64,000 nucleotides of DNA from an uncultured Bacteroidales bacterium (GTDB lineage: Bacteria > Bacteroidota > Bacteroidia > Bacteroidales > FEN-979): contig CAISRB010000011.1 of assembly GCA_903887775.1 (NCBI GenBank), positions 1-64,000 of the forward strand. Reading direction: 5' to 3'. The position numbers and the translations under genes were made by a program. Below the pieces are notes generated by a model that worked only from the letters and a program-made list of their open reading frames with translations, was not told the origin of the DNA and did no database searches. Positions 1-64,000 of this stretch are shown here, piece after piece. Position 1 is the first letter of the stretch, and each line of letters begins with the position of its first letter.

Positions 1-402
1 GCTGATGTATTGCTCGATTGCTGTAATGAAAGTTGTTGTTTCAGGTACTTGCTGTGGTTTAGGTTTGATTATGAGTTTCAACTCTTCACGAAGCCGGGAA
101 ATATTAATCGTTGGATTATTTACCATGTGCTTGTCGTAACAGGCAAGGGCTTTTTCACCGATATCTTTTAACCGGTCATTGGTATCTTTGAAGTTCTTAT
201 ATTTGTCTGTTTGCCTTGCACGATGTTCTAATGGATTCCAGTTCTTTGGGTGAATTTTTTTTCCGGTTGATAGTTTGATGCGATGTTGGTCGATCCACAT
301 GATAAGGTAAATGGGTGTTTCCTCTTTTGCAGTAGACTTTTTCTTTTCCTTTGGGTCTTTATTTGACTGTGGGTCTCTTAGGATAAATGTAACGGTGGCC
401 AT
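1..402 (-). CDS. Tyrosine recombinase/integrase, N-terminal part (cut by window edge)
   Basis: The reading frame opens at the ATG complementary to 400-402 and stays open for 134 codons to the window edge. The product starts MATVTFILRDPQSNKDPK and continues with YLIMWIDQHRIKLSTGKKI and HPKNWNP. This is the beta-stranded Arm DNA-binding domain followed by the start of the SAM-like core-binding domain of Bacteroidota phage/conjugative-transposon integrases. The catalytic domain with the R-H-R-Y residues lies outside the window, so activity cannot be judged. Such enzymes integrate mobile elements, often beside their own attachment site. The gene points away from the AbiE genes, and the 450 bp in front of it carry paired repeats that could be its arm sites. 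The family assignment is solid; which element it belongs to is inference. Confidence 0.75.
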   Translation of the reverse strand, partial: MATVTFILRDPQSNKDPKEKKKSTAKEETPIYLIMWIDQHRIKLSTGKKIHPKNWNPLEHRARQTDKYKNFKDTNDRLKDIGEKALACYDKHMVNNPTINISRLREELKLIIKPKPQQVPETTTFITAIEQYIS

Positions 403-422
403 AGAGTATGATAAGGTTTGGA

Positions 423-430
423 CAAATATA
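423..430 (-). promoter_or_regulatory. Bacteroidota -7 element for the integrase
   Basis: The minus strand reads TATATTTG, an exact match to the Bacteroidota consensus TAnnTTTG, 20 bp upstream of the integrase ATG. No TTG -33 element is seen at the usual spacing; instead the GACGGTA repeats occupy that position. Confidence 0.4.
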
Positions 431-445
431 ATACAAAATTAATAA

Positions 446-467
446 GGGGGACGGTAGGGGGGACGGT
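446..467 (+). repeat. Direct repeat pair GGGGGACGGTA, 12-bp period
   Basis: Two copies of GGGGGACGGTA lie head to tail just upstream of the integrase promoter. A related pair lies at 658-678. Paired short direct repeats beside an integrase gene are typical of arm-type integrase binding sites; that role is inferred. Confidence 0.45.
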
Positions 468-616
468 AAAAGTAGATTGAACTGTATTTATTTATACACC
501 GCTGAATGTTGATAATTCTGAAAAGCCTATAAACAGTGCGGTTTGAGATTCAGATCGATATGACAGGTTTGAAACAGGTTGGTTCCTGTTCCGGGCACAA
601 AGCAATCATTATAATT

Positions 617-647
617 ACCCGTAGGTTAATCACTTACGGGTTTTTGT
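617..647 (+). terminator. Rho-independent terminator-like hairpin
   Basis: ACCCGTA (617-623) and TACGGGT (635-641) form a perfect 7-bp stem with an 11-nt loop, followed by TTTTTG TTTTTT. It points to the right although no plus-strand gene precedes it in the window. It may close a host gene or RNA interrupted by the element, or shield abiE from incoming transcription. Confidence 0.5.
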
Positions 648-657
648 TTTTTCAGAG

Positions 658-678
658 GTGACAGTACATGTGACGGTA
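658..678 (+). repeat. Direct repeat pair GTGACRGTA, 12-bp period
   Basis: GTGACAGTA (658-666) and GTGACGGTA (670-678) repeat with the same 12-bp period as the 446-467 pair and share its GACGGTA core. Confidence 0.4.
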
Positions 679-696
679 AAATTCGGGTATTTGTAA

Positions 697-719
697 TTTA
701 CGAGAGGGTGTCTCGTAAA
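697..719. repeat. Perfect 9-bp inverted repeat
   Basis: TTTACGAGA (697-705) and TCTCGTAAA (711-719) are exact reverse complements around a GGGTG loop. It has no clear T-tract in either direction beyond the stem, so it may be an operator, a recombination site or a transposon-end remnant rather than a terminator. Confidence 0.5.
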
Positions 720-831
720 AGGATACTCTAGCGGTCACTACCCCAATTAATTTCACTTCAAAGCGGTTATTAGTATTCAGGAAACGTTTCTGCCCTCTAC
801 TGGAAAAATAAGTTATTTAAATCAAATAGTT

Positions 832-839
832 TAACTTTG
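832..839 (+). promoter_or_regulatory. -7 element for the abiE operon
   Basis: TAACTTTG matches TAnnTTTG and lies 22 bp before the abiEi ATG. No good TTG -33 is seen, which would fit a weak or regulated promoter. Confidence 0.4.
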
Positions 840-861
840 TGTTTGTAATTATACTATAGGT

Positions 862-1617
862 ATGAATACTGGCACAAAAATAAACCAATTGCTGCAGGAT
901 ATCCCGGCAGGAGTTGTATTATTATCATCATGGCTTTCGGCACAGGGATATTCTTATGAATTGCAGCAAAGGTATCGAAAAGGTGGTTGGTTGACGAGCA
1001 TCGGCAATGGGGCAATGAAGCGCGCCGGGGATAGCATAACGCTTGTTGGCGCAATATATAGTTTACAGAACCAGGCAGGAATGCTGCTCCATATTGGAGG
1101 TAGAACAGCAATGGGATTGCTTGGACTTGCCCATTACCTTGAATTAAATCCAGAGGAAACTCTCCTTTTCGCAGCCCGTGGCGTTAAATTACCAGCCTGG
1201 CTCTTACAGAACAATTGGGATACTGATCCTGTTCTGATAAATACCTCTTTTCTCCCGCCGAAGTCAGGGCTGACTGATTACATGGAGTCAGGGCTGTCGA
1301 TAAAAATTTCTAACCCGGTCAGAGCAATGCTTGAATGTCTTGACATGGCTCCTGATAGGTTTAGCCTGGATGAGGCTTATCAATTGATGGAAGGCTTGTC
1401 ATTTCTTGTACCTGATGTCGTTCAGTCACTGCTCGAACAATGTAATTCTGTTAAAGTAACCAGGTTGTTTCTTTTTCTTGCAAAAAAAACCGGCCATAAT
1501 TGGTTTAACCATATTCAAACCAAAAAACTTAATCTCGGCAAAGGTAAAAGAGCGATTGTGCCCGATGGAGTATTCGTACCGGAATATCAGATAACAGTCC
1601 CGAAAAGTTTGATATGA
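862..1617 (+). CDS. AbiEi-type antitoxin, type IV toxin-antitoxin system
   Basis: A 251-residue protein with the architecture of AbiEi antitoxins. An N-terminal winged-helix domain (about residues 1-95; WLSAQGYSYELQQRYRKGGW) is the DNA-binding part expected to autorepress the operon. A C-terminal AbiEi_C domain (about 100-245) ends with a conserved-looking tail VPEYQITVP. In characterised AbiE systems the antitoxin opposes a nucleotidyltransferase toxin and gives abortive-infection phage defence or element maintenance. The stop overlaps the next ATG (ATGA-type, 4 bp), so translation with the toxin gene is coupled. The start is supported by the -7 element at 832-839. A near-copy of its 3' end survives at 4288-4350. 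Family identification is confident; phage defence here is inferred. Confidence 0.8.
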   Translation: MNTGTKINQLLQDIPAGVVLLSSWLSAQGYSYELQQRYRKGGWLTSIGNGAMKRAGDSITLVGAIYSLQNQAGMLLHIGGRTAMGLLGLAHYLELNPEETLLFAARGVKLPAWLLQNNWDTDPVLINTSFLPPKSGLTDYMESGLSIKISNPVRAMLECLDMAPDRFSLDEAYQLMEGLSFLVPDVVQSLLEQCNSVKVTRLFLFLAKKTGHNWFNHIQTKKLNLGKGKRAIVPDGVFVPEYQITVPKSLI

Positions 1618-2524
1618 TTGATCCAAGGTATAAAAAACAGGTAAAACTGCTCTTACGAATTTTACCAGAGATAGCAAGGGAAGAATCATTAGCGTTACAC
1701 GGTGGGACTGCTGTCAATTTATTCTACAAAAACATGCCGAGACTGTCAGTTGATCTCGACCTTACATGGCTTCCGTTTGATGACAGAGAATCGGACCTGC
1801 ATGCTATCCGTGAAAAGCTTATTTCATTAAGGGCCAGAGTTGCTAAAAATATTCCCGGGATTAATGCCCATGAACCGGTAATTGAATCTGAAGAATATAA
1901 GATGCGTTTTACTTCATCTGATGGGTCAAACGTGAAGGTTGAAGTGAATACAATAAACCGGGGCGTTTACGATAAGCCTGTAATATTAAGCATATGCTCC
2001 AGAGCACAGGAAATGTTTGAAATGTATTGCGAAATACAGGTAGTTCCTTTCGGACAACTTTATGGGGGAAAAATTGTTGCCGCCCTTGACAGGCAACATC
2101 CACGGGATCTTTTTGATATAAAAACCCTTTTTGATAATACTTCGTATGATGACGACTTAAAAAAAGCGTCTTATTCTGTTTGCTTAGCAGTAAACGCCCA
2201 CTTCATGAATTACTGGAACCATCGCTTCTTGATCTTCGCATGGTTCTGGAAACCCAGTTTGGTGGCATGACAGATCAGTCTTTTACTTATGACATGTTTG
2301 AAGCAACAAGAAATCAACTGATCGATATTGTACGTAAAGGTATTACCGAAAAAGAGCGAAAATTTTTAATAAGCTTCTCTTATGGCGAACCTGTGTGGTT
2401 CCCATATGATTTCAGCAAATTCCCGGGAGTTCAGTGGAAGTTGTTAAATATACACAGGTTAAGAAAAGCAAATCCTGCGAAACACAGAATTCAGATTGAG
2501 AAGTTGGAAAACCTGTTTAGTTAG
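1614..2524 (+). pseudogene. AbiEii nucleotidyltransferase toxin, reading frame broken (or recoded) at an A7 run
   Basis: Residues 1-184, read from 1614, carry the DNA polymerase beta-like nucleotidyltransferase core: HGGTAVNLFYKNMPRLSVDLDLTW-like G-G-T and D-L-D motifs near residue 30-47, then HPRDLFDIK near 165. That frame runs into unrelated sequence and stops at 2270. The missing C-terminus continues in the -1 frame (LLSSKRPLHELLEPSLLD, then EKERKFLISF and the 3' end at 2524). The frames meet at A_AAA_AAA (2159-2165). Joined by a -1 slip there, the product is about 303 residues, the family's usual length. So this is a one-base loss in a homopolymer (a pseudogene or assembly error) or programmed frameshifting. 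Unopposed AbiEii would be toxic, so an inactive toxin beside an intact antitoxin is plausible. Confidence 0.75.
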
Positions 2525-2663
2525 TGATGGTCTGATTATCATATTGATAAGCTGCAGTAATATCTGATGATAAAACCAAATTATGAATTAGTAGTTTCTT
2601 TGGAGATAATAAATCACAAAAAGACACATTAACTTTTTTCAAAACAAAATAAAACAATCTGCC

Positions 2664-2796
2664 CCTAATAAGCCGACAGCCGAGCAATGCGGGCGGTTTC
2701 CGTAGGCTGGCATTCACCAAACCTCCAAATAGTATTGGAAATTGAAAGTTTAAGACAAATAAAACCCACACTGCGGCTGCCGGCGAGGCGTTATAC
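2664..2796 (+). repeat. Integron attC-like structured element (candidate)
   Basis: This 320-bp gap (2525-2845) lacks a gene. GCCGACAGCCG (2672-2682) pairs with CGGCTGCCGGC (2774-2784). Pairing continues inward (GCAATGCGGG against CCCACACTGC, with wobble), and an inner stem TCCAA/TTGGA sits in the middle. It ends in GGCGTTATAC (2787-2796), resembling the G^TTRRRY crossover box of attC sites. The next gene starts 50 bp later, and GCATAAC, close to the reverse complement of GTTATAC, lies 9 nt after that gene's stop. The left-hand R'' box (CCTAATA) is degenerate, so it could also be a different folded repeat or a structured RNA. Confidence 0.35.
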
Positions 2797-2845
2797 CTAA
2801 TGCTTAAAGACAAATAGACAATTACAAAGTTATTGTAACAATTGT

Positions 2846-4159
2846 ATGAAAAGATTTATCCTCGTTATTCTTATTTTTCCATTTGCTGGTTTCGGACAGA
2901 ACTACACTTCTTATTTTACAGGAAATCCAAAGGATACGGTTACCAATCCGCTTGGCGGTGTTTGTCTGATGGGAGGGGCTACAGAAGACGATGATGCAAT
3001 GAAATGGTTCTTACAAAGAGCTGATGGTGGAGATATTCTAGTCCTTAGAACAAGTGGTTCAAATGGTTACAATGACTATATGTACTCACTTGGTGCCCCT
3101 GTCAATTCGGTCGAATCTATCGTATTTAACAACCCGTCAGCAAGTTATGAACCATATGTCCAGGAAAAAATTCAACATGCCGAGGCCATCTGGTTTGCAG
3201 GCGGCGACCAGTGGAAATATGTATCGTATTGGCGAAATACGCCGGTTGACAGCTTAATAAACCTCGCAATACAGCAAAGAAATGTTGTTGTTGGCGGAAC
3301 CAGTGCCGGCATGGCCGTTCTGGGCAAATATTATTTCTCAGCTCAACACGGGACTGTCACTTCTGCCGAGGCACTGGCAAATCCATACAACAGCAGAGTT
3401 AAAGTTGATTCTGCTAAGTTTTTAAGTTGCAATTACATGAGCAATGTGATTACCGACACCCATTTTGATAATCCCGACAGAAGAGGCCGGCTGGATGTGT
3501 TTCTAGCGAGAATCTATACCGATTATGGTGTATTTGCAAAAGGAATTGCCTGTGATGAATACACGGCAGTTTGCGTTGACCTTAATGGGATAGCCAAAGT
3601 ATATGGAGGCTACCCTGCATATGATGATAATGCCTACTTTGTTCAAAACAATTGTGAATTAGCTGTCCAGGCACCTGAAAACTGCACTCCCGGAAATCCT
3701 CTGACCTGGTATTTAGGTGGGGAAGCGGTTAAGGTTTACAGAGTGAAAGGAACTGTATCTGGCTCAAATACATTTGATCTGAATGACTGGAAAACAGGAA
3801 CAGGCGGAACCTGGCTGAACTGGAGCGTGATTAACGGAACTTTTTCAGAACAACCGGGAAATGCAATAAACTGCAGCCCAAATTCTGTTCATGATTATTC
3901 TCTTCCCGATGATATAATCATTTCGCCAAACCCATCGGCAGACTGGATCTTTCTTTCCTCGGAAAAAATGGACCTCGTTGATTGCATGTGTTCTGTTTAT
4001 AATTCCCTGGGCCGGAAAATGGCTGTTGAACTGAATTACCATTCAGGAAAAAAGGTCGGAATCAACTTAAACGGGCTTGAGACGGGGGTATATTTTTTAC
4101 AAATCACAGGAAAGGGAAACAAGCCAACCCATCACGTTTTCATAAAGGCAGAAAAGTAA
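2846..4159 (+). CDS. Secreted cyanophycinase-like serine peptidase (S51-related) with T9SS sorting domain
   Basis: A 437-residue protein. Residues 1-17 form a short signal peptide ending FAGFGQ. Residues about 35-290 are the S51/cyanophycinase fold: GGVCLMGGATEDDDAM, the AGGDQ strand and the nucleophile elbow GGTSAGMA with Ser153. Family members hydrolyse cyanophycin or Asp/Glu-containing peptides; the substrate here is unknown. Residues about 355-437 form a T9SS type A sorting domain (ISPNPSADW, then LETGVYFLQITGKG), so the protein should be exported and anchored or released at the cell surface. It sits alone between an attC-like element and an AbiEi fossil, which suggests a mobile cassette. 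A standard promoter is not evident in front of it. Confidence 0.75.
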   Translation: MKRFILVILIFPFAGFGQNYTSYFTGNPKDTVTNPLGGVCLMGGATEDDDAMKWFLQRADGGDILVLRTSGSNGYNDYMYSLGAPVNSVESIVFNNPSASYEPYVQEKIQHAEAIWFAGGDQWKYVSYWRNTPVDSLINLAIQQRNVVVGGTSAGMAVLGKYYFSAQHGTVTSAEALANPYNSRVKVDSAKFLSCNYMSNVITDTHFDNPDRRGRLDVFLARIYTDYGVFAKGIACDEYTAVCVDLNGIAKVYGGYPAYDDNAYFVQNNCELAVQAPENCTPGNPLTWYLGGEAVKVYRVKGTVSGSNTFDLNDWKTGTGGTWLNWSVINGTFSEQPGNAINCSPNSVHDYSLPDDIIISPNPSADWIFLSSEKMDLVDCMCSVYNSLGRKMAVELNYHSGKKVGINLNGLETGVYFLQITGKGNKPTHHVFIKAEK

Positions 4160-4167
4160 GCACGAAG

Positions 4168-4287
4168 GCATAACGAGCCGGTTACAACAATTCGGGTGGA
4201 AGTCAGAAGCAAGGGTGCACCAGATCTGCGATCTGGCAATAGACAGCAAGCCGAAAGTCAGGTAAGTCCCTAACTGTTGAACCCAAC
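4168..4287 (+). other. Decayed element remnant with attC-like R'' box and hairpin
   Basis: GCATAAC (4168-4174) follows the preceding stop by 9 nt and mirrors the GTTATAC box at 2790-2796. Downstream is a perfect 7-bp hairpin CCAGATC-TGC-GATCTGG (4220-4236). No matching right-hand GTTATGC box is found; GTTGAAC at 4276-4282 is the nearest fit to GTTRRRY. No gene is present. Confidence 0.3.
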
Positions 4288-4350
4288 GATGTATCTGTAC
4301 CTGAATATCAAATAACAGTCCCGGGCAAACAGCTTCATCGTAAAAACTGA
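4288..4350 (+). pseudogene. Fossil 3' end of a second AbiEi gene
   Basis: The frame from 4288 to the TGA at 4348-4350 encodes DVSVPEYQITVPGKQLHRKN. Its middle matches the tail of the intact AbiEi (GVFVPEYQITVPKSLI). At DNA level 25 of 27 bases agree between 4297-4323 and the corresponding stretch near 1576-1602. Upstream sequence has stops and no longer aligns, so only the end of the gene survives. It implies that two AbiE loci once flanked the cyanophycinase-like gene, or that the locus was partly duplicated. Confidence 0.6.
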
Positions 4351-4401
4351 AGCGTCGTTGATGATAGTCGAATATCCCATACCCCGGCTTAAAAGAAAAA
4401 G

Positions 4402-4409
4402 TATCTTTG
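4402..4409 (+). promoter_or_regulatory. -7 element for the GH27 gene
   Basis: TATCTTTG matches TAnnTTTG. Transcription would begin near 4415, after the first in-frame ATG at 4407, which argues that translation starts later (4509). Confidence 0.45.
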
Positions 4410-4508
4410 TGTTACTTTAAAAGGTTTATTATTAACACAGATCAAATGGATGTACTCACCAAACAAACAAGGGTAACAGGGCAAATCTTTGTTTTTCCTC
4501 TGAATCGG

Positions 4509-5702
4509 ATGGAGCAGTGCCTGCTTTTAATCAAAAGGTCTTTGCTTGTTGTGCTGATATTGTCCGGATCGTCCCTGTATGCCCAAAAATTCGAAGAACT
4601 GGCAAGGACCCCTCCAATGGGTTGGAACAGCTGGAATAAATTTGCCTGCGATATAAATGAGAAAACAATCAGGGAGATTGCTGATGCCTTCGTAAGCAGC
4701 GGGATGCGGGATGCGGGTTATGTGTACCTTGTCATAGACGACTGCTGGCAGGTGAAAAGGGACTCAAACGGAACAATCATTGCCGATCCGGCCCGTTTCC
4801 CTTCGGGTATGAAAAATCTGGGCGATTATATCCATTCGAAAGGGCTTAAATTCGGTATTTATTCAGATGCAGGTACAGCAACCTGCCAGGGAAGGCCCGG
4901 AAGCAGGGGATATGAGTTCCAGGATGCCAGGACCTATGCTTCCTGGGGTGTTGATTACCTGAAGTATGACTGGTGTAATCACGGGAAACAGAATTGTGAG
5001 TCCTCATACACAACAATGCGCGATGCACTTTACAAAGCCGGCAGGCCGGTAGTTTTAAGCATTTGCGAGTGGGGCACAACCAAACCCTGGGAATGGGGTA
5101 AGGATGTGGGACATTTATGGAGATCAACCGAAGACATTATCAACTGTTTCGACTGCAAGAACTACTGGGGCGGACTCGGGGTAGTTCAAATCATCGACCT
5201 CTTTACAGAGATCGGAACCTATGCCGGACCCGGCCACTGGAATGATGCCGATATGCTTGAAGTTGGAAATGGGGTTCTTACACCAAATGAAGAGAGACTT
5301 CACATGAGCATGTGGGCTATGTTCTCTTCCCCACTTATGGCAGGGAATGACCTGAGAAATATGTCGAAGGAAACGGTATCTGTTCTGACCAACAAAGAAG
5401 TTCTGGCAATTGACCAGGATAAACTGGGCATCTCTGCAATACGATGGATGAAATACGGTAACCTGGAAATTTGGTTTAAACCACTTGAGGGTGGAGATTA
5501 TGCTTTCTGCTTTATAAACCGAGGGAATGAACCAATAACCATCGACCAGGACCTTAAAACTTTGATCAAGAAATATATCATCGATGATTCATATATGATA
5601 AGGGACCTTTGGAAACATGAAAATATTGGAAGCACATACGAAAATGTAAAAGGCAGCCTCCCGGCCCATGATGTGCTTATGATTAAACTCACGAAGAGGT
5701 AA
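4509..5702 (+). CDS. Secreted GH27 alpha-galactosidase
   Basis: A 397-residue glycoside hydrolase family 27 enzyme. The chosen ATG gives a clean signal peptide (LLVVLILSGSSLYAQ). An in-frame ATG at 4407 lies before the likely transcription start and would bury that signal. The mature protein opens with RTPPMGWNSWNKF, the GH27 hallmark. YLKYDWC supplies the nucleophile Asp154 and WRSTED the acid/base Asp209. A C-terminal beta domain follows (about 310-397). The enzyme releases terminal alpha-linked galactose, from raffinose-type sugars or galactomannan side chains; alpha-N-acetylgalactosaminidase is an alternative in the same family. There is no T9SS domain, so a periplasmic location is likely. 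It is monocistronic. Confidence 0.88.
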   Translation: MEQCLLLIKRSLLVVLILSGSSLYAQKFEELARTPPMGWNSWNKFACDINEKTIREIADAFVSSGMRDAGYVYLVIDDCWQVKRDSNGTIIADPARFPSGMKNLGDYIHSKGLKFGIYSDAGTATCQGRPGSRGYEFQDARTYASWGVDYLKYDWCNHGKQNCESSYTTMRDALYKAGRPVVLSICEWGTTKPWEWGKDVGHLWRSTEDIINCFDCKNYWGGLGVVQIIDLFTEIGTYAGPGHWNDADMLEVGNGVLTPNEERLHMSMWAMFSSPLMAGNDLRNMSKETVSVLTNKEVLAIDQDKLGISAIRWMKYGNLEIWFKPLEGGDYAFCFINRGNEPITIDQDLKTLIKKYIIDDSYMIRDLWKHENIGSTYENVKGSLPAHDVLMIKLTKR

Positions 5703-5763
5703 ATCCCGGATTAATCCTGTGGACTGATACGGATAATGGTTGTCTATACTTCATGCGTAGTGA

Positions 5764-7128
5764 TCAAAGTTTTAACAGGAGAAGGTCTTTTGTCAGCGAA
5801 GACCCGCTGAGTGAGCTGGGTATCTGCTCCTTCAACTTCATTTTGAGTGAAGAGGCGCGAACGTCCTGAATAATAAAATCTGACAACTGCCTTAGCGTTG
5901 CTGATCCCCTGGTTTCTTTAAGTTTATTCAGCAAAGCAAGTGTGAATAATCCATGCCCGGCTTGTGGAGAGGACCAGGTTCTTTGTCCGGGAGTGCAGGC
6001 AGCCAATAAAAACACGTTTGCAGGAACATTGGGGTAGCGCAGCGTGATTTTTATTGTCTTGCTTTTGTCTTGTTTTGGTTTCAGGGCATCAAATCCAAAG
6101 GAACTTTCGAGAAGAATAGTAATTCGTTTTGAGGCTTCTTCCTGTAACATCGTATACAGATCGCTGATACGGATGATGAATTTAGGGTCGTCGTTTTCAA
6201 TATCAACAGGTAAGATATAGGGTTCAAGGGTTTTTTCATCAATCAGGCCGTAGCCGGCATAATAAAAAATCAGCTCGGCTTTACCGTTAACTCCCTTTGA
6301 ATAGGATGAAAGTTTAATAAGCTCTCTTCGCATTTCAAAGGATTTGGCATTGATGATCATCTCAACGTTCTCCTCAGGTATCCCAAGAGTGAGGATTGCA
6401 TATTCCCTGAACACCCTTGCATCCCGGGCATGATAATCAATAGAGTCGGCGTTGCAGCGGGCCATTTGCATCGGGCTGTATGCATCATTGGCGATAATCA
6501 GAACATAAGTGTTTCTCCTGTCCTGAGGGAGTTCTGGGATGTTTTTATCGGCATCGCATAAAGGTTCAAATGCCTGAGGTGACTTTGAAACAGAGTTTGG
6601 TTTACGGTTGGTTAATATGCAGAGGAAGCGGGTCAGTGTATCAGCAATGATCTGGGATGCATTGGCATAGACCTTTTCATCAGCGAGTTCAACACTGGTA
6701 CCTCCTCCTTTTATTCTCCGGATATCAGTGGAATAAATAAGTTTGCCGTTTGTTTTATCAAAAACCTTCAGGCTTGCATCAAGCAAACAAAAGAAAAAAT
6801 ATGGAGTTTGGCCGTTGTTATAGGAATTGCATTTGACCCTTATAATAAGATCGGCTGAATTGCTGTCAGCGACAGAACGGAATTTGTTTTGAATAAGTTG
6901 CCGGCTGATTTTTTGTTGTATGACCGGACGAACTGCTCCTCTGCTCCAGTGAAATTCCGAAGCTGAGATATAAAATGTATTTTGGGCCGGGACCTGGTTT
7001 AAGATGAATCCCAATAAAGCCAGAATGAAACATAATCTGGTGGAACCAAAGTGAGGACGAATATGAAATAAACAGCTGCTTCTAATAAACAGCGGATCAA
7101 AGAAATAATGAAATGAAAACTTCCTCAC
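5764..7128 (-). CDS. Exported caspase-fold (C14-like) protein lacking both catalytic residues
   Basis: About 454 residues. A GTG at 7126-7128 is preferred, because the ATG at 7239 would overlap the upstream gene by 104 bp. A hydrophobic export segment ends ILNQVPAQ near residue 50. A lipoprotein-like beta/alpha domain (about 50-190) precedes the caspase-hemoglobinase fold (about 205-450; YVLIIANDAY, ARDARVFREYAI). In active relatives the His sits in FYYAGHG and the Cys in DACFSG. Here they read FYYAGYG (Tyr293) and LESSFG (Ser343 in the Cys position). It is therefore probably a pseudo-protease with a binding or scaffold role. It is last in the six-gene operon, 7 bp after the TPR gene. Confidence 0.7.
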   Translation of the reverse strand: MRKFSFHYFFDPLFIRSSCLFHIRPHFGSTRLCFILALLGFILNQVPAQNTFYISASEFHWSRGAVRPVIQQKISRQLIQNKFRSVADSNSADLIIRVKCNSYNNGQTPYFFFCLLDASLKVFDKTNGKLIYSTDIRRIKGGGTSVELADEKVYANASQIIADTLTRFLCILTNRKPNSVSKSPQAFEPLCDADKNIPELPQDRRNTYVLIIANDAYSPMQMARCNADSIDYHARDARVFREYAILTLGIPEENVEMIINAKSFEMRRELIKLSSYSKGVNGKAELIFYYAGYGLIDEKTLEPYILPVDIENDDPKFIIRISDLYTMLQEEASKRITILLESSFGFDALKPKQDKSKTIKITLRYPNVPANVFLLAACTPGQRTWSSPQAGHGLFTLALLNKLKETRGSATLRQLSDFIIQDVRASSLKMKLKEQIPSSLSGSSLTKDLLLLKL

Positions 7129-7135
7129 GATTTTA

Positions 7136-9373
7136 TTAATTCCTATCCGTTTGAAACGATAAGTAATCTTTAATAAGTGGAATCTCTTCCGGCAAGATGC
7201 CATATTTGAGCAGGTGGGGAACATCTTCATCAAAGGCATCCATGAATTCAGTTTCGCTGAACTCTCTTAATCCCAGACTTTTAGTGTAATAATTCAAAGC
7301 AGCTTTCCTTTCGCCCTGGCATAAATACACATGGCCTGCATTCATATAATCGTAAGCAGAAGGTTTATTTGTATTCGCTAAAAGTTCGCTGTATCCCGAT
7401 TCTGCCTGGCTTAGTTTCCCGGTAACGAAGTCGCAATATGCCGCAGGCCGGAGATATTTAATGTTCGAAGGGGCATAGAATAGCAACTGGGAGTATATCT
7501 GTGAAGCATTCTCATAATCTTTAAGATTGAGGTAGCATTGGGCAAGTTGGGTCTGAAGGGTCTGATCAGAGGGTTGTACCTCCAGGGCTTCTTTAAAATA
7601 TTCGAGAGCGCCCTGGTAATCTTTCAGCCGGATATAGCACCAGCCCAGTTTTTTAAGTATCCAAAGGCGGTCAGTGTCGAAAAGTTCTGCTTTTTTATAG
7701 AATTCCACAGCTTTTTTATAACGTCCCAATTTCTGATAGCTGAATGCAATTTTTTCATAAAACTCCCCTGAGGGTTTCCCCTGTCCGGAAAGATATTCAA
7801 AAAGATCTATAGCCTCATAAAAATGACCTTTTTCAAAATAAAATTCGGCAAGTTTCAGGGTGAACTGCTCCTGTTCAAAGAATGTTTTGTAGAAGTACAG
7901 ATCTTTAAACGAGATCTTCTTCCTGAAAATATCTTCGAATTCTCCCCGGTTAGGGAATATCTTGAAAAAACGATACAGGTCCTGTATATACTGAATGATG
8001 ATTGCGTTTTCCCCAAGTGACTGATCAAGCATCTGTTCTTCCGATGCCATTTCTTTCATCTGGGCCAGCTCTGCTTCGAAATTGGTCACGATAAGGTTTC
8101 TTTGCTGAGCCGGAATTGCCTGGAAATTCAGCACAAACGAATATTTATCTGAATTGCAGATATAAAAGGCATGCTCCAAACTGTCGAAGAGCCTTTGGTT
8201 AAGGTCTTCATTACCCGGAAAGAGCATTCCGGTTTCAGGATTATGCCTGTAAAACGGAATTAACCAGTTGCACATGCGGTTGAAGAAGTCAAAGCGCTTT
8301 AGCATCTGAAATGTGCTCATAAACACATCTCCTCCCTCCATCTGCATTTTAGAAAACTTCTCGATCTTTTCGAAAAGTCCGGGAACCTCGTCGACAATGC
8401 CTTTCCACCCGGGATTTTTCCCTTCCATATCAGTTTCTTCCGTCTGATCGCCAAGCTGAAGCTTATCTTCAATTTTTGGCATCATTTTCTTCATGTCGGG
8501 GAGCACTTCTTCTTCAAACTCCCTTGTGATCTTGTCAGTTTCCCTTGCCATGAGAAACTGAATCAGTATCACTTCGATGTTTTTCATGATGTCGGGGTCC
8601 CGGGCCAGGGAATGCAATTTTTCAACAAGATCGGGGTGGTTCGAAATTCTTTGATCGTATTTTATAAGCCCGATCATCAGACCTGTCAGAGCCCGCTGGC
8701 AAACCTGCTTTTGCCCTGCTTCGGCAAATTCGATGAGAAGATTGAATTTCTGGGGGTCAAAGTAATTCAGCAGGCTCAGAGTAAGGGCGCTGACGATAAG
8801 GGATTTTTCATGCCATTCAATGGCATCCGACCGGTTGATCCTTCTGGCAAGGTTAATGTGATAGTCTTTTATCTTTTCCGTCAGCCAGACCAGTTTAAAC
8901 ATTTTGTCGAGCATTTCCGGAGGAATCGCTTTTTGATCATCCCCGGCTTCAGTTTCAACCGTATCGATCAGTTTATTTAATTCACGATGAACAAATATTT
9001 CTTCAATGGTTGAGATGATACGTTCTGGTCCATCCCCGAATTCCCTTAAAAGGTCCTGTTTTTCATGATAATAAAAAGGCAGCATCGGTTCCCGCATGCT
9101 TTGCTGTAATTCATCGGCAAGTGACAAAAGGGAAGCTGAAAGGCTTTTCAGTATTGTATCCTGCTGGGGGTCCTTGTATCCTTCAAACGCGTAACGAAGC
9201 AAAGTCCTGTAATTATCGCCCAGGGTTTCGAGTTGGTAGAAAAACTCCTGCTTGCTTGAGAACCTTATCCATTGAGAGAATTCGTCGAGTGCTGATTTAA
9301 ACCGGTTTTCATAAATGGCTTCTGCAATTCTGCGATACCTTTGTTCAATATCATTTCGTGACAATGTAATCAT
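7136..9373 (-). CDS. Large TPR-repeat cytoplasmic protein
   Basis: 745 residues without signal peptide or membrane segment. The N-terminal 500 residues are alpha-helical and charged, with no domain I can name. From about 515 to 700 there are at least five tetratricopeptide units (GEFYEKIAFSYQKLGRYKKA, then LWILKKLGWCYIRLKDYQGA, then LQTQLAQCYLNLKDYENA). TPRs bind partner peptides. Its ATG follows the beta-barrel gene's stop by 2 bp and the caspase-fold gene begins 7 bp downstream, so the three are almost certainly co-transcribed and may act together. The biochemical role is not recognised. Confidence 0.7.
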   Translation of the reverse strand: MITLSRNDIEQRYRRIAEAIYENRFKSALDEFSQWIRFSSKQEFFYQLETLGDNYRTLLRYAFEGYKDPQQDTILKSLSASLLSLADELQQSMREPMLPFYYHEKQDLLREFGDGPERIISTIEEIFVHRELNKLIDTVETEAGDDQKAIPPEMLDKMFKLVWLTEKIKDYHINLARRINRSDAIEWHEKSLIVSALTLSLLNYFDPQKFNLLIEFAEAGQKQVCQRALTGLMIGLIKYDQRISNHPDLVEKLHSLARDPDIMKNIEVILIQFLMARETDKITREFEEEVLPDMKKMMPKIEDKLQLGDQTEETDMEGKNPGWKGIVDEVPGLFEKIEKFSKMQMEGGDVFMSTFQMLKRFDFFNRMCNWLIPFYRHNPETGMLFPGNEDLNQRLFDSLEHAFYICNSDKYSFVLNFQAIPAQQRNLIVTNFEAELAQMKEMASEEQMLDQSLGENAIIIQYIQDLYRFFKIFPNRGEFEDIFRKKISFKDLYFYKTFFEQEQFTLKLAEFYFEKGHFYEAIDLFEYLSGQGKPSGEFYEKIAFSYQKLGRYKKAVEFYKKAELFDTDRLWILKKLGWCYIRLKDYQGALEYFKEALEVQPSDQTLQTQLAQCYLNLKDYENASQIYSQLLFYAPSNIKYLRPAAYCDFVTGKLSQAESGYSELLANTNKPSAYDYMNAGHVYLCQGERKAALNYYTKSLGLREFSETEFMDAFDEDVPHLLKYGILPEEIPLIKDYLSFQTDRN

Positions 9374-9375
9374 GC

Positions 9376-10533
9376 TCAGAATCTGACGCCTGTTGTAAAG
9401 ATTAAGGACTGTAATTGATCACTGGTGTTGCTGAGGAAGATATTATTTCCGTCAGCGGCAAACAGATGCCTGTATTCCAGTCTGATATATCCTATTTTTA
9501 TAGGTTTATACTCAAATCCGACTGTAAAACCCTGTGTCATCAGGCCACGAAGTTTATGGTTGTAATAATATCGTTTTGAGAGGAACCCATCATAATCGTT
9601 AAAGAACTCATAACTTGCAGCAACAGCGTATTTACCAATGAAAATGTATTTTGCCTCGACCATGCCCGAAAACATGGTTGCCGCCTTCGTCGTATCGGGT
9701 GGCATCTGGCTGTTGGTTTGGGCTGCAAAGTCAAGCTGGCCTGTGAAAAACAGTTGTTCAATCGGATTGTACTGAATGATCAGGTTATTGTACAGGATAT
9801 TATTGTTGACTTCCGCATTGGTGAGCGCCTGGTTGCCGAAAAAGTTGTTGTAGTTCAGCGTAAGTTGGGGGATGGGTTTGTAAAATACGAACGTAAGTCC
9901 TGCCATATGAGTGTTTTTCCCATAGGCAAGTGAGTAGGGATTTCCAACCATAATACCACCCCAGAATTTATCAGAAGCATTCCATGTCAGTTTTACGCCA
10001 AGGACACTGCCCGGTTCATAATATCCTCCCACCGAGGCGGTACTCAGGTAATTGAGCACCGGCCAGGAGGACTCGATACCGATCGGGTTCAGGAAATAAC
10101 CAAAATCAAGCCAGATTTTTTTTGTCAGCCGCCATCCGAAGTTAGCCTGCCTCAGATTTTTGATAAACTGGGACTCAGGGGTTGCAAGAAGGTTGGGTGC
10201 ATCACCGAACTGAATAGTTAATTTCCCTCTGACTCTTTCGGCTGAATAGCCAATCTCGAGAGCAGCGATATTCAGACGGATCTGATTCTGAACGGGGCAG
10301 TTGCTTGCGAAAGGAACAACATTGGATGTGTCGCCGGCACTGTTCAGGGTTCCGTTGTAATAGGCATCAACATAAAACCCGAATGAGAAATGTTTCAGCT
10401 TCCTGAACATCTCCGCTTTAATCTCATCGGTAAGGCTGTCGGCTTTATTCTGGGCGCTTAGTTTTGCTGAGAATGACATCAGCAGAAGCGTAATAAATAA
10501 AATATACTTATGCAGTTGAGATATTTTATGCAT
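9376..10533 (-). CDS. Outer-membrane beta-barrel protein (porin-like)
   Basis: 385 residues from the ATG at 10531-10533, which gives the signal peptide YILFITLLLMSFSAKLSAQ; the longer frame to 10581 adds only a hydrophilic leader. The mature part is rich in alternating aromatic/polar strands (FSFGFYVDAYYNG, KIGYIRLEYRHLF) and ends in a terminal aromatic residue (TGVRF), the BAM recognition signature. It resembles the Bacteroidota outer-membrane beta-barrel (porin/BBP2-type) proteins. It lies 22 bp after the outer-membrane efflux factor and 2 bp before the TPR gene. It may form a channel linked to the pump, but no substrate can be read from the sequence. Confidence 0.7.
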   Translation of the reverse strand: MHKISQLHKYILFITLLLMSFSAKLSAQNKADSLTDEIKAEMFRKLKHFSFGFYVDAYYNGTLNSAGDTSNVVPFASNCPVQNQIRLNIAALEIGYSAERVRGKLTIQFGDAPNLLATPESQFIKNLRQANFGWRLTKKIWLDFGYFLNPIGIESSWPVLNYLSTASVGGYYEPGSVLGVKLTWNASDKFWGGIMVGNPYSLAYGKNTHMAGLTFVFYKPIPQLTLNYNNFFGNQALTNAEVNNNILYNNLIIQYNPIEQLFFTGQLDFAAQTNSQMPPDTTKAATMFSGMVEAKYIFIGKYAVAASYEFFNDYDGFLSKRYYYNHKLRGLMTQGFTVGFEYKPIKIGYIRLEYRHLFAADGNNIFLSNTSDQLQSLIFTTGVRF

Positions 10534-10555
10534 CCCTGTATTTTTTGTAATAATT

Positions 10556-11926
10556 TTACCTCCAGCCACCTCCAAGGGCAAGATAAAGGTTAACTATACT
10601 CTGGAGCGAGTTAAGCTGGGCCTGTGACAGCTGGAGTTCAGCCTGGTATAACAACCTCTGGGCATTGATCACATCCAGGTAACTGGCGTATCCTGCATTG
10701 TACAACTGGTTTGACAGGTCAAACGCCGTCTGGGCTGCAGTCTTCAGGATCCTTTGCTGCATTACCATTTCATGCTCTTTGTTTACAGACAGCATGCCGT
10801 CGGAAACCTCGCCGATTGCAGTATAGATTGCTTTCTGATAGGTTGCCAGGATTTCTTCATGGTATGCCTGGGCTTTCCTGAGATTTGCCCTGAGTTTTCC
10901 CCATCCGAAGATCGGTGCAACAAGGCCACCCACGGCTGATCCTATGATCCCTGCCCCCAGGGTGGAATATCCCACACTAGCATTGATGCTGAGTGTAGGG
11001 AGCATCATACCCCTGGCAACACCGATCTGTGCATTTGCTGAAACAAGCTGTTGTTCGGCAGCGATGAGGTCGGGTCTGCGGACTATCAGACGGGATGGGA
11101 TTCCTGTTTTAGGAAGTATGTTTGTATCGATTTGTGCCATCAGAGGCTTGCCCATACTAACTTCGCCGGGCAGGTCTCCCAGTAACAGCTTTACTGCATT
11201 TTCCTGGATGCCTACAGCCTTCTCCAGGGCAGGGATCTGGGTTTTCACCGTTGCAAGTTCGGCCTCAGCCTGGGCAACCACGAGTCCTGATGCTGTTCCT
11301 GCTATCATTTTAGCCTTCACAAGAGCAAGGGCCTCTTCACGGATCCGTACATTGTCCTTCGTGATGTTAAGTTCATCCCTGTACTCGATCAGATTGTAGT
11401 ATCCCTGGGCAATACTTGAGATCAGGTTGATATATGTAGCTTGTTTATAAGCTTCCTGGGATAACATCTGGGCCCTGGCCGATTCCTTCGCACGCCGGAG
11501 TTTACCCCAGATATCAAGTTCCCATGTAAGGTTGCCGACCGCGTAAGCATCTTTGTATTCAACTGTGCCGGAAGGAGGGGTCTGGCCATTCTGATATAAT
11601 GCAGCACCCTGAGCCCCGATGGAAGGGAATAACTCGGCCCTTGCAGCTTTAAACTGTGCCCTGGCTTCGTTAACCCTGGCAAAAGCGATCCGCAGGTCGA
11701 AATTGGCCTGGAGTCCTTTTCTGATTAGATTATGCAGCACGGTATCCCTGAACAGTTTCGTCCAGGAAGTGTCAGCGAACGACAAGGTGTCGGGCAGGTT
11801 TGAAAACCTGTACTGCTTCCCCAGGTCAGTCGTGGGTCGTTTGTAATTCGGGCCGATTTTACAGCTGTCTATGCTCAGCAGCATGATGGCGGCAATTGCC
11901 GTAAGAATATATTTTTTTGAGATCAT
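10556..11926 (-). CDS. RND efflux outer-membrane factor lipoprotein (TolC/OprM/NodT family)
   Basis: 456 residues. The lipoprotein signal has its Cys in LLSIDSCKIGPNYKRP, and the CKIGPNYKRP start is the standard opening of NodT/OprM-type efflux factors. Two repeated outer-membrane efflux domains follow (about 60-250 and 265-450), with coiled-coil motifs such as ARAQFKAARAELFPSI and AQAEAELATVKTQIP, and the second-half RPDLIAAEQQLVSANAQIG. It forms the trimeric exit duct of a tripartite pump. It is 26 bp downstream of the RND pump gene, so the complete set adaptor, pump and duct is encoded in order. Confidence 0.9.
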   Translation of the reverse strand: MISKKYILTAIAAIMLLSIDSCKIGPNYKRPTTDLGKQYRFSNLPDTLSFADTSWTKLFRDTVLHNLIRKGLQANFDLRIAFARVNEARAQFKAARAELFPSIGAQGAALYQNGQTPPSGTVEYKDAYAVGNLTWELDIWGKLRRAKESARAQMLSQEAYKQATYINLISSIAQGYYNLIEYRDELNITKDNVRIREEALALVKAKMIAGTASGLVVAQAEAELATVKTQIPALEKAVGIQENAVKLLLGDLPGEVSMGKPLMAQIDTNILPKTGIPSRLIVRRPDLIAAEQQLVSANAQIGVARGMMLPTLSINASVGYSTLGAGIIGSAVGGLVAPIFGWGKLRANLRKAQAYHEEILATYQKAIYTAIGEVSDGMLSVNKEHEMVMQQRILKTAAQTAFDLSNQLYNAGYASYLDVINAQRLLYQAELQLSQAQLNSLQSIVNLYLALGGGWR

Positions 11927-11952
11927 ATCGGGTTGTTAGACATGGTTGAATA

Positions 11953-14900
11953 CTATTTTGACTCAGGCAAAGCTTCGGCTTCTTTTGTTTTTTTCTTAAA
12001 CAGTTTTTCCTCAAATTTTTCAAAAACAACGTACAGAGTCGGTACGACAAGAACCCCGCAAATTGTTGCAACGAGCATCCCTCCGAATACCGAAGTCCCG
12101 AGAGCATGCCTGCTGTTGGCTCCGGCTCCTGCAGCGATGACCAGGGGTAAAACACCAAGGATGAATGCGAAAGAGGTCATAAGAATAGGCCTGAAACGCA
12201 GTTTGGCCCCCGCAACGGTCGCCTCGAACAGGTCCATCCCGCTCTCATATTTTTGTCGGGCAAACTCAACTATAAGGATGGCATTCTTCGCGACAAGTCC
12301 GATCAGCATGATGAGACCGATCTGTGCAAAGATGTTATTCTGCAGACCGCGGATCCACTGGAACCCAAACGCTCCGAAAATACCGAAAGGCATGGCAAGC
12401 AGGATAGGAAGGGGCAGAAGCCAGCTTTCATATTGTGCACAAAGAAGCAGGTAAACGAAGATAAAACACATCGCAAAGATCATTGGTGCCTGCCCTCCTG
12501 AAATTAGTTCTTCGCGCGTCATCCCTGAGTACTCGTATCCGAATCCGTAAGGCAGCGATTTTTCAGCTACCTGCTTTATGGCATCGATACCCTGCCCCGT
12601 TGAAAACCCCGGGGAAATATTGGCGGTCATGTCAGATGAACTGAAGAGGTTGAAACGTTTGACAATATCGGGGCCCTGAACCGGCCTGACCGAAAGGAGG
12701 GTTCCCAGCGGTACCATGGCTCCCTTGTCATTCCTGACATAAATTCTGGAAAGATCTTCAGGGTTGGCTCTGAATTTTGCATCGGCCTGGATGATCACAC
12801 GGTAGGATTTTCCAAACTTGTTAAAGTCGTTTACGTAATAGCTGCCGAACATTGCCTGTAAGGCCCCGTATATATCGCTGACTGCCACACCCATTTTTTT
12901 GGCCTTTTCGTTATCCAGGTCAATAAAAAACTGGGGAACGTCCATTCGCATCGATGTAAAGATCGAAGAGAATTCCTTGTGATTCTTTGCTTCGTTTACA
13001 AAAGCCCCGGTGACCTGGGCAAGCTTTGCAGTACCTGAACCGGTCTTGTCTTCAATCTGGAACTCAAGCCCGCCTGTTTTTCCAAGACCCGGTATAGCTG
13101 GCGGATTGAATGCAATAGCGATCCCTCCCGGAATTTTGGCCATCTTCGCCTGGACGGCTGCAATGACCTCATCAGCCGATTGCTCCCTTTCTTCCCAGGG
13201 AACCAGGCTGATAAAAGCCATGGCATTCGTAGTATTGACGGAGTTGTCGAGAATACTGTAACCCGGTACGATGAGGAAATATTTAACCCCCTTTGTCTCT
13301 GAGAGTATCTTCTCAACCTGCTTCATGACCTTGTCGGTTTGCTCCAGTGAGGCTGCTTTTGGGGTTGATGCATTGATGAAGAAATACCCCATGTCTTCGG
13401 TAGGAATGAAACCTGTTGGAAGCACTTTCATGATGAAAACCATGAGCACGGCTACCACTACCAGGAGCATTACAGGCTTAAAAGGCTTATGAAGAAAATT
13501 ACCGACTAATTTACCATAACCGCTGACTGTTTTCTCGAAGCCGGTATTAAACCCGTTAAAGAATTTTCCGACTATTCCTTTTTTCTTCGTTGATGGCCGG
13601 AGTATGATGGCGCAAAGCGCAGGACTCAGGATGAGGGCAAGAACAGCAGAGATAAGCACGGATGCGATGAGTGTTATGGCAAACTGGCGGTACATGACCC
13701 CGGTTGTTCCTCCGAGGAAAGTCGTTGGGACGAACACTGCGCAAAGAACAAGTGTAATTGTAACAATCGCACCGGTAATCTCTTTCATTGTTTCCCTTGC
13801 AGCATCAAGCGGTTTCATATGTTTATGGTCGATCTTCTCCTGGATGGCCTCCAGGACTACGATGGCATCATCGACCACAATTCCGATAGCAACAACCAAT
13901 GCAAACAAGGTGAGAAGGTTGAGAGACATATGGAAGAAGGAAAAGGCTGCGAGGGCGCCCACAAGCGAGATCGGAACCGTAATTGCCGGGATGAGGGTCG
14001 CACGCCAGTCCTGAAGGAAGATAAACACAACTATGAATACAAGAATAAAAGCTTCTATAAGCGTTTTGATTACTTCGTCGATGGATGCCGTCACGAATAA
14101 GGTGGTGTCGAGGGCGGTTTCATAGGTTATCCCTTTCGGGAATTCCCTTGAAAGTTCTTTCATGGCTTCGTCGCAGGCTTTCTTGACAGCAATTGAGTTT
14201 GATCCCGGGGCCTGGTATACTGCAATTGCAGGCGCTGTCTTTCCGTTGAGCCTGGAGTAGGCATCGTATGTCTTTAATCCAAGCTCTGACCGGCCGATAT
14301 CTTTGATCTTTACAAAGGACCCGTCAGGGTTCGATTTGACAATTATGTTGTTGAACTCCTTCTCTTCTGTAAACCTTCCTCTTACCCTGACCACATAACT
14401 GACCTGCTGACCCAATTCAGCCGGGTTTTTCCCGATCTGCCCGGGCGCGGATTCAAGGTTCTGGTCCCTGATTGCCTTCTCAACATCCTGGGCCGTGATG
14501 CCCAGCCCTGCCATACGTTCAGGATTGAGCCAGATTCTCATCGAATAATCGTCACCGCCGAATAGAGATACGTCTCCGACTCCTTTTATTCTTTTTATTA
14601 CGTTGACTACATTGATGTTAAGATAATTCGAAAGAAACTTCGTATCATAGGCTGTATCGGCCGAGCTCAGCGCATAAAGCAAAAGAATGGACGGATTCTT
14701 TTTCATAACAATGACCCCGCTCTGGTTCACTTCCTGGGGCAGAACGTTATAAGCACGCTGGGCACGGTTCTGTACATTCACCGTGGCCATGTCAGGATCA
14801 GTACCCACTTCAAAATAGACCGTGATAAGGCATGATCCGTCGTTTGCACATTGGGATTGCATGTAGATCATATTATCGACTCCGTTGATCTGCTCTTCAA

Positions 14901-15093
14901 GGGGAACCGAAGTTGTCTTCTGCACCACTTCAGCGCTTGCACCCGGATAGTAGGCAGATACAGTGACTGTCGGAGGAACAACATCAGGATACTGAGAGAT
15001 CGGAAGGGATAACATTGATAGTATTCCAACGAGCAGTATCAGGATTGCGATTACTGACGATAATATAGGGCGTGTGATAAAGGTCTGGAGCAT
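11953..15093 (-). CDS. RND multidrug efflux pump, HAE1 (AcrB/MexB) family
   Basis: 1046 residues, the full length for the hydrophobe/amphiphile efflux-1 family. It begins MLQTFITRPILSSVIAI and has 12 predicted membrane helices and two large periplasmic loops. Helix 4 carries the proton-relay pair in AIGIVVDDAIVVLEAIQE (Asp-Asp). The first loop shows YPGASAEVVQKTTSVPLEEQINGV-type porter-domain sequence. It exports amphipathic compounds from the periplasm and outer leaflet using the proton gradient, together with the adaptor upstream and the outer-membrane factor downstream. The actual substrate is unknown. The 180-bp gap to the adaptor gene contains the octamer repeat array. Confidence 0.95.
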   Translation of the reverse strand: MLQTFITRPILSSVIAILILLVGILSMLSLPISQYPDVVPPTVTVSAYYPGASAEVVQKTTSVPLEEQINGVDNMIYMQSQCANDGSCLITVYFEVGTDPDMATVNVQNRAQRAYNVLPQEVNQSGVIVMKKNPSILLLYALSSADTAYDTKFLSNYLNINVVNVIKRIKGVGDVSLFGGDDYSMRIWLNPERMAGLGITAQDVEKAIRDQNLESAPGQIGKNPAELGQQVSYVVRVRGRFTEEKEFNNIIVKSNPDGSFVKIKDIGRSELGLKTYDAYSRLNGKTAPAIAVYQAPGSNSIAVKKACDEAMKELSREFPKGITYETALDTTLFVTASIDEVIKTLIEAFILVFIVVFIFLQDWRATLIPAITVPISLVGALAAFSFFHMSLNLLTLFALVVAIGIVVDDAIVVLEAIQEKIDHKHMKPLDAARETMKEITGAIVTITLVLCAVFVPTTFLGGTTGVMYRQFAITLIASVLISAVLALILSPALCAIILRPSTKKKGIVGKFFNGFNTGFEKTVSGYGKLVGNFLHKPFKPVMLLVVVAVLMVFIMKVLPTGFIPTEDMGYFFINASTPKAASLEQTDKVMKQVEKILSETKGVKYFLIVPGYSILDNSVNTTNAMAFISLVPWEEREQSADEVIAAVQAKMAKIPGGIAIAFNPPAIPGLGKTGGLEFQIEDKTGSGTAKLAQVTGAFVNEAKNHKEFSSIFTSMRMDVPQFFIDLDNEKAKKMGVAVSDIYGALQAMFGSYYVNDFNKFGKSYRVIIQADAKFRANPEDLSRIYVRNDKGAMVPLGTLLSVRPVQGPDIVKRFNLFSSSDMTANISPGFSTGQGIDAIKQVAEKSLPYGFGYEYSGMTREELISGGQAPMIFAMCFIFVYLLLCAQYESWLLPLPILLAMPFGIFGAFGFQWIRGLQNNIFAQIGLIMLIGLVAKNAILIVEFARQKYESGMDLFEATVAGAKLRFRPILMTSFAFILGVLPLVIAAGAGANSRHALGTSVFGGMLVATICGVLVVPTLYVVFEKFEEKLFKKKTKEAEALPESK

Positions 15094-15210
15094 AATATCA
15101 GTGATTTTGGATTTGAATACTCGAATAACAAATAACGAATTTTGAATTTGAAATTCGCCGGTTATTCATGCTAAATGTTTATTTTTTTTCGTGTATGATC
15201 ATATTAATTT

Positions 15211-15274
15211 CGCTACTTCGCTACCTCGCTATTTCGCTACCTCGCTACTTCGCTACCTCGCTACCTCGCTATTT
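15211..15274. repeat. Eight-copy 8-bp tandem repeat CGCTAYYT
   Basis: Eight contiguous octamers vary only at positions 6-7: CGCTACTT, CGCTACCT, CGCTATTT, CGCTACCT, CGCTACTT, CGCTACCT, CGCTACCT, CGCTATTT. The last unit runs into the TAA stop of the adaptor gene. It lies inside an operon between the adaptor and pump genes. Confidence 0.9.
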
Positions 15275-16436
15275 ACAACGCCCCCGGTCCGGGAAGAGTA
15301 AGGGTGTCTTCTATCATCACAGGATTAATCTTCATCCCTTCCTGGAACTTCTGGAAGCCTTCGAGCATGATCTTTGATCCTGGCTTAAGTCCTGCATTGA
15401 TGACAATCTTATTCTCGAAGCTCCGGCCGACCAGTACAGGGATTCTGACCACTTTGTTACTGTCACCGACCTGGAAAGCGAAATATTTACCCTGAACGAT
15501 GGTAAGTGCGCTTTGGGGTACGATTACGGTACTGTCCTTTTCAGCCAGAACAAGCTGTACCTGGCAATAGTTCCCTGGTTTGATAATGTTTTCAGGGTTA
15601 GCCACTTTAGCTCTCAGAGCAATGGTCCCAGTTGCAGGATTGATGTTCCTGTCCATAAAATCTATTTCTCCCGGAATAGGGTATTTCCTTTTATCAGCCA
15701 GGGTAAGGTATACCTTGATCGGGCCGCTTTTAGCGAGAAATCCTTTATGCTGTGAAACAAACCGCATAATGGCCAGGTAGTCGGTTTCATTCATCTGAAA
15801 ATTAACGTACATGGGATCCACAGCCGAAACGGTGGCAAGCAAAGTGCTTTCGCCCCTGCCGACCAGGTTGCCCGGCCGAACCTGAACCGATCCTATATAG
15901 CCGGTAATAGGTGAATCCATACTGGTGTAAGAGAGATTCAACGTCGCCTGTTCAAGGTCGGCTTTCGAACTGGCAACTGCCGCCCTGGTCTGCTTCTCTG
16001 TCGTAACGGCCACATCATAGTCGTTCTGGCTGATCGCGTTGGTTGCGAGCAGGGGCTTTAACCTGGCAACATCCAGTTTTGCTTTCTCCCAGGCAGCGGT
16101 TTTACTGTCGAGGTCGGCCCTTGAATAATCCAGGTTGTTCTGGTACTGGTCTTTTTCAATCGTAAAAAGACGCTGCCCTTTCTTTACGATGGATCCTTCC
16201 TGGAATGACCAGTTCATAAGATAGCCTTCAACCCTGGCCCGGATGTCGACAGTAGGAATGCCTTCAGCCTGGCCGACCATATCAAGAAAAATCGGCACCG
16301 TGCTTCCTTTCAGTAGCATCACTTTAAACTCGGGAGCCTGAAGAGGCCCTTTGTTTTTGGATTTGCATGCAGGGCTCATGATGATTGCAACTACCGCGAC
16401 AAGCGATAGCAAACGGCTGATGTATTTCTTATTCAT
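15273..16436 (-). CDS. RND efflux periplasmic adaptor lipoprotein (MFP family)
   Basis: 387 residues from the ATG at 16434-16436; a longer frame to 16484 would precede the signal sequence. A lipobox lies at IIMSPACKSK. The domains are those of a membrane fusion protein: lipoyl/biotinyl-like half (VDIRARVEGYLMNWSFQEGSIVKKG), an alpha-hairpin with coiled-coil repeats (about 95-165), the second lipoyl half, a beta-barrel (YLTLADKRKYPIPGEIDFM) and a membrane-proximal domain ending about residue 385. It bridges the RND pump to the outer-membrane factor. It is the first gene of the six-gene minus-strand operon, with a -7 element at 16463-16470. Confidence 0.92.
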   Translation of the reverse strand: MNKKYISRLLSLVAVVAIIMSPACKSKNKGPLQAPEFKVMLLKGSTVPIFLDMVGQAEGIPTVDIRARVEGYLMNWSFQEGSIVKKGQRLFTIEKDQYQNNLDYSRADLDSKTAAWEKAKLDVARLKPLLATNAISQNDYDVAVTTEKQTRAAVASSKADLEQATLNLSYTSMDSPITGYIGSVQVRPGNLVGRGESTLLATVSAVDPMYVNFQMNETDYLAIMRFVSQHKGFLAKSGPIKVYLTLADKRKYPIPGEIDFMDRNINPATGTIALRAKVANPENIIKPGNYCQVQLVLAEKDSTVIVPQSALTIVQGKYFAFQVGDSNKVVRIPVLVGRSFENKIVINAGLKPGSKIMLEGFQKFQEGMKINPVMIEDTLTLPGPGAL

Positions 16437-16462
16437 AAGGGATGGATTTGTTTGTTCAAAGT

Positions 16463-16470
16463 CAAAATTA
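16463..16470 (-). promoter_or_regulatory. -7 element for the efflux operon
   Basis: The minus strand reads TAATTTTG (TAnnTTTG) 26 bp before the adaptor ATG. It lies downstream of the alternative ATG at 16484, supporting the shorter adaptor. No TTG at the expected -33 spacing. Confidence 0.4.
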
Positions 16471-16522
16471 AAAATAAAGTTCAATTATTAATAAAAAAAA
16501 ATATGATTTGATGCTCATTTTC

Positions 16523-16530
16523 TAATTTTG
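16523..16530 (+). promoter_or_regulatory. -7 element for the divergent helical-protein gene
   Basis: TAATTTTG on the plus strand lies 21 bp before the ATG at 16552. It is back to back with the efflux-operon promoter, so one regulator could act on both. Confidence 0.4.
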
Positions 16531-16551
16531 CCGTTAAACAGGAAGGCCGGA

Positions 16552-19215
16552 ATGCTGATACGCAAACTTCTGATTACAACTTTGATGATGTTGCTGACAG
16601 CTTTTCCCGGCTTTTCCCAGCCGGGATCAGTATATTATTCGGGCAGAAAGGCCTGGAAACTTCCATATACAGGTGCTTTCAGGCAGAAAATTAATTTCGG
16701 GAATGATATCCTCGAAGAACTGGCTAAGGACCTTTTAAAGCCGCCGGGATTTGTCAACCTTACTATAAATTTCAGGGAAGAGATACGGCTGCAGACTGAA
16801 ACTCCTTCAATCTGGACCGCCACAATAAACCTTTCGGATTTCAACCTGCCAGGAGACCTGCAATACCGTTCTTTCCCCATCAGCGGTGTCCTCATGCCTT
16901 CCGGATTCAGACTTGCACTAAGACTATCGACTAAACTGGATACCCTGAACTGCAGTGTAAACGAATTTGAAGGAAATATGCCGGGCCGGATCTTCAGCGC
17001 CCCGAATCTTGCCATCGATACTGCCGCAGATACCCTGATCGCGGGAAATTATTCATTTATTTATTCTGATTCCTGCTGGCAGAAGTTTTACGACAAAAAG
17101 AACCTGATCGACGATTATTATGCTTCAGCTGCACTGCTTGACAGCCTAAGTCGTGAAGAACAGGGCTGGGATATGAGAGACCCTCAGCAAATGCCCTATA
17201 ATTTTATCAGACTTTCTGAATTGGTGAGGATTGTAGAACTGGTTGGCCAAAGGGATTTCGGGCGGATTATTTTGGAAGGAGGAAACGACCCCAGGCATCT
17301 TCTTGATAAGCACCTTGCTGTATATAAGGTTTCGAGGACCTGCCTGTTCAATTTGGCCGAAACTCTCGAAAAATCAGGGGCAGTGCATGGCTACAGCTCC
17401 CTTGACAGCGTTTCCGATTATTTTATCGGACGGCTGATGCGCTTTATCCGTTTGAGTTCACTGATGGATAATATCCAGGGAAGGGTATACAAGGATTATT
17501 TGAGCGCCTATTATTCGATGCATGTGTTTGAGCAGGATCCTGGTTTTATCCAATCAATGCTCATCCGCATGTTTCCTGATGCCAGGCCGGATACTCTTGC
17601 GGGATGGGCATCAGAGAGCCTGATGCGGTCATACCGGAGAAAAGCAAGGGAACTGATCGCTGAAAACAACTATTCTGATGCAGTTCTCCTGATGGAAAAT
17701 GCCCGCAGTATGGCCGCGGTGAACCCTTACCTGAAGAATCATAACAGCTGGGAGTATATGATGTCGGAAGCTGTGAACGGGATTTATAATGCCTATGCCG
17801 GGATTGCCTCAAGCAGCCTTGAAGGGGGAAATGTGAAATTCGCGATGGAATACCTTCAGAAAGCGGAGAAATACAGGGAGCTTTACCCGGTTTACATCAC
17901 CTCAGACTCTCTCTACCACAGGGTTTACCGGTCGATCTTCATAGGGCAGCTTGACCGTTGCAACAGCCTGCTGGATGAAAGAAATTATTCCGAGGCTCTG
18001 GAATGCCTTAACAGCTGCGAGCAGACATATTCCGGGCAGACACTTGAAGTGCTTGCCCCTGACATCCTTGCAAAAAAAGAAAAGGCAAGGATGGGAATCA
18101 TCGCCGATCTGGCAGGGAAGAGCATGAAAGCAATTATTCAGGGCTTCTCCGATAGCGCGATGGCATACTTCGACAGAGGCACCCTCATGCTCAATGAACT
18201 TCCTCCCGGGGCACGCATTATGCCGGCTCTTGATTCTCTGTCGCCTTCCATCGCCATTATCCGTGTAAAAAAAATAAATGCACTTGCATCGGCCTATTTC
18301 ATTCACCGGCAGTTCTCAAGGGCAATCATTCAGTTTGAAATGGCGAGGAAAATCTCGGCGGCTTATTCAATACCTTCTGATCGATTTGCTGATTCATTAT
18401 ATCAGCAGTCAAATAAACAATGGCTTCTTGACCGGATATCAAAGGAGCAGCGCCTGATCTGGAACAATGAACCCGACTCAGCAGCCGGATTTCTTTTAAC
18501 TGTCATCAAAACAGCCCAAGACAAAGGCCTGGAAACCGACCCTGACATTCTGAATGCAACAGCATTATTCAAATCCGGAATCAGCAGGCATAATTGTGAA
18601 CTTATGGAAGACAGCTTGGGTTTGTTTAATATCAGGGCGGGGAGATGCTTTGCTATACATAGTTATCACCGGGGAGCGGGGATCCTGGAGTCAGCCATAC
18701 AACAGGCCGGAAAGATGGCATACTGCAATTTTGACCTCAGTTTGATGCGGGATTCACTGATCAAATACAACAGGGCTGCTGAATACCAAAAAAATATTGA
18801 AGAAGTTGATATCGCGATGGTCGCCGGGGAGTATGAAAAAGGGCTGCAGATCCTTGTTGCCAATGAGAAATTATATACTTCCGGGCGGATTGATCATTTC
18901 GGAATACCCATGACTTCAGTGTATGATTATGTGACGATGAAGTCAAATCCGTTTATTTCGATGCAGGCGATCGATTATTATTTGCGGCAGGATGATCCTG
19001 TTGAAGCGTTGCGTTACCTAGGGCTTTTACGTGTTCAGGGACTCCCGGAAGAACGTTCCCTGGGCTGCCAGGAAAAGCTTGCCCGTTCTCTTGCATTAAA
19101 GGATAAAGCCGCTTATGGCAATGCCGACCCTCAGCAGATAGTACGCCGGTATTCAGCTGCAAATTCCTGGATGAACCGTTTTAATGAAGTTTATCTCCGC
19201 GAATGGAAAAAATGA
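16552..19215 (+). CDS. Large exported alpha-helical repeat protein, function unknown
   Basis: 887 residues from ATG 16552; a TTG at 16528 is in frame but overlaps the -7 element. The signal peptide ends TAFPGFSQ. Residues about 30-170 look like a beta-rich domain (VYYSGRKAWKLPYTGAF, FVNLTINFREEIRL). From about 170 onward the chain is helical, with degenerate TPR-like units: ARELIAENNYSDAVLLMENA, KFAMEYLQKAEKYRELYP, NYSEALECLNSCEQTYSG, QFSRAIIQFEMARKISA. There is no lipobox, T9SS domain or beta-barrel end, so it is probably soluble in the periplasm. I do not recognise the family. It is divergent from the efflux operon and convergent with the next gene. Confidence 0.6.
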   Translation: MLIRKLLITTLMMLLTAFPGFSQPGSVYYSGRKAWKLPYTGAFRQKINFGNDILEELAKDLLKPPGFVNLTINFREEIRLQTETPSIWTATINLSDFNLPGDLQYRSFPISGVLMPSGFRLALRLSTKLDTLNCSVNEFEGNMPGRIFSAPNLAIDTAADTLIAGNYSFIYSDSCWQKFYDKKNLIDDYYASAALLDSLSREEQGWDMRDPQQMPYNFIRLSELVRIVELVGQRDFGRIILEGGNDPRHLLDKHLAVYKVSRTCLFNLAETLEKSGAVHGYSSLDSVSDYFIGRLMRFIRLSSLMDNIQGRVYKDYLSAYYSMHVFEQDPGFIQSMLIRMFPDARPDTLAGWASESLMRSYRRKARELIAENNYSDAVLLMENARSMAAVNPYLKNHNSWEYMMSEAVNGIYNAYAGIASSSLEGGNVKFAMEYLQKAEKYRELYPVYITSDSLYHRVYRSIFIGQLDRCNSLLDERNYSEALECLNSCEQTYSGQTLEVLAPDILAKKEKARMGIIADLAGKSMKAIIQGFSDSAMAYFDRGTLMLNELPPGARIMPALDSLSPSIAIIRVKKINALASAYFIHRQFSRAIIQFEMARKISAAYSIPSDRFADSLYQQSNKQWLLDRISKEQRLIWNNEPDSAAGFLLTVIKTAQDKGLETDPDILNATALFKSGISRHNCELMEDSLGLFNIRAGRCFAIHSYHRGAGILESAIQQAGKMAYCNFDLSLMRDSLIKYNRAAEYQKNIEEVDIAMVAGEYEKGLQILVANEKLYTSGRIDHFGIPMTSVYDYVTMKSNPFISMQAIDYYLRQDDPVEALRYLGLLRVQGLPEERSLGCQEKLARSLALKDKAAYGNADPQQIVRRYSAANSWMNRFNEVYLREWKK

Positions 19216-19234
19216 ATGAATGAAGAATTGCGGT

Positions 19235-20833
19235 TTATTGCCTGATGATCCTGGAGTGGCCCGATTCATTGTTCTTTCCACTGGCTTTCAGGAAATATAT
19301 ACCCGGTAGGAGACCCTCAGGGTTGATTACGCACCGCCTGTCGTTGATCCCCTCGACGACAAACACCATACGGCCGGTAAGGTCATAAAGTTCAATCCTG
19401 CGTATTTCTGCGAGCCCTTCCACGACCATTTTACCGCTGCCCGGATTCGGATAAACCATTGAGATAAAATTCTCCTGGCTGGCAATACCGACGGCGCCAA
19501 TGGATGATTTGGTAATGACCCTGACCGGTAGACCGATCGCGGAATCGCCGCTTGCTGCGATGGGAGTCACTTCGAAAACCAGCCACTGGTGAATGCAGAG
19601 AGTGTCTATCGTATAAGTGATTTGATTTGCAGTGTCAATCGGTGTTATATTGATGCCAAGGGAATCGGTACTGAGATACCACTGGTAAGTACTTTCTCCT
19701 TCTGGTATCCCATTGATGCTCTCATAGGAATAAACTCCTGAAACTGCTTCTTTGAAAGCATACCTGCCCTGAATGTTTAGGTCGTAAGCAAGGGGTCGGG
19801 CATTAACAGAGGGATTCCAGTTGTTAAACCAGGAACTGTCGATATTCCTGTTCCCTGAAATGGTATCATGCAGTACATAGGTTCGGAAAGGCTTGTCCTG
19901 CAATTCCGCAGTCCCCCAGTTGCTGTTGATCCGGTATTTGAAGCTGAGAGGGTTCTGGTTGTAAAAGCTTGTGTCGATGAGGATTGTCGCGGAATAAATA
20001 CTGTCCTTGTCATAGTCATAGAGGATATCATTGGTTCCGTTATGGTTGAAGGAACCTGCAACATCCACATGGTCATATTGCCGGCTGAAATGCCCTGCCC
20101 TCGTCATGTATTTCATGTTACAATAGAATGTCATAGGGACGGTAGCCGGATTATAGTCGTTGAAGTAATACAAGGGATGGATTATGCTGTCGGGTGACAG
20201 GAGAAACCTGTTTGGCCTGCCTTTCAATTCGACCCGGCTGGTATCGCCGTTGATCCTGAATTTAAAGGAGGATGTTGTGCCGGGATCGATATTGTACAAG
20301 GTTTGAAAAACATAGCTGGACCCGATACGTGTGAATGGAGAAGATCCTTTCCAGTAGTTCATGCTCCCGACCATATCAACGTAATCCGTGTCGGGTCTGA
20401 ACATATGCTGCTGCACCATGTAGCTCATATCGACCTGGAACCAGGTATAATTAAGGTAATCGTTATTCCACCAGCAGTAATAATAATTTATTCCCTGCAG
20501 GATGAGAACCTGGCGGTCGACAGTTTCTGTGATGAAATCGTTGATCCTGAACCTGAAGTGGTATACCGTGCCTGAATCAAAACCCTGGGTGAGCAGCAGC
20601 GTGAACCTGTTATTGCCGGAAGGCACGAGTTGCTGATCAGGGATGGCTGAGTCGAAGACAGCGTATATACGGTCGAGTGATGGGTCGAAAATGCCGCTCC
20701 TCACAGCTTTGGTCATGTTAACTTCGAGGGAAAGAACAAATACAGTGTCAGCAGCTGCTGTTGCTTTCATCGGTTTGAGCATGCTGCCAGCCAAGAACAG
20801 TATGGTGCATAAAGTAGTAAGAACTTTTTTCAT
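19235..20833 (-). CDS. T9SS-secreted protein with three starch-module-like beta domains
   Basis: 532 residues. The signal peptide ends KATAAA. Three related beta-sandwich units follow, each with the pattern VNMxxxxxxGxFxxxxDxVxVxGSxNxW ... FKFRIN: about 30-105 (VNMTKAVRSGIFDPSLD), 125-235 (VDMVGSMNYWKG, SFKFRIN) and 240-345 (VDVAGSFNHNG, SFKYRIN). This resembles the starch-binding or surface-glycan-binding modules of Bacteroidota amylases. Residues 350-445 form an Ig-like domain (STYQWYLSTDSLG). Residues 455-532 are a T9SS type A sorting domain (VYPNPGSGKM, LLPGIYFLKASGK). It has no catalytic domain. Next to the secreted amylase, it is a candidate surface starch-binding accessory protein, an inference from context and fold pattern. 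Confidence 0.6.
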   Translation of the reverse strand: MKKVLTTLCTILFLAGSMLKPMKATAAADTVFVLSLEVNMTKAVRSGIFDPSLDRIYAVFDSAIPDQQLVPSGNNRFTLLLTQGFDSGTVYHFRFRINDFITETVDRQVLILQGINYYYCWWNNDYLNYTWFQVDMSYMVQQHMFRPDTDYVDMVGSMNYWKGSSPFTRIGSSYVFQTLYNIDPGTTSSFKFRINGDTSRVELKGRPNRFLLSPDSIIHPLYYFNDYNPATVPMTFYCNMKYMTRAGHFSRQYDHVDVAGSFNHNGTNDILYDYDKDSIYSATILIDTSFYNQNPLSFKYRINSNWGTAELQDKPFRTYVLHDTISGNRNIDSSWFNNWNPSVNARPLAYDLNIQGRYAFKEAVSGVYSYESINGIPEGESTYQWYLSTDSLGINITPIDTANQITYTIDTLCIHQWLVFEVTPIAASGDSAIGLPVRVITKSSIGAVGIASQENFISMVYPNPGSGKMVVEGLAEIRRIELYDLTGRMVFVVEGINDRRCVINPEGLLPGIYFLKASGKNNESGHSRIIRQ

Positions 20834-20857
20834 TTAATTATAATGCAGATTGCGGTG

Positions 20858-20865
20858 CAAAGATA
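20858..20865 (-). promoter_or_regulatory. -7 element for the starch-module protein
   Basis: The minus strand reads TATCTTTG (TAnnTTTG) 24 bp before the ATG at 20833. Confidence 0.4.
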
Positions 20866-20919
20866 GAAAATTAACGTTTGCAGGCGCGTTTTAGTCTGCA
20901 GGTTCAAAAAAGCCGGACT

Positions 20920-23766
20920 TTAAAGGATGATGAATTTGCCGCCAGAGGAACCGGCTGATGTCACCAGCCTGTAGAAATACAATCCCGGCTTAAGCGCTCT
21001 GCCGGGATCCCATATGAAATCATGGGTTCCGCGCTGGACTATGCCAACGAAAACGGTCCCGGCCGGCTTTCCGCTGAAGTCATAAATGACAAGTTCAGCA
21101 TCAGTTGTTTTCCCTGCCAGCAGTTCAAAGTTGACAGGTCCGGAGGAGGGGTTGGGAAACACTTTTACCTGGCAACCTGATGAGGGCTGTTCCGTCGGAC
21201 TGTCAATGCCGGTGAAAACCGGCTTCGGGAGCCTTACCGTGGTATATAACCTGTATTCTCCCGGGGTGAATGGCAGGGCAGCCGCTACGTCGGTCACATT
21301 CAGTGAATCACCGCTGTAATATTCATACCAAAAGCCTGTTTTCGTGAAATTGGGGATCATGTTTTGCGCAACCACGTCAAAATTGCCGAGGATCACTGCG
21401 TCCATCGATGCATCTGTGAGAACGATGCGTTTTTTTGCTGCCGTAAGATCTATCGTGTAAGATTCGCTCCTGAATACGGGGAAGTTCTTTTTCAGTTCAA
21501 TGAGAGAATGATATACATTATATAAATATTTCCTACCCCATTTTGAATAATAGTCCCACCTGACAGGTTTGGGATCAAGTCTGGAGGCGGATGTGCCTGA
21601 AGGATAATTGATAGAGTAATCGTATCCCAGTTCACCAAACTGCCATATCATTTTAGGGCCGGGTATAGTGAAAAAGAAATTCGCGCAAAGAGCTCCGCGC
21701 TGCAGTGCGGTTGCAGAGTCTTTACAACTGTAAGGGGGGGTATTGCTGTTGCCGGAGCTGTAATCTTTGAACATCTGCCTTTCTTCATCATGGCTCTCCA
21801 TATACCATACAAGGTTTGGTTTTGCCCAGCCACGGTTTTTGTATGAACCCCATGAGAGGTCGGAAACGCCGCCGCTGTTCCATCCGCCGGAGGCGTTATT
21901 ATCATTTCCATTTCCATTGCCCCAGGGCATCATGCCTGCTGCGGCCAATAATTTTTCCTCGCTGTTATCGGCAAAATGCTCAAGGATCATATAGGCTGAC
22001 TGATTTACCGACCAGACAGTATCGGCATAGACATTCAGGATGTTTATCCGGTCCTGGTCATATTGCCCCCAGAGGCTGACATTGTCGGGATATGAATTAA
22101 CCTGGGTAAAACCTTTTGACATGTCGAAGCGATAGCCGTCGGTATGGAACTCCTGCAGCCAGTATTTCAGGAGACGCAGCATATACGATCTTGTAGAAGG
22201 ACTGTCATGGTTGAAATCGAGGCCGACATTATAAGGGTGTTTGGGTATAGGATTAAACCAGGGGCTGTTTGCGGCAGGACGCTGGTTCTGTGAATCCCAG
22301 TATAGCTGGACGAGGGGAGAAGATCCGAAATGATGGTTGCATACGATGTCAAGGATCACGGCTATGCCTTTCGAATGGGCTGCTTCCACGAATTGTTTCA
22401 GGGTGTTTTTTGGCCCGTAGTATTTATCCACAGCAAAGGAATAATCAGGATTATACCCCCAGCTTATGTTTCCCTCGAATTCCATGACCGGCATCAGTTC
22501 GATGGCATTGACTCCCAGGTTTTTCAGGTAATTCAGGGTGTCGATAAGAGAGAGATAGGTGTGTTCGCTTGTGAAATCTCTGATCAGAAGCTCATATATC
22601 ACGAGGTCGGTAATAGCGGGTGGTGTAAAGCCCTGCGATGACCAGGGATATGAAAATTGAGCGGTCTGAAGCACGCTTGCAATGCCGGTCGTTTTGCCCT
22701 CAGGATAAGGAATCAGGTCAGGATAGGTTGAAGGATCTATATACTGATCGTTGGGGTCGCTGACCTTATCACAGTATGGGTCGCCGATTTTCAGGGTGCC
22801 GTCGACCAGGTATTGAAAAATATATTCTTTCCGGGGGATAAGGTTGTTGATCTGAATCCAGAACATGCTGCCATCGGGGGTTTTGTACATATAATGAAGG
22901 GAATCCTGCTCCCAGTTACTGAAATCACCCAGGGCGAAGCATGACTGCTTCAGCGGTGCATAAAGACAGAGGTCTACTGTGGTTGAATCGATGTAATTGA
23001 TGCCTTCCTTTATACCTGCCGGAAGCGCCGCAACTGATGGAGAAGGGATCACGGTATAACAGAAAGAATCGGCAGCTGCAGCCGTATCGTTTTTTGCAAG
23101 GATCTTAATCCATTGTTTCACCCAGTTATGGCCAAAATTATCTGCCAGGAGCGTATCGGTGATTTCGTGGCCCGATACTGTTTTAACGAGAGTCCCGTTC
23201 AGAAAGAGCTGCATGCTGCCGGCCAACGGACTTGTTGCATCCACAGGAATGGGTTCATATGCCGGAAGAAAGAGGTTTTTATTCTGTGGGAGGTTGATCT
23301 TAACGCTGGTTTTAGTCGGATAAACGTTCGCAAATATGTCACCCCCGTCCGATTCCCGTCCTGTTTTTGAACCATCGGAATTCCTGAAAACGAAAGCGAG
23401 TTTTAAAATTGATTCACCCGGAGGCACACCATAAAATGCCCTGATGCCCGGAAGTAATTTGATGCTGTACAGATTATTTCCCAGGGATGTCATCCTTGCT
23501 TTTGCAATATTTTCACTCCATCCGGCTATCACATATTTCCAGTCGGAGGTTGAGCTGCTCAGGTTTGTGATGACACCTGTATGCGCATAAATGGGTGGAG
23601 CGACATTGAAAAGGCCGGCATTGCCTTTAGAAGCATCGAATATAACAGTACAGGAATCCAGATCAGTGGGATAAACTGGTATTGTCACAATGGTCTGGGC
23701 TGAAACTGTCCCGCAAATAAGATTGCAGAGAAAAAAAACAAGCAAAGAAGTGAAAAGCCTTTTCAT
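20920..23766 (-). CDS. T9SS-secreted GH13 alpha-amylase
   Basis: 948 residues from the ATG at 23764-23766; the upstream ATG at 23787 overlaps the -7 element. Order of domains: signal peptide (NLICGTVSAQ), two N-terminal beta modules (about 20-245), an E-set/CBM48-like module (FALGDFSNWEQD, about 255-345), the GH13 barrel (about 375-760), a short C-terminal beta domain and a T9SS type A sorting domain (VFPNPSSGPVNF, LKPGLYFYRLV). GH13 regions I-IV are present: DIVCNHH, DGYRFDMSKG (nucleophile Asp), MILEHFA (acid/base Glu) and ESHDEE (Asp). It should cut surface starch outside the cell and feed the SusCDE complex encoded divergently. Confidence 0.88.
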   Translation of the reverse strand: MKRLFTSLLVFFLCNLICGTVSAQTIVTIPVYPTDLDSCTVIFDASKGNAGLFNVAPPIYAHTGVITNLSSSTSDWKYVIAGWSENIAKARMTSLGNNLYSIKLLPGIRAFYGVPPGESILKLAFVFRNSDGSKTGRESDGGDIFANVYPTKTSVKINLPQNKNLFLPAYEPIPVDATSPLAGSMQLFLNGTLVKTVSGHEITDTLLADNFGHNWVKQWIKILAKNDTAAAADSFCYTVIPSPSVAALPAGIKEGINYIDSTTVDLCLYAPLKQSCFALGDFSNWEQDSLHYMYKTPDGSMFWIQINNLIPRKEYIFQYLVDGTLKIGDPYCDKVSDPNDQYIDPSTYPDLIPYPEGKTTGIASVLQTAQFSYPWSSQGFTPPAITDLVIYELLIRDFTSEHTYLSLIDTLNYLKNLGVNAIELMPVMEFEGNISWGYNPDYSFAVDKYYGPKNTLKQFVEAAHSKGIAVILDIVCNHHFGSSPLVQLYWDSQNQRPAANSPWFNPIPKHPYNVGLDFNHDSPSTRSYMLRLLKYWLQEFHTDGYRFDMSKGFTQVNSYPDNVSLWGQYDQDRINILNVYADTVWSVNQSAYMILEHFADNSEEKLLAAAGMMPWGNGNGNDNNASGGWNSGGVSDLSWGSYKNRGWAKPNLVWYMESHDEERQMFKDYSSGNSNTPPYSCKDSATALQRGALCANFFFTIPGPKMIWQFGELGYDYSINYPSGTSASRLDPKPVRWDYYSKWGRKYLYNVYHSLIELKKNFPVFRSESYTIDLTAAKKRIVLTDASMDAVILGNFDVVAQNMIPNFTKTGFWYEYYSGDSLNVTDVAAALPFTPGEYRLYTTVRLPKPVFTGIDSPTEQPSSGCQVKVFPNPSSGPVNFELLAGKTTDAELVIYDFSGKPAGTVFVGIVQRGTHDFIWDPGRALKPGLYFYRLVTSAGSSGGKFIIL

Positions 23767-23786
23767 AATATCGGATTTAGTAATCA

Positions 23787-23794
23787 CAAAAGTA
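23787..23794 (-). promoter_or_regulatory. -7 element for the secreted amylase
   Basis: The minus strand reads TACTTTTG (TAnnTTTG), 20 bp before the ATG at 23766. This places the transcription start after the alternative ATG at 23787. Confidence 0.4.
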
Positions 23795-23832
23795 ATAAAA
23801 GCAGGAATCCCTGAACATAATGGTCCAGTTTG

Positions 23833-23848
23833 TGTTAAGTTTTTAACA
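23833..23848. promoter_or_regulatory. Palindrome in the amylase/susC divergent region, candidate operator
   Basis: TGTTAA and TTAACA are perfect 6-bp inverted arms around GTTT, between the two divergent starch promoters. A regulator-binding role is inferred from position only. Confidence 0.25.
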
Positions 23849-23918
23849 TAGACACTTCCATTTTTTTTGCGTCATAATCAACACTTTAGGTATTAAATAA
23901 AAAAAAAAACATAAAAAT

Positions 23919-23951
23919 TTGCTCATCGTAAACATTTTTTTATTAATTCTG
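23919..23951 (+). promoter_or_regulatory. Likely susC promoter
   Basis: TTG (23919-23921) and TAATTCTG (23944-23951; one mismatch to TAnnTTTG) are separated by 22 bp. The resulting leader would be about 70 nt before the susC ATG. Confidence 0.35.
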
Positions 23952-24026
23952 CACTGCAAAACACTAATAATAAATTAATAAGCAGAAAAATAATTAACGG
24001 AAAACTAACAATTTAAAATTAACTCT

Positions 24027-27017
24027 ATGAAGAAACGTGTACTTAGGTTACGTTATCTGATTTTGTTTTTCGCCTTGGTATCAGCTTCGATTGCTCATGC
24101 TCAGGAGATCACTATTTCAGGTAAAGTGACAGATGCGACAGATGGAAGTTTACTTCCGGGGGTGACTATCGTTGTTAAGAGTACAACAACGGGTACAGTT
24201 ACCGACGTAGACGGAAAATTCTCCATCAAGGTAAAGAAGGATGCAGTGCTTGTTTTTTCCTATGTTGGTTATCAGACACAGGAATTTACAATTACTGAAC
24301 AGCGGAAACTGGATGTTTCTTTGTCTGTCGGAACAAAAAGCCTTAACGAGGTTGTCGTGATCGGTTACGGTACGGTAAAGAAATCAGATGCCACAGGATC
24401 CGTTGCTGCAATTGACCGCAAGGATTTTAACCAGGGAGCTATTCAGTCCCCCCAGCAGCTGATCATCGGAAAGATTGCCGGTGTACAGGTTACCACGACC
24501 GGCGGTGCTCCGGGTGGTGATGCTATCATTCGAATCAGGGGCGGTTCTTCTATTAATGCCAATAATGATCCTTTGCTCGTGGTTGACGGTGTTGCCATTG
24601 ACAATGCTTCGACTTCCGGAGCCCGCAGCACTTTAGGTATGCTTAACCCGGATGAAATTGAAACATATACTGTTCTGAAGGATGCTTCCGCCACTGCAAT
24701 TTATGGTTCACGTGCATCGAACGGGGTTATTATTATCACAACGAAGAAAGGAGCCGTTGGAGCAAAAAAAATCGGCCTTGAATATTCAGGTAATGTATCA
24801 ATATCCACTGTGCCTAAAACACTCAGCGTTTATAACGCTGATGATTACCGGGCACTGGTATTATCAAGGGCAAGACAAGGACTCCAGAATATAGATACAA
24901 CCCTGCTTGGCACTAGCAATACAAACTGGCAGAAAGAAATTTACAGGAATGCATGGGGAACTGACCACAACCTTGCTTTGACAGGCGCAGTCTCAACAAT
25001 GCCGTACCGTGTTTCTGTAGGATATTCATACCAGGATGGTACACTGCTTTCTGATAATATGAAAAGGACGACCATTGGGGTGACATTAAACCCGACATTC
25101 TTCAAGAATTATCTGAAGATCAATGTCAATGCCAAGTATATGAATGAAAAGAACAGGTTTGCAGATAACGCAGCAATCGGTGACGCTGTTGCGTTCGATC
25201 CGACCCAGCCTGTTACTGCAGGAGGTAAATATGGATTATATAATTATTACTGGGCATGGTTACAACCCAGCAATCTCCCTGTTACAACAGCAACGACAAA
25301 CCCTGTCGCACGGTTGAATGAAACGAAGAACACTTCAACGGTTAACAGGTTCCTTGGCAATATACAATTTGATTATAAACTTCATTTCTTCCCCGATTTG
25401 AGGGTTAACCTCAACCTTGGGATGGATTATTCGAAGAGCAATGGCGAAAATTATGTTCCCACCTGGGCTACATGGAATTATTACGACAGCGGTGTTGACA
25501 ATATTTATGACCAGACGAAGAAAAATACCCTTCTTGATTTTTATCTGAATTATGTAAAAGAAGTGAAAAGCATCAGGAGCAAATTTGATGTCATGGCCGG
25601 TTATTCCTGGCAGCATTTCTGGGTGAATAATAACAGTTACAACGGCAATGTGCCTCATGATACCGCACACGCTAATACGATCATTGTGAAACAGGAATAT
25701 TACCTTGTTTCATTTTACGGTCGTTTGAATTATTCACTGTACAACAGGTACCTTTTGACCGCCACCATTCGCGATGACGGATCATCAAGGTTCTCAAGCA
25801 GCAACCGCTGGGGACTGTTCCCTTCAGTTGCCCTTGGATGGAAGATCAATGAAGAGAAATTCCTCAGGGATTCGAAAGTTCTTTCACAGTTGAAACTCAG
25901 GTTGGGTTGGGGAGAAACAGGTCAGCAGGATATTTCCAGCAACTGGTATCCTTACCTGCCGATCTTCGAGCTCAGTGACGGGTTTACAAGGTACCAGTTC
26001 GGAAACGTATGGTACCAGACCTTGCGCCCTGATGCATATGATCCGAACATTAAATGGGAAACAACCGCTACCTCGAACATAGGTATCGATGTCGGTTTCC
26101 TGAAAGACAGGATCACCTTTTCAGCCGATTACTTCTATAAGAACACCACGAACATGCTGAACTTCATCCCGGTGCCTGCCGGAACCAACCTTTCAAATTA
26201 TGTATGGACCAATGTAGGAAGCATGAATAACAGCGGTTTTGAATTCACTCTCGATGTGAAACCCATTGTGACGAAGGATTGGGTTTGGGATATCGGATTT
26301 AATGCCACCACCTACAAGAACAAGATCACAAAGCTCAATATCTCCGACGACCCCAACTACCCGGGTGTCATGGTTGGACTTATTAGCGGGGGTGTTGGAA
26401 ATACGGTTCAGATTGATAAAGTCGACTACCCGATCAATTCATTTTATGTATATCAGCAGGTATATGATAAAAATGGGGACCCGGTCGAAGGCTTATATGT
26501 TGACAGAAACGGCGATGGAAAGATCACCGATGCCGACAGGTATTGCTACAAGAGCCCGAATCCTACTTTTACATTTGGTGTAAACACAAGGTTGTCATAT
26601 AAAAAATGGACATTAGCTGCCAGCGGTCATGCCAATTTCGGCAACTATATGTACAATAACATTGAAGCCGACAGGGGAGTGTATGCAAATCTTTATCGCG
26701 GCAATGGACCATGGCTTGGAAATATTACAACCAACGTTACGAACACAAACTTCAATAATAATCGGTACCTTTCTGATTATTATGTACAGAACGCTTCGTT
26801 CTTTAAACTGGACTACCTTTCCCTTTCTTACAGCTTCGGGAACCTTGTAAAGAATACACTGAATCTCGGCATCACTTTTACCGTGAACAATGTTTTCACC
26901 ATCACAAATTACAAGGGACTTGATCCTGAGGTGAACCTCGGATCAACCCTGGGTATTGACAACAATATGTATCCAAGATCAAGGGTGTACGTTCTAGGTG
27001 TTAATCTTAAGTTGTAA
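24027..27017 (+). CDS. susC: SusC-like TonB-dependent outer-membrane transporter
   Basis: 996 residues. Signal peptide (ALVSASIAHAQ), then a carboxypeptidase-D-like domain (ITISGKVTDATDGSLLPGV, about 27-110). The TonB-box-proximal segment is LNEVVVIGYGTVKKSD, followed by the plug (QLIIGKIAGVQV, IRIRGGSSINANNDPLLVVDGV; about 120-235) and a 22-strand barrel ending LGVNLKL. SusC proteins import oligosaccharides through the outer membrane, powered by TonB-ExbBD, with SusD as a hinged lid. The neighbours (SusD, SusE, GH13 enzymes) point to maltooligosaccharides as substrate. The SusD gene begins 18 bp downstream. Confidence 0.93.
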   Translation: MKKRVLRLRYLILFFALVSASIAHAQEITISGKVTDATDGSLLPGVTIVVKSTTTGTVTDVDGKFSIKVKKDAVLVFSYVGYQTQEFTITEQRKLDVSLSVGTKSLNEVVVIGYGTVKKSDATGSVAAIDRKDFNQGAIQSPQQLIIGKIAGVQVTTTGGAPGGDAIIRIRGGSSINANNDPLLVVDGVAIDNASTSGARSTLGMLNPDEIETYTVLKDASATAIYGSRASNGVIIITTKKGAVGAKKIGLEYSGNVSISTVPKTLSVYNADDYRALVLSRARQGLQNIDTTLLGTSNTNWQKEIYRNAWGTDHNLALTGAVSTMPYRVSVGYSYQDGTLLSDNMKRTTIGVTLNPTFFKNYLKINVNAKYMNEKNRFADNAAIGDAVAFDPTQPVTAGGKYGLYNYYWAWLQPSNLPVTTATTNPVARLNETKNTSTVNRFLGNIQFDYKLHFFPDLRVNLNLGMDYSKSNGENYVPTWATWNYYDSGVDNIYDQTKKNTLLDFYLNYVKEVKSIRSKFDVMAGYSWQHFWVNNNSYNGNVPHDTAHANTIIVKQEYYLVSFYGRLNYSLYNRYLLTATIRDDGSSRFSSSNRWGLFPSVALGWKINEEKFLRDSKVLSQLKLRLGWGETGQQDISSNWYPYLPIFELSDGFTRYQFGNVWYQTLRPDAYDPNIKWETTATSNIGIDVGFLKDRITFSADYFYKNTTNMLNFIPVPAGTNLSNYVWTNVGSMNNSGFEFTLDVKPIVTKDWVWDIGFNATTYKNKITKLNISDDPNYPGVMVGLISGGVGNTVQIDKVDYPINSFYVYQQVYDKNGDPVEGLYVDRNGDGKITDADRYCYKSPNPTFTFGVNTRLSYKKWTLAASGHANFGNYMYNNIEADRGVYANLYRGNGPWLGNITTNVTNTNFNNNRYLSDYYVQNASFFKLDYLSLSYSFGNLVKNTLNLGITFTVNNVFTITNYKGLDPEVNLGSTLGIDNNMYPRSRVYVLGVNLKL

Positions 27018-27035
27018 CGCTAAAAAATTAGAAAG

Positions 27036-29243
27036 ATGAAACGAATATTTAAAATAACATTTTTAGCAGCAGCATTAATGCTGTTTATAGCCTCCTGCAC
27101 GAAGGATCTGAATACAACGCCGATCAACCCGACGTTGTATACCCCGGCCAATGCATATATCAATGCTGCCGGTTATAAGCAGGTTTTGGCAAAATGCTAT
27201 GCAGGCCTTTCTGTTACAGGCCAGCAGGGACCCGCAGGAAAACCCGATATCTCCGGGATCGACGAAGGGTTCGGAGAATATATACGTATGTACTGGTATC
27301 ACCAGGAACTTACTACCGATGAATCAGTGATGGCCTGGAACGACCAGACAGTTCATGACTTTCATTCCCAGACCTGGGGATCAGGCGATGTGTTCATTGC
27401 AGCTATGTATTACAGGATATTTTACCAGGTAAGCCTTTGCAATGAGTTTATAAGGGAATCGGATGACAGCAAGCTGGATTCTCGCGGAATTACCGGGCAG
27501 GACAAGATCAACTGCCAGTATTACCGCGCAGAAGCCCGTTATCTTAGGGCACTGAGCTATTATCATGCTCTCGACCTTTTTGGCAATGTTCCCTTTGTAA
27601 CTGAAGCAGATTCACCCGGTAAATTCTTCCCCCCCCAGAAGAACCGCGCTTTCCTGTTCAACTATGTCGAATCGGAACTTAAAGCTATCGAACCTTTGAT
27701 GGTCGGTGCACGCGCCAACGAATACGGACGTGCTGATAAAGGGGCTGTTTGGACGCTTCTTGCCAAACTGTACCTGAATGCCAAAGTTTATACCGGCACC
27801 GACAGGAGTACCGACTGCATCACCTATTGTAATAATGTAATCAACTCAGGTTACACCCTGGAACCAAAATACGCGAACCTGTTCCTTGCAGATAATACCA
27901 ACAGCAACGAAGTGATTTTCCCTGTTGAATTTGATGGGGTGAATCAAAAAACCTATGGTGGAACAACCTTCATCATTTCTGCTGCAATCGGCGGAAGTAT
28001 GAAACCTGCTGATTACGGAACTTCGAACAGCTGGGGCGGAACCCGTACCACGAAGTCATTCGTTGAGCTCTTTTACCCGAACCTGAAAGACGGTCTCTGG
28101 TCATCAGGAACACCTCCTAAGAACCCAAAATCGTACCCGGTATTAAACTGCCCGGGATCTTACCAGGGATGGAACCCCAGCGACCCAAATCATGTTGTAG
28201 GTTCTGTCAAAAGTAACAGCGAGTATGAAGGATACCTGTATTTCGAAAATGCCGGCACACAGTTCAAATTAGCAAAAGGATCATGGGATGTTAACTGGGG
28301 AGACGATGGAACTCTAAGCGGTAAGCTGAAACATGGTGGAGATAATTTTAGCATTGCTGACCCTGGTTATTACAAAGTCAATTGCGATACAGCTTTGATG
28401 ACTTATTCTATTCTGAAAACTAACTGGGGTGTGATCGGCGACGCTACACCCGGTGGATGGACCACCGATACTCCCATGGCTTATGATACCGCTACAAAGA
28501 CCTGGAGGGTCACCCTGGATCTCCTTGGAGGCAAAGGGCTGAAATTCCGTGCAAACGGTGGCTGGGACCTTAATTATGGTGATGATGGTCAGAAAATCGG
28601 GTTGCTGAAACCCGGCGGAGACAACATCACCATCCCCGAAGATGGGTCATATGTTGTAGTCATGAAGCTTGGTGCTCCTGACTATACCTATACCATTACG
28701 AGAAACAGCTATGACACAAGGGCAATGTTCTATACTGACGGACAATCTCTTGAAATCAAGGATGTTGGTACATTCACTGATGGTTATGCTATAACGAAGT
28801 TCAAGAACATCACGAGCACAGGAACTGCAGGATCAAGTTCTACCTTCATGGATACAGACTTCCCTATGTTCAGGCTGGCTGATGTTTACCTGATGTATGC
28901 CGAAGCTGTTCTCAGAGGTGGTGGCGGCGGGAGTATTGAGCAGGCCCTTACTTATGTTAATGCGATCCGTGAAAGGGCATACGGAGATAAGGCCGGAGAT
29001 ATCTCATCTTCTGACCTGACATTGCCCTTTATCCTTAACGAAAGGGGACGGGAATTATATTGGGAATGCCACCGCAGAACTGACCTTATCCGTTTTGGGG
29101 AGTTCAGTACAAGTACTTATTTGTGGCCGTGGAAGGGTGGAGCCAAGAACGGGATTTCCGTTGCTGCGTTCTATGATATTTTCCCGATACCCTCATCCGA
29201 CGTCTCGGCGAATCCCAACCTCATTCAAAATACCGGATATTAA
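27036..29243 (+). CDS. susD: SusD-family starch-binding lipoprotein with two SusE-type modules inserted
   Basis: 735 residues, about 190 longer than a usual SusD. The lipobox is at MLFIASC (Cys21). Residues about 22-365 are the SusD/RagB helical scaffold (AEARYLRALSYYHALDLFGNVPF; WTLLAKLYLNA). Residues about 368-558 are two beta modules, PGSYQGWNPSDPN...WDVNWGDDG and VIGDATPGGW...WDLNYGDDG. They match the C-terminal module pair of the SusE protein encoded next. The SusD fold then resumes (TRAMFYTDGQSLEIKD, PMFRLADVYLMYAEAVLRGG) to the end (FPIPSSDVSANPNLIQNTGY). The reading frame is continuous, so the insertion is a genuine protein feature. It should bind starch at the cell surface as the SusC lid, with extra binding sites carried on the insert. 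Confidence 0.92.
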   Translation: MKRIFKITFLAAALMLFIASCTKDLNTTPINPTLYTPANAYINAAGYKQVLAKCYAGLSVTGQQGPAGKPDISGIDEGFGEYIRMYWYHQELTTDESVMAWNDQTVHDFHSQTWGSGDVFIAAMYYRIFYQVSLCNEFIRESDDSKLDSRGITGQDKINCQYYRAEARYLRALSYYHALDLFGNVPFVTEADSPGKFFPPQKNRAFLFNYVESELKAIEPLMVGARANEYGRADKGAVWTLLAKLYLNAKVYTGTDRSTDCITYCNNVINSGYTLEPKYANLFLADNTNSNEVIFPVEFDGVNQKTYGGTTFIISAAIGGSMKPADYGTSNSWGGTRTTKSFVELFYPNLKDGLWSSGTPPKNPKSYPVLNCPGSYQGWNPSDPNHVVGSVKSNSEYEGYLYFENAGTQFKLAKGSWDVNWGDDGTLSGKLKHGGDNFSIADPGYYKVNCDTALMTYSILKTNWGVIGDATPGGWTTDTPMAYDTATKTWRVTLDLLGGKGLKFRANGGWDLNYGDDGQKIGLLKPGGDNITIPEDGSYVVVMKLGAPDYTYTITRNSYDTRAMFYTDGQSLEIKDVGTFTDGYAITKFKNITSTGTAGSSSTFMDTDFPMFRLADVYLMYAEAVLRGGGGGSIEQALTYVNAIRERAYGDKAGDISSSDLTLPFILNERGRELYWECHRRTDLIRFGEFSTSTYLWPWKGGAKNGISVAAFYDIFPIPSSDVSANPNLIQNTGY
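28137..28706 (+). repeat. Module pair inside susD, paralogous to susE 3' part
   Basis: This segment encodes the inserted pair of SusE-type modules. The protein and part of the DNA (PGSYQGWNP, INWGDDG/VNWGDDG, LKFRAN, WDLNYGDDG) correspond to 29742-30299 in the same order and spacing. Confidence 0.75.
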
Positions 29244-29264
29244 TCAGTTTAAAACCCAGATACT

Positions 29265-30308
29265 ATGAAAAAAATATTAATATTAATCCTGGCTCTTGGT
29301 CTGATAGCATTTTATTCCTGTAAAAAGGATGAGACCAAAGCCACGCTCAGTGCTTCTCCGAATGCTTCGGTTTTAAACCTTACAAGCGGGGCTCAGATCA
29401 TTCTGAAGAAGTCTGATTCGGGACAACTGATCACATATTCCTGGTCAGCTTCCCAGTTTGGTCAGGTTGTCGTTATCGGTTATACCGTTGAAATGGATAT
29501 GGTCGGAAATAGTTTTAAAAATGCTATTCCGGTAGTACAGTCAAGCAATGCCCTGTCTGCGTCCATCAATACATATGACTTTAACCAGAAGATACTCCCT
29601 ATGGAGTATGATCCTAAAAATCCGACTCCCATTAACCTGGAGTTCAGGGTAAAGGCTGTCATCAATGCCAATATAGACCCGCTTTATTCGGCTGTCGTAC
29701 CCCAGACTATCACACCATATTTCGTTAAGATAGTTTATCCCATACTTTTCGTTCCGGGAAGTTACCAGGGCTGGAACCCTGCCGATTCATCAACCGTTGT
29801 CACTTCTAAATCTTCCAACGGGCAGTTTGAAGGATATATCTGGTTCGGAACCGACCAGGTGCTGTTCAAGTACACTCAAAAACCCAATTGGGATATTAAC
29901 TGGGGGGATGATGGCGCTGACGGCACTCTTAACCCCGGTGGAGCTAATATTCAAGCTGGTCTGCATGGCTACTATAAGCTGAATGTCGACCTGCCTAACC
30001 TCACCCATAAGTTCCTTCTCACGGCCTGGTCGATTATCGGAGATGCAACATCAGGCGGATGGAACACCGATACTGATATGAAGTATGATTCCATTTCCAA
30101 AACATGGTCGGTAACAACTGGCCTGACTGCTGCTGGCCTGAAATTCCGTGCCAACCACGCATGGGATCTCAACTATGGCGACGATGGCAGCAATACAGGT
30201 AAACTTTCCGTCGGTGGTGCAAATATAGCAGTACCTGCAGGCGGAAACTACACTGTTATTCTCAACCTGAGCCAGCCTATTTATAAATATCAGTTGAAGA
30301 AAAACTAG
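29265..30308 (+). CDS. susE: SusE/SusF-like surface starch-binding lipoprotein
   Basis: 347 residues. The lipobox is AFYSCKKDE (Cys19), and acidic/lysine residues just after the Cys fit a surface lipoprotein export signal. Residues about 25-155 form the SusE N-terminal domain (LNLTSGAQIILKKSDSGQ, TYSWSASQFGQ). Two C-terminal binding modules follow, about 162-252 (PGSYQGWNPAD, WDINWGDDG) and 253-347 (IIGDATSGGWNTD, WDLNYGDDG). The SusE/F family holds starch at the surface without enzymatic activity. The gene is 21 bp after susD and is followed by a bidirectional terminator. Confidence 0.85.
   Translation: MKKILILILALGLIAFYSCKKDETKATLSASPNASVLNLTSGAQIILKKSDSGQLITYSWSASQFGQVVVIGYTVEMDMVGNSFKNAIPVVQSSNALSASINTYDFNQKILPMEYDPKNPTPINLEFRVKAVINANIDPLYSAVVPQTITPYFVKIVYPILFVPGSYQGWNPADSSTVVTSKSSNGQFEGYIWFGTDQVLFKYTQKPNWDINWGDDGADGTLNPGGANIQAGLHGYYKLNVDLPNLTHKFLLTAWSIIGDATSGGWNTDTDMKYDSISKTWSVTTGLTAAGLKFRANHAWDLNYGDDGSNTGKLSVGGANIAVPAGGNYTVILNLSQPIYKYQLKKN
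29742..30299 (+). repeat. Module pair at the susE 3' end, paralogous to the susD insert
   Basis: Partner copy of 28137-28706. The order is the same: PGSYQGWNP module, then IIGDAT module. Confidence 0.75.
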
Positions 30309-30324
30309 GATTAATTTCCATCAC

Positions 30325-30362
30325 AAAAAAGAGGGTGTCCCAAAAGGGCACCTTCTTTTTTT
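30325..30362. terminator. Bidirectional terminator between convergent susCDE and the starch operon
   Basis: GAGGGTGTCCC (30331-30341) and GGGCACCTTC (30346-30355) pair around AAAA, with one bulge and one G-T wobble. The stem is flanked by A6 on the left and T7 on the right, so it has a U-tract in both directions. Confidence 0.8.
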
Positions 30363-30383
30363 ATGCACTTAAACAAACAGGGT

Positions 30384-33086
30384 TTATTTCGCTTCAGGCT
30401 TCAGTAAAAATTCCAGCGGTACATCGAGCCGTTTAGCCCATGCCTTTTCGGAATGATTCTCGCCAGGGAAATATCTCGTGATCCGGTTTTTTTCCCTATA
30501 GCCCCCTGACTTCATTATGGCATCAGCCTTTAACTGGAAAGGTTTGTACATACTGTCGAGTGTCTGGTCGCCATAATCAAAATAAATTTTATGGGCAGAA
30601 GGACTGGGGAGATGTGTTTTCAGGTATTGCAGGAAGGCATCGGGTATCGGATTGTTTTCGGTTGCAAGAATTCCGGGCCAATGTGTTGAAAGGCAGGCAG
30701 CTCCACCGAACACTTCGGGATATTCACAGATGGCGTAAAGGCTAATCAGGCCTCCCATGCTGGAACCGGCTATTATAGTATTGCTACGGTCTTTTAATGT
30801 CGAAAAAGTACTGTCGATGAATGGTTTCAGCTCGCTCACAAGAAATTTCAGGTATCGATCGGATTGTATTTCCGAAGCAAACAAAACCTGGTCCTTGTTC
30901 CGGGTTGAGTTATATATGGCTTGCTGCTGCTCTTTTGTGAGTGATTCGAAGGGTTTCTGAGGGAAGTATTCGGAATGCCTCAGCTTCCCGCCATTCCAGA
31001 TGCCCACCACAATACATTCACGGATCTTTTTCTGTTTCATCAGTGTTCCCGCTGTTTCATCCACACACCATTCCTGGTGGTTCCATGTGGAGGAACTGTC
31101 AAAAAGCATCTGCCCGTCATGCATATATAAAACAGCGTATTTTTTCGCAGGGGAATATCCATCAGGAAGCCATACATCAACATTCCTGTGAGCAACATAA
31201 TGTGAAGGGAAATCTTCAAAATGCCTGACCGAGCCTGAAGAAACCCTGGGCGGCATTTTAAGGATCATCCCGCTCAGGGGTTTTAATATAATACTGTCAC
31301 CCCTTATAACTTTGTTGCTGAGAATATCAGTTGAGCCTGAAATTCCGCGCAAAGCAAAGGTTTGAGGAACAGGACCGGAATTGATCATAATAATAAGCTC
31401 ATGTTGACTATCGGAACGCTTATATGCCAGTTTACTGCCATCCGTGATAAGAAACTCAAATTTGCCTGTGCTTAAAATCTGGTTTGATTTCCTTATGTTG
31501 ATGAGTTTCCTGTAAATTTCAAACTGCTCCCCGTTAAAGCCAACCGGGTCATAGGATTTTACACCTGGCTGGTAGTTGTTCCTCGTCTCCGGATCAAACT
31601 TATACTCTTTCCACCATAAAGGTTTGCGGCAGTCGGGATCATCTTCTCCCCACATGCCCATTTCCTCGCCATTCCATATCTGGGGGGCGCCTACGGTAGT
31701 GAACAGCCATACAAGATAAAGCCTCATCCGTTTGTAAGTTTCAGCATCCGGTTTCCCGGTCCGGTAAGAAGAGTCATCACGTGGAAGCGCGTTTACTTTG
31801 TATTTATTGGTATTATAGAAATCGGTCAGCAGTCGCGGGGCGTCGTGGGTTGATGAAACGTTCATCATCGAGTAAAGGTTTTCAGGCCTCAGCCGATTCC
31901 ATTGCAGCTCAATGCTGTCGCGGAACTGCTTTGCATCGATCGGGAAATTAGTCTTTGCAAAGAAATACCTTGCAGGCCGGTACACCTGGTAAAACATGAC
32001 TGCATCAAACACATCGCCTTTCGTGTATGGAGCAGGGTCCATCAACACATTGGGCCATTTTTCCCACCAGATCTCCCCGATGAGGTAAGCCTCGGGCTGA
32101 ATCGAGCGTACAAACTTTCTCCAGTCACGCCAGAAAACCATGCCTATCTGGTCAGCCACATCCATCCTGAATCCATCTATCCCTTTCGTGCTGTTACCAC
32201 CAGGTGCCAGCCATCGTTTTGTAACAGCAAAAATATACTGCTTCGCCCCGGGGTTTATATCTCCTTCATATGGATGCCCGTTTTCCCTTTTAGTTGTTAC
32301 ATTTACTTTCCTGATCTCGGGCAGACTTTCTATTCCAACCCAACCGTGATATTTAAATTCATTCTCAGGCGTTGCAGGGTCATCGAAGGAAATGATATCG
32401 TACCAGTCTTTATAGGCCGATGCCGACTGCTTTTTAAGTATGTCCTGCCATGCCCAGAACATCACACCTGTATGGTTCCATGAATAATCCAGTAAGACTT
32501 TCATCCCGCGTTTATGTGCCTCATCAACAAGGTTTAAAAATAATTTGTCGGCTGATGTCCATTTCCAGGTCGCCGTGTCCACAGGGTTTTCAAGAGCAAT
32601 AATTTGCCTGTCTCCTTTGGGATCGGGTCCGAAATTAACATCGACGTGATGGTAACTGCGGGCATCATATTTGTGAAGCGATGGTGCGTCATTGACCGGG
32701 TTGATGAAAATTGCCGTAATGCCCAGTTCCTGCAGGTAATCAAGTTTATTCATGACTCCCTGAAGGTCACCTCCGTACCTGCGGTATTGCAGGTTGTCCA
32801 TGAAAGGCTTATTTGTTGCTCTGGCCCAGTCCTCCTGCTCAAACCAGTTATGTGTCCATGGTGTTATTGACCAGCCCGGGGGGGCAATTTGTTTCAGGGG
32901 AGGAATATTAATATCATCGGGTTTGGGATCATTCTTTTGATCACCGTTATTGAAACGTTCAACAAAAATCTGGTACCAGATTGCGTTCTTAGCCCAGGCC
33001 GGGGGCTGGTCAGGAGGTGTTCCGGCATTTTGTGCATTCGCCACTACCTGAGAAAGCAGGAGCAGGGCGATAATCCATTTTTGCAT
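30384..33086 (-). CDS. GH13 alpha-amylase fused to an alpha/beta-hydrolase esterase
   Basis: 900 residues with signal peptide (LLSQVVANAQ). Residues about 30-610 are a GH13 enzyme: NAIWYQIFVERFNNGD, region I LDYSWNHTG, region II GIDGFRMDVADQ (nucleophile Asp), region III LIGEIWWEK (Glu), region IV SSTHDAPR (Asp). Residues about 625-895 are an esterase of the enterochelin-esterase/CE1 type, VDVWLPDGYSPAKKYAVLYMHDG with nucleophile elbow AGSSMGG (Ser776) and the late His in FPGENHSEKAW. One chain thus joins glucan cleavage and ester hydrolysis, which suggests an acylated starch-like substrate or product; that is inference. It is the last gene of the starch operon, 12 bp after the GH127-like gene. 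There is no T9SS domain, so it is probably periplasmic. Confidence 0.85.
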   Translation of the reverse strand: MQKWIIALLLLSQVVANAQNAGTPPDQPPAWAKNAIWYQIFVERFNNGDQKNDPKPDDINIPPLKQIAPPGWSITPWTHNWFEQEDWARATNKPFMDNLQYRRYGGDLQGVMNKLDYLQELGITAIFINPVNDAPSLHKYDARSYHHVDVNFGPDPKGDRQIIALENPVDTATWKWTSADKLFLNLVDEAHKRGMKVLLDYSWNHTGVMFWAWQDILKKQSASAYKDWYDIISFDDPATPENEFKYHGWVGIESLPEIRKVNVTTKRENGHPYEGDINPGAKQYIFAVTKRWLAPGGNSTKGIDGFRMDVADQIGMVFWRDWRKFVRSIQPEAYLIGEIWWEKWPNVLMDPAPYTKGDVFDAVMFYQVYRPARYFFAKTNFPIDAKQFRDSIELQWNRLRPENLYSMMNVSSTHDAPRLLTDFYNTNKYKVNALPRDDSSYRTGKPDAETYKRMRLYLVWLFTTVGAPQIWNGEEMGMWGEDDPDCRKPLWWKEYKFDPETRNNYQPGVKSYDPVGFNGEQFEIYRKLINIRKSNQILSTGKFEFLITDGSKLAYKRSDSQHELIIMINSGPVPQTFALRGISGSTDILSNKVIRGDSIILKPLSGMILKMPPRVSSGSVRHFEDFPSHYVAHRNVDVWLPDGYSPAKKYAVLYMHDGQMLFDSSSTWNHQEWCVDETAGTLMKQKKIRECIVVGIWNGGKLRHSEYFPQKPFESLTKEQQQAIYNSTRNKDQVLFASEIQSDRYLKFLVSELKPFIDSTFSTLKDRSNTIIAGSSMGGLISLYAICEYPEVFGGAACLSTHWPGILATENNPIPDAFLQYLKTHLPSPSAHKIYFDYGDQTLDSMYKPFQLKADAIMKSGGYREKNRITRYFPGENHSEKAWAKRLDVPLEFLLKPEAK

Positions 33087-33098
33087 AATTTGAACTTC

Positions 33099-35054
33099 TT
33101 ATTTTGGTTTGAATGTTAACTGCCGGAGTATTGTCTGTCCAATGGGAATCAGGATCACCGCTTCATTTTTCCGGCTTACAGGGTTGTACAGGGCTGTTGA
33201 AAATTCCAGCCTGCCTGGTTTCGTCTGTTTTACCTTTTCATCGGCAAACTCAAGCACGTTCATAGTAACAGGCCTGTATGTCATATCCCGGAATCCTTTC
33301 AGAGGATAGGTCTTTGTTTGTTTCCCTATACTTTGAATGGGGCGGGCCAATACCAGCGCGCCGTATGTGAAATAATACTCCCCGTTAATGTCCTGCAGGA
33401 CCTGGACTTCCGGAAAAAATTGAATGTTTACAGATTGTTCACCTTTCCACCGCCTGTGAATTATTATAAAACCCTTTTCTTCACGGTATTCCTCGCTTAC
33501 TATGATTTTATTGGCCCAAAGTGGTCTCCTGATCTTAAGATCAAATTCAGAGTCAAATGTTTTAACATTGAATACCAGTGTGTTATCGTAGGGGTATGCG
33601 GTCTGTTCTTCTATATTTACACGCTTTCCTTTAAAGGTTGTTTCAACTTCACAGGGCCCGAGCAGTGTGGCAATAAGTCCATGGTCATCCTTCATCCACA
33701 TGTTTTGAACATAACAGGGAGCTATGCGGCCGGCATTCGGGACACAACAAACTGCCACGTCCTGATGTACGGGCGAGTATTTATATCGGTTCTGGTTTTT
33801 TGCTGTCGTATCACCGTTCAGGCCACCGCACATCGAATAGGAGTTGTCTGTTTTAAGGTATGCGATTGAGCTTTCAAAAGGATTTCTGGATCCTTGTGCA
33901 GCATTAAAGAACAGCTTCTCGGTAAACTCACCGAAATCAGCCTCTCCGGTTTTTGACAACAGGTCTGCATAGCTGTTCATGAGTTCCTGAATGGAGCAGT
34001 ACTCGTATCCACGTTCAGTGGCATCTGCTCTCTTTCCTGCAATCCATTCATCTCCCACCGGGCCTCCGGAGGCCGTTGTATTATTACTGATCTTCTGAAG
34101 GAAATTTTTAAGTGCGTTTTTTAGTTCCGGGCTGCCTGATGCATAATAAGCTGCTGCAAGGGAACGGAGATGCTCGTATGTATGTACCCCATGCCCTTTC
34201 AGGGGTCCGGAGGTATCGCTTAATTTACCGTATTGTGCATCCTCATTCAGGTTCTGTTCTGAAAAATCCTTATACAAAAAAATGCAGTAATCCCTGTATT
34301 CGGTCTTCCCGGTGATCCTCCATAATTCCTCAAGAACATCAGTGAATGCGAGCCCGTGCGTTAGCCCCCCGGCATATGGATTGACCGAATAAAAAGGATG
34401 TGAAGCATAAGCAGGATAATTGATCATGACATTCTGCACCGCTCTTTCAATATCCTTCAGCACGGTATAGTTTCTGACGAACTCATACCAGGCCAGCAAC
34501 CCTCTGAGCAGGGTGGTTTTTGACCACAACTCCCCATTCTCATTATCGAATTTATAGCGCAGGTCAGGATCATAGATCCCAAGGTAACCATCCGCATCCT
34601 GGGTTGAAAGCATTTTCTGCACATAATCTTTCGCTTTCGAAAGATGATCCTGGTCCCCGGCAATTATGGCCGACCGGATATAACCATCACGCCAGTTGCT
34701 CTGGGTTTCACTGTTCCACCAAAGGAACTGGGCCTGTAATTCTCCGTTTTCAGTAATTGCGCCCACATCCTTCGACTTGTCATTCCTGCTTAACCTGTTT
34801 TTTCCATAGATATCATCACGGAGGATAAGATCAGGAGCCAGGGAGTCAAGGTGGCCTGTGAAACCGTTAAGGTTTTCCTGTACCTGTTCTTTTATCCATC
34901 CCGTAGGAAGTATTTCGAAGAATGGCAGGGGCTGGAAGGTTTCAGGAATACCCCCGGTCTTTTGAAAGGCATTGCTTTCCTGGGCTTCTGATCTGTGAGC
35001 TGACATCAGAATGCAATAAAAAATGAAAATAGTGCAAACAGAGGCATATTTCAT
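33099..35054 (-). CDS. GH127-like beta-L-arabinofuranosidase family protein (DUF1680)
   Basis: 651 residues with signal peptide (MSAHRSEAQ). An (alpha/alpha)6 catalytic domain covers about 40-450, followed by beta-sandwich domains to the end. Family residues are visible: YEYCSIQE (the Glu/Cys of the Zn site) and AVCCVPNAGR (the Cys pair, one of which is the nucleophile in characterised GH127). The opening is PFFEILPTGWIKEQVQENLNG. Known members remove beta-L-arabinofuranose or related sugars, and many DUF1680 members are uncharacterised. Its place inside a starch operon is unexpected, so its substrate may be a different alpha-glucan-linked sugar. It lies 41 bp downstream of a GH13 gene. Confidence 0.78.
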   Translation of the reverse strand: MKYASVCTIFIFYCILMSAHRSEAQESNAFQKTGGIPETFQPLPFFEILPTGWIKEQVQENLNGFTGHLDSLAPDLILRDDIYGKNRLSRNDKSKDVGAITENGELQAQFLWWNSETQSNWRDGYIRSAIIAGDQDHLSKAKDYVQKMLSTQDADGYLGIYDPDLRYKFDNENGELWSKTTLLRGLLAWYEFVRNYTVLKDIERAVQNVMINYPAYASHPFYSVNPYAGGLTHGLAFTDVLEELWRITGKTEYRDYCIFLYKDFSEQNLNEDAQYGKLSDTSGPLKGHGVHTYEHLRSLAAAYYASGSPELKNALKNFLQKISNNTTASGGPVGDEWIAGKRADATERGYEYCSIQELMNSYADLLSKTGEADFGEFTEKLFFNAAQGSRNPFESSIAYLKTDNSYSMCGGLNGDTTAKNQNRYKYSPVHQDVAVCCVPNAGRIAPCYVQNMWMKDDHGLIATLLGPCEVETTFKGKRVNIEEQTAYPYDNTLVFNVKTFDSEFDLKIRRPLWANKIIVSEEYREEKGFIIIHRRWKGEQSVNIQFFPEVQVLQDINGEYYFTYGALVLARPIQSIGKQTKTYPLKGFRDMTYRPVTMNVLEFADEKVKQTKPGRLEFSTALYNPVSRKNEAVILIPIGQTILRQLTFKPK

Positions 35055-35095
35055 GACCGGTCAAAATCAGCAGTTATTGTACGCTCCTTTATGGC

Positions 35096-36454
35096 TTACC
35101 GTTTCTGGTAAACCCGGTATTCCCAGGCTTTGAGTGTCAGGGTCTGAACATTTCCAAGATTCAGATTCTGGCTGTCCAGTACAGGTTCCCATTTCTCGGA
35201 AGGAATACCATCTGGAAATTTTACAGTACATGGAACAGACGACAAATTAAGAATAACTAAAACCTTGTTGTTGTCTTTCTCCCTCATAAATGAATATACC
35301 GACTTCTCCTGGTCATTACGGACCTTCGAAAATGTTAAGCCAACATTGCCGTTTTGCATGGCCTTATTTGTTTTCTTCAGGTCGCAAAGTGTGGTATAGA
35401 AGTCCTGCAGAGGGTATGTACCCCATTTAACCGTATCCTTGTCGAAAAAGCGCAGCCTTTTACTCATTGCCGACTCCTGGCCTGTATATATAAGAGGGAA
35501 GCCCGGAAATGTAAAACAGAAAACTGCAAAAGTTTTAGCGGCAGGCCCAAGTCGTTCATATTCGCTTCCATTCCATGAGTTTTCATCATGGTTGGTAGTG
35601 AATCTCATCCTGTATGCATCGGCATGAAATCTTTTCATCTCTGAAGTAAACACCGAATCAATCTTATCGGCTGTTTTTTTCCCTGCAGCAATGTCATTCG
35701 TGAGTTTGTAAAGGTCCCAGGAATAGGTGGCGTCGAAAGCAGTATCATGCATTTCCGGAGTTTCCCATTCGGCCAGCATGAAAATCGGTTTGAGTTTTTT
35801 AACCTCGGGCACAGCCTTATTCCAAAAGCTTACCGGCAGCATCCCTGCCACATCGCAGCGGAAACCGTCTATATCTGCTTCCTTTACCCAGTAACACAAG
35901 GCATCGGTCATGTATTTTCTGAGTCCTGCCTTAGAATAGTCCAGGCCGGCAACGTCGGTCCAATCTGCGACAGGAGGGATGATGTTCCCCTTTGCATCCT
36001 TCTTATACCAGTCGGGGTGCTTTGTGATCAGGTTGTTGTCCCATGAAGTATGGTTGGCAACCCAATCGATGATCACATACATCCCAAGTTCGTGGGCCTT
36101 GCTTACCAGCTCTTTCAGATCGGCCAGGGTCCCGAATTCGGAATTCACCGCCAGATAATCCTTCACAGCATAATAACTGCCCAGGCTGCCTTTGCGGTTT
36201 TTAACACCTATAGGATTTATCGGCATCAGCCATAAAATGTCAACGCCCATTTTTTTCAGGCGCGGCAGATTTTGCTGAAACGCCTTGAAAGTGCCTTCAG
36301 GTGTGTATTGTCTTACATTGACTTCATAGATCGTAGCATTACGGCTCCAATCTGGGTGGCCTGGTTTTCCAGCCTGGCTTGATGATTCCGTTTTTGGCTT
36401 ACATGCACTCATGACCAGGAGGATTGAAACAAATAGGATCAGTGTTTTTTTCAT
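35096..36454 (-). CDS. GH13 alpha-amylase lipoprotein
   Basis: 452 residues. Lipobox LLVMSACKPK (Cys18). A compact GH13 enzyme without accessory modules: WSRNATIYEVNVRQYTPEG, region I IDWVANHTSWD, region II DIDGFRCDVAGM (Asp), region III FMLAEWET (Glu), region IV TTNHDENSW (Asp). A small C-terminal beta domain ends WEYRVYQKR. It probably hydrolyses maltooligosaccharides while anchored to a membrane. It starts 7 bp after the preceding GH13 gene. Confidence 0.88.
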   Translation of the reverse strand: MKKTLILFVSILLVMSACKPKTESSSQAGKPGHPDWSRNATIYEVNVRQYTPEGTFKAFQQNLPRLKKMGVDILWLMPINPIGVKNRKGSLGSYYAVKDYLAVNSEFGTLADLKELVSKAHELGMYVIIDWVANHTSWDNNLITKHPDWYKKDAKGNIIPPVADWTDVAGLDYSKAGLRKYMTDALCYWVKEADIDGFRCDVAGMLPVSFWNKAVPEVKKLKPIFMLAEWETPEMHDTAFDATYSWDLYKLTNDIAAGKKTADKIDSVFTSEMKRFHADAYRMRFTTNHDENSWNGSEYERLGPAAKTFAVFCFTFPGFPLIYTGQESAMSKRLRFFDKDTVKWGTYPLQDFYTTLCDLKKTNKAMQNGNVGLTFSKVRNDQEKSVYSFMREKDNNKVLVILNLSSVPCTVKFPDGIPSEKWEPVLDSQNLNLGNVQTLTLKAWEYRVYQKR

Positions 36455-36461
36455 AAATCAA

Positions 36462-38849
36462 TTAATTACTTAAGAGTTCAAATGAATTACCATTAAGGGT
36501 CAGACTGACTTTCCCTTTTTCAATACTTGTTTTATTCCCAAAATTTGATGTGAATACGGAATTGGCGAATCTCTTCGGAATCTCAAACTCGATCTTCCTT
36601 GAATTTTTATCTTTATTGAATACGGCAATTACAGCCTTGTCGAAATAGGAACGCATATAGATGAAAACTTTTTCACTGACTTTGATCGTAGTGAAATCTC
36701 CGTAAATCAGCGGCAAACTCTCCCTCCGCATATTAGCAAGCTTTGAAGTGATTGCAAGGAGGTGCTTTTCATGGGTGTTCAGGCTGTCGAATTTCATCAT
36801 CCTGCGGTTGTCAGGATCGGCTGCACCGGCCATCCCGTATTCATCCCCGTAATAAATCACGGGGATCCCCGGTATGGTCATATTAAAAGCCATAAGCGAG
36901 GCAAGTTTATAGTAGCCAATCGTATCCTTCACCTGGACGTCGCGTTTCCATCCCGCTTCAGAGGCGTCTTCTGAAAGGCTCAGGGCCCCGCCTGCATAGG
37001 AAATGAAGCGTGGCATATCCTGGTTCCCCGTGATGTTGCCCATCAGGTTATGCTCTCCAAAATAGCTGAACGACTGCTGAAGCGAATAATTCAGGTCGCG
37101 GAAGGACGTATAGTCCTGGGCAAAAGTATTCTTTGCATCCCAGTAAAGATTGAACTCGAACTGGGCGTCAAGCATACCGGGATTGATATAGCTCCTGATC
37201 AGTTCCCGGCTGCCGAAAGTTTCACCGATCTGGTATACCTTTCTGCCTTGGGGAATGACAACCTGCTGAGTGAGTTTTTTATTCAACACACGCCAGTAGT
37301 TTTCAGGGACGTGTTTTGCAGCGTCATGCCTGAAACCGTCAATATTGTATTCCCTGATCCAGAAGGTGGCCGAATCGGAAACCATTTCAGTAACCTCAGG
37401 CCGTGTGAGATCAAAAGTTGGCAGGAAAATGTCGAACCAGGTAGTAAGGCGGTTCTCATCAAACATCCTGATGTTTTTTCTTTTTCCCGGAAGGTCCAGC
37501 ACCGTTATCCAGTCGGGATGTGCTTTGAAAACTGCATATTCCTGGTGTGCGTGATGGGAAACAAAATCAAGCACGATGTTCAGGCCTTTACCATGCGCAT
37601 CATTTACCAACTGGTGAAGTTCGTCAGCTGTGCCGAACCGGGTATCGACAGTCGTAAGTGTGATGGGCCAGTATCCATGATAGCCCGAGAATTTCCGGTG
37701 TGGCGCGGGAAATTCATTATATCCTTTAAGCGGGTTCTGGGTTATGGGGGATATCCAGAGTGTATTTACACCCAGTTTTGTGAAATAGCCTTCTTCAATG
37801 GCTTTCGTGATTCCGTTAAGGTCGCCTCCCATATAATTGACCTTGGGATCAATATCCTTATCTTTTATAGGGGCGTTATTTTCTTTATTCCCGTCGCGAA
37901 AGCGGTCGACCATTATAAAGTACAAAATCATTGCTTCCTGGTCAGCCCTTGTGAGTTTTGAAGCATCGGTAAGTACTTTCCCATTTTTTAAAGGCACCAG
38001 GATCTCATTTGAAATGCCGGTTTTATTAACAGCCCAGGCACGTATGAAGCTGCGCTCGAAAGAACCTGCAGTCTTGGGAACGCTGATATGTATCCCGCTG
38101 CTGTCCTGCTTCCAGAATTTGCCATCGAGGAAATGATTATCCCAGAGAACAAACACTGTGTCGGCTTTGTTCTTTAAACCCAGGATCAGCTTTTTGCCTT
38201 CAGCTTTTACAGTAAATAAGGATGGAAGTGAGGTGGAATTCAGGTTCCCAAGGGTCAGTTGGGAGTTATAGCCTCCATTATTGTTCGAGACTGAATCCGG
38301 ATTATTCCTGTCAGAAGCCCATTTGCCATCGCAGACTATCTTGTACTGGTATTTTCCCGGGTAGAGAAAGAGATCGGTATACCACTTACCATCCTTCAGG
38401 AACATATACCCTCCCGGAGGATTCCAGTCGTTCATCTGCCCCGCGATCTGCACCTTTTTGTATTTTTTGTTCCCCGGATCAAAACTGAACCGGAAATGGA
38501 TCTTCTGTGAGCGTTCCAGTATAAGTGAGTATGAAAATCCTTTCGACCAGACCGTGAGGGTGCTTAGCATGGGTATATTATGTTCCCCCGGGCTGAGGAT
38601 CATTTGCAGGGAATCCTTTGTTATCCTTGCCGTAAGTGATTTGTCAACAAAGAAAGAATCGATTTTATTCGGGTAAAGAAAATAATCACCAAGTTCAATC
38701 ACTGTGGAGTCAGCTGTGTTTACCGTTACCGGGGCTGACAACTTAAGCATCTGAGGTTCCTTTGAAACAAGGATATCGGTTCCCGAGCCGCAGGCCTGGA
38801 AAAGAAGCGCAAAGCCGAAGAGGGATAAAATGGAAGAAAACTGTTTCAT
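36462..38849 (-). CDS. GH13 lipoprotein with CBM48-like module and altered active-site motifs
   Basis: 795 residues. Lipobox LLFQACGSG (Cys20). An N-terminal beta region (25-125) precedes a CBM48-like starch module (VQIAGQMNDWNPPGG, YQYKIVCDGKW; about 130-205). A linker beta domain and the GH13 barrel (about 300-720) follow. Region II NIDGFRHDAAKH and region III YQIGETFGS keep the catalytic Asp and Glu. Region I reads LDFVSHHAHQ where DxVxNH is usual. Region IV reads GNQDMPR where NHD is usual, so the conserved His is Gln while the Asp stays. Activity is plausible, but specificity may be shifted. It lies 33 bp after the esterase gene. Confidence 0.85.
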   Translation of the reverse strand: MKQFSSILSLFGFALLFQACGSGTDILVSKEPQMLKLSAPVTVNTADSTVIELGDYFLYPNKIDSFFVDKSLTARITKDSLQMILSPGEHNIPMLSTLTVWSKGFSYSLILERSQKIHFRFSFDPGNKKYKKVQIAGQMNDWNPPGGYMFLKDGKWYTDLFLYPGKYQYKIVCDGKWASDRNNPDSVSNNNGGYNSQLTLGNLNSTSLPSLFTVKAEGKKLILGLKNKADTVFVLWDNHFLDGKFWKQDSSGIHISVPKTAGSFERSFIRAWAVNKTGISNEILVPLKNGKVLTDASKLTRADQEAMILYFIMVDRFRDGNKENNAPIKDKDIDPKVNYMGGDLNGITKAIEEGYFTKLGVNTLWISPITQNPLKGYNEFPAPHRKFSGYHGYWPITLTTVDTRFGTADELHQLVNDAHGKGLNIVLDFVSHHAHQEYAVFKAHPDWITVLDLPGKRKNIRMFDENRLTTWFDIFLPTFDLTRPEVTEMVSDSATFWIREYNIDGFRHDAAKHVPENYWRVLNKKLTQQVVIPQGRKVYQIGETFGSRELIRSYINPGMLDAQFEFNLYWDAKNTFAQDYTSFRDLNYSLQQSFSYFGEHNLMGNITGNQDMPRFISYAGGALSLSEDASEAGWKRDVQVKDTIGYYKLASLMAFNMTIPGIPVIYYGDEYGMAGAADPDNRRMMKFDSLNTHEKHLLAITSKLANMRRESLPLIYGDFTTIKVSEKVFIYMRSYFDKAVIAVFNKDKNSRKIEFEIPKRFANSVFTSNFGNKTSIEKGKVSLTLNGNSFELLSN

Positions 38850-38882
38850 ACAAGCTGTATTAAATGTGTTTACTGAAACTGA

Positions 38883-40193
38883 TTAATTGATTATGGTTAC
38901 TATCCTGCTCGTTTTGTATCCGTCGCAGAGATCGAGATGAACTCTTGACCCGGCAGGCACTGTAAACCGTATGTCGGTATTCCCCCTGAACGGATTTGGC
39001 CTGTTCCGGTCAAGGCGGATGTCATTACCCGGTAAATTTTCATTGATGCCGTTGGTATATGGAAAGAACTGCATCAATGGAAACTTCAGGTGTTCTTTCC
39101 AGTTCCCCCAGCTGTGGCCTTCATGGATCTCGCGAAAAGAAAAGGAATAGCCTTTCAACTGAAGCAGGCTGGCAAGTTCATGTACCATGGGAATGAGTTG
39201 GGCTAAATCATAAGTGCCAATGTCAAGATAAAAGTCAAGGCTGAGTTTGGGCCCATTCTGCAGGACCGAGCTTATAGCAGGTATCACATCGCTCGACTGG
39301 GCGGCTATCCTGCCGAAGATCTCAGGTTTGTTTACCCCCAGGTAAAGTGCGATGTTACCACCGTCGGAAGCGCCCAGGGTCGCACGTTTCGCGGGATCCT
39401 TGCTGGTCCTGTATTTCTGGTCGATCACGGGCATTAATTCCGTAGTAATAAACGATGTAAACAGGTCGATCTTTGTCCCTGCATATTCAGGCTGACGGTC
39501 AACAGGGGGCACGAAAACAGCAATTACAGGATTGATCATCTTATGTGCAATCAGGTAATCGAGGACATTGTTTGCCGCAGCAAGACTTATATATTCGGGG
39601 CCGTCATGGAAAAGGATTACCGGGTATTCAGCAGCCAGGGGGTAAGAAGGGGGGAGATAAACTCTGACCTGCCTGGAATTATTCAGGACATTACTGTGGA
39701 ATATGGTGTCCTTGATAGTTCCGTGAGGAATATTTGGATCAAAAATGGTTTCGACCGGCTTCGTGTTCCCGCCCATGCGTAATTCTGAATTTGGTCCGAA
39801 TCCGCCCATACAGGTATTTGGATTCCTGGGGTCAAGTATCCAGTTACTGCCCCCTGTAACCAGCTTGTAGTCGAGCCTTGCATCAGCTTCATAAACCTTT
39901 GTCAGGTACCAGAAATTCGTACCTTGTATCAGGCTCAGAGACTGGTTCGGGTTCCATTGGGTGGCATCTCCGGCAATTGCAGCGGAAGTAACGGTTCCTG
40001 TATAGATATAATGCACGATACTGTCGTGCTCAATGAAGGGAAAAGCCGTGCATGCATTGACAAAACTATCAGCTGCGGCCTGTCTCTCTGCCTGGGGCAA
40101 GCCGTTGGTATGGTCGATGAAGTGCTGAAAATCCTGGGCCTCCGAACAGGATGCCGTCAGCATGACTATTAATGCAGCAAGGCTTTTTCGCAT
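38883..40193 (-). CDS. Esterase with N-terminal CBM48-like module and shortened T9SS domain
   Basis: 436 residues. The signal peptide is MRKSLAALIVMLTASCSEAQ; the Cys could also make it a lipoprotein. A beta module (VTSAAIAGDATQWNPNQSL, LDYKLVTGG; about 60-130) resembles CBM48/E-set domains of carbohydrate esterases. An alpha/beta hydrolase of the enterochelin-esterase/CE1 type follows (RQVRVYLPPSYPLAAEYPVILFHDG-like, about 165-375), with the elbow LGASDGGN and a late His in EGHSWGNWK. The C-terminus starts like a T9SS domain (LDRNRPNPFRGNTDIRF) but jumps from LDLCDG to YKTSRIVTIIN. It therefore lacks the middle of that domain, and secretion by T9SS is doubtful. Confidence 0.78.
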   Translation of the reverse strand: MRKSLAALIVMLTASCSEAQDFQHFIDHTNGLPQAERQAAADSFVNACTAFPFIEHDSIVHYIYTGTVTSAAIAGDATQWNPNQSLSLIQGTNFWYLTKVYEADARLDYKLVTGGSNWILDPRNPNTCMGGFGPNSELRMGGNTKPVETIFDPNIPHGTIKDTIFHSNVLNNSRQVRVYLPPSYPLAAEYPVILFHDGPEYISLAAANNVLDYLIAHKMINPVIAVFVPPVDRQPEYAGTKIDLFTSFITTELMPVIDQKYRTSKDPAKRATLGASDGGNIALYLGVNKPEIFGRIAAQSSDVIPAISSVLQNGPKLSLDFYLDIGTYDLAQLIPMVHELASLLQLKGYSFSFREIHEGHSWGNWKEHLKFPLMQFFPYTNGINENLPGNDIRLDRNRPNPFRGNTDIRFTVPAGSRVHLDLCDGYKTSRIVTIIN

Positions 40194-40205
40194 GGATGGC
40201 CTGTT

Positions 40206-41468
40206 TTAGATTGAAGTCTTTTTTTCACTTACAAACATCCAGAGGAAAGCCGAAATTGCCAGGGAAATACCGCTGATAATGAAGACCATGCTTTTATCAG
40301 CTGCATGGCTTATAATCCTGCCCATGGCAAAGCTGGCCACCAGCTGGGGAAGTACGACGCTGAGATTGAAAATACCCATAAAGAATCCCATACGGCTTTT
40401 ATCCACCTTTTCCGACATGATTGCGAAGGGAAGGCTTACTACTGCAGCCCATCCGAAAGTGAGTATGCACATCATCGCATAAAGCATGAAAGGCGTTGTT
40501 GCAAAGAATACTATCCCGAAATACCCCAGGCTCATAATGCCAACCATAAGTACCTGGGTTCGCACCCTTCCGATCTTTTTGCTCATTGGTTCAAGAAGGA
40601 ATGCCGGCCAGATCGCACCAACCGCATTAAGAATGAAAAATGACCAGCCGATAAGTTGTCCAAGGTTTGCATTGCGATCGGCTGCCGGCAGGTTTTGCAT
40701 CGAAGGCATTTTCTGTTCAAGAAAAGCAAAAATATAAACGAACATGGTCTGGATGCCAAGCCAGGAAAACGCGTGTGCAAAATACAGTTTGAAAAGTTCC
40801 ACCCAATGGGTTTTGGTTTTAACCTTGCTGTCTTTATCTTCAGCTGATTTTTCGAGTACTCTTGGTTCTTCAATAAAGATGAGGGGGCCGATCGAGAAAA
40901 GGAATACAATAATGACACCGGCATAGATCAGGAAGTAATTGCTTATGAGTGCCCCCATGAGGTATGCCCCGCTGCCGAAAAGGTTTGACACGCTCTGCAT
41001 CCAGGTATATCCCTTCGTACGGGGCTGGCCATCGGGAGTGACGTCGGCAATGATGGAACGTGTCGGGTTGAAACTGATGTTGATCGAAAGATCAAGAGTA
41101 AGGGCAACGGTGACAGCCACAGCCATGATGCTTCCAATGCCGAAGAAATCGTTGATCCTTGCTATGTTCGGCAGTGCCAGGATCATGAGTGCGGCAAGCA
41201 TTCCCCCTATGATGATAAAAGGCTTTCGACGCCCGCCCCAGAACCAGATCTTATCGCTGATGAGGCCGACAAGGGGCTGGCCAAGTATACCGGCAATAGG
41301 GCCTGCAGCCCACACAATACCTATCTGGTCTATATCCAGGTTGTATTTCGTCCGCAGTATCCAGCTGAGAACTGCTATCTGTATCGAAAGGGCAAACCCC
41401 ATTGCAGTGCTCGGAAACCCTATGAGAAGGTAAAAAATGTTTGACAGTTTTTTCTGAAATGCCAGCAT
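40206..41468 (-). CDS. MFS sugar transporter
   Basis: 420 residues with about 12 membrane helices and a charged central loop (LEKSAEDKDSKVKTKTHW). It has the MFS loop 2-3 signature in SDKIWFWGGRRKPFIIIGG. Family resemblance and context point to a maltose/maltooligosaccharide:proton symporter of the inner membrane, like the MFS porters in Bacteroidota starch loci. It is distinct from the second MFS protein of the operon (47.8 kb). It sits between the neopullulanase gene (22 bp) and the esterase gene (12 bp). Confidence 0.83.
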   Translation of the reverse strand: MLAFQKKLSNIFYLLIGFPSTAMGFALSIQIAVLSWILRTKYNLDIDQIGIVWAAGPIAGILGQPLVGLISDKIWFWGGRRKPFIIIGGMLAALMILALPNIARINDFFGIGSIMAVAVTVALTLDLSINISFNPTRSIIADVTPDGQPRTKGYTWMQSVSNLFGSGAYLMGALISNYFLIYAGVIIVFLFSIGPLIFIEEPRVLEKSAEDKDSKVKTKTHWVELFKLYFAHAFSWLGIQTMFVYIFAFLEQKMPSMQNLPAADRNANLGQLIGWSFFILNAVGAIWPAFLLEPMSKKIGRVRTQVLMVGIMSLGYFGIVFFATTPFMLYAMMCILTFGWAAVVSLPFAIMSEKVDKSRMGFFMGIFNLSVVLPQLVASFAMGRIISHAADKSMVFIISGISLAISAFLWMFVSEKKTSI

Positions 41469-41490
41469 ATTGGTTGAGTTTATTGTGTGA

Positions 41491-43347
41491 TTAATGTTTC
41501 AATTCGATGACCATCACCGATTTCCCGGGAATTGTCAGTTTCGAAAGATCAGTTATAGTATTGCCGCTGATGATATCCCTCCCTGAATTGAAATTCTTAA
41601 GAATTTCCCCGTAACGCGTGGTTTCATCAATTTTTTGCTCCTCATTGTTGTTCATGACAACCATCACGGTGCTATGGCTGTTGTAACGGAAGTAAGTATA
41701 AATTCCGTCAGCGGGGATAAAATGCAGGAGTTTACCAGTCTGGAGAGCTGTATTTGACTTCCTGAAATTAAGCAGGGTGTGCATAAAGTTGTACATCTCG
41801 TTTTCGGACTGGTTGCGGCCCGAGGCTGTGAAAACATTCCTTTTGTCGCCCGGCCAGCCTCCGGGAACATCCCTTCGTATAGTGCCATGCCCCTTGTCGG
41901 CCCCCGTGGTCATCAGCAACTCCGTTCCATAGAAGATCTCAGGGATTCCCCGGGTAGTTAAAATGAAAGCCATTGCCATCTTAAGTTTCCTAACATCATC
42001 ATTCTGGGTGTCGAGGTAACGGTTCACATCGTGATTGTCGGCAAATGTGACAATATTAAGTGGATCAGGATAAGAGAAGTCCTGGGATAAAATCTCGTAT
42101 AATCTGAGAATTCCCGTATTCCAGCCTTCTTTCTCGTTGAATGCCTGGATCAGTGCATCATGCATCGGGAAATCAAAAATCGAGGGCAGGTTGGAGTTAA
42201 ACCCGTCGAGGTTCTTTGAGCCTTTCTGCCAGTAGGCCACCGTGGCAGGGTAATTCATCCAGCATTCCCCTACAATGTTGAGATGGGGATATTCTTCAAT
42301 CATTCGTTTTCCCCATTCGCTCATAGCGTCTTTGAATGGATACGGGTAGGTATCCTGCCTTATACCGTCTATCCCGGCAAACTCCATCCACCAGATACTG
42401 TTCTGTATCAGGTAATTTTTCATATACGGATTTCGCTGGTTGAGGTCAGGCATTGTCTTATCGAACCATCCTTTCGAGAACCGGATGCTGTCGGCTTGTG
42501 CCACGTAAGGATCGCTTATACTTCCTGCCCTGTATGTGCTCCTTGTGAATTCAGGCCATTGGTTCAGCCAGTCATCCGACGGCAGGTCCTTCATCCACCA
42601 ATGTTCACTTCCGCAATGGTTGAACACTTCGTCGATGATCAGCTTCATACCACGCTGATGGAGGGCTTCAGCAAGTTCTACGTAGTCTTCATTGGTCCCG
42701 AACCGGGGATCGACCTTATAAAAATCCGTAGCTGAATATCCATGGTAGGAGTATACAGGCTGGTCGTTTTCCACGAGAGGTGTCATCCACAGGGCGGTGA
42801 TGCCCAGTTCTTTAAGATAATCAAGGTGGTTAATAATCCCTTTGATGTCACCTCCATGCCGGCCGTCTGGATTGCTGCGGTCGGCTTTTTGTTTCATGCC
42901 GGCAATATTATCGTTCGTGCTGTCACCATTGGCAAAGCGGTCGGGCATGATAAGATAGATCACATCCGAATTATCGAATCCTTTCCTCAGGGCTGAACCT
43001 GCAGTCCTCTTTTTTAATTCATACTTAAAGCTTGTGAAAAGCTTTTTCCCGTCGGAAAAATTCAGCGTATAGGTTCCCGGCCTTGTGGTTGCGCCTATTT
43101 TAAGGTCTACAAAAAGGTAATCCGGGCTCTTAACTTTATGAACGGCAGTAATGATTACTTCAGACTGTTTCCCCCCGGCTATCGAAACGGCTTTGTTGCC
43201 AATGTCTTTTCCATATATCAATAACTGCAGGCCGGGGTTTTTAAAACCTGTCCACCAGAAGGGAGGCTCTACTCTTTCAATCCCCGACTGGCCTGCAAGA
43301 AAGCAGGCCGGAAACAGCAGGAAAATCAGAAGGATGAAATGCTTCAT
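41491..43347 (-). CDS. GH13 neopullulanase/cyclomaltodextrinase (SusA-like)
   Basis: 618 residues from the ATG at 43345-43347, which opens a good signal peptide (MKHFILLIFLLFPACFLAGQ). The 30-residue upstream extension in the same frame lies inside malQ. An N-terminal cyclomaltodextrinase domain (VEPPFWWTGFKNPGLQLLIYG) is typical of SusA-type enzymes. The GH13 motifs are IIDEVFNHCG, GIDGIRQDTYPYP (Asp), NIVGECWMN (Glu) and VTFADNHDVNR (Asp). Such enzymes cut maltooligosaccharides, pullulan or cyclodextrins in the periplasm. Its start is 1 bp after the malQ stop, so translation is probably coupled. Confidence 0.9.
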   Translation of the reverse strand: MKHFILLIFLLFPACFLAGQSGIERVEPPFWWTGFKNPGLQLLIYGKDIGNKAVSIAGGKQSEVIITAVHKVKSPDYLFVDLKIGATTRPGTYTLNFSDGKKLFTSFKYELKKRTAGSALRKGFDNSDVIYLIMPDRFANGDSTNDNIAGMKQKADRSNPDGRHGGDIKGIINHLDYLKELGITALWMTPLVENDQPVYSYHGYSATDFYKVDPRFGTNEDYVELAEALHQRGMKLIIDEVFNHCGSEHWWMKDLPSDDWLNQWPEFTRSTYRAGSISDPYVAQADSIRFSKGWFDKTMPDLNQRNPYMKNYLIQNSIWWMEFAGIDGIRQDTYPYPFKDAMSEWGKRMIEEYPHLNIVGECWMNYPATVAYWQKGSKNLDGFNSNLPSIFDFPMHDALIQAFNEKEGWNTGILRLYEILSQDFSYPDPLNIVTFADNHDVNRYLDTQNDDVRKLKMAMAFILTTRGIPEIFYGTELLMTTGADKGHGTIRRDVPGGWPGDKRNVFTASGRNQSENEMYNFMHTLLNFRKSNTALQTGKLLHFIPADGIYTYFRYNSHSTVMVVMNNNEEQKIDETTRYGEILKNFNSGRDIISGNTITDLSKLTIPGKSVMVIELKH

Positions 43348-43348
43348 C

Positions 43349-44869
43349 TTATTTGGTTTTGGTTTTTGACTTTTTTGCCCTTCCGTATAGTTTTGTGAGA
43401 TGCGCCAGTGATTCTGCAAGTTCATCCGAAAAATCACCCTGCCTGGTTCTCCATTTCCAGTTGCCTCCGGTAGTCCCGGGAAGGTTCATCCTTGAACCGG
43501 TATCGAGCCCTAACAAGTCCTGCATCGGTACTATGGCAGTGTTGGCGACTGATGCCCATGCAAGCCGAACAAATGACCAGTGGATTCCTTTTTCAGTGCA
43601 GTTGATATAATCGAGTACTTGCTGTTTGTCGGCTTCCGAGGCTTTGCTGAACCAGCCCACTACGGTATCATTATCGTGGGTGCCGGTATATACGATGCAG
43701 TTTTTATTATAGCTGTAAGGTATGTAATCATTTTCTTCGGAAGAATCGAAAGCAAATTCAAGGATTTTCATTCCGGGGAACCCAAAACTGTCGCGCAGAT
43801 CTTCGACTTCAGGGGTCATAACTCCCAGGTCTTCGGCAATGATCGGCAGTTTCCCTAATTCATTCAGAAGTGCCTTGAAAAAGTCTTTACCCGGCCCTGG
43901 AATCCAGGCCCCGTTTATGGCTGTCTCTTCGCCATATGGCACGGCCCAGTAAGCTGAAAAACCACGGAAATGATCTATCCTTATCACATCGTATAAGCTC
44001 AGGTTAGTCCTTATACGTTCCATCCACCATTTATAGTTGTCATTTTTCATGACATCCCAGTTGAACAGCGGGTTTCCCCACAGCTGACCTGTCTCGCTGA
44101 AGTAGTCTGGAGGAACACCGCCCACCCTGATCGGGTTGAGATCTTTGTCGTATTCAAAAACACCCGGATTGGCCCAGGCATCAGCGCAGTCGGGTGAGAT
44201 ATACAATGGGATATCACCTATGATCTTTATCTTGTGTTTCTTTGCATAATCTTTTACGCTTGTCCATTGTTTAAAAAAGACAAACTGGAGAAATTTATGA
44301 AAGTCTGTCTTATCGGCCAGGCGGATCTCCGCGGCTTTTAGTGTGTCGGGGTTGCGGAATTTCAGATCATCTTTCCATGTATACCATGGCGAATTGCCTG
44401 ATTCTTCCTTGAGCGACCTGAACAGGGCATAATCATTAAGCCAGGATGCGTGGCTCTTAAGAAAGTTCCGGTATGCCAGCTTGTCCAGATCCGCTGCATT
44501 GGCGGTGAATGCAAGATATGCTTTTTCAAGCAACGGAAGCCGGGCTTTCTGTACCTTATCATACAAAACCTGGCCGTCATCAGACTGAGGTTGGGACTTC
44601 AGGTCATCCTGTGTCAACAATCCATATTTAACAAGCAGGTCGGGATCGATAAGATCCGGATTGCCGGCATGGGCCGAATAACACTGGTAAGGCGAGTCGC
44701 CATATCCTGTTGGCCCCAGGGGCAGGATCTGCCAGTATTGTTGTTTCGCTTTACTGAGAAAGTCAATAAAGTTAAAGGCGGCTTTGCCAAGGGTTCCTAT
44801 TCCATATTTCCCGGGCAGGGAAGTCGGGTGAAGTAATATGCCTGAGGCACGTTGAGTCATCATTTGCAT
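43349..44869 (-). CDS. malQ: 4-alpha-glucanotransferase (amylomaltase), GH77
   Basis: 506 residues, the normal length of bacterial GH77 enzymes, with no signal peptide. The motifs are RASGILLHPTSLPGKYGIG at the N-terminus, IRIDHFRGF (nucleophile Asp), PIIAEDLG (acid/base Glu), YTGTHDNDT (third Asp), GDIPLYISPDCADAW, and NLPGTTGGNWKWR near the end. It transfers glucan chains between maltooligosaccharides in the cytoplasm and lets imported maltodextrins enter metabolism. The start could be any of three closely spaced Met codons (1, 3 or 4). Confidence 0.95.
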   Translation of the reverse strand: MQMMTQRASGILLHPTSLPGKYGIGTLGKAAFNFIDFLSKAKQQYWQILPLGPTGYGDSPYQCYSAHAGNPDLIDPDLLVKYGLLTQDDLKSQPQSDDGQVLYDKVQKARLPLLEKAYLAFTANAADLDKLAYRNFLKSHASWLNDYALFRSLKEESGNSPWYTWKDDLKFRNPDTLKAAEIRLADKTDFHKFLQFVFFKQWTSVKDYAKKHKIKIIGDIPLYISPDCADAWANPGVFEYDKDLNPIRVGGVPPDYFSETGQLWGNPLFNWDVMKNDNYKWWMERIRTNLSLYDVIRIDHFRGFSAYWAVPYGEETAINGAWIPGPGKDFFKALLNELGKLPIIAEDLGVMTPEVEDLRDSFGFPGMKILEFAFDSSEENDYIPYSYNKNCIVYTGTHDNDTVVGWFSKASEADKQQVLDYINCTEKGIHWSFVRLAWASVANTAIVPMQDLLGLDTGSRMNLPGTTGGNWKWRTRQGDFSDELAESLAHLTKLYGRAKKSKTKTK

Positions 44870-44889
44870 TAGATATTTAGGTTAACATT

Positions 44890-46494
44890 TTATTTGTGAA
44901 TTCCAAAAGATGAAAGGATAAACGTAATTTGCTCAGTATTTAAACCCGGGTTCGCAGGACGGTCTGTGCCGGTGCTGACCAGCAGTGTATTCCCGGGTTT
45001 CGTTATTTTTCTCAACCCGGATGCGAGGGAAAGGCCTGCAAAACCCTTATCAGGCCCGTTTGTGTATGCATTCAGGTAGATGTCAGTAGCAGTCGTATTG
45101 GCTGTATTGCAGGAAAAAGCCGGGTTCTCAAGTATCAAAACCCTAACCCATGAAGGATGTTCTTTCGCAGTGTTGAATGCGATGAGGGCTCCGTTATCCT
45201 TTCCGGCAAGCGCAATGAGGCCTGCTGAAGTGTATTTTTTCCCGATGAGGGCAGAGAGTGCTGCAGCAACTTTATCATTGCATTCCTTTTCGTCGGAACC
45301 GGCAGAAGATAAATGAATAAAAGCAATGTAAAAACCCCTGTCTGTCAAACTGAGCAGTTCAGGACTGAAACCGTTCTCCTTTTCCCCCGGGGGCCCCGAA
45401 TCAATGAATAAAAGAAGAGGGTTGGTCCCATCCTGCATGTCCAGCTCTCTTTTCCTGATCAGAGAAACGGGTATCCTGCTGTTATTTTTGCCTGCAACCC
45501 AGCTCACTTCAGCTTTGTAATCCTCAGGACGATAATTTTTAATTTGTTTTTTCCAGCGAATGCCCATATGCATCGAATGTATGCCATAGGTGTAACATGT
45601 CGGAGGGGTCAGAATACTTGAATACCTGAAAATAATTTTGTCATCGTCCTTGTTATAAGAAAGATCGGAAATCCGTCCTTCGGGTTCCGGGAAGTTAATC
45701 ACATTTTCAACAGAGGCCTCCCTGACTTTTTCAGGGTAAATACTTGTTATTTCAAGGGATGTTTTCAAATTCATTCTTTGGATCAGTACGAGGTACTGAA
45801 GATTAAGCAAAGAAAAATCATCAATAAAAATGCTGTCGTTTTCGCGCACTGCAGCTTTCCAGCTGCCGGAACCGGGATTTTGTGAAGGGGCGATTAGAAG
45901 GCAGCGCTTCGGAGCATTCTCGTTTGATAAAATCCATAAATTATTTCCCCCAAAATGATCAACCTTGTAAGTAACCCCGGGTTTTCGTTCCGCTACCAGG
46001 GACGGCTTCAGAGATTTACAGGAGAATGGCAGCATCCATACTTCGGAAGATAGAGGGGAAGAACTCTCAATAAAAATAAAAGATCCTGAAGCTGAGGTAT
46101 GCAATCTGACATGAAATGCAGGATCATTTTCGGTGAATATGATTCTGTCATCACGCTTCGTATTCTCTCCTGAGACTGCATCAACTTCTTTCCCGTCTTT
46201 CACAACTATATTCCAGTTTTCACCGGCAGCGATGGCAGTATCATTGCCGGTAGTTTCTGCAGGGGGAAGTTTGTATTCGCGGCCCGCCAGTTCGGTTTGT
46301 ATTGTTTTCCTGAGGGAACTGATACTTTCAAACCATTGCTCTTTGTATTTATTTTCAGCATTTGCATAAGTCCCGGCAGAATTCCCGTTCAGGGGAAGCT
46401 TCATAGCTTCAGGAACAGCTGGTTTCATTTTACATGATGCTGTTATAAGCAGCATGCAGACAAATGTCAGTGGAAAAAGTTGATAAATTTTCAT
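44890..46494 (-). CDS. Degenerate oligopeptidase B-like (S9A) lipoprotein without catalytic Ser
   Basis: 534 residues with lipobox LLITASCKMK (Cys21). The chain follows oligopeptidase B: ANAENKYKEQWFESI, GSFIFIESSSPLSSEVWMLPF and YKVDHFGGNNLWILSNE from the beta-propeller, then YKAEVSWVAGKNNSRIPVSLI, NPLLLFIDSGPPGE and LTDRGFYIAFIHLSS from the hydrolase domain. Active enzymes have GGSAGG at the nucleophile; here the segment reads LAGKDNGA, with Asp433 in place of Ser. The protein is about 150 residues shorter than usual, missing the first propeller part. It is probably not a peptidase. Its position between the transporter and malQ genes suggests a recruited periplasmic role in starch use. Confidence 0.65.
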   Translation of the reverse strand: MKIYQLFPLTFVCMLLITASCKMKPAVPEAMKLPLNGNSAGTYANAENKYKEQWFESISSLRKTIQTELAGREYKLPPAETTGNDTAIAAGENWNIVVKDGKEVDAVSGENTKRDDRIIFTENDPAFHVRLHTSASGSFIFIESSSPLSSEVWMLPFSCKSLKPSLVAERKPGVTYKVDHFGGNNLWILSNENAPKRCLLIAPSQNPGSGSWKAAVRENDSIFIDDFSLLNLQYLVLIQRMNLKTSLEITSIYPEKVREASVENVINFPEPEGRISDLSYNKDDDKIIFRYSSILTPPTCYTYGIHSMHMGIRWKKQIKNYRPEDYKAEVSWVAGKNNSRIPVSLIRKRELDMQDGTNPLLLFIDSGPPGEKENGFSPELLSLTDRGFYIAFIHLSSAGSDEKECNDKVAAALSALIGKKYTSAGLIALAGKDNGALIAFNTAKEHPSWVRVLILENPAFSCNTANTTATDIYLNAYTNGPDKGFAGLSLASGLRKITKPGNTLLVSTGTDRPANPGLNTEQITFILSSFGIHK

Positions 46495-46515
46495 GTCAGC
46501 CCGATTTATAAAAGG

Positions 46516-47856
46516 TTAATGGGTTGCTAACTTTCTGACCGTATTATCTTTTCCGCTTTGCTTGTATGTCACCACAAAAAATGTTGCCAGCGAGGCAATT
46601 GCAAAGCAGACTCCGCCAATGAGCATGGCGCTCATGGGTTTGCCTGCAAAGAAAAGTCCAATCACATAACCAAGCAGGCTGGATGCTATGACCTGGGGTA
46701 TTACAATGAACAGGTTGAATATCCCCATCATGACCCCTAGTTTATCAGGGGGCAAAGCTGGTGTGAGCATGGCATAAGGCATGGAGAGGATGCTTGACCA
46801 GGCTATTCCTATGCAGGTCATTGAAACTAACAGTCCGTATTTTCCTGTCATCAGCGGGATGATCAGCAACCCTGCAGCGCCAATTGCAAGGCAGAGAGTA
46901 TGCATCAGTTTCGGTCCGGTATATTTCGTTGCCCTGATCAGGACGAAGGAGAATAAAAAGCAAACCGCATTGTACATGGCAAAACAGAACCCGGCCCAGG
47001 CGCCTGATGCTTCCATTTCAACAGTGCCTTCCCGGGCATGAAATACATTACCGGCAATTGCAGGGGAAAAATAGACCCATAAACAAAACATGCCTATCCA
47101 GGTGAAGAACTGAACCAAACCCAGTTCCCACATCCGTTTAGGCAAGTGCCCGATAAGCCTGACGATCTCTCCCAAACCGAGGGTCCAGTCAAACTTTCGG
47201 GACCTGATTGCAGCCAGTTCCTCTTCGTCGGGGGGTATCTCCTTTGTTGAAAAAACCGTCCACAAAACAGCTCCTATGAAGGCAACCGAGCCGATATAAA
47301 AAGATAAAGTTACTGAACTCGGAATATGACCCTGGCCTGCCTTATCCTGGGCAAGTCCAAACCAGTTTGTCATCATCCACGGAAGGGCTGAGGCGATGGT
47401 ACCACCGAGACCGATAAAAAGTGACTGGATGGCAAAGCCTTGGGAATTTTGCTCTTCAGGGAGGTTGTCGGCCACCATGGCCCTGAATGGTTGCATGCTG
47501 GCATTGATGGTCCCGTCGAGCACCCAGAGAAGACCTGCGGCAACCCAGAAAGTCGGTGAATTAGGCATAAAGATCAGCGCCAGGGAGGCCAGTATGGCTC
47601 CAAACAGGATATACGGGCGGCGGCGGCCCAGCCTTGTCCAGGTACGATCACTCGCCTGCCCGATAAGTGGCTGGATGATAACGCCGGTGACCGGGGCAGC
47701 AAGCCAGAGTAAAGCTATCTGGCTGGGTTTTGCACCAAGGTAGGAGTATATCGCACTCATATTTGCCATCTGCAGGCCCCATCCAAACTGGATGCCCAGA
47801 AAGCCGAAACTCATGTTCCAAATTTGCCAGAAACGCAATGTGGGTTTTTCACGCAT
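46516..47856 (-). CDS. MFS transporter, likely maltose/oligosaccharide importer
   Basis: 446 residues and about 12 membrane helices. The start is MREKPTLRFWQIWNMSFGFLGIQFGWGLQMANMSAIY, a pattern shared by the SLC45-like sugar:proton symporters of Bacteroidota starch clusters. The loop 2-3 motif is GQASDRTWTRLGRRRPYILFG. The start codon overlaps the end of glgB by 8 bp, so the two are translationally coupled. It should carry maltose or short maltodextrins across the inner membrane. Confidence 0.85.
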   Translation of the reverse strand: MREKPTLRFWQIWNMSFGFLGIQFGWGLQMANMSAIYSYLGAKPSQIALLWLAAPVTGVIIQPLIGQASDRTWTRLGRRRPYILFGAILASLALIFMPNSPTFWVAAGLLWVLDGTINASMQPFRAMVADNLPEEQNSQGFAIQSLFIGLGGTIASALPWMMTNWFGLAQDKAGQGHIPSSVTLSFYIGSVAFIGAVLWTVFSTKEIPPDEEELAAIRSRKFDWTLGLGEIVRLIGHLPKRMWELGLVQFFTWIGMFCLWVYFSPAIAGNVFHAREGTVEMEASGAWAGFCFAMYNAVCFLFSFVLIRATKYTGPKLMHTLCLAIGAAGLLIIPLMTGKYGLLVSMTCIGIAWSSILSMPYAMLTPALPPDKLGVMMGIFNLFIVIPQVIASSLLGYVIGLFFAGKPMSAMLIGGVCFAIASLATFFVVTYKQSGKDNTVRKLATH

Positions 47857-49915
47857 GAACTGATACTTGTTTGTTTGTTAGAACCGGTGCTGTCCTTTCG
47901 AAAACCTGCACGCTTCGGTTAATATTATATATTTTCAGGCTATGTGTATTGTCCATGATGTTAAAGATGCTGGTATGCAGGGTTTCCTCATTAAGCCTGC
48001 CGTGGCCTCCGAAAATAGCAGAGTCGGAATTCAGGATCAGCCGGTAATCCCCCGGTTCGGGAACGTGGAATGCATAATCCGGGATTGAGTTGAAAGGATG
48101 AAAGTTAAAAACGAAGATCAAACCCGATTTCAGGAAAATGACTGTTTTATTCCGGTGGTCCATCCATATCTGCTGCCCGAAATTTGCTTCCAGAAGCCTG
48201 TACGTCTTTGCAAGCTTGATCATCTGTTTGTCAAAATCGCCCAGAAAGCGGTACTTGAGGTTTTGATTCAGAACCAAAGACCATTGTCTGCGGGCATACT
48301 GGTGGCTCCAGTTATTTCCTTCGCGGGGAAAATCTATCCAGTCCGGATGGCCGAATTCATTTCCCATGAAATTCAGGTACGCCTGGCCTCCCAGCGAAAG
48401 CGTGAAAAGACGGATCATTTTATGCAGAGCCAACCCCCTGTCTATAATATGGCTCTCTTCCTCACGGCTCATTTTAAAGTAGATCTCGCTTTGCATCAGG
48501 CGGAACGCAATGGTCTGGTCCCCAACCAGGGCCTGGTCATGCGACTCGCAGTATGCGATGGTCTTCACATCCGGGAGGCGGTCATTCATCACAGTCCACA
48601 TCTCGTGGATGTCCCAGTCCTCATCTTTCTTTTCCTTGAGGATCTTGATCCAGTAGTCAGGAAGCGCCATCCCGAGGCGGAAATCGAAACCAATACCACC
48701 TTCTTTAATTGGCCTGCACAGGCCGGGCATGCCGGTGACATCTTCAGCAATCGTAAGGGCGGAAGGTTTTACCTGGTGCGCCAGGGTATTGGCAAGCTGG
48801 AGATAGGTGATGGCATCCCATTCAACGCCTTCTTTAAAATACCCGTCACGGTCCCACAGATCACGGTAACCATGGTCAAAATACATCATCGAAGTGACCC
48901 CGTCGAATCGAAATCCATCAAAATGAAATTCCTTTAACCAGTACTTGACGTTTGAAAGCAGGAACTGCTGAACTTCACGTTTTCCGTAATCGAAACATTT
49001 GGAATCCCAATGAGGATGATTGCCCCTTGGACCTGCATGGAAATACTGGTGATCAGTACCGTCGAACATATTCAAGCCCTCATTGGTGTTTTTCGCTGCA
49101 TGCGAATGAACCAGGTCCATAATGACGGCAATGCCCTGCTCATGGGCTTTTTTAATAAGATATTTCAGCTCCTCGGGTGTGCCGAAACGACTCGAAACAG
49201 CAAAATAATTGGTTACATGATATCCGAATGAGCCATAATATGGGTGTTCGGCGATTGCCATCAGTTGTATCACATTATACCCGGCGTTTTTGATGTAAGG
49301 AATAAGGTCGTCGGCAAACTCTGAAAAACTGCCTATGCCTTCACGCTCCTGGGCCATTCCCGTATGACATTCGTAGATGAACAAATCATCCGGACCTTTC
49401 AACTCGAAATTATCGTTTTCCCAATCGAACTGCCTCGGGGGATCCCATATCTGCCCCGCGAAATCTTTAGTAAGCGGATCCTGGATAACCCTGGTAATAT
49501 ATGCCGGCAGCCGTTCATTCCAACCCAGTTCTGAATGGACCATCACTTTGATCTTTCCCTGGTGAATGAAACGTTCCCTGTATTCATCATCCGGCAGGAA
49601 AATCTCCCAGATGCCATTTTTGTCGCGGTTCAACCTGTGAGAATACCGCTGCCAGTTATTGAAATCGCCAAACAAGTAAAGATCCTGTGCATGAGGAGCC
49701 CATTCCCTGTATACCCAGCCTTTTTGTTTACGGTCATGATGAAGGCCAAACCATAAGTAAGCGTCGGCAAATTTCGAAAGCGATTTCCAGTCGGATTTTA
49801 TTCCCTGCAGTATACTCTGATACCTTTGAAATCTTTCATAAACCTCAAGTGTGACTGGTTCAAACCATGGGTCATTTTTTACAAGCTTCAGTTTTTGTGG
49901 TTTACCTGTTTCCAT
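47849..49915 (-). CDS. glgB: 1,4-alpha-glucan branching enzyme, GH13
   Basis: 688 residues, cytoplasmic, of the eukaryote-like GH13_8 branching-enzyme type. The CBM48 domain (YREWAPHAQDLYLFGDFNNWQ, about 65-155) precedes the barrel. Motifs: IMDLVHSHAAKN, FHFDGFRFDGVTSMM (Asp), TIAEDVTGMPG (Glu) and AYCESHDQALVGD (Asp); the C-terminal all-beta domain covers about 580-688. It makes alpha-1,6 branches, and with MalQ it could turn imported maltodextrin into storage glucan. It is the first gene of the eleven-gene operon, with a -7 element 30 bp upstream. Confidence 0.93.
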   Translation of the reverse strand: METGKPQKLKLVKNDPWFEPVTLEVYERFQRYQSILQGIKSDWKSLSKFADAYLWFGLHHDRKQKGWVYREWAPHAQDLYLFGDFNNWQRYSHRLNRDKNGIWEIFLPDDEYRERFIHQGKIKVMVHSELGWNERLPAYITRVIQDPLTKDFAGQIWDPPRQFDWENDNFELKGPDDLFIYECHTGMAQEREGIGSFSEFADDLIPYIKNAGYNVIQLMAIAEHPYYGSFGYHVTNYFAVSSRFGTPEELKYLIKKAHEQGIAVIMDLVHSHAAKNTNEGLNMFDGTDHQYFHAGPRGNHPHWDSKCFDYGKREVQQFLLSNVKYWLKEFHFDGFRFDGVTSMMYFDHGYRDLWDRDGYFKEGVEWDAITYLQLANTLAHQVKPSALTIAEDVTGMPGLCRPIKEGGIGFDFRLGMALPDYWIKILKEKKDEDWDIHEMWTVMNDRLPDVKTIAYCESHDQALVGDQTIAFRLMQSEIYFKMSREEESHIIDRGLALHKMIRLFTLSLGGQAYLNFMGNEFGHPDWIDFPREGNNWSHQYARRQWSLVLNQNLKYRFLGDFDKQMIKLAKTYRLLEANFGQQIWMDHRNKTVIFLKSGLIFVFNFHPFNSIPDYAFHVPEPGDYRLILNSDSAIFGGHGRLNEETLHTSIFNIMDNTHSLKIYNINRSVQVFERTAPVLTNKQVSVHA

Positions 49916-49944
49916 GATTCTCTTATTTGTTGTTTCGCACTATA

Positions 49945-49952
49945 CAAATTTA
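49945..49952 (-). promoter_or_regulatory. -7 element for the eleven-gene starch operon
   Basis: The minus strand reads TAAATTTG (TAnnTTTG), 30 bp before the glgB ATG. No clear TTG -33, which suggests that an activator may be needed. Confidence 0.45.
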
Positions 49953-49997
49953 ATAAAAGATTAAAACGAAGACTGTATAATCAGGAATAATGTTTCG

Positions 49998-50005
49998 TAG
50001 CTTTG
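49998..50005 (+). promoter_or_regulatory. -7 element for the hybrid sensor kinase
   Basis: TAGCTTTG (TAnnTTTG) lies 21 bp before the ATG at 50026. Confidence 0.4.
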
Positions 50006-50025
50006 AATAATCATTAATGGCCTGA

Positions 50026-53000
50026 ATGACACAGACGGATCTTTCTGAAAATAAATTCCGGTTTAACTGGAAACAGTTCTTATTTGTTTTCCTCCTGGCA
50101 TTGGGATTGTTTGCCGGGGGGCATTTCTATTATAATCATCAGAGGGAGGATGTTATTAAGATCAATAAGGAATTTCTTTCAGCCGTTTCCACGTTTAAAG
50201 TTCATGAGATCAACAACTGGATCGAAGAAAGAAAAGCTGAAGGCACTTATATTGCCGGGAGCCCTGAGTTTATCCTCCATTTTAAAAAGCTGATCCAGGC
50301 GCCGGGAGACCGTGAGAACAGGCTGGTCATATTCAACTGGCTGGAACCTATCAGGCGCAATCATGAATACAGTAATATTATACTTTACGATTCCGGAGGA
50401 AAGAGGATTTTCAAACTCGTTGAGAATAACAGAGGATCCTCGGAGGATGGTTTGGAACAACCTGATAAAGATCTGCTGAATCACGGGAAGGTTGTGCTTT
50501 CCGATATCAGGAAATTAAAGGATGGAACTCTGTATATCACCAGTTCAGCGACTTTAATTCAGCATCAAACCCTTTTGGGTTATGCAGTGTTTTTCATTGA
50601 TCCTTCGAGGAACCTTTTTCCAATCCTTGCCTCATGGCCGGTGAAACGGATGACAGCCGAAAATATTCTGCTGCATCATGATTCCGGGTCAAATTTCTAC
50701 CTTTCAGGCAGCAAAATCAGGCCCGATACGGTCATTGCTTTTACAACCCCTTCAGCAATAGATGAGATAAGCCATACTGTCCCTCTCCGCGGTTCTTTTG
50801 TGCGCGCCGACGCAAGGGATTACAGGGGGGTCCCCGTAATTGCCGACCTGCGCCGTATTGAAGGCACGAGCTGGTGGATCATTTGTAAAATTGACAGAAG
50901 CGAACTCACAACTCCTTTGCAAAAAGGCGTTTTCAACCTCATTTTATATATTGTCATATTCGTCCTGGTCATCACCATTACTGCTGCCCTGATCTGGAAA
51001 AGCCAGCAACTCGAGCATTTCAGGTCCAAATTTAAGTTTCAGCAGAAATCACAAATGGATGAAGAACAGATCAGGTATATGAATGCGTTACTCCAGGAAA
51101 TAAGTGATGCGATTATAACCTTTGATAAGGATATGATCATTCAAAGCTGGAACAAAGGAGCTGAAAGGATTTATGGATGGAAGGCCGAGGAAATTGTGGG
51201 CAAGTTCGGAGGAGGATCACTGCGGATTGGTTTCCCCGGTGAAGGCAGAGCCGGAATCGTTGAGGAACTTGAACAAACGGGGAGCTGGAAAGGCGAATTG
51301 GTTCATAAGAGAAAGGATGGTGGTACGGTTTATGTCTTATCATCCACTTCCCAGCTAAAGGATGAACAGGGAAACGTGCTGGGTGTCATCACAATCAACA
51401 AGAATATTTCGGACGTCATACAGTCTGAAAAAGTCAAGGGGGCTGTATACAGGATTTCGGAGCTCGCTCATTCCGTGACAGGCCTGAATGACCTGTTTGC
51501 CAACATTCATATTGTGATCGGGGACCTGATGGATGCAAATAACCTGTTTGTAGCACTTGTGGAACCGGATAGTGATATCATCACTTTCCCATACTTTATC
51601 GATGAGAAGGATTCCGCCCCGGCTCCCAGGAAGCGGGGAAACACACTTACCGATATTGTACTGAGAACCGGTAATCACCTGTTGGCAAAACCTGAAGATA
51701 TCGAGTACTTTGTTAATCGCGGAATCGTTGAGACGCTGGGAACACCAGCCATTGACTGGCTTGGAGTCCCTCTTAAGATTGATAAGGACGTAATAGGCGC
51801 ATTGGTTGTCCAAAGCTATAATCCTAAGATTCGATACGGAGATCGTGAAGTGGATGTACTGACTTTCGTATCGGAACAGATCGCATTATCGATTCATCGA
51901 ATGAAGATGCAGCAGGAGCTGGTGGTTCAAAAACAAAAAGCGGAGGTCTCTTCGAAACTCACTTCTTCGCTTCTTGCCAATATGAATCATGAGCTGCGTA
52001 CTCCCATGAATGGGATTTTGGGGTTCGCTGAGATTCTGTCGAATGATTTGATGGATCCTGAAGCAAAGGCGAAAGCAGAGAATATTCTGATCTCGGGGCG
52101 CCGGCTGATGGACACTCTTGATGCTATAATGGACCTCTCTCATCTGGAGTCCGACAGGGTCAACAGAAAGCTGCTCCCATTAAGCATTAGAAAAAGTCTT
52201 TTGAAAGCCCTGTCGAATTACGAGCCCCTGATCCATCGAAAAAATCTGAGTTTGAACCTGAATGTTCCTGCCTTTTTGCAGATCCTCGGAGATGATTATC
52301 TTTTGCAACATATGCTTAGGTGCCTGATCGACAATGCCGTAAAATATACTGAAGAAGGCAGTATTACAATTGAAGCAAAAGAGTTTCAAGAGAAAGGGCA
52401 AGACACTATCGCCATTTCGGTTAAGGATACCGGCATCGGGATAGCAAAGGAGAATTTCGATCTGATCTTTGACACTTTCCGACAAGTGAGTGAGGGATAT
52501 GGTCGAAAATTTGAGGGTTCAGGCCTTGGCCTCACTATATCTAAAAAAATTGCCATTTTGCTTGGTGGAGAGATCAGACTGAACAGCAAGCCAGGAGAGG
52601 GCTCCGAATTTATTGTAATACTGCCTTCAGCCGGGGTTCATTTCGAAGAGCCCACCCGTATAATGCATGAACATGAAGCCGGAAAATCAGGCGACCATGA
52701 TCATGTAAAGAGCCATCCTTCAGTGCTTATAGTGGAAGATAATTTTGTAAACCTGCAGTTACTTACTTTGTATATCCAGGATACCTGCAATGCGTATTCG
52801 GCACTGGATGGCAAGTCAGCCATTGAATGTGCCAGGGAGAAAACTTTTGATCTGATACTGATGGATATCAACCTCGGCCCCGGACCTGACGGGATACAGG
52901 TGATGCAGGCAATACGCAAACTGAATAATTATGAAAATGTGCCGATTGTTGCTTTAACAGGATATGCCTCAATCGGTGACCGCGACAGGCTTATTTCATT

Positions 53001-53079
53001 AGGGTTTTCGGATTATCTGCCCAAGCCCGTTACGAAGGATGTGCTCCTTAGCCTTATTGAAGAGATGATGAGGTCTTAG
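50026..53079 (+). CDS. Hybrid sensor histidine kinase (sensor, PAS, GAF, HisKA, HATPase, receiver)
   Basis: 1017 residues. Membrane helix 1 is FLFVFLLALGLFAGG (about 18-35), followed by a periplasmic Cache-like sensor (about 36-300). Helix 2 is ILYIVIFVLVITITAAL (about 305-325). A PAS domain (ISDAIITFDKDMIIQSWNKGAERIYG, about 345-465) and a GAF-like domain (about 475-625) follow. HisKA has NHELRTPMNG with His655. The HATPase carries DNAVKYTEEG, DTGIGI and GSGLGL. The receiver (about 895-1015) has LILMDINLG with Asp947. There is no DNA-binding domain, so this is not a hybrid two-component system of the HTCS type; output needs another protein. It is divergent from the starch operon, 110 bp away, but a link is unproven. 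Confidence 0.9.
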   Translation: MTQTDLSENKFRFNWKQFLFVFLLALGLFAGGHFYYNHQREDVIKINKEFLSAVSTFKVHEINNWIEERKAEGTYIAGSPEFILHFKKLIQAPGDRENRLVIFNWLEPIRRNHEYSNIILYDSGGKRIFKLVENNRGSSEDGLEQPDKDLLNHGKVVLSDIRKLKDGTLYITSSATLIQHQTLLGYAVFFIDPSRNLFPILASWPVKRMTAENILLHHDSGSNFYLSGSKIRPDTVIAFTTPSAIDEISHTVPLRGSFVRADARDYRGVPVIADLRRIEGTSWWIICKIDRSELTTPLQKGVFNLILYIVIFVLVITITAALIWKSQQLEHFRSKFKFQQKSQMDEEQIRYMNALLQEISDAIITFDKDMIIQSWNKGAERIYGWKAEEIVGKFGGGSLRIGFPGEGRAGIVEELEQTGSWKGELVHKRKDGGTVYVLSSTSQLKDEQGNVLGVITINKNISDVIQSEKVKGAVYRISELAHSVTGLNDLFANIHIVIGDLMDANNLFVALVEPDSDIITFPYFIDEKDSAPAPRKRGNTLTDIVLRTGNHLLAKPEDIEYFVNRGIVETLGTPAIDWLGVPLKIDKDVIGALVVQSYNPKIRYGDREVDVLTFVSEQIALSIHRMKMQQELVVQKQKAEVSSKLTSSLLANMNHELRTPMNGILGFAEILSNDLMDPEAKAKAENILISGRRLMDTLDAIMDLSHLESDRVNRKLLPLSIRKSLLKALSNYEPLIHRKNLSLNLNVPAFLQILGDDYLLQHMLRCLIDNAVKYTEEGSITIEAKEFQEKGQDTIAISVKDTGIGIAKENFDLIFDTFRQVSEGYGRKFEGSGLGLTISKKIAILLGGEIRLNSKPGEGSEFIVILPSAGVHFEEPTRIMHEHEAGKSGDHDHVKSHPSVLIVEDNFVNLQLLTLYIQDTCNAYSALDGKSAIECAREKTFDLILMDINLGPGPDGIQVMQAIRKLNNYENVPIVALTGYASIGDRDRLISLGFSDYLPKPVTKDVLLSLIEEMMRS

Positions 53080-53083
53080 TTTG

Positions 53084-53359
53084 TCATGCAAACAGCACTA
53101 CTGCTGCAATGATTGCCAGCACAACAGGGACCACGACATAGACAACCCTGGCATCCCTTTTAATATTTGTATTCATCTGGGCAATTCCCTGAATGCATTG
53201 TTCGTCTCCGGGTTTATACTCCAGGGCGGCTTTGAATTCTTCCCTGGCCGACCTGAAAAGGTCGATCTTGATAAAATGACCAGCTCTTTCGGTATGTTCC
53301 CTGAATTTCAGTTCTTCATGGGTTAAATTATGATGGTCGGATAAATCGTGATTGGCCAT
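53084..53359 (-). CDS. Small tail-anchored membrane protein
   Basis: 91 residues from the ATG at 53357-53359. The longer frame to 53419 would begin upstream of the -7 element at 53398-53405. A soluble helical part with a TPR-like hairpin (IDLFRSAREEFKAALEYKPGDEQCIQ) ends in one hydrophobic helix (VVYVVVPVVLAIIAAVVLFA) at the extreme C-terminus. This indicates a cytoplasmic domain tethered to the inner membrane. The function is not recognised. It ends 4 bp from the end of the convergent kinase gene. Confidence 0.6.
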   Translation of the reverse strand: MANHDLSDHHNLTHEELKFREHTERAGHFIKIDLFRSAREEFKAALEYKPGDEQCIQGIAQMNTNIKRDARVVYVVVPVVLAIIAAVVLFA

Positions 53360-53397
53360 GATCTTGTTCTTTGTATGGTTTATGAGGATTTCGCAGT

Positions 53398-53405
53398 CAA
53401 AATTA
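53398..53405 (-). promoter_or_regulatory. -7 element for the tail-anchored protein
   Basis: The minus strand reads TAATTTTG (TAnnTTTG) 38 bp before the ATG at 53359. Confidence 0.4.
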
Positions 53406-53459
53406 ATAGATTTTCTCAATCATTCAATCTAACCTGAAAATAGCATGCCTTTTTATCGT

Positions 53460-53467
53460 TAATTTTG
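53460..53467 (+). promoter_or_regulatory. -7 element for the BACON-repeat protein
   Basis: TAATTTTG (TAnnTTTG) lies 17 bp before the ATG at 53485. Confidence 0.4.
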
Positions 53468-53484
53468 CGTTTTATATTATAACT

Positions 53485-56157
53485 ATGACCATTAAAATGA
53501 ATCTTGTAATTCTTGCATTCCTTGTGACCTCTGTGCCTGTAGGAGCCCAGAATATTCCTGCGAAGCCGGTTGAAACAGGTACGGGTATGTATTGGGGCCT
53601 TAGCAGACCCTTGAAAGATCTGCCTGTGATGAGCCGTGCCGACTGGAATGCAATGGCGAAAAAAGCGAAAAAGGAGCTGAATGAGGGTCTTGAGAAGCGC
53701 ACCTATCCATATGCTGCAACAGCTCTTCCCAACGGAGCTGATACCTTTTACCAGGATTTTATGGGCAATCAGCATAATGTTTCAGGACAGATTGTAAACT
53801 TCGATGGACAGACTTCGCCGTATTATCCGCCGGATTGTAATGGTGCAGCAGGTCCGAACCATTTTATGCAGACGGTTAATACAGTATATGCAATATATAC
53901 TAAAGACGGACTGCTTGTTGCCGGGCCTACAAACATTAACAAGCTTTTCGGCAGTGTGCCGGGGGCTAACCGTAACGATGGCGACCCGATTGTTCTGTAT
54001 GATGAGCAGGCTGACCGCTGGCTGGTGGCTGAATTTTCCGTCCCTAACACCGGCCAGAACTACATAATGATGGCTGTTTCTGCCACTAACGACCCGACCG
54101 GGACCTGGCACCAATACTCATTCCCTGTTGCAACAATGCCTGATTATCCAAAGTTCAGTGTATGGCGTGACGGATACTATATGGGGGACAATAACGGAGG
54201 GAGCACCGATACATATGTTTTTCAGCGTGATTCGATGCTCGTGGGGCAAACGGCAAAGATGGTAGGTTTTCGCAACTCCTGGAGGCCTTGGTCCGTGGAT
54301 GGGTTTATGTGTGTCCCCCCGGTTGATAATGACGGGCCGTATGCACCTGCAGATTCGCCGGGCTTATATATTGCTTTCAATGACGATGCATTCGGGGGTG
54401 GTACTGACCAGCTGTGGCTCTATGAACTTGCCGTGGACTGGATTACAACGACCAGTTCGACCTTTAAGAGGGTTCAGCAGATCAATGTTCAGCCTTTCAG
54501 CAGTAATTTCGGGGATAACTGGGACAATATTTCTCAGAAGGGAGCTTCCCAGAAAGTCGACGCGATCCCACAGGTCATAATGAATGTTCCTCAATACCGG
54601 AATTTCGGGTCATATCAGACCATCGTCTGCTGTCATACCGTAAACCTCGGGACGCCTCCTGGCAGCAATCATGCAGGGATCCGCTGGTATGAACTTCGCA
54701 GGACTACAGGACCATGGACAATCAGGCAACAGGGAACCTATGCTCCTGATTCCGACAGCAGGTGGATGGGGAGTATTATGCTTAACGGTTTTAACTCTAT
54801 TGCGCTGGGATATTCTGTGTCAAGTACTGCAATATATCCTGCCGTGAGATACTGCGGACAATCTCCGGCAGCCTATGCGGCCGGAAACAGCACTCTTGAT
54901 ATCGCAGAAGATACAATTATTAACGGACAGCATTCACAAACAGGAATGAATCGCTGGGGGGATTACTCACTGATGTCGGTAGATCCGGCTGATGATAATA
55001 CCTTCTGGTTTACGGATGAGTATATTGGATCGGGCGGGACCCGAAAAACAAGGATAGCATCATTCAAATTCGCCTTCCCTCCCTCAGTCATCACTACAGC
55101 AGCTTCAGACATTGCTGGTGTATCTGCAGTTCTTAATGGTAGTGTTAATCCGAACGGATCAGCTGCCGATGGATATTTTAACTGGGGAATTTCTCCTTTG
55201 AGCCTCACGAACACGACAACACCCGACTCTGTGGGATCGGGGATCTCCGATATACCTGTATCGAAAATAATCAATGGATTATCAGCAAATACAACATACT
55301 ATTTCAGTGCAGCAGGTTCTAATGCCAGAGGCATTACTGCAGGAGATACCCTGAGCTTCACAACGGCTATGCCCAGCCTGGCAGTTGATCCTCTGAACCA
55401 GGAAGTGGGAGATCCTTCAGGACTGACCAGATTTCTTGTGACCAGCAACATATACTGGTCTGTTGCCAGTGATGCATCATGGTGTGTACCTACCGCTTCA
55501 GGAATGGGCAATGATACAATCTTTGCCGCCTTCGAAGCCAATACCAGCATTTATTCGCGGATCGCCACCCTTACCGTCAGCGCCGACGGAACCGACCCTG
55601 TTATCGTCACAGTTTCGCAAGCCGGTGCCACGCCAACTTTAAATGTAAGTCCTGCTAATCAGGATGTAACGGCCCTTGCCGGCAGCGTTAATTATACCGT
55701 GACTTCAAATACAAGCTGGACGGCTCAAAGCGACAGCAGTTGGTGCACTGTCACATCCGGAAGCGGAAACGGCACCATCATAGCCAATTATACTGCAAAT
55801 GCAGGAACCGTAGTACGTACTGCACATATTTCCGTTTCAGCAACTGGTGCCAGCCCGGTATCGGTTAATCTGACTCAGGCTAGATCAAGTTCCGGAATCG
55901 GCGAAGAAGGTTCAGACAAGGTGAGGATCTATCCGAATCCCAACAAGGGCATTTTTACTGTTGTTCCGGCGGAACAAAATAAGACCTCTTTGAATATTGA
56001 GGTGGAAGACATGAACGGCCAGTCAATTTTCAGGAAGCAGCTTAAAGGGCAGAACCAATACCTGATCGACCTTTCAGGGGCTGCAGCCGGCACATATAAT
56101 ATTGTAATACGCTCCGATACTTACGTGATCACGAGGAAAGTCGTGATTATAAGGTAA
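53485..56157 (+). CDS. T9SS-secreted surface protein with Fn3-like and BACON repeats
   Basis: 890 residues; the start may be Met1 or Met5. The signal peptide ends TSVPVGAQ. Residues about 70-530 are a large beta-rich domain, possibly a propeller (GAAGPNHFMQTVNTVYAIY, DPIVLYDEQADRWLVAEFS, MGDNNGGSTDTYVFQRD), with no catalytic motif I can name. An Fn3-like domain (ITTAASDIAGVSAVLNGSV, about 535-630) and two BACON domains (LAVDPLNQEVG...SWCVP; LNVSPANQDVT...SWCTV; about 632-805) follow. A T9SS type A sorting domain ends the protein (IYPNPNKGIFTV, AAGTYNIVIRSDTYVITRKV). BACON domains often bind glycans or mucin. It is monocistronic and convergent with the next large protein. Confidence 0.72.
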   Translation: MTIKMNLVILAFLVTSVPVGAQNIPAKPVETGTGMYWGLSRPLKDLPVMSRADWNAMAKKAKKELNEGLEKRTYPYAATALPNGADTFYQDFMGNQHNVSGQIVNFDGQTSPYYPPDCNGAAGPNHFMQTVNTVYAIYTKDGLLVAGPTNINKLFGSVPGANRNDGDPIVLYDEQADRWLVAEFSVPNTGQNYIMMAVSATNDPTGTWHQYSFPVATMPDYPKFSVWRDGYYMGDNNGGSTDTYVFQRDSMLVGQTAKMVGFRNSWRPWSVDGFMCVPPVDNDGPYAPADSPGLYIAFNDDAFGGGTDQLWLYELAVDWITTTSSTFKRVQQINVQPFSSNFGDNWDNISQKGASQKVDAIPQVIMNVPQYRNFGSYQTIVCCHTVNLGTPPGSNHAGIRWYELRRTTGPWTIRQQGTYAPDSDSRWMGSIMLNGFNSIALGYSVSSTAIYPAVRYCGQSPAAYAAGNSTLDIAEDTIINGQHSQTGMNRWGDYSLMSVDPADDNTFWFTDEYIGSGGTRKTRIASFKFAFPPSVITTAASDIAGVSAVLNGSVNPNGSAADGYFNWGISPLSLTNTTTPDSVGSGISDIPVSKIINGLSANTTYYFSAAGSNARGITAGDTLSFTTAMPSLAVDPLNQEVGDPSGLTRFLVTSNIYWSVASDASWCVPTASGMGNDTIFAAFEANTSIYSRIATLTVSADGTDPVIVTVSQAGATPTLNVSPANQDVTALAGSVNYTVTSNTSWTAQSDSSWCTVTSGSGNGTIIANYTANAGTVVRTAHISVSATGASPVSVNLTQARSSSGIGEEGSDKVRIYPNPNKGIFTVVPAEQNKTSLNIEVEDMNGQSIFRKQLKGQNQYLIDLSGAAAGTYNIVIRSDTYVITRKVVIIR

Positions 56158-56184
56158 TATGGGCCGTTGCTGACCCTGTCTGAA

Positions 56185-59100
56185 TTAATTCTTGATTATT
56201 TTCTTTCTGATGATCCCATCGGAAGACTGTATCACCAAAATCCCGGGGCCCGCCGACATGTTCTTTAAATCGATAACCCAGCTCGATTCTCCTTTAGGAA
56301 TAATCCTCTCGGACTCATAAAGCTTGATTCCAAGTTCGTCGAATAAGATTATTTTACAGGTTTTTTCAAGGGAGGTGATAAAGTTCACGATCAGCTTCCC
56401 GTTTGCCGGATTTGGATAAACACTTGCATTAAATGCTGTATTTTCAGTTATGCCGACAGCAATTGCATGCTGGATATTCGAGGTATCGGAGCTGCAATTG
56501 TCGAGAGTTACAATAGTGTAGTAATCCCCGGTAAGCTCTACATTGAGATGGTCAAGCGTATCGCCCGTCAATGGCTGATCATTCAGGTACCATTGGTTCC
56601 CGTAAAGCGAACTGGAAACCAGGGTATTGTCCTGATTCAGGGTTATTACAGGTTGGGGAGGGGTCGGAACCACTGTAACGAAAAGGTTTGAAGGAATTCC
56701 ATTCCCGCAAATATTGGACCCATAGACTGTAACATACCCGGATTGGGCATCCGGCAAATAAGTACAATGAATTATATTGCTGTTGTCACTGCCCTGAAAA
56801 ACGGTTTGAACCGGCAAAGCCCAATGATATGCGGATACACTTGAAATCGGATTTATCGAGTATTCCTGCCAGAATGCCGGGGCACAGAGCAAGGATGGCC
56901 CTGATATGGCTGATGCAGGTGAAGGTATTGTGATCACACTTACCGGCAGGGTGTCAGGGGTCATTGCCAGGCAGCCGGCCGGGGATGTATAGGTCACAGA
57001 GATCCAGTGGTTCCCGACAAAGGTCCACTTCACTGTTAATGTTGAGGTGCCTGTTCCGTGAAGTATTGTGTCGCCGGAAGAAATGGCCCAGATGTAATCA
57101 AGCTGTCCGGCTTGTGTGGAATAGGTTTTAGGCAAAGTGTCAAAACAAAGAGCAGCACTTCCCGAGATGACAGGTATTGGCCTTGGGTTGACAGTCACTG
57201 TTTTAATTGTCGGAGATGTTGGATTACAACCCTTAGGCGATGAATAGGTTACGGAAATTGTTGAAGTTCCTGAGTTTGCCCAGTTGACAGTGACTGAGGA
57301 TGTACCCTGGCCTGAAATAATTGAACCGCTTGTGGATGTTGCCCACTCATAATTGACCATCCCTGCCTCGGTGGAATAAACCTCTCCGGGGTAATTGGCG
57401 CAGACCGTACCATGGCCGGAAATACCAGGCAGCGGAAGTGGAAATACATTGACATTTAAATTTGAAGGAGAAGCTGCTGAGCAGTTTTTTTCGTTCAAAT
57501 AATTTACCGAAACTGTCTGCGGTCCTGTTGTTGTCCATTTAACATGTATGGAATCTGTCCCAAGCCCCGAAACAATGCTGCCTCCGGGGGAGATCACCCA
57601 CTGGTAATTGTTCATACCACTTTCAGTAGTGTAAATTCCGGTTGTATTCATGCAAAGGCTGTCGGGCCCGTAGATATCAGGTTGAGGCCTGGCGTGAACA
57701 TTGACCTGAAGTGTAACTGGATTTGATGCAGAGCATCCGCCCGGAACAGTGTAATTAAGCTGAATCTGATGAATGCCCGGAACAGTCCATTGCACTGTGA
57801 CTGATGAAGTCCCTGCCCCGGCAGTGATAGTTCCTCCCGAGGGGATGAACCATGAATACCCGTTCATCCCGCTTTGGGTGATATATACTATACCTGCACT
57901 GCCTTCACAGAGACTGTCGGGCCCGGTAATAACAGGTTGTGCGATGGGGCGTACAAAGATGTTTTTAATTACAGGTGAAAGCGCCTGACAACCAAACAAG
58001 TTAGAGTAATTCAGGCTGATCCATTGAGGGCCGGTATTATTCCATGTTGCATTGATAGTCGCTGAGGATGCTCCTGATACAATAGTTCCTGAAGGTGATA
58101 CCTGCCACTGATATGCCAGCATGCCGGGAGTCGTAGCATAGGCATATAAAACAGTACGGCAAAGAGTATCCATACCTGTAATAACAGGTACAGGTAATGG
58201 GTTGACGGTGACATTTTTTACGGTAGGCACCGGGGCGAGGCATCCGTTGGTTCCCCGGTAGACCACGCTCACAGTTTGAGAGCCCGGTATTGTCCAGGTG
58301 ACAGAAATGAAATTCGTCCCTTGACCGGAAACGATGTTTCCACCGGATGAAACGGTCCACGAGTAATCAGTCATTCCTGCATCTGTGCTGTAAACCAGAG
58401 CCGGACCCATCGCACAACTTGAGTTTACACCGTTTATCACCGGTACTGGCCTGGCTTTTACGGTAATTGGAAATGAGGGAGACAGTGGATTGTCATTGCA
58501 AACGTTGACTGCACGAACCGTCGTATTACCTGAAACGGCATCAGGGCCTGCCGTCACAACAACGGTGTTACTGCCGGCTCCCTGCGTGATTGTGAAACCG
58601 CCGGGGAAGGTCCAGGCGTAAGAGGTGGCCCCTGTAACCGGAGATACAGTATACGTATTATTCGACGTACCCGCGCAGAGAATGGATGGCCCGCTTATTG
58701 TCCCGGGAGCAGGGAGTCTTGCATTGGTAACCTGGCCGTTGATATAATAGTTACCCGGCGGGGATTGATACATCGGGTTACCTCCTTCGTCTGTATATTT
58801 ACAATCATTGCCTGAATTCGATGAAGTGTTATATGCCAGTGCCGAATTTCCTGATATATAATTAAAATTGAGAAGAGCAAGAGTATCGTGGACAGCCAGG
58901 GATTTAGGGGTGGCGCCTGACCATGAAATCAGGATCTTATGTAAAGTGGAAGGGCTGCCAACTGCCTGGTCAGTGATTTGCATCCCGCTGATTATTAATG
59001 GTTTGCCGGCCGTACCTGAAACAAATGTCATAATTGCCGGGTCATATTCAATCCTCTGATTACATGTAGTAATGTTCAAAAAGCTGTCAATGGCCACTGG

Positions 59101-60522
59101 AATTACCAGGGCATGGCCCGGACAACCGCCTGTATTCGGGAGGGTGGAAACGGGGGCATTACGGTAAGAGCAGAAACCAGAAGGAAGCGTTATTCCTGAA
59201 ACCGCGCATAATCTGATCCTGTAAGGTCTTTGAGCAGCAAATGTGGGTATCATCAGGATATAATCCATCGCGACATTTGCATCTTCCTGATTATGCGAGG
59301 CCTCAGTTTTGCTCACCCAGGTTTCGGCATTGACTTCAGGAGGTATGACATAATGCCCGTTCCAGCTTAGATTGACCATCCCGTTCGCAGATCCGACACC
59401 GGTATATGAACTGGTCTGTACTCCCTGGGTGGCAATAGAGGAAATGTTCTGATTGGCAGATATCAGCAAGGTTGAATTATAAAACTTATATGTGTTGGCA
59501 AGGCTGCCTGTAAATGTGATCGTCAATACCTTACCACTCAATTGCGTATTAACATTAATACTGTCACGGACCATAAGGTAATCGTACACTTTTTCTTCAC
59601 TTGCCATCAGAATATTGTCGAGTCCGTTTTTGCCATAGGTATTGGCAACATAGTTCATATAATTCTGGAAGGTGGAAAAAGAATAACCGTAACTGGCGTT
59701 GGTTACGGAATGTGTAAACATCACCCCCCATTGATGGGCTCCTCCTGTGCTTGCAGTTGCCAGACTGTTAACAATGGCACTGAGACTGATCGATTCATAA
59801 CCGTTTGTCCTGTGCATTCCAAAGTTCTGATGCGGAAAGGCGCCCGAAACATTGAACCCGGGATCACCAAAAGGATATCCTTCCCTGTAACAAATATTAT
59901 AGCCCTGGGCCCATGCAAAAGGAGAATAAGACTCGCTGCCGTTTGGATTAATGAAGATCTTAATATCCGGCCCGCCGGCAGTTGCCGATTGCATCATCAG
60001 TTTTATATAGCTTCCGTTTCTGGCTACCTCATATCCGGGAGTTCCACCTCCGCCGGATGTGAGCCCGTGATTCGAAACACCCCAGTTTTGCTGGTACATT
60101 TCGATGAGCTGCGGCCAGGTTACAGTAGTTGCAACATAGGGGCCGGAGGGATCATGCATGTCAATCAGATTAGACCCCTGAAGGGAAAATGAGAAAATCG
60201 AGGCGCTCATTTTAAATTTTTTAGTGTTCCCGCATCCGTCGGTATACATTAAACCCGGGTATGTAGAACCACTGATAACACCGCCGTTCAAAAACGGGTA
60301 GGCCGTAGTGTAGATATCTTTGTCCCCGTCATCTTCCTCAAGGCTGAAAGCAAACAGTTTATTATACCGTAAGGGTGCTTTGGTCACGCTATAAGTGGAA
60401 GGGGCAGAACTGAAGGTCACAGTAATACGGATTTTCTGAAGGCTGTCAAAACTCTGGGCCCTGGAGCTTAAGCAGATAAAAAACAAAATAAAAATAAACC
60501 ACTGAGAGATCAGTCTTCTCAT
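56185..60522 (-). CDS. T9SS-secreted 1445-residue protein: NodB-like, cohesin-like and eight PKD-like repeats
   Basis: The signal peptide ends LSSRAQ. Residues about 40-330 resemble a polysaccharide-deacetylase (NodB-like) fold: FAFSLEEDDGDKD in the place of the metal-binding DD motif and WGVSNHGLT in the place of the HxxxH strand. The catalytic set is incomplete by eye. Residues about 470-610 look like a cohesin-type domain (VIPVAIDSFLNITTCNQRIEYDP). From about 615 to 1305 there are eight repeats, each starting near PVISGPxSLC and containing YSTxAGMxxYxW and GTSSVTVxW. A last Ig-like unit (YGNQWYLNDQPLTGD) and a T9SS domain (VYPNPANGKLIV) end it. It is a long surface stalk; whether it deacetylates anything is uncertain. 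Confidence 0.72.
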   Translation of the reverse strand: MRRLISQWFIFILFFICLSSRAQSFDSLQKIRITVTFSSAPSTYSVTKAPLRYNKLFAFSLEEDDGDKDIYTTAYPFLNGGVISGSTYPGLMYTDGCGNTKKFKMSASIFSFSLQGSNLIDMHDPSGPYVATTVTWPQLIEMYQQNWGVSNHGLTSGGGGTPGYEVARNGSYIKLMMQSATAGGPDIKIFINPNGSESYSPFAWAQGYNICYREGYPFGDPGFNVSGAFPHQNFGMHRTNGYESISLSAIVNSLATASTGGAHQWGVMFTHSVTNASYGYSFSTFQNYMNYVANTYGKNGLDNILMASEEKVYDYLMVRDSINVNTQLSGKVLTITFTGSLANTYKFYNSTLLISANQNISSIATQGVQTSSYTGVGSANGMVNLSWNGHYVIPPEVNAETWVSKTEASHNQEDANVAMDYILMIPTFAAQRPYRIRLCAVSGITLPSGFCSYRNAPVSTLPNTGGCPGHALVIPVAIDSFLNITTCNQRIEYDPAIMTFVSGTAGKPLIISGMQITDQAVGSPSTLHKILISWSGATPKSLAVHDTLALLNFNYISGNSALAYNTSSNSGNDCKYTDEGGNPMYQSPPGNYYINGQVTNARLPAPGTISGPSILCAGTSNNTYTVSPVTGATSYAWTFPGGFTITQGAGSNTVVVTAGPDAVSGNTTVRAVNVCNDNPLSPSFPITVKARPVPVINGVNSSCAMGPALVYSTDAGMTDYSWTVSSGGNIVSGQGTNFISVTWTIPGSQTVSVVYRGTNGCLAPVPTVKNVTVNPLPVPVITGMDTLCRTVLYAYATTPGMLAYQWQVSPSGTIVSGASSATINATWNNTGPQWISLNYSNLFGCQALSPVIKNIFVRPIAQPVITGPDSLCEGSAGIVYITQSGMNGYSWFIPSGGTITAGAGTSSVTVQWTVPGIHQIQLNYTVPGGCSASNPVTLQVNVHARPQPDIYGPDSLCMNTTGIYTTESGMNNYQWVISPGGSIVSGLGTDSIHVKWTTTGPQTVSVNYLNEKNCSAASPSNLNVNVFPLPLPGISGHGTVCANYPGEVYSTEAGMVNYEWATSTSGSIISGQGTSSVTVNWANSGTSTISVTYSSPKGCNPTSPTIKTVTVNPRPIPVISGSAALCFDTLPKTYSTQAGQLDYIWAISSGDTILHGTGTSTLTVKWTFVGNHWISVTYTSPAGCLAMTPDTLPVSVITIPSPASAISGPSLLCAPAFWQEYSINPISSVSAYHWALPVQTVFQGSDNSNIIHCTYLPDAQSGYVTVYGSNICGNGIPSNLFVTVVPTPPQPVITLNQDNTLVSSSLYGNQWYLNDQPLTGDTLDHLNVELTGDYYTIVTLDNCSSDTSNIQHAIAVGITENTAFNASVYPNPANGKLIVNFITSLEKTCKIILFDELGIKLYESERIIPKGESSWVIDLKNMSAGPGILVIQSSDGIIRKKIIKN

Positions 60523-60732
60523 ATATGGAGATTTGAAACTTCTAAATTAAGCGTTCTGGACCAAGTTTTTGTCAGCTGTTAATAACTTATGATTACTAAT
60601 GTCTGCCGGCAATGTTTACCTTTATATTGAATTTCAGGACCCAAAATAATGTACTTTTCTATCCCGGTACAGGTAATGAAAATGATTACAGATGTGTATT
60701 CCATATGACCATTAAAAACAAATTATTAACAA

Positions 60733-61344
60733 ATGAAAAAAAATATCATTAATGTCATCATAACCCGGGGGATATTCATTTTCCTGGTTTTTGCATTTAT
60801 GCCTGCTTTTTCCCAGACAGTATCAGTTCATAATGACACATTGCCAACGGCATTGTTATTGATCGATATTCAGGAGTTTTATTTCCCGGGTGGCCGGCTT
60901 CCTCTTGAAAACCCTGAAGCAGCAAGTGAGAAGGCTGCTTTGGTACTGAAGCTCTTCAGGGATCAGAAGTTGCCGGTTATACATATTCAGCATTTCGGAG
61001 GAAGCCCGATTCATGCGAATGTTGCACCTCTGCCGGGAGAAAAAGTGATTACTAAAAAGGAAGCCAATGCCTTTGACGGGACAGATCTGCTCGAGACCCT
61101 TAAATCCCTTCATGTGAAGCGTCTTGTACTCTGTGGAATGCAGACTCATATGTGCCTGGAAGCAGCTACGCGCGCTGCTTTTGACTATGGTTACTCTTGT
61201 ATTGTTGTTCAGGATGCATGTGCAACAAGGGCTCTTAAATGGGGTGACCGCACTGTAACGGCAGCAGATGTTCAGGCGAGCACTTTGGCCTCTCTGGACA
61301 GGTTTTATGCAAAAATCAGCAAGGCTGAAGATCTGAAACCTTAG
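60733..61344 (+). CDS. Exported isochorismatase-family cysteine hydrolase
   Basis: 203 residues. An N-terminal hydrophobic segment ending AFMPAFSQ is a probable signal peptide, unusual for a family that is mostly cytoplasmic. The catalytic triad is visible: Asp in ALLLIDIQEFYF, Lys in ITKKEANAF and Cys in CGMQTHMCLEAAT, followed by the family sequence FDYGYSCIVVQDACATR. Members hydrolyse small amides or ethers (nicotinamidase-like, isochorismatase-like); the substrate cannot be inferred. It is monocistronic and convergent with the acyl-CoA synthetase gene. Confidence 0.85.
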   Translation: MKKNIINVIITRGIFIFLVFAFMPAFSQTVSVHNDTLPTALLLIDIQEFYFPGGRLPLENPEAASEKAALVLKLFRDQKLPVIHIQHFGGSPIHANVAPLPGEKVITKKEANAFDGTDLLETLKSLHVKRLVLCGMQTHMCLEAATRAAFDYGYSCIVVQDACATRALKWGDRTVTAADVQASTLASLDRFYAKISKAEDLKP

Positions 61345-61390
61345 AAGTGACATGCGCCATTTGCGCAATAATGCACCTGCTTTTCTCCTT

Positions 61391-63037
61391 CTATAAATAA
61401 AGGTAGCGCTTGATTTTTTGTGTTGCAGTTTTTTCGAAGGGGTATTCCTGTACAACGATTCGCTGCAGCTGGGAGAATTTATTTACTCTGGCATTGACAT
61501 ATTGTAAAAGCTCGAGCTGGAGTTCTTCAATCTTATGCTCCACATAGTTGGAGATGTCGTACTTGAGCTGGGAATACCTTTCTTCAATTTCTTCCCTGTT
61601 AAAATGGACCAGGGCGACGAGACGTTCCTGCTGAAGGACCACCAGTGAATCAACCACATGACTGTAGTTGTTGATGATTGATTCAATGTCTTCAGGGTGA
61701 ATGTTTTCACCTCCCTTGCCAATGATGGTGTTTTTCAATCTTCCCTTGATATAAAGGTAGCCATCTTTATCGAAAATTCCCAGGTCGCCTGTCTTAAACC
61801 AGCCCTCGGGGGTGATAACTTCTGAAGTAAGACCGGGTTCCTTAAAATATCCTTTCATGATATTTGGACCCCTGGCCCAGATCTCTCCTTCACCTGTTTT
61901 TTTATCCGGATTCTGAATGATCAGTTCGATATCTTCAATTGAAGGTCCGGTTGATTGAAGCCGGGCATTCTGGGGATTAAATCCGGCAAGAAGGGGAGAA
62001 GTCTCAGTGAGACCGTAACCTATTGCGTAAGGGAATTTTGCTTCGATAAGAAACTTCTCAACAGTGCGGTTTAGCTTCGCTCCGCCGACGCCAAAGAAAT
62101 GAAGTTCTCCTCCAAAGGTCTGCATCAACTTTTTCCCTGCTGCGATATTAAGCAGTTTCCTTATAAATGGAATGTGAATCGCTGTATGAAGGAAAATATT
62201 CTTTTTAAAGGCAGGTTCTATGCGGTTTCTGAAAATCTTTTCAATGATGAGAGGCACAGTGAGCATAATTGTGGGCTTCACTTCCTGAAGGGCAGGAAGA
62301 AGAACTGAAGGAGTTGGAGCTTTGCCCAGGTACCAGATACCTGCTCCCCTTAACATAGGCAGTACCATCCCGATAGTGTTCTCATAGGTGTGGGAAAGAG
62401 GAAGCACGGAAAGAAAACGATCCGTTTCAACGATCTCCTGCACATGTCCGCTTTTATCGGCGGTGAAACAAATATTAAGGTGGGTCAGCATAACCCCTTT
62501 TGATTTGCCTGTTGTTCCCGAAGTGTAAATAATGGAAGCAATGTCATCCTCCTGAACAATGTAATCATTTACAGGTTCGGCAAGAGGGTCAAATAAAGGG
62601 TCACCAGGTTCGTTGCTTTTTAACAAGAAATCTTCTATCCTGATCCTTTTCGGGGCTATTTCAGCAGGGATTGAAGAAATTTTTGACTGTTGCCCCTCAG
62701 AGAAAAAGATAGCTTTGGATTCGGAATGTTCAAGAATGTTTTTTACTTCATCGGGGTGGAAATCGGGAAGCAAAGGAACCGCAACAGCTCCCATGAAAGT
62801 GACAGCGTAATAACTGGCTCCCCAGTTTGGCATTCCTGCACTCAGAATAGCGACTTTATCCCCGGGCCTGATACCTAGCTTTTCAAGCAAAGCCATAATA
62901 GCCCTTATGCGGCGGTAAAGTTCCCCGTAAGTCAGAAGTTCACCTCCCAACATCGCCATGGCATTACGTTCGCTGTGTTTGCCAAGGGTATGAAGGAATG
63001 CTGCGGGGAGAGTATATCCGGCTTTTGAAACCATCAA
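61391..63037 (-). CDS. AMP-dependent acyl-CoA synthetase (long-chain fatty acid-CoA ligase type)
   Basis: 548 residues, cytoplasmic. The ANL-superfamily motifs are IIYTSGTTGKSKGVMLTH (P-loop-like A3), GYGLTETSP (A5), GWFKTGDLG (A7), IKGRLKNTIIGKGGENIHPEDIE (A8-A10 region) and a C-terminal lysine in TATQKIKRY. It activates a fatty or other carboxylic acid as acyl-AMP and transfers it to CoA; the chain-length preference is unknown. It is expressed alone from a promoter with both elements visible. Its frame shows no damage. Confidence 0.9.
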   Translation of the reverse strand: MMVSKAGYTLPAAFLHTLGKHSERNAMAMLGGELLTYGELYRRIRAIMALLEKLGIRPGDKVAILSAGMPNWGASYYAVTFMGAVAVPLLPDFHPDEVKNILEHSESKAIFFSEGQQSKISSIPAEIAPKRIRIEDFLLKSNEPGDPLFDPLAEPVNDYIVQEDDIASIIYTSGTTGKSKGVMLTHLNICFTADKSGHVQEIVETDRFLSVLPLSHTYENTIGMVLPMLRGAGIWYLGKAPTPSVLLPALQEVKPTIMLTVPLIIEKIFRNRIEPAFKKNIFLHTAIHIPFIRKLLNIAAGKKLMQTFGGELHFFGVGGAKLNRTVEKFLIEAKFPYAIGYGLTETSPLLAGFNPQNARLQSTGPSIEDIELIIQNPDKKTGEGEIWARGPNIMKGYFKEPGLTSEVITPEGWFKTGDLGIFDKDGYLYIKGRLKNTIIGKGGENIHPEDIESIINNYSHVVDSLVVLQQERLVALVHFNREEIEERYSQLKYDISNYVEHKIEELQLELLQYVNARVNKFSQLQRIVVQEYPFEKTATQKIKRYLYL

Positions 63038-63055
63038 AACCTGTTAAATACTTTG

Positions 63056-63087
63056 CAAATATACAAATAATTGGCTACCGATGTCAA
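63056..63087 (-). promoter_or_regulatory. Promoter of the acyl-CoA synthetase gene
   Basis: On the minus strand TTG (63087-63085) is followed after 21 bp by TATATTTG (63063-63056), a match to TTG-N19-21-TAnnTTTG, 18 bp before the ATG at 63037. Confidence 0.55.
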
Positions 63088-63114
63088 GGTCCCCTGGCCG
63101 AGTGATTCTTTTTG

Positions 63115-63122
63115 TAAATTTG
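63115..63122 (+). promoter_or_regulatory. -7 element for the SAM hydroxide adenosyltransferase-like gene
   Basis: TAAATTTG (TAnnTTTG) lies 42 bp before the ATG at 63165 and is divergent from the acyl-CoA synthetase promoter. Confidence 0.4.
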
Positions 63123-63164
63123 CCCATTGTTTTCCCATCAAAATTTCCGAAGTTAAGACCCGAT

Positions 63165-64000
63165 ATGAAATCATTGAAATTGCTGATATTTACTTCCTTT
63201 TTGATGCTTCTCTTTGCTGCATCCTGTAATAAAGCCAACGTTACACCTTCAACAAAAACGGGAACAACCCTGGTTATCGTTTCAGACAATGAACCAAGCA
63301 GTGAAATTATCGTAGGTATATGCGGAGCTGTGCGGTCGGTAAACCCCTCAATGGAAGTTCAGTTTTACCAGTCAAAAGCTTTTGATATACCACAGGGGGC
63401 GTATTTATTGTATTATGTAATGCTGAATTATCCTAAGGGGACTTACATAGCCGGTATTCTTGAACCAGGCGTTTCCAGCAAAAGGATTGTTTACAAAGCG
63501 GATGATGATTTTATCCTTGCACCTGATAATATGTTGTCGACCCGTATATTTAATTATTCCCCGGTTTCGCAATGTTATTTTATTGATAATCCGGCAGTGC
63601 TTCAGGGTGCACAACCATCGACCCTTTCATTTGAGGAATTCTACAAAAGGGCGATAATCTCGCTGATATCAGGCACTTCGCTTTCAACTTTCGGTTCAGT
63701 TTGCCAAAATCCCCAGAAATTTACCGTTCAGGAGCCTATGCTATGGAAGGACACGATCAAAGGGGAGGTATTGTTTGTTGATAACTTTGGTAACTGCACG
63801 ACCAATATTCCTCAAAGCCTGACTTCAAATATACCATTAGGAACTGTTTATAAGCTGATGTCTGATACCACTACTTTAAGCATAGTACTGGGAGTGAATT
63901 ATTCATCGGTACCAACGGGTAATAACGTTTGTTTTATTAACAGTTCTCAACGCCTGGAACTTTCGATCAACATGGGTAATTTTTCTGAAAAATATCATAT
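63165..64000 (+). CDS. Lipoprotein of the SAM hydroxide adenosyltransferase/halogenase family, degenerate (cut by window edge)
   Basis: The frame is open from ATG 63165 to the end of the window (278 codons, no stop). The lipobox is LFAASCNKA (Cys21). The rest aligns by eye with the DUF62/SAM_adeno_trans family: FDIPQGAYLLYYV, GTYIAGILEPGVSSKR, FILAPDNMLSTRIFN and VLFVDNFGNCTTNI, then NVCFINSSQRLELSINMG near the end. Cytoplasmic relatives read TDFG at the start and DPGVG at the active site. Here these are SDNE and EPGVS, so the catalytic Asp residues are changed. Export as a lipoprotein removes it from cytoplasmic SAM, so the activity is probably lost or different. Confidence 0.7.
   Translation, partial: MKSLKLLIFTSFLMLLFAASCNKANVTPSTKTGTTLVIVSDNEPSSEIIVGICGAVRSVNPSMEVQFYQSKAFDIPQGAYLLYYVMLNYPKGTYIAGILEPGVSSKRIVYKADDDFILAPDNMLSTRIFNYSPVSQCYFIDNPAVLQGAQPSTLSFEEFYKRAIISLISGTSLSTFGSVCQNPQKFTVQEPMLWKDTIKGEVLFVDNFGNCTTNIPQSLTSNIPLGTVYKLMSDTTTLSIVLGVNYSSVPTGNNVCFINSSQRLELSINMGNFSEKYH

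Follow-up and report, generated by a model that had tools for sequence, protein, structure and literature searches.

The SusD protein of a starch-type locus in an uncultured Bacteroidales bacterium carries within its fold a pair of modules of the SusE/SusF (X25) kind, and it is probable (roughly two chances in three) that this pair would work as a hinged arm with which the lid of a starch-type SusCDE importer grips starch, a reading drawn from sequence comparison and structure prediction. The window, i.e., the whole stretch of 64,000 nucleotides that was analyzed, lies on contig CAISRB010000011.1. SusD lids with built-in modules recur, and they represent a variant within an otherwise well-known uptake system. 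We further put forward, with evenly balanced confidence, that in evolution the loop following the starch site of SusD has served as a socket for glycan-binding modules, at which starch-type lids of Bacteroidota and Balneolota hold either an unrelated stretch or from zero to three modules of the SusE/F type; gain, loss and exchange of the cassette would be largely uncoupled from the rest of the transporter, and in this way the lid could act as a surface glycan-binding protein in its own right, and a tunable one.

Architecture of the SusD protein and its inserted modules

As the earlier note had read it, the SusD gene is one continuous frame of 735 codons, and it begins at 27036, immediately downstream of a susC gene that ends at 27017. 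The features of the gene and its surroundings are the following:

27036-29243, forward strand: SusD with insert, one open frame of 735 residues (phmmer, Pfam, predicted structure)
27036-28073, forward strand: N-terminal part of the SusD scaffold, residues 1-346 (alignment to solved SusDs)
28074-28133, forward strand: linker into the insert, residues 347-366 (low pLDDT)
28134-28424, forward strand: first starch-binding-type module D1, residues 367-463, with W379 and W417 (Pfam, SusE alignment, predicted fold, conservation)
28425-28706, forward strand: second starch-binding-type module D2, residues 464-557, with W475 and W510 (same four lines of evidence)
28713-29240, forward strand: C-terminal part of the SusD scaffold, residues 560-735, PF07980 SusD_RagB (Pfam, phmmer)
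24027-27017, forward strand: SusC, TonB-dependent transporter of 996 residues (Plug PF07715, TonB_dep_Rec_b-barrel PF00593 and CarbopepD_reg_2 PF13715 over cut-off)
29265-30308, forward strand: SusE, PF14292 N-terminal domain plus module pair at residues 158-347 (Pfam, BLASTP)
30384-33086, reverse strand: GH13 alpha-amylase with esterase domain (starch context)
35096-36454, reverse strand: GH13 alpha-amylase (starch context)
36462-38849, reverse strand: GH13 alpha-amylase (starch context)
20920-23787, reverse strand: GH13 alpha-amylase, secretion-tail match below cut-off (starch context)
41491-44869, reverse strand: cyclomaltodextrinase-type GH13 and GH77 4-alpha-glucanotransferase (starch context)

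The nearest solved structures are those of Bacteroides vulgatus 3jys and B. thetaiotaomicron SusD. In phmmer alignments, residues 40-346 and 559-735 are matched to 3jys and residues 48-352 and 558-735 to B. thetaiotaomicron 3ck7, with nothing aligned in the gap between; the scaffold breaks after F346 and picks up again at D560, next to the motif TRAMFYTDGQ (at 561) where its resumption had been proposed. PF07980 scores 123 bits (cut-off 23.1), and the N-terminal domain PF14322 19.8 bits against a cut-off of 27, in a region that phmmer can nevertheless align to solved SusDs. The strict exception model NF033071 of NCBIfam gives 446 bits in two stretches and does not reach its curated cut-off of 725; by these profiles the protein is SusD-like and lies outside the strict model. 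C21, the predicted lipoprotein position, is invariant among 51 aligned relatives. The predicted structure (mean pLDDT 90.4, pTM 0.78) superimposes on 3jys with a VIA Z of 52.1 (460 residues, 1.4 A) and on B. thetaiotaomicron SusD 3ck8 with a VIA Z of 48.8 (454 residues, 1.6 A), but with a pTM of 0.78 beside that pLDDT the model does not fix the orientation of the arm. Block means of pLDDT fall to 59 (residues 351-360) and 76 (361-370) between flanks of 92 (331-340) and 95 (371-380), and the linker at residues 347-366 is probably flexible.

The insertion point lies 13 residues past W333, the equivalent of B. thetaiotaomicron SusD W320, and the modules occupy residues 367-557 (28134-28706). That they match the C-terminal pair of the neighboring SusE module by module, as had been claimed, is borne out by the motifs NCPGSYQGWNP (371), WDVNWGDDG (417), VIGDATPGGW (466) and WDLNYGDDG (510), whose SusE counterparts start at 163, 209, 257 and 300, and by 99/192 identities to SusE residues 158-347 in the alignment that the note had suggested (BLASTP E 2e-57, a single comparison). 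Identities are 44/91 between first modules and 52/93 between second modules, against 27/82 and 29/87 crosswise. The insert alone scores 58.8 bits with Pfam SusF_SusE PF16411 (cut-off 27.5), and X25_BaPul_like exceeds its cut-off for the same modules in two other family proteins (L150, L151). PF14292, the N-terminal domain of the neighboring SusE, is absent from the window SusD by Pfam; on this profile evidence the insert consists of modules only and not of a whole SusE protein.

Predicted by itself, the insert forms two beta-sandwich modules (pLDDT 96.6, pTM 0.90), whose best fold match is SusF 4fe9 (VIA Z 12.7, 172/191 residues aligned, 4.8 A), followed by SusE 4fem/4fch, solved with alpha-cyclodextrin and maltoheptaose (VIA Z 11.8, 172/191 aligned, 4.9-5.0 A), both modules being spanned in each case. 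Further matches are Sca5 X25-2 (Z 10.4) and a pullulanase (Z 9.7), and Foldseek gives just two matches at E <= 0.001. Searches of the insert, and of another module-bearing protein, against the PDB by phmmer or profile returned no SusE/SusF chain, only BT3088 of the dextran system and weak unrelated rows, and it is on Pfam and the predicted fold that the link to SusE/F rests.

Candidate starch sites and the proposed role of the arm

W379/W417 and W475/W510 are predicted to provide a two-tryptophan platform in each module. Among two-module SusDs outside a deep Saprospiraceae-type group, W379 and W510 are found in 59/59 and W417 and W475 in 58/59. The aligned residues indicate that the SusD's own starch site is retained as well. 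In B. thetaiotaomicron SusD we take this site to comprise D73, R81, W98, Y296 and W320, letters that were confirmed at these numbers on the PDB sequence; the window equivalents of the site are D76, R84, W101, D103, Y307 and W333, of which W101 is present in 118/118 sequences and W333 in 117/118, the sole miss being an assembly gap. The apparent loss of part of the site in L056/L103 was discarded, as it looks like a contig assembly gap (X in the frame) and not biology.

In the proposed mechanism, the X25-type module pair, of the SusE/SusF C-terminal kind, is plugged into the SusD lid at a fixed point and would be hinged there by the flexible linker on its N-terminal side. The arm would hold alpha-glucan beside the lid's own site and raise the local substrate concentration upon lid opening, the lid thus taking over part of the work of a surface glycan-binding protein. 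The pre-loading of glucan over the SusC channel that the note had envisaged stands as a conjecture beyond this mechanism. X25 modules are described as tandem in SusE and SusF, and in the Ruminococcus bromii tandem, with two tryptophans per module, the pair binds maltoheptaose with a Kd of 0.61 uM, while single SusF modules have a Kd of about 300 uM and single R. bromii modules do not bind (available part of PMC9112005). Because single modules bind weakly or not at all, the case for one-module forms of the insert is weaker.

An unlikely, though not far-fetched, alternative sees in the insert first of all a docking or structural element, by which SusE, an amylase or another SusD would be kept beside the lid, with starch binding secondary. 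In the deep Saprospiraceae-type group, the 13 two-module SusDs keep an insert of about 200 residues despite the loss of most predicted platform tryptophans (W379 in 2/13, W417 in 0/13, W475 in 4/13, W510 in 5/13), and in two further two-module SusDs, L155 and L156, those of the first module are missing by eye, so that starch gripping need not be the role of the insert everywhere. Going by the title of a 2018 paper by Foley, SusE reportedly aids starch uptake independently of starch binding. A SusCDE complex has also been described in Flavobacterium johnsoniae (available part of PMC12611786). However, pure docking would not need the four tryptophans that are conserved in the main group, and insert-bearing SusDs are found next to two different SusE module types, which indicates that there is no fixed module-to-module pairing. 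A SusE-sized frame (347-430 residues, a size criterion only) lies directly downstream in 35/45 two-module loci. SusC frames have a median length of 998 with two modules (n=48) and 1001 with none (n=23), and an alignment of 47 two-module and 21 insert-less SusCs has no column with an occupancy difference above 0.5 and one weak residue switch; there is thus no sign, in SusC length or column occupancy, of a SusC-SusD interface remodeled along with the insert.

Occupancy, exchange and origin of the insert

The insert is not unique to this SusD: many genomes carry it at one and the same insertion point. The full-length insert-bearing frame occurs in 19/43 genomes of the window's family and in at least 12/295 genomes of the order, and 52/79 frames that have both SusD parts and come from named genome records bear the insert (L113, whose frame is incomplete, is not counted among the 79), including that of Neolewinella aurantiaca SSH13 (L088), a record not labeled as MAG. 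Across the phylum, 106 genomes gave a match, and the insert was examined in 24 besides the window's own (19 best rows and 5 chosen by frame length). Among relatives, the insertion point holds none, one, two or three modules; one-module forms are of the first type in a Balneolaceae group and of the second type mostly in Flavobacteriaceae. Within the window's own family the insert has been lost cleanly in a trio that retains an intact SusD, and the insert is therefore dispensable.

One case points to exchange of the insert between close relatives. L023 and L024 are 99.9% identical over 1060 bp of SusD DNA upstream of the insert and about 76% identical in the insert, their amino-acid differences being confined to residues 372-567 and 614-665; as judged from the alignment, the insert and the second patch have been exchanged between these otherwise near-identical genes. 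An improbable reading would make the insert a variable surface cassette under selection for exchange, either in escape from phage or other surface attack or in the retuning of glucan preference between strains. Such selection would fit L023/L024, the pair L066/L097, with 75-86% identity over the insert and 91-97% immediately beside it, and the pairs L074/L079 and L098/L099, where identity drops less steeply over the second module. Nevertheless, L023/L024 is the single sharp case: identity in L066/L097 dips elsewhere too (82-84% in the SusD N-terminal part, 75-79% in SusC), as it does outside the insert in L074/L079 and L098/L099, the inserts of L077/L080 differ by merely 2-4%, and dN/dS of the insert is low (0.03-0.16, in seven of nine pairs where computable).

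The earlier proposal that the lid captured a copy of its partner's binding arm stands as to the two SusE-type modules inside SusD, whereas a recent copy of the present SusE is disfavored. That the window SusD took its pair from the adjacent susE by a recent local duplication is very doubtful, although the genes are neighbors, the modules have the same order and the two pairs share 52% identity. In the pair tree, from which 8 long or odd rows were removed (inserts of L105-L110 and L112; L139 SusE), 65/67 SusD insert pairs cluster in one group, together with a truncated SusD frame, separately from the SusE pairs (SH-aLRT 97), and no SusE pair is grouped with the window insert in the best pair tree, which was computed without bootstrap. 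With the L007 insert the window insert shares 83% identity, with its own SusE 52% (43.7-66.5% between insert and own SusE in 39 loci), and a tree constrained to unite inserts with SusE pairs at nine loci around the window is worse by 47 log-likelihood units; the AU test disfavors this grouping short of formal rejection (p 0.061). A recent copying of the adjacent SusE is thus improbable for the window insert, and by the same trees the capture of modules by SusD looks old.

Local copying may have occurred in L073, whose insert has its own SusE as closest relative (66.5% identical, sister at 97). A single capture of all inserts is not rejected by the AU test (p 0.36 when both L073 and L114 are counted in; p 0.21 when L073 is kept and L114 dropped), so that a second capture in L073 is not established. 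For L114 the signals conflict, the tree placing it with SusE pairs and identity nearest to the inserts of L040 and L039, and in L082 the scaffold and insert trees disagree, from which we claim no transfer of the insert between distant scaffolds. Near-identical rows were removed from the scaffold tree (132 to 120), alignment A3 for the fold was made without L114, and alignment A4 leaves out 7/51 insert references and 13/38 SusE references. An assembly chimera of susD and susE, which the note had named as a possible refutation and for which only the adjacency of the two genes and their shared modules would speak, is ruled out by the recurrence of the same full-length frame in the family, the order and the 79 frames.

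Comparison with known systems

The SusD lid and the SusE/F modules are already known kinds; what is new is the range of occupancy at a fixed point, one loss within the family and one exchange. Whether surface glycan-binding proteins act by adjoining SusCD, and whether they can replace the lid in delivery, is an open question in the available parts of PMC7618045 and PMC7782687. Insert-bearing SusDs are natural fusions of a lid and a candidate surface glycan-binding function, and natural controls exist in insert-less relatives, one- and three-module forms, two near-identical genes whose main difference is the insert, and the group in which the modules are kept and most predicted platform aromatics lost, which makes this question testable with existing genes. 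They also serve as a warning that additional binding modules can go unnoticed in database entries for lid proteins.

B. thetaiotaomicron SusD (3ck7-3ckc) has the same fold and shares the starch-site residues given above, N101 being aligned with D103 and W96 not being kept (M99 in the window), but its two aligned parts are separated by about 38 residues, against about 205 in the window SusD. The modules of B. thetaiotaomicron SusE/SusF (4fem, 4fch, 4fe9; PF16411) belong to the same Pfam family and are the best fold matches of the insert; in contrast to them, the window modules are internal to SusD and come without the SusE N-terminal domain or a lipid anchor of their own. The X25 tandem of R. 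bromii Sca5/Sas20 (7rpy) is likewise paired with two tryptophans each (available part of PMC9112005) and matches the fold with Z 10.4 over 96 residues, yet Sca5 and Sas20 are amylosome proteins, whereas the window modules sit in a transporter lid. A precedent for a binding module inside another Sus protein is SusG, whose domain B houses an inserted CBM58 (PMC11267923, in the part available); SusG is, however, an amylase with a differently named module, and the window case concerns the lid. In the B. thetaiotaomicron levan and dextran utilisomes, as far as the available part of PMC7618045 describes them, a surface glycan-binding protein is likewise held close to SusCD, but there it sits at the lip of SusC as a lipoprotein in its own right, while in the window the modules are part of SusD itself.

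A pair of starch-binding-type modules inside SusD

The region is an alpha-glucan locus, since several GH13 enzymes, a GH77 4-alpha-glucanotransferase and an MFS transporter adjoin a run of three Sus genes:

24027-27017, + strand: susC, first gene of the run
27036-29243, + strand: susD with the insert, middle gene of the run
29265-30308, + strand: susE, last gene of the run

Directly past susE, the opposite strand encodes a protein that combines a GH13 alpha-amylase with an esterase-type domain (30384-33086; PF00128 + PF00756), and at 862-2270 lie two neighbouring frames that may be an AbiE-type pair (regulator and nucleotidyltransferase).

The earlier note described susD as one continuous frame of 735 codons in which the scaffold is interrupted by two modules, and both points hold. 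A single open frame of this length is found, and its closest PDB relatives, B. vulgatus 3jys and B. theta SusD, each align to it in two pieces (residues 40-346 and 559-735 for the former, 48-352 and 558-735 for the latter), leaving 205-212 residues in between, as against about 38 in B. theta SusD and 13 in 3jys. The gap spans residues 347-559 and the two modules, D1 (first type) followed by D2 (second type), occupy 367-557; of the 23 PDB sequences that this SusD matches, not one has the insert as its best-matching stretch. In the model of the whole protein (mean pLDDT 90.4, pTM 0.78) confidence falls in the linker 351-370, and B. theta SusD superposes on it over 454 residues at 1.6 Å (Z 48.8). 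The starch site of the latter presumably corresponds to D76, R84, W101, D103, Y307 and W333. D76, R84, W101 and D103 are conserved in 118/118 starch-type SusDs, insert-bearing or insert-less, and W333 in 117/118 (the sole exception being an assembly gap), and thus the insert supplements the old site instead of replacing it.

The proposed match of the insert to the C-terminal pair of SusE is borne out, module by module. The insert aligns to the C-terminal half of the window SusE with 99/192 identities (E 2e-57; 327/567 bases identical over aligned codons), and the first-first (44/91) and second-second (52/93) identities both exceed the crosswise ones, which suggests that the pair travelled as one unit. 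By itself the insert scores 58.8 bits against PF16411 (SusF_SusE), whose cut-off is 27.5. Predicted alone from 70 sequences (pLDDT 96.6, pTM 0.90), the insert retrieves SusF as its top VIA-align match (Z 12.7, 172 aligned, 4.8 Å), followed by SusE (Z 11.8), an R. bromii X25 domain and a pullulanase, and a PDB sequence profile search gave one relevant match, BT3088, which is the glycan-binding protein in the dextran system of B. theta.

Distribution and module number

Within the window's family, the full-length insert form occurs in 19/43 genomes (the window's own counted), a close insert-less SusD in 3/43 (N part 68-69% identical, frames of 530-537 aa) and a fragment only in 1/43, the remaining 20/43 having no such close match; across the order at least 12/295 genomes carry the insert form, again counting the window's own. 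A scan of named genome records yielded 80 loci and 79 frames with both SusD parts, in which the common insertion point is empty in 21 frames and holds one module in 5, two modules in 52 and three modules in 1 (L114). As the query itself bore the insert and the loci are its best matches, these counts do not represent frequencies. Among the taxa named in the record titles are Bacteroidales, Lentimicrobiaceae, Prolixibacteraceae, Saprospiraceae and Neolewinella aurantiaca, and one-module SusDs occur, e.g., in Lutibacter flavus and Rhodohalobacter halophilus (Balneolota).

In the phylum sample, 106/395 genomes have a strong SusD match, and besides the window's own 24 of these were inspected (19 from the best rows, 5 chosen by frame length). 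Two modules were found in 2/24, a single first-type module in 8/24 (all in group f142, which we take to include the Rhodohalobacter genome), a single second-type module in 3/24 (group f124) and an empty insertion point in 9/24. Four further f142 genomes have listed frames of only 525-549 aa, so this group is mixed too. The other 2/24, both f124, carry some 85 unrelated residues at the insertion point (L175:3317-5188, L176:753-2624), and a Pfam scan of the L175 SusD gave no match there.

Probable capture, loss and exchange

A module-pair tree (125 rows, SH-aLRT support, without bootstrap) places 65/67 SusD pairs and one truncated frame in a single group away from the SusE pairs (SH-aLRT 97), so that a single old capture would fit best. 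L114 and L073 fall outside this group, and the L073 insert is placed as sister to the SusE of the same locus; a tree that joins all SusD pairs in one clade is nevertheless not rejected (p 0.36). When insert presence or absence is mapped on the 120-row scaffold tree, from which the insert region was excluded, 11 changes are required, or 9 without the distant outgroup. The three insert-less genes of the window's family nest inside the insert-bearing group, and a single clade of the family's insert-bearing genes is rejected (AU p 0.0093, 31 rows), which makes clean loss of the insert the most likely history of these three. In the empty form, F346 and D560 are bridged by a few residues.

SusE type is not closely coupled to insert presence: the three insert-less members of the window's family, L145 (SusE at 6516-7649), L146 (8455-9636) and L147 (463-1635), encode another SusE type, with modules 27-29% identical to the window SusE, and this other type shares 48-55% identity with the SusEs of L089, L098 and L118, whose SusDs do carry the insert.

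The insert may also be exchanged between near-identical genes. The SusD genes of L023 and L024 share 99.9% identity across 1060 bp upstream of the insert, the insert itself being 76% identical; scaffold and insert have synonymous divergences of 0.08 and 1.08, respectively, and all amino-acid differences lie within residues 372-567 and 614-665. Because the upstream DNA is near-identical while these segments diverge, the pattern looks like recombination replacing the cassette together with a second patch (L023 residues 614-665, in the C-terminal part). A mix of strains could also produce the contrast, as one of the two genomes (G008) is listed with 7% contamination, although both SusD frames are intact. 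Beyond this putative replacement, L066/L097 show a milder dip (insert 75-86% identical vs 91-97% beside it) and dip elsewhere as well (SusC 75-79%, N part of SusD 82-84%), L074/L079 and L098/L099 have mild dips at the second module and elsewhere, and L077/L080 have no insert-versus-scaffold contrast.

A predicted starch arm on the SusD lid

The insert has dN/dS of 0.03-0.16 (7/9 pairs, those computable), and the four predicted platform tryptophans (W379 and W417 in D1, W475 and W510 in D2) are each conserved in 58-59 of 59 two-module SusDs. Thirteen SusDs that form a deep Saprospiraceae-type group have mostly lost them; in L155 and L156, outside both counts, the first-module tryptophans are absent by eye. 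In 11 of the 13 loci of that group a protein of about 600 residues with five consecutive second-type modules is encoded. The loci with such a protein, most of them in that group, are:

Five-D2-module proteins of about 600 residues
L092:3124-4911
L095:13078-14856
L101:3056-4930
L102:10257-12053
L104:2850-4670
Further loci: L105, L106, L108-L112

The L092 protein, the single one scanned, ends in Por_Secre_tail (type IX secretion tail), which suggests that these are secreted multi-module starch binders, found mostly in the tryptophan-losing group. In other proteins of the family the D1-D2 pair is joined to Fib_succ_major (L148:3548-6064, L150:4698-6572), to Lcl_C (L149:3079-7272) and to an fn3-type domain (below cut-off; L151:4106-5533).

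One study reports that an X25 tandem of R. bromii uses paired tryptophans to bind long maltooligosaccharides, that the Kd of single SusF modules is about 300 uM and that the R. bromii modules show no binding when taken singly (PMC9112005). By this analogy we infer that the insert is a starch arm on the lid, the two-module form being the most convincing. The arm would mostly be an addition, because a SusE-sized frame follows directly downstream in 35/45 two-module loci. No SusC change tracking the insert was found between two-module and insert-less loci, a weak argument for an arm that faces away from where SusC and SusD touch.

No title, abstract opening or passage covered in the literature searched, a set with few subscription papers, describes SusE/F modules inside SusD, so that a description may already be in print; we file the protein as a new form of SusD. 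A binding module inside another Sus protein has a precedent in CBM58 of SusG, according to PMC11267923: SusG likewise has an inserted binding module, whereas here the modules sit inside SusD.
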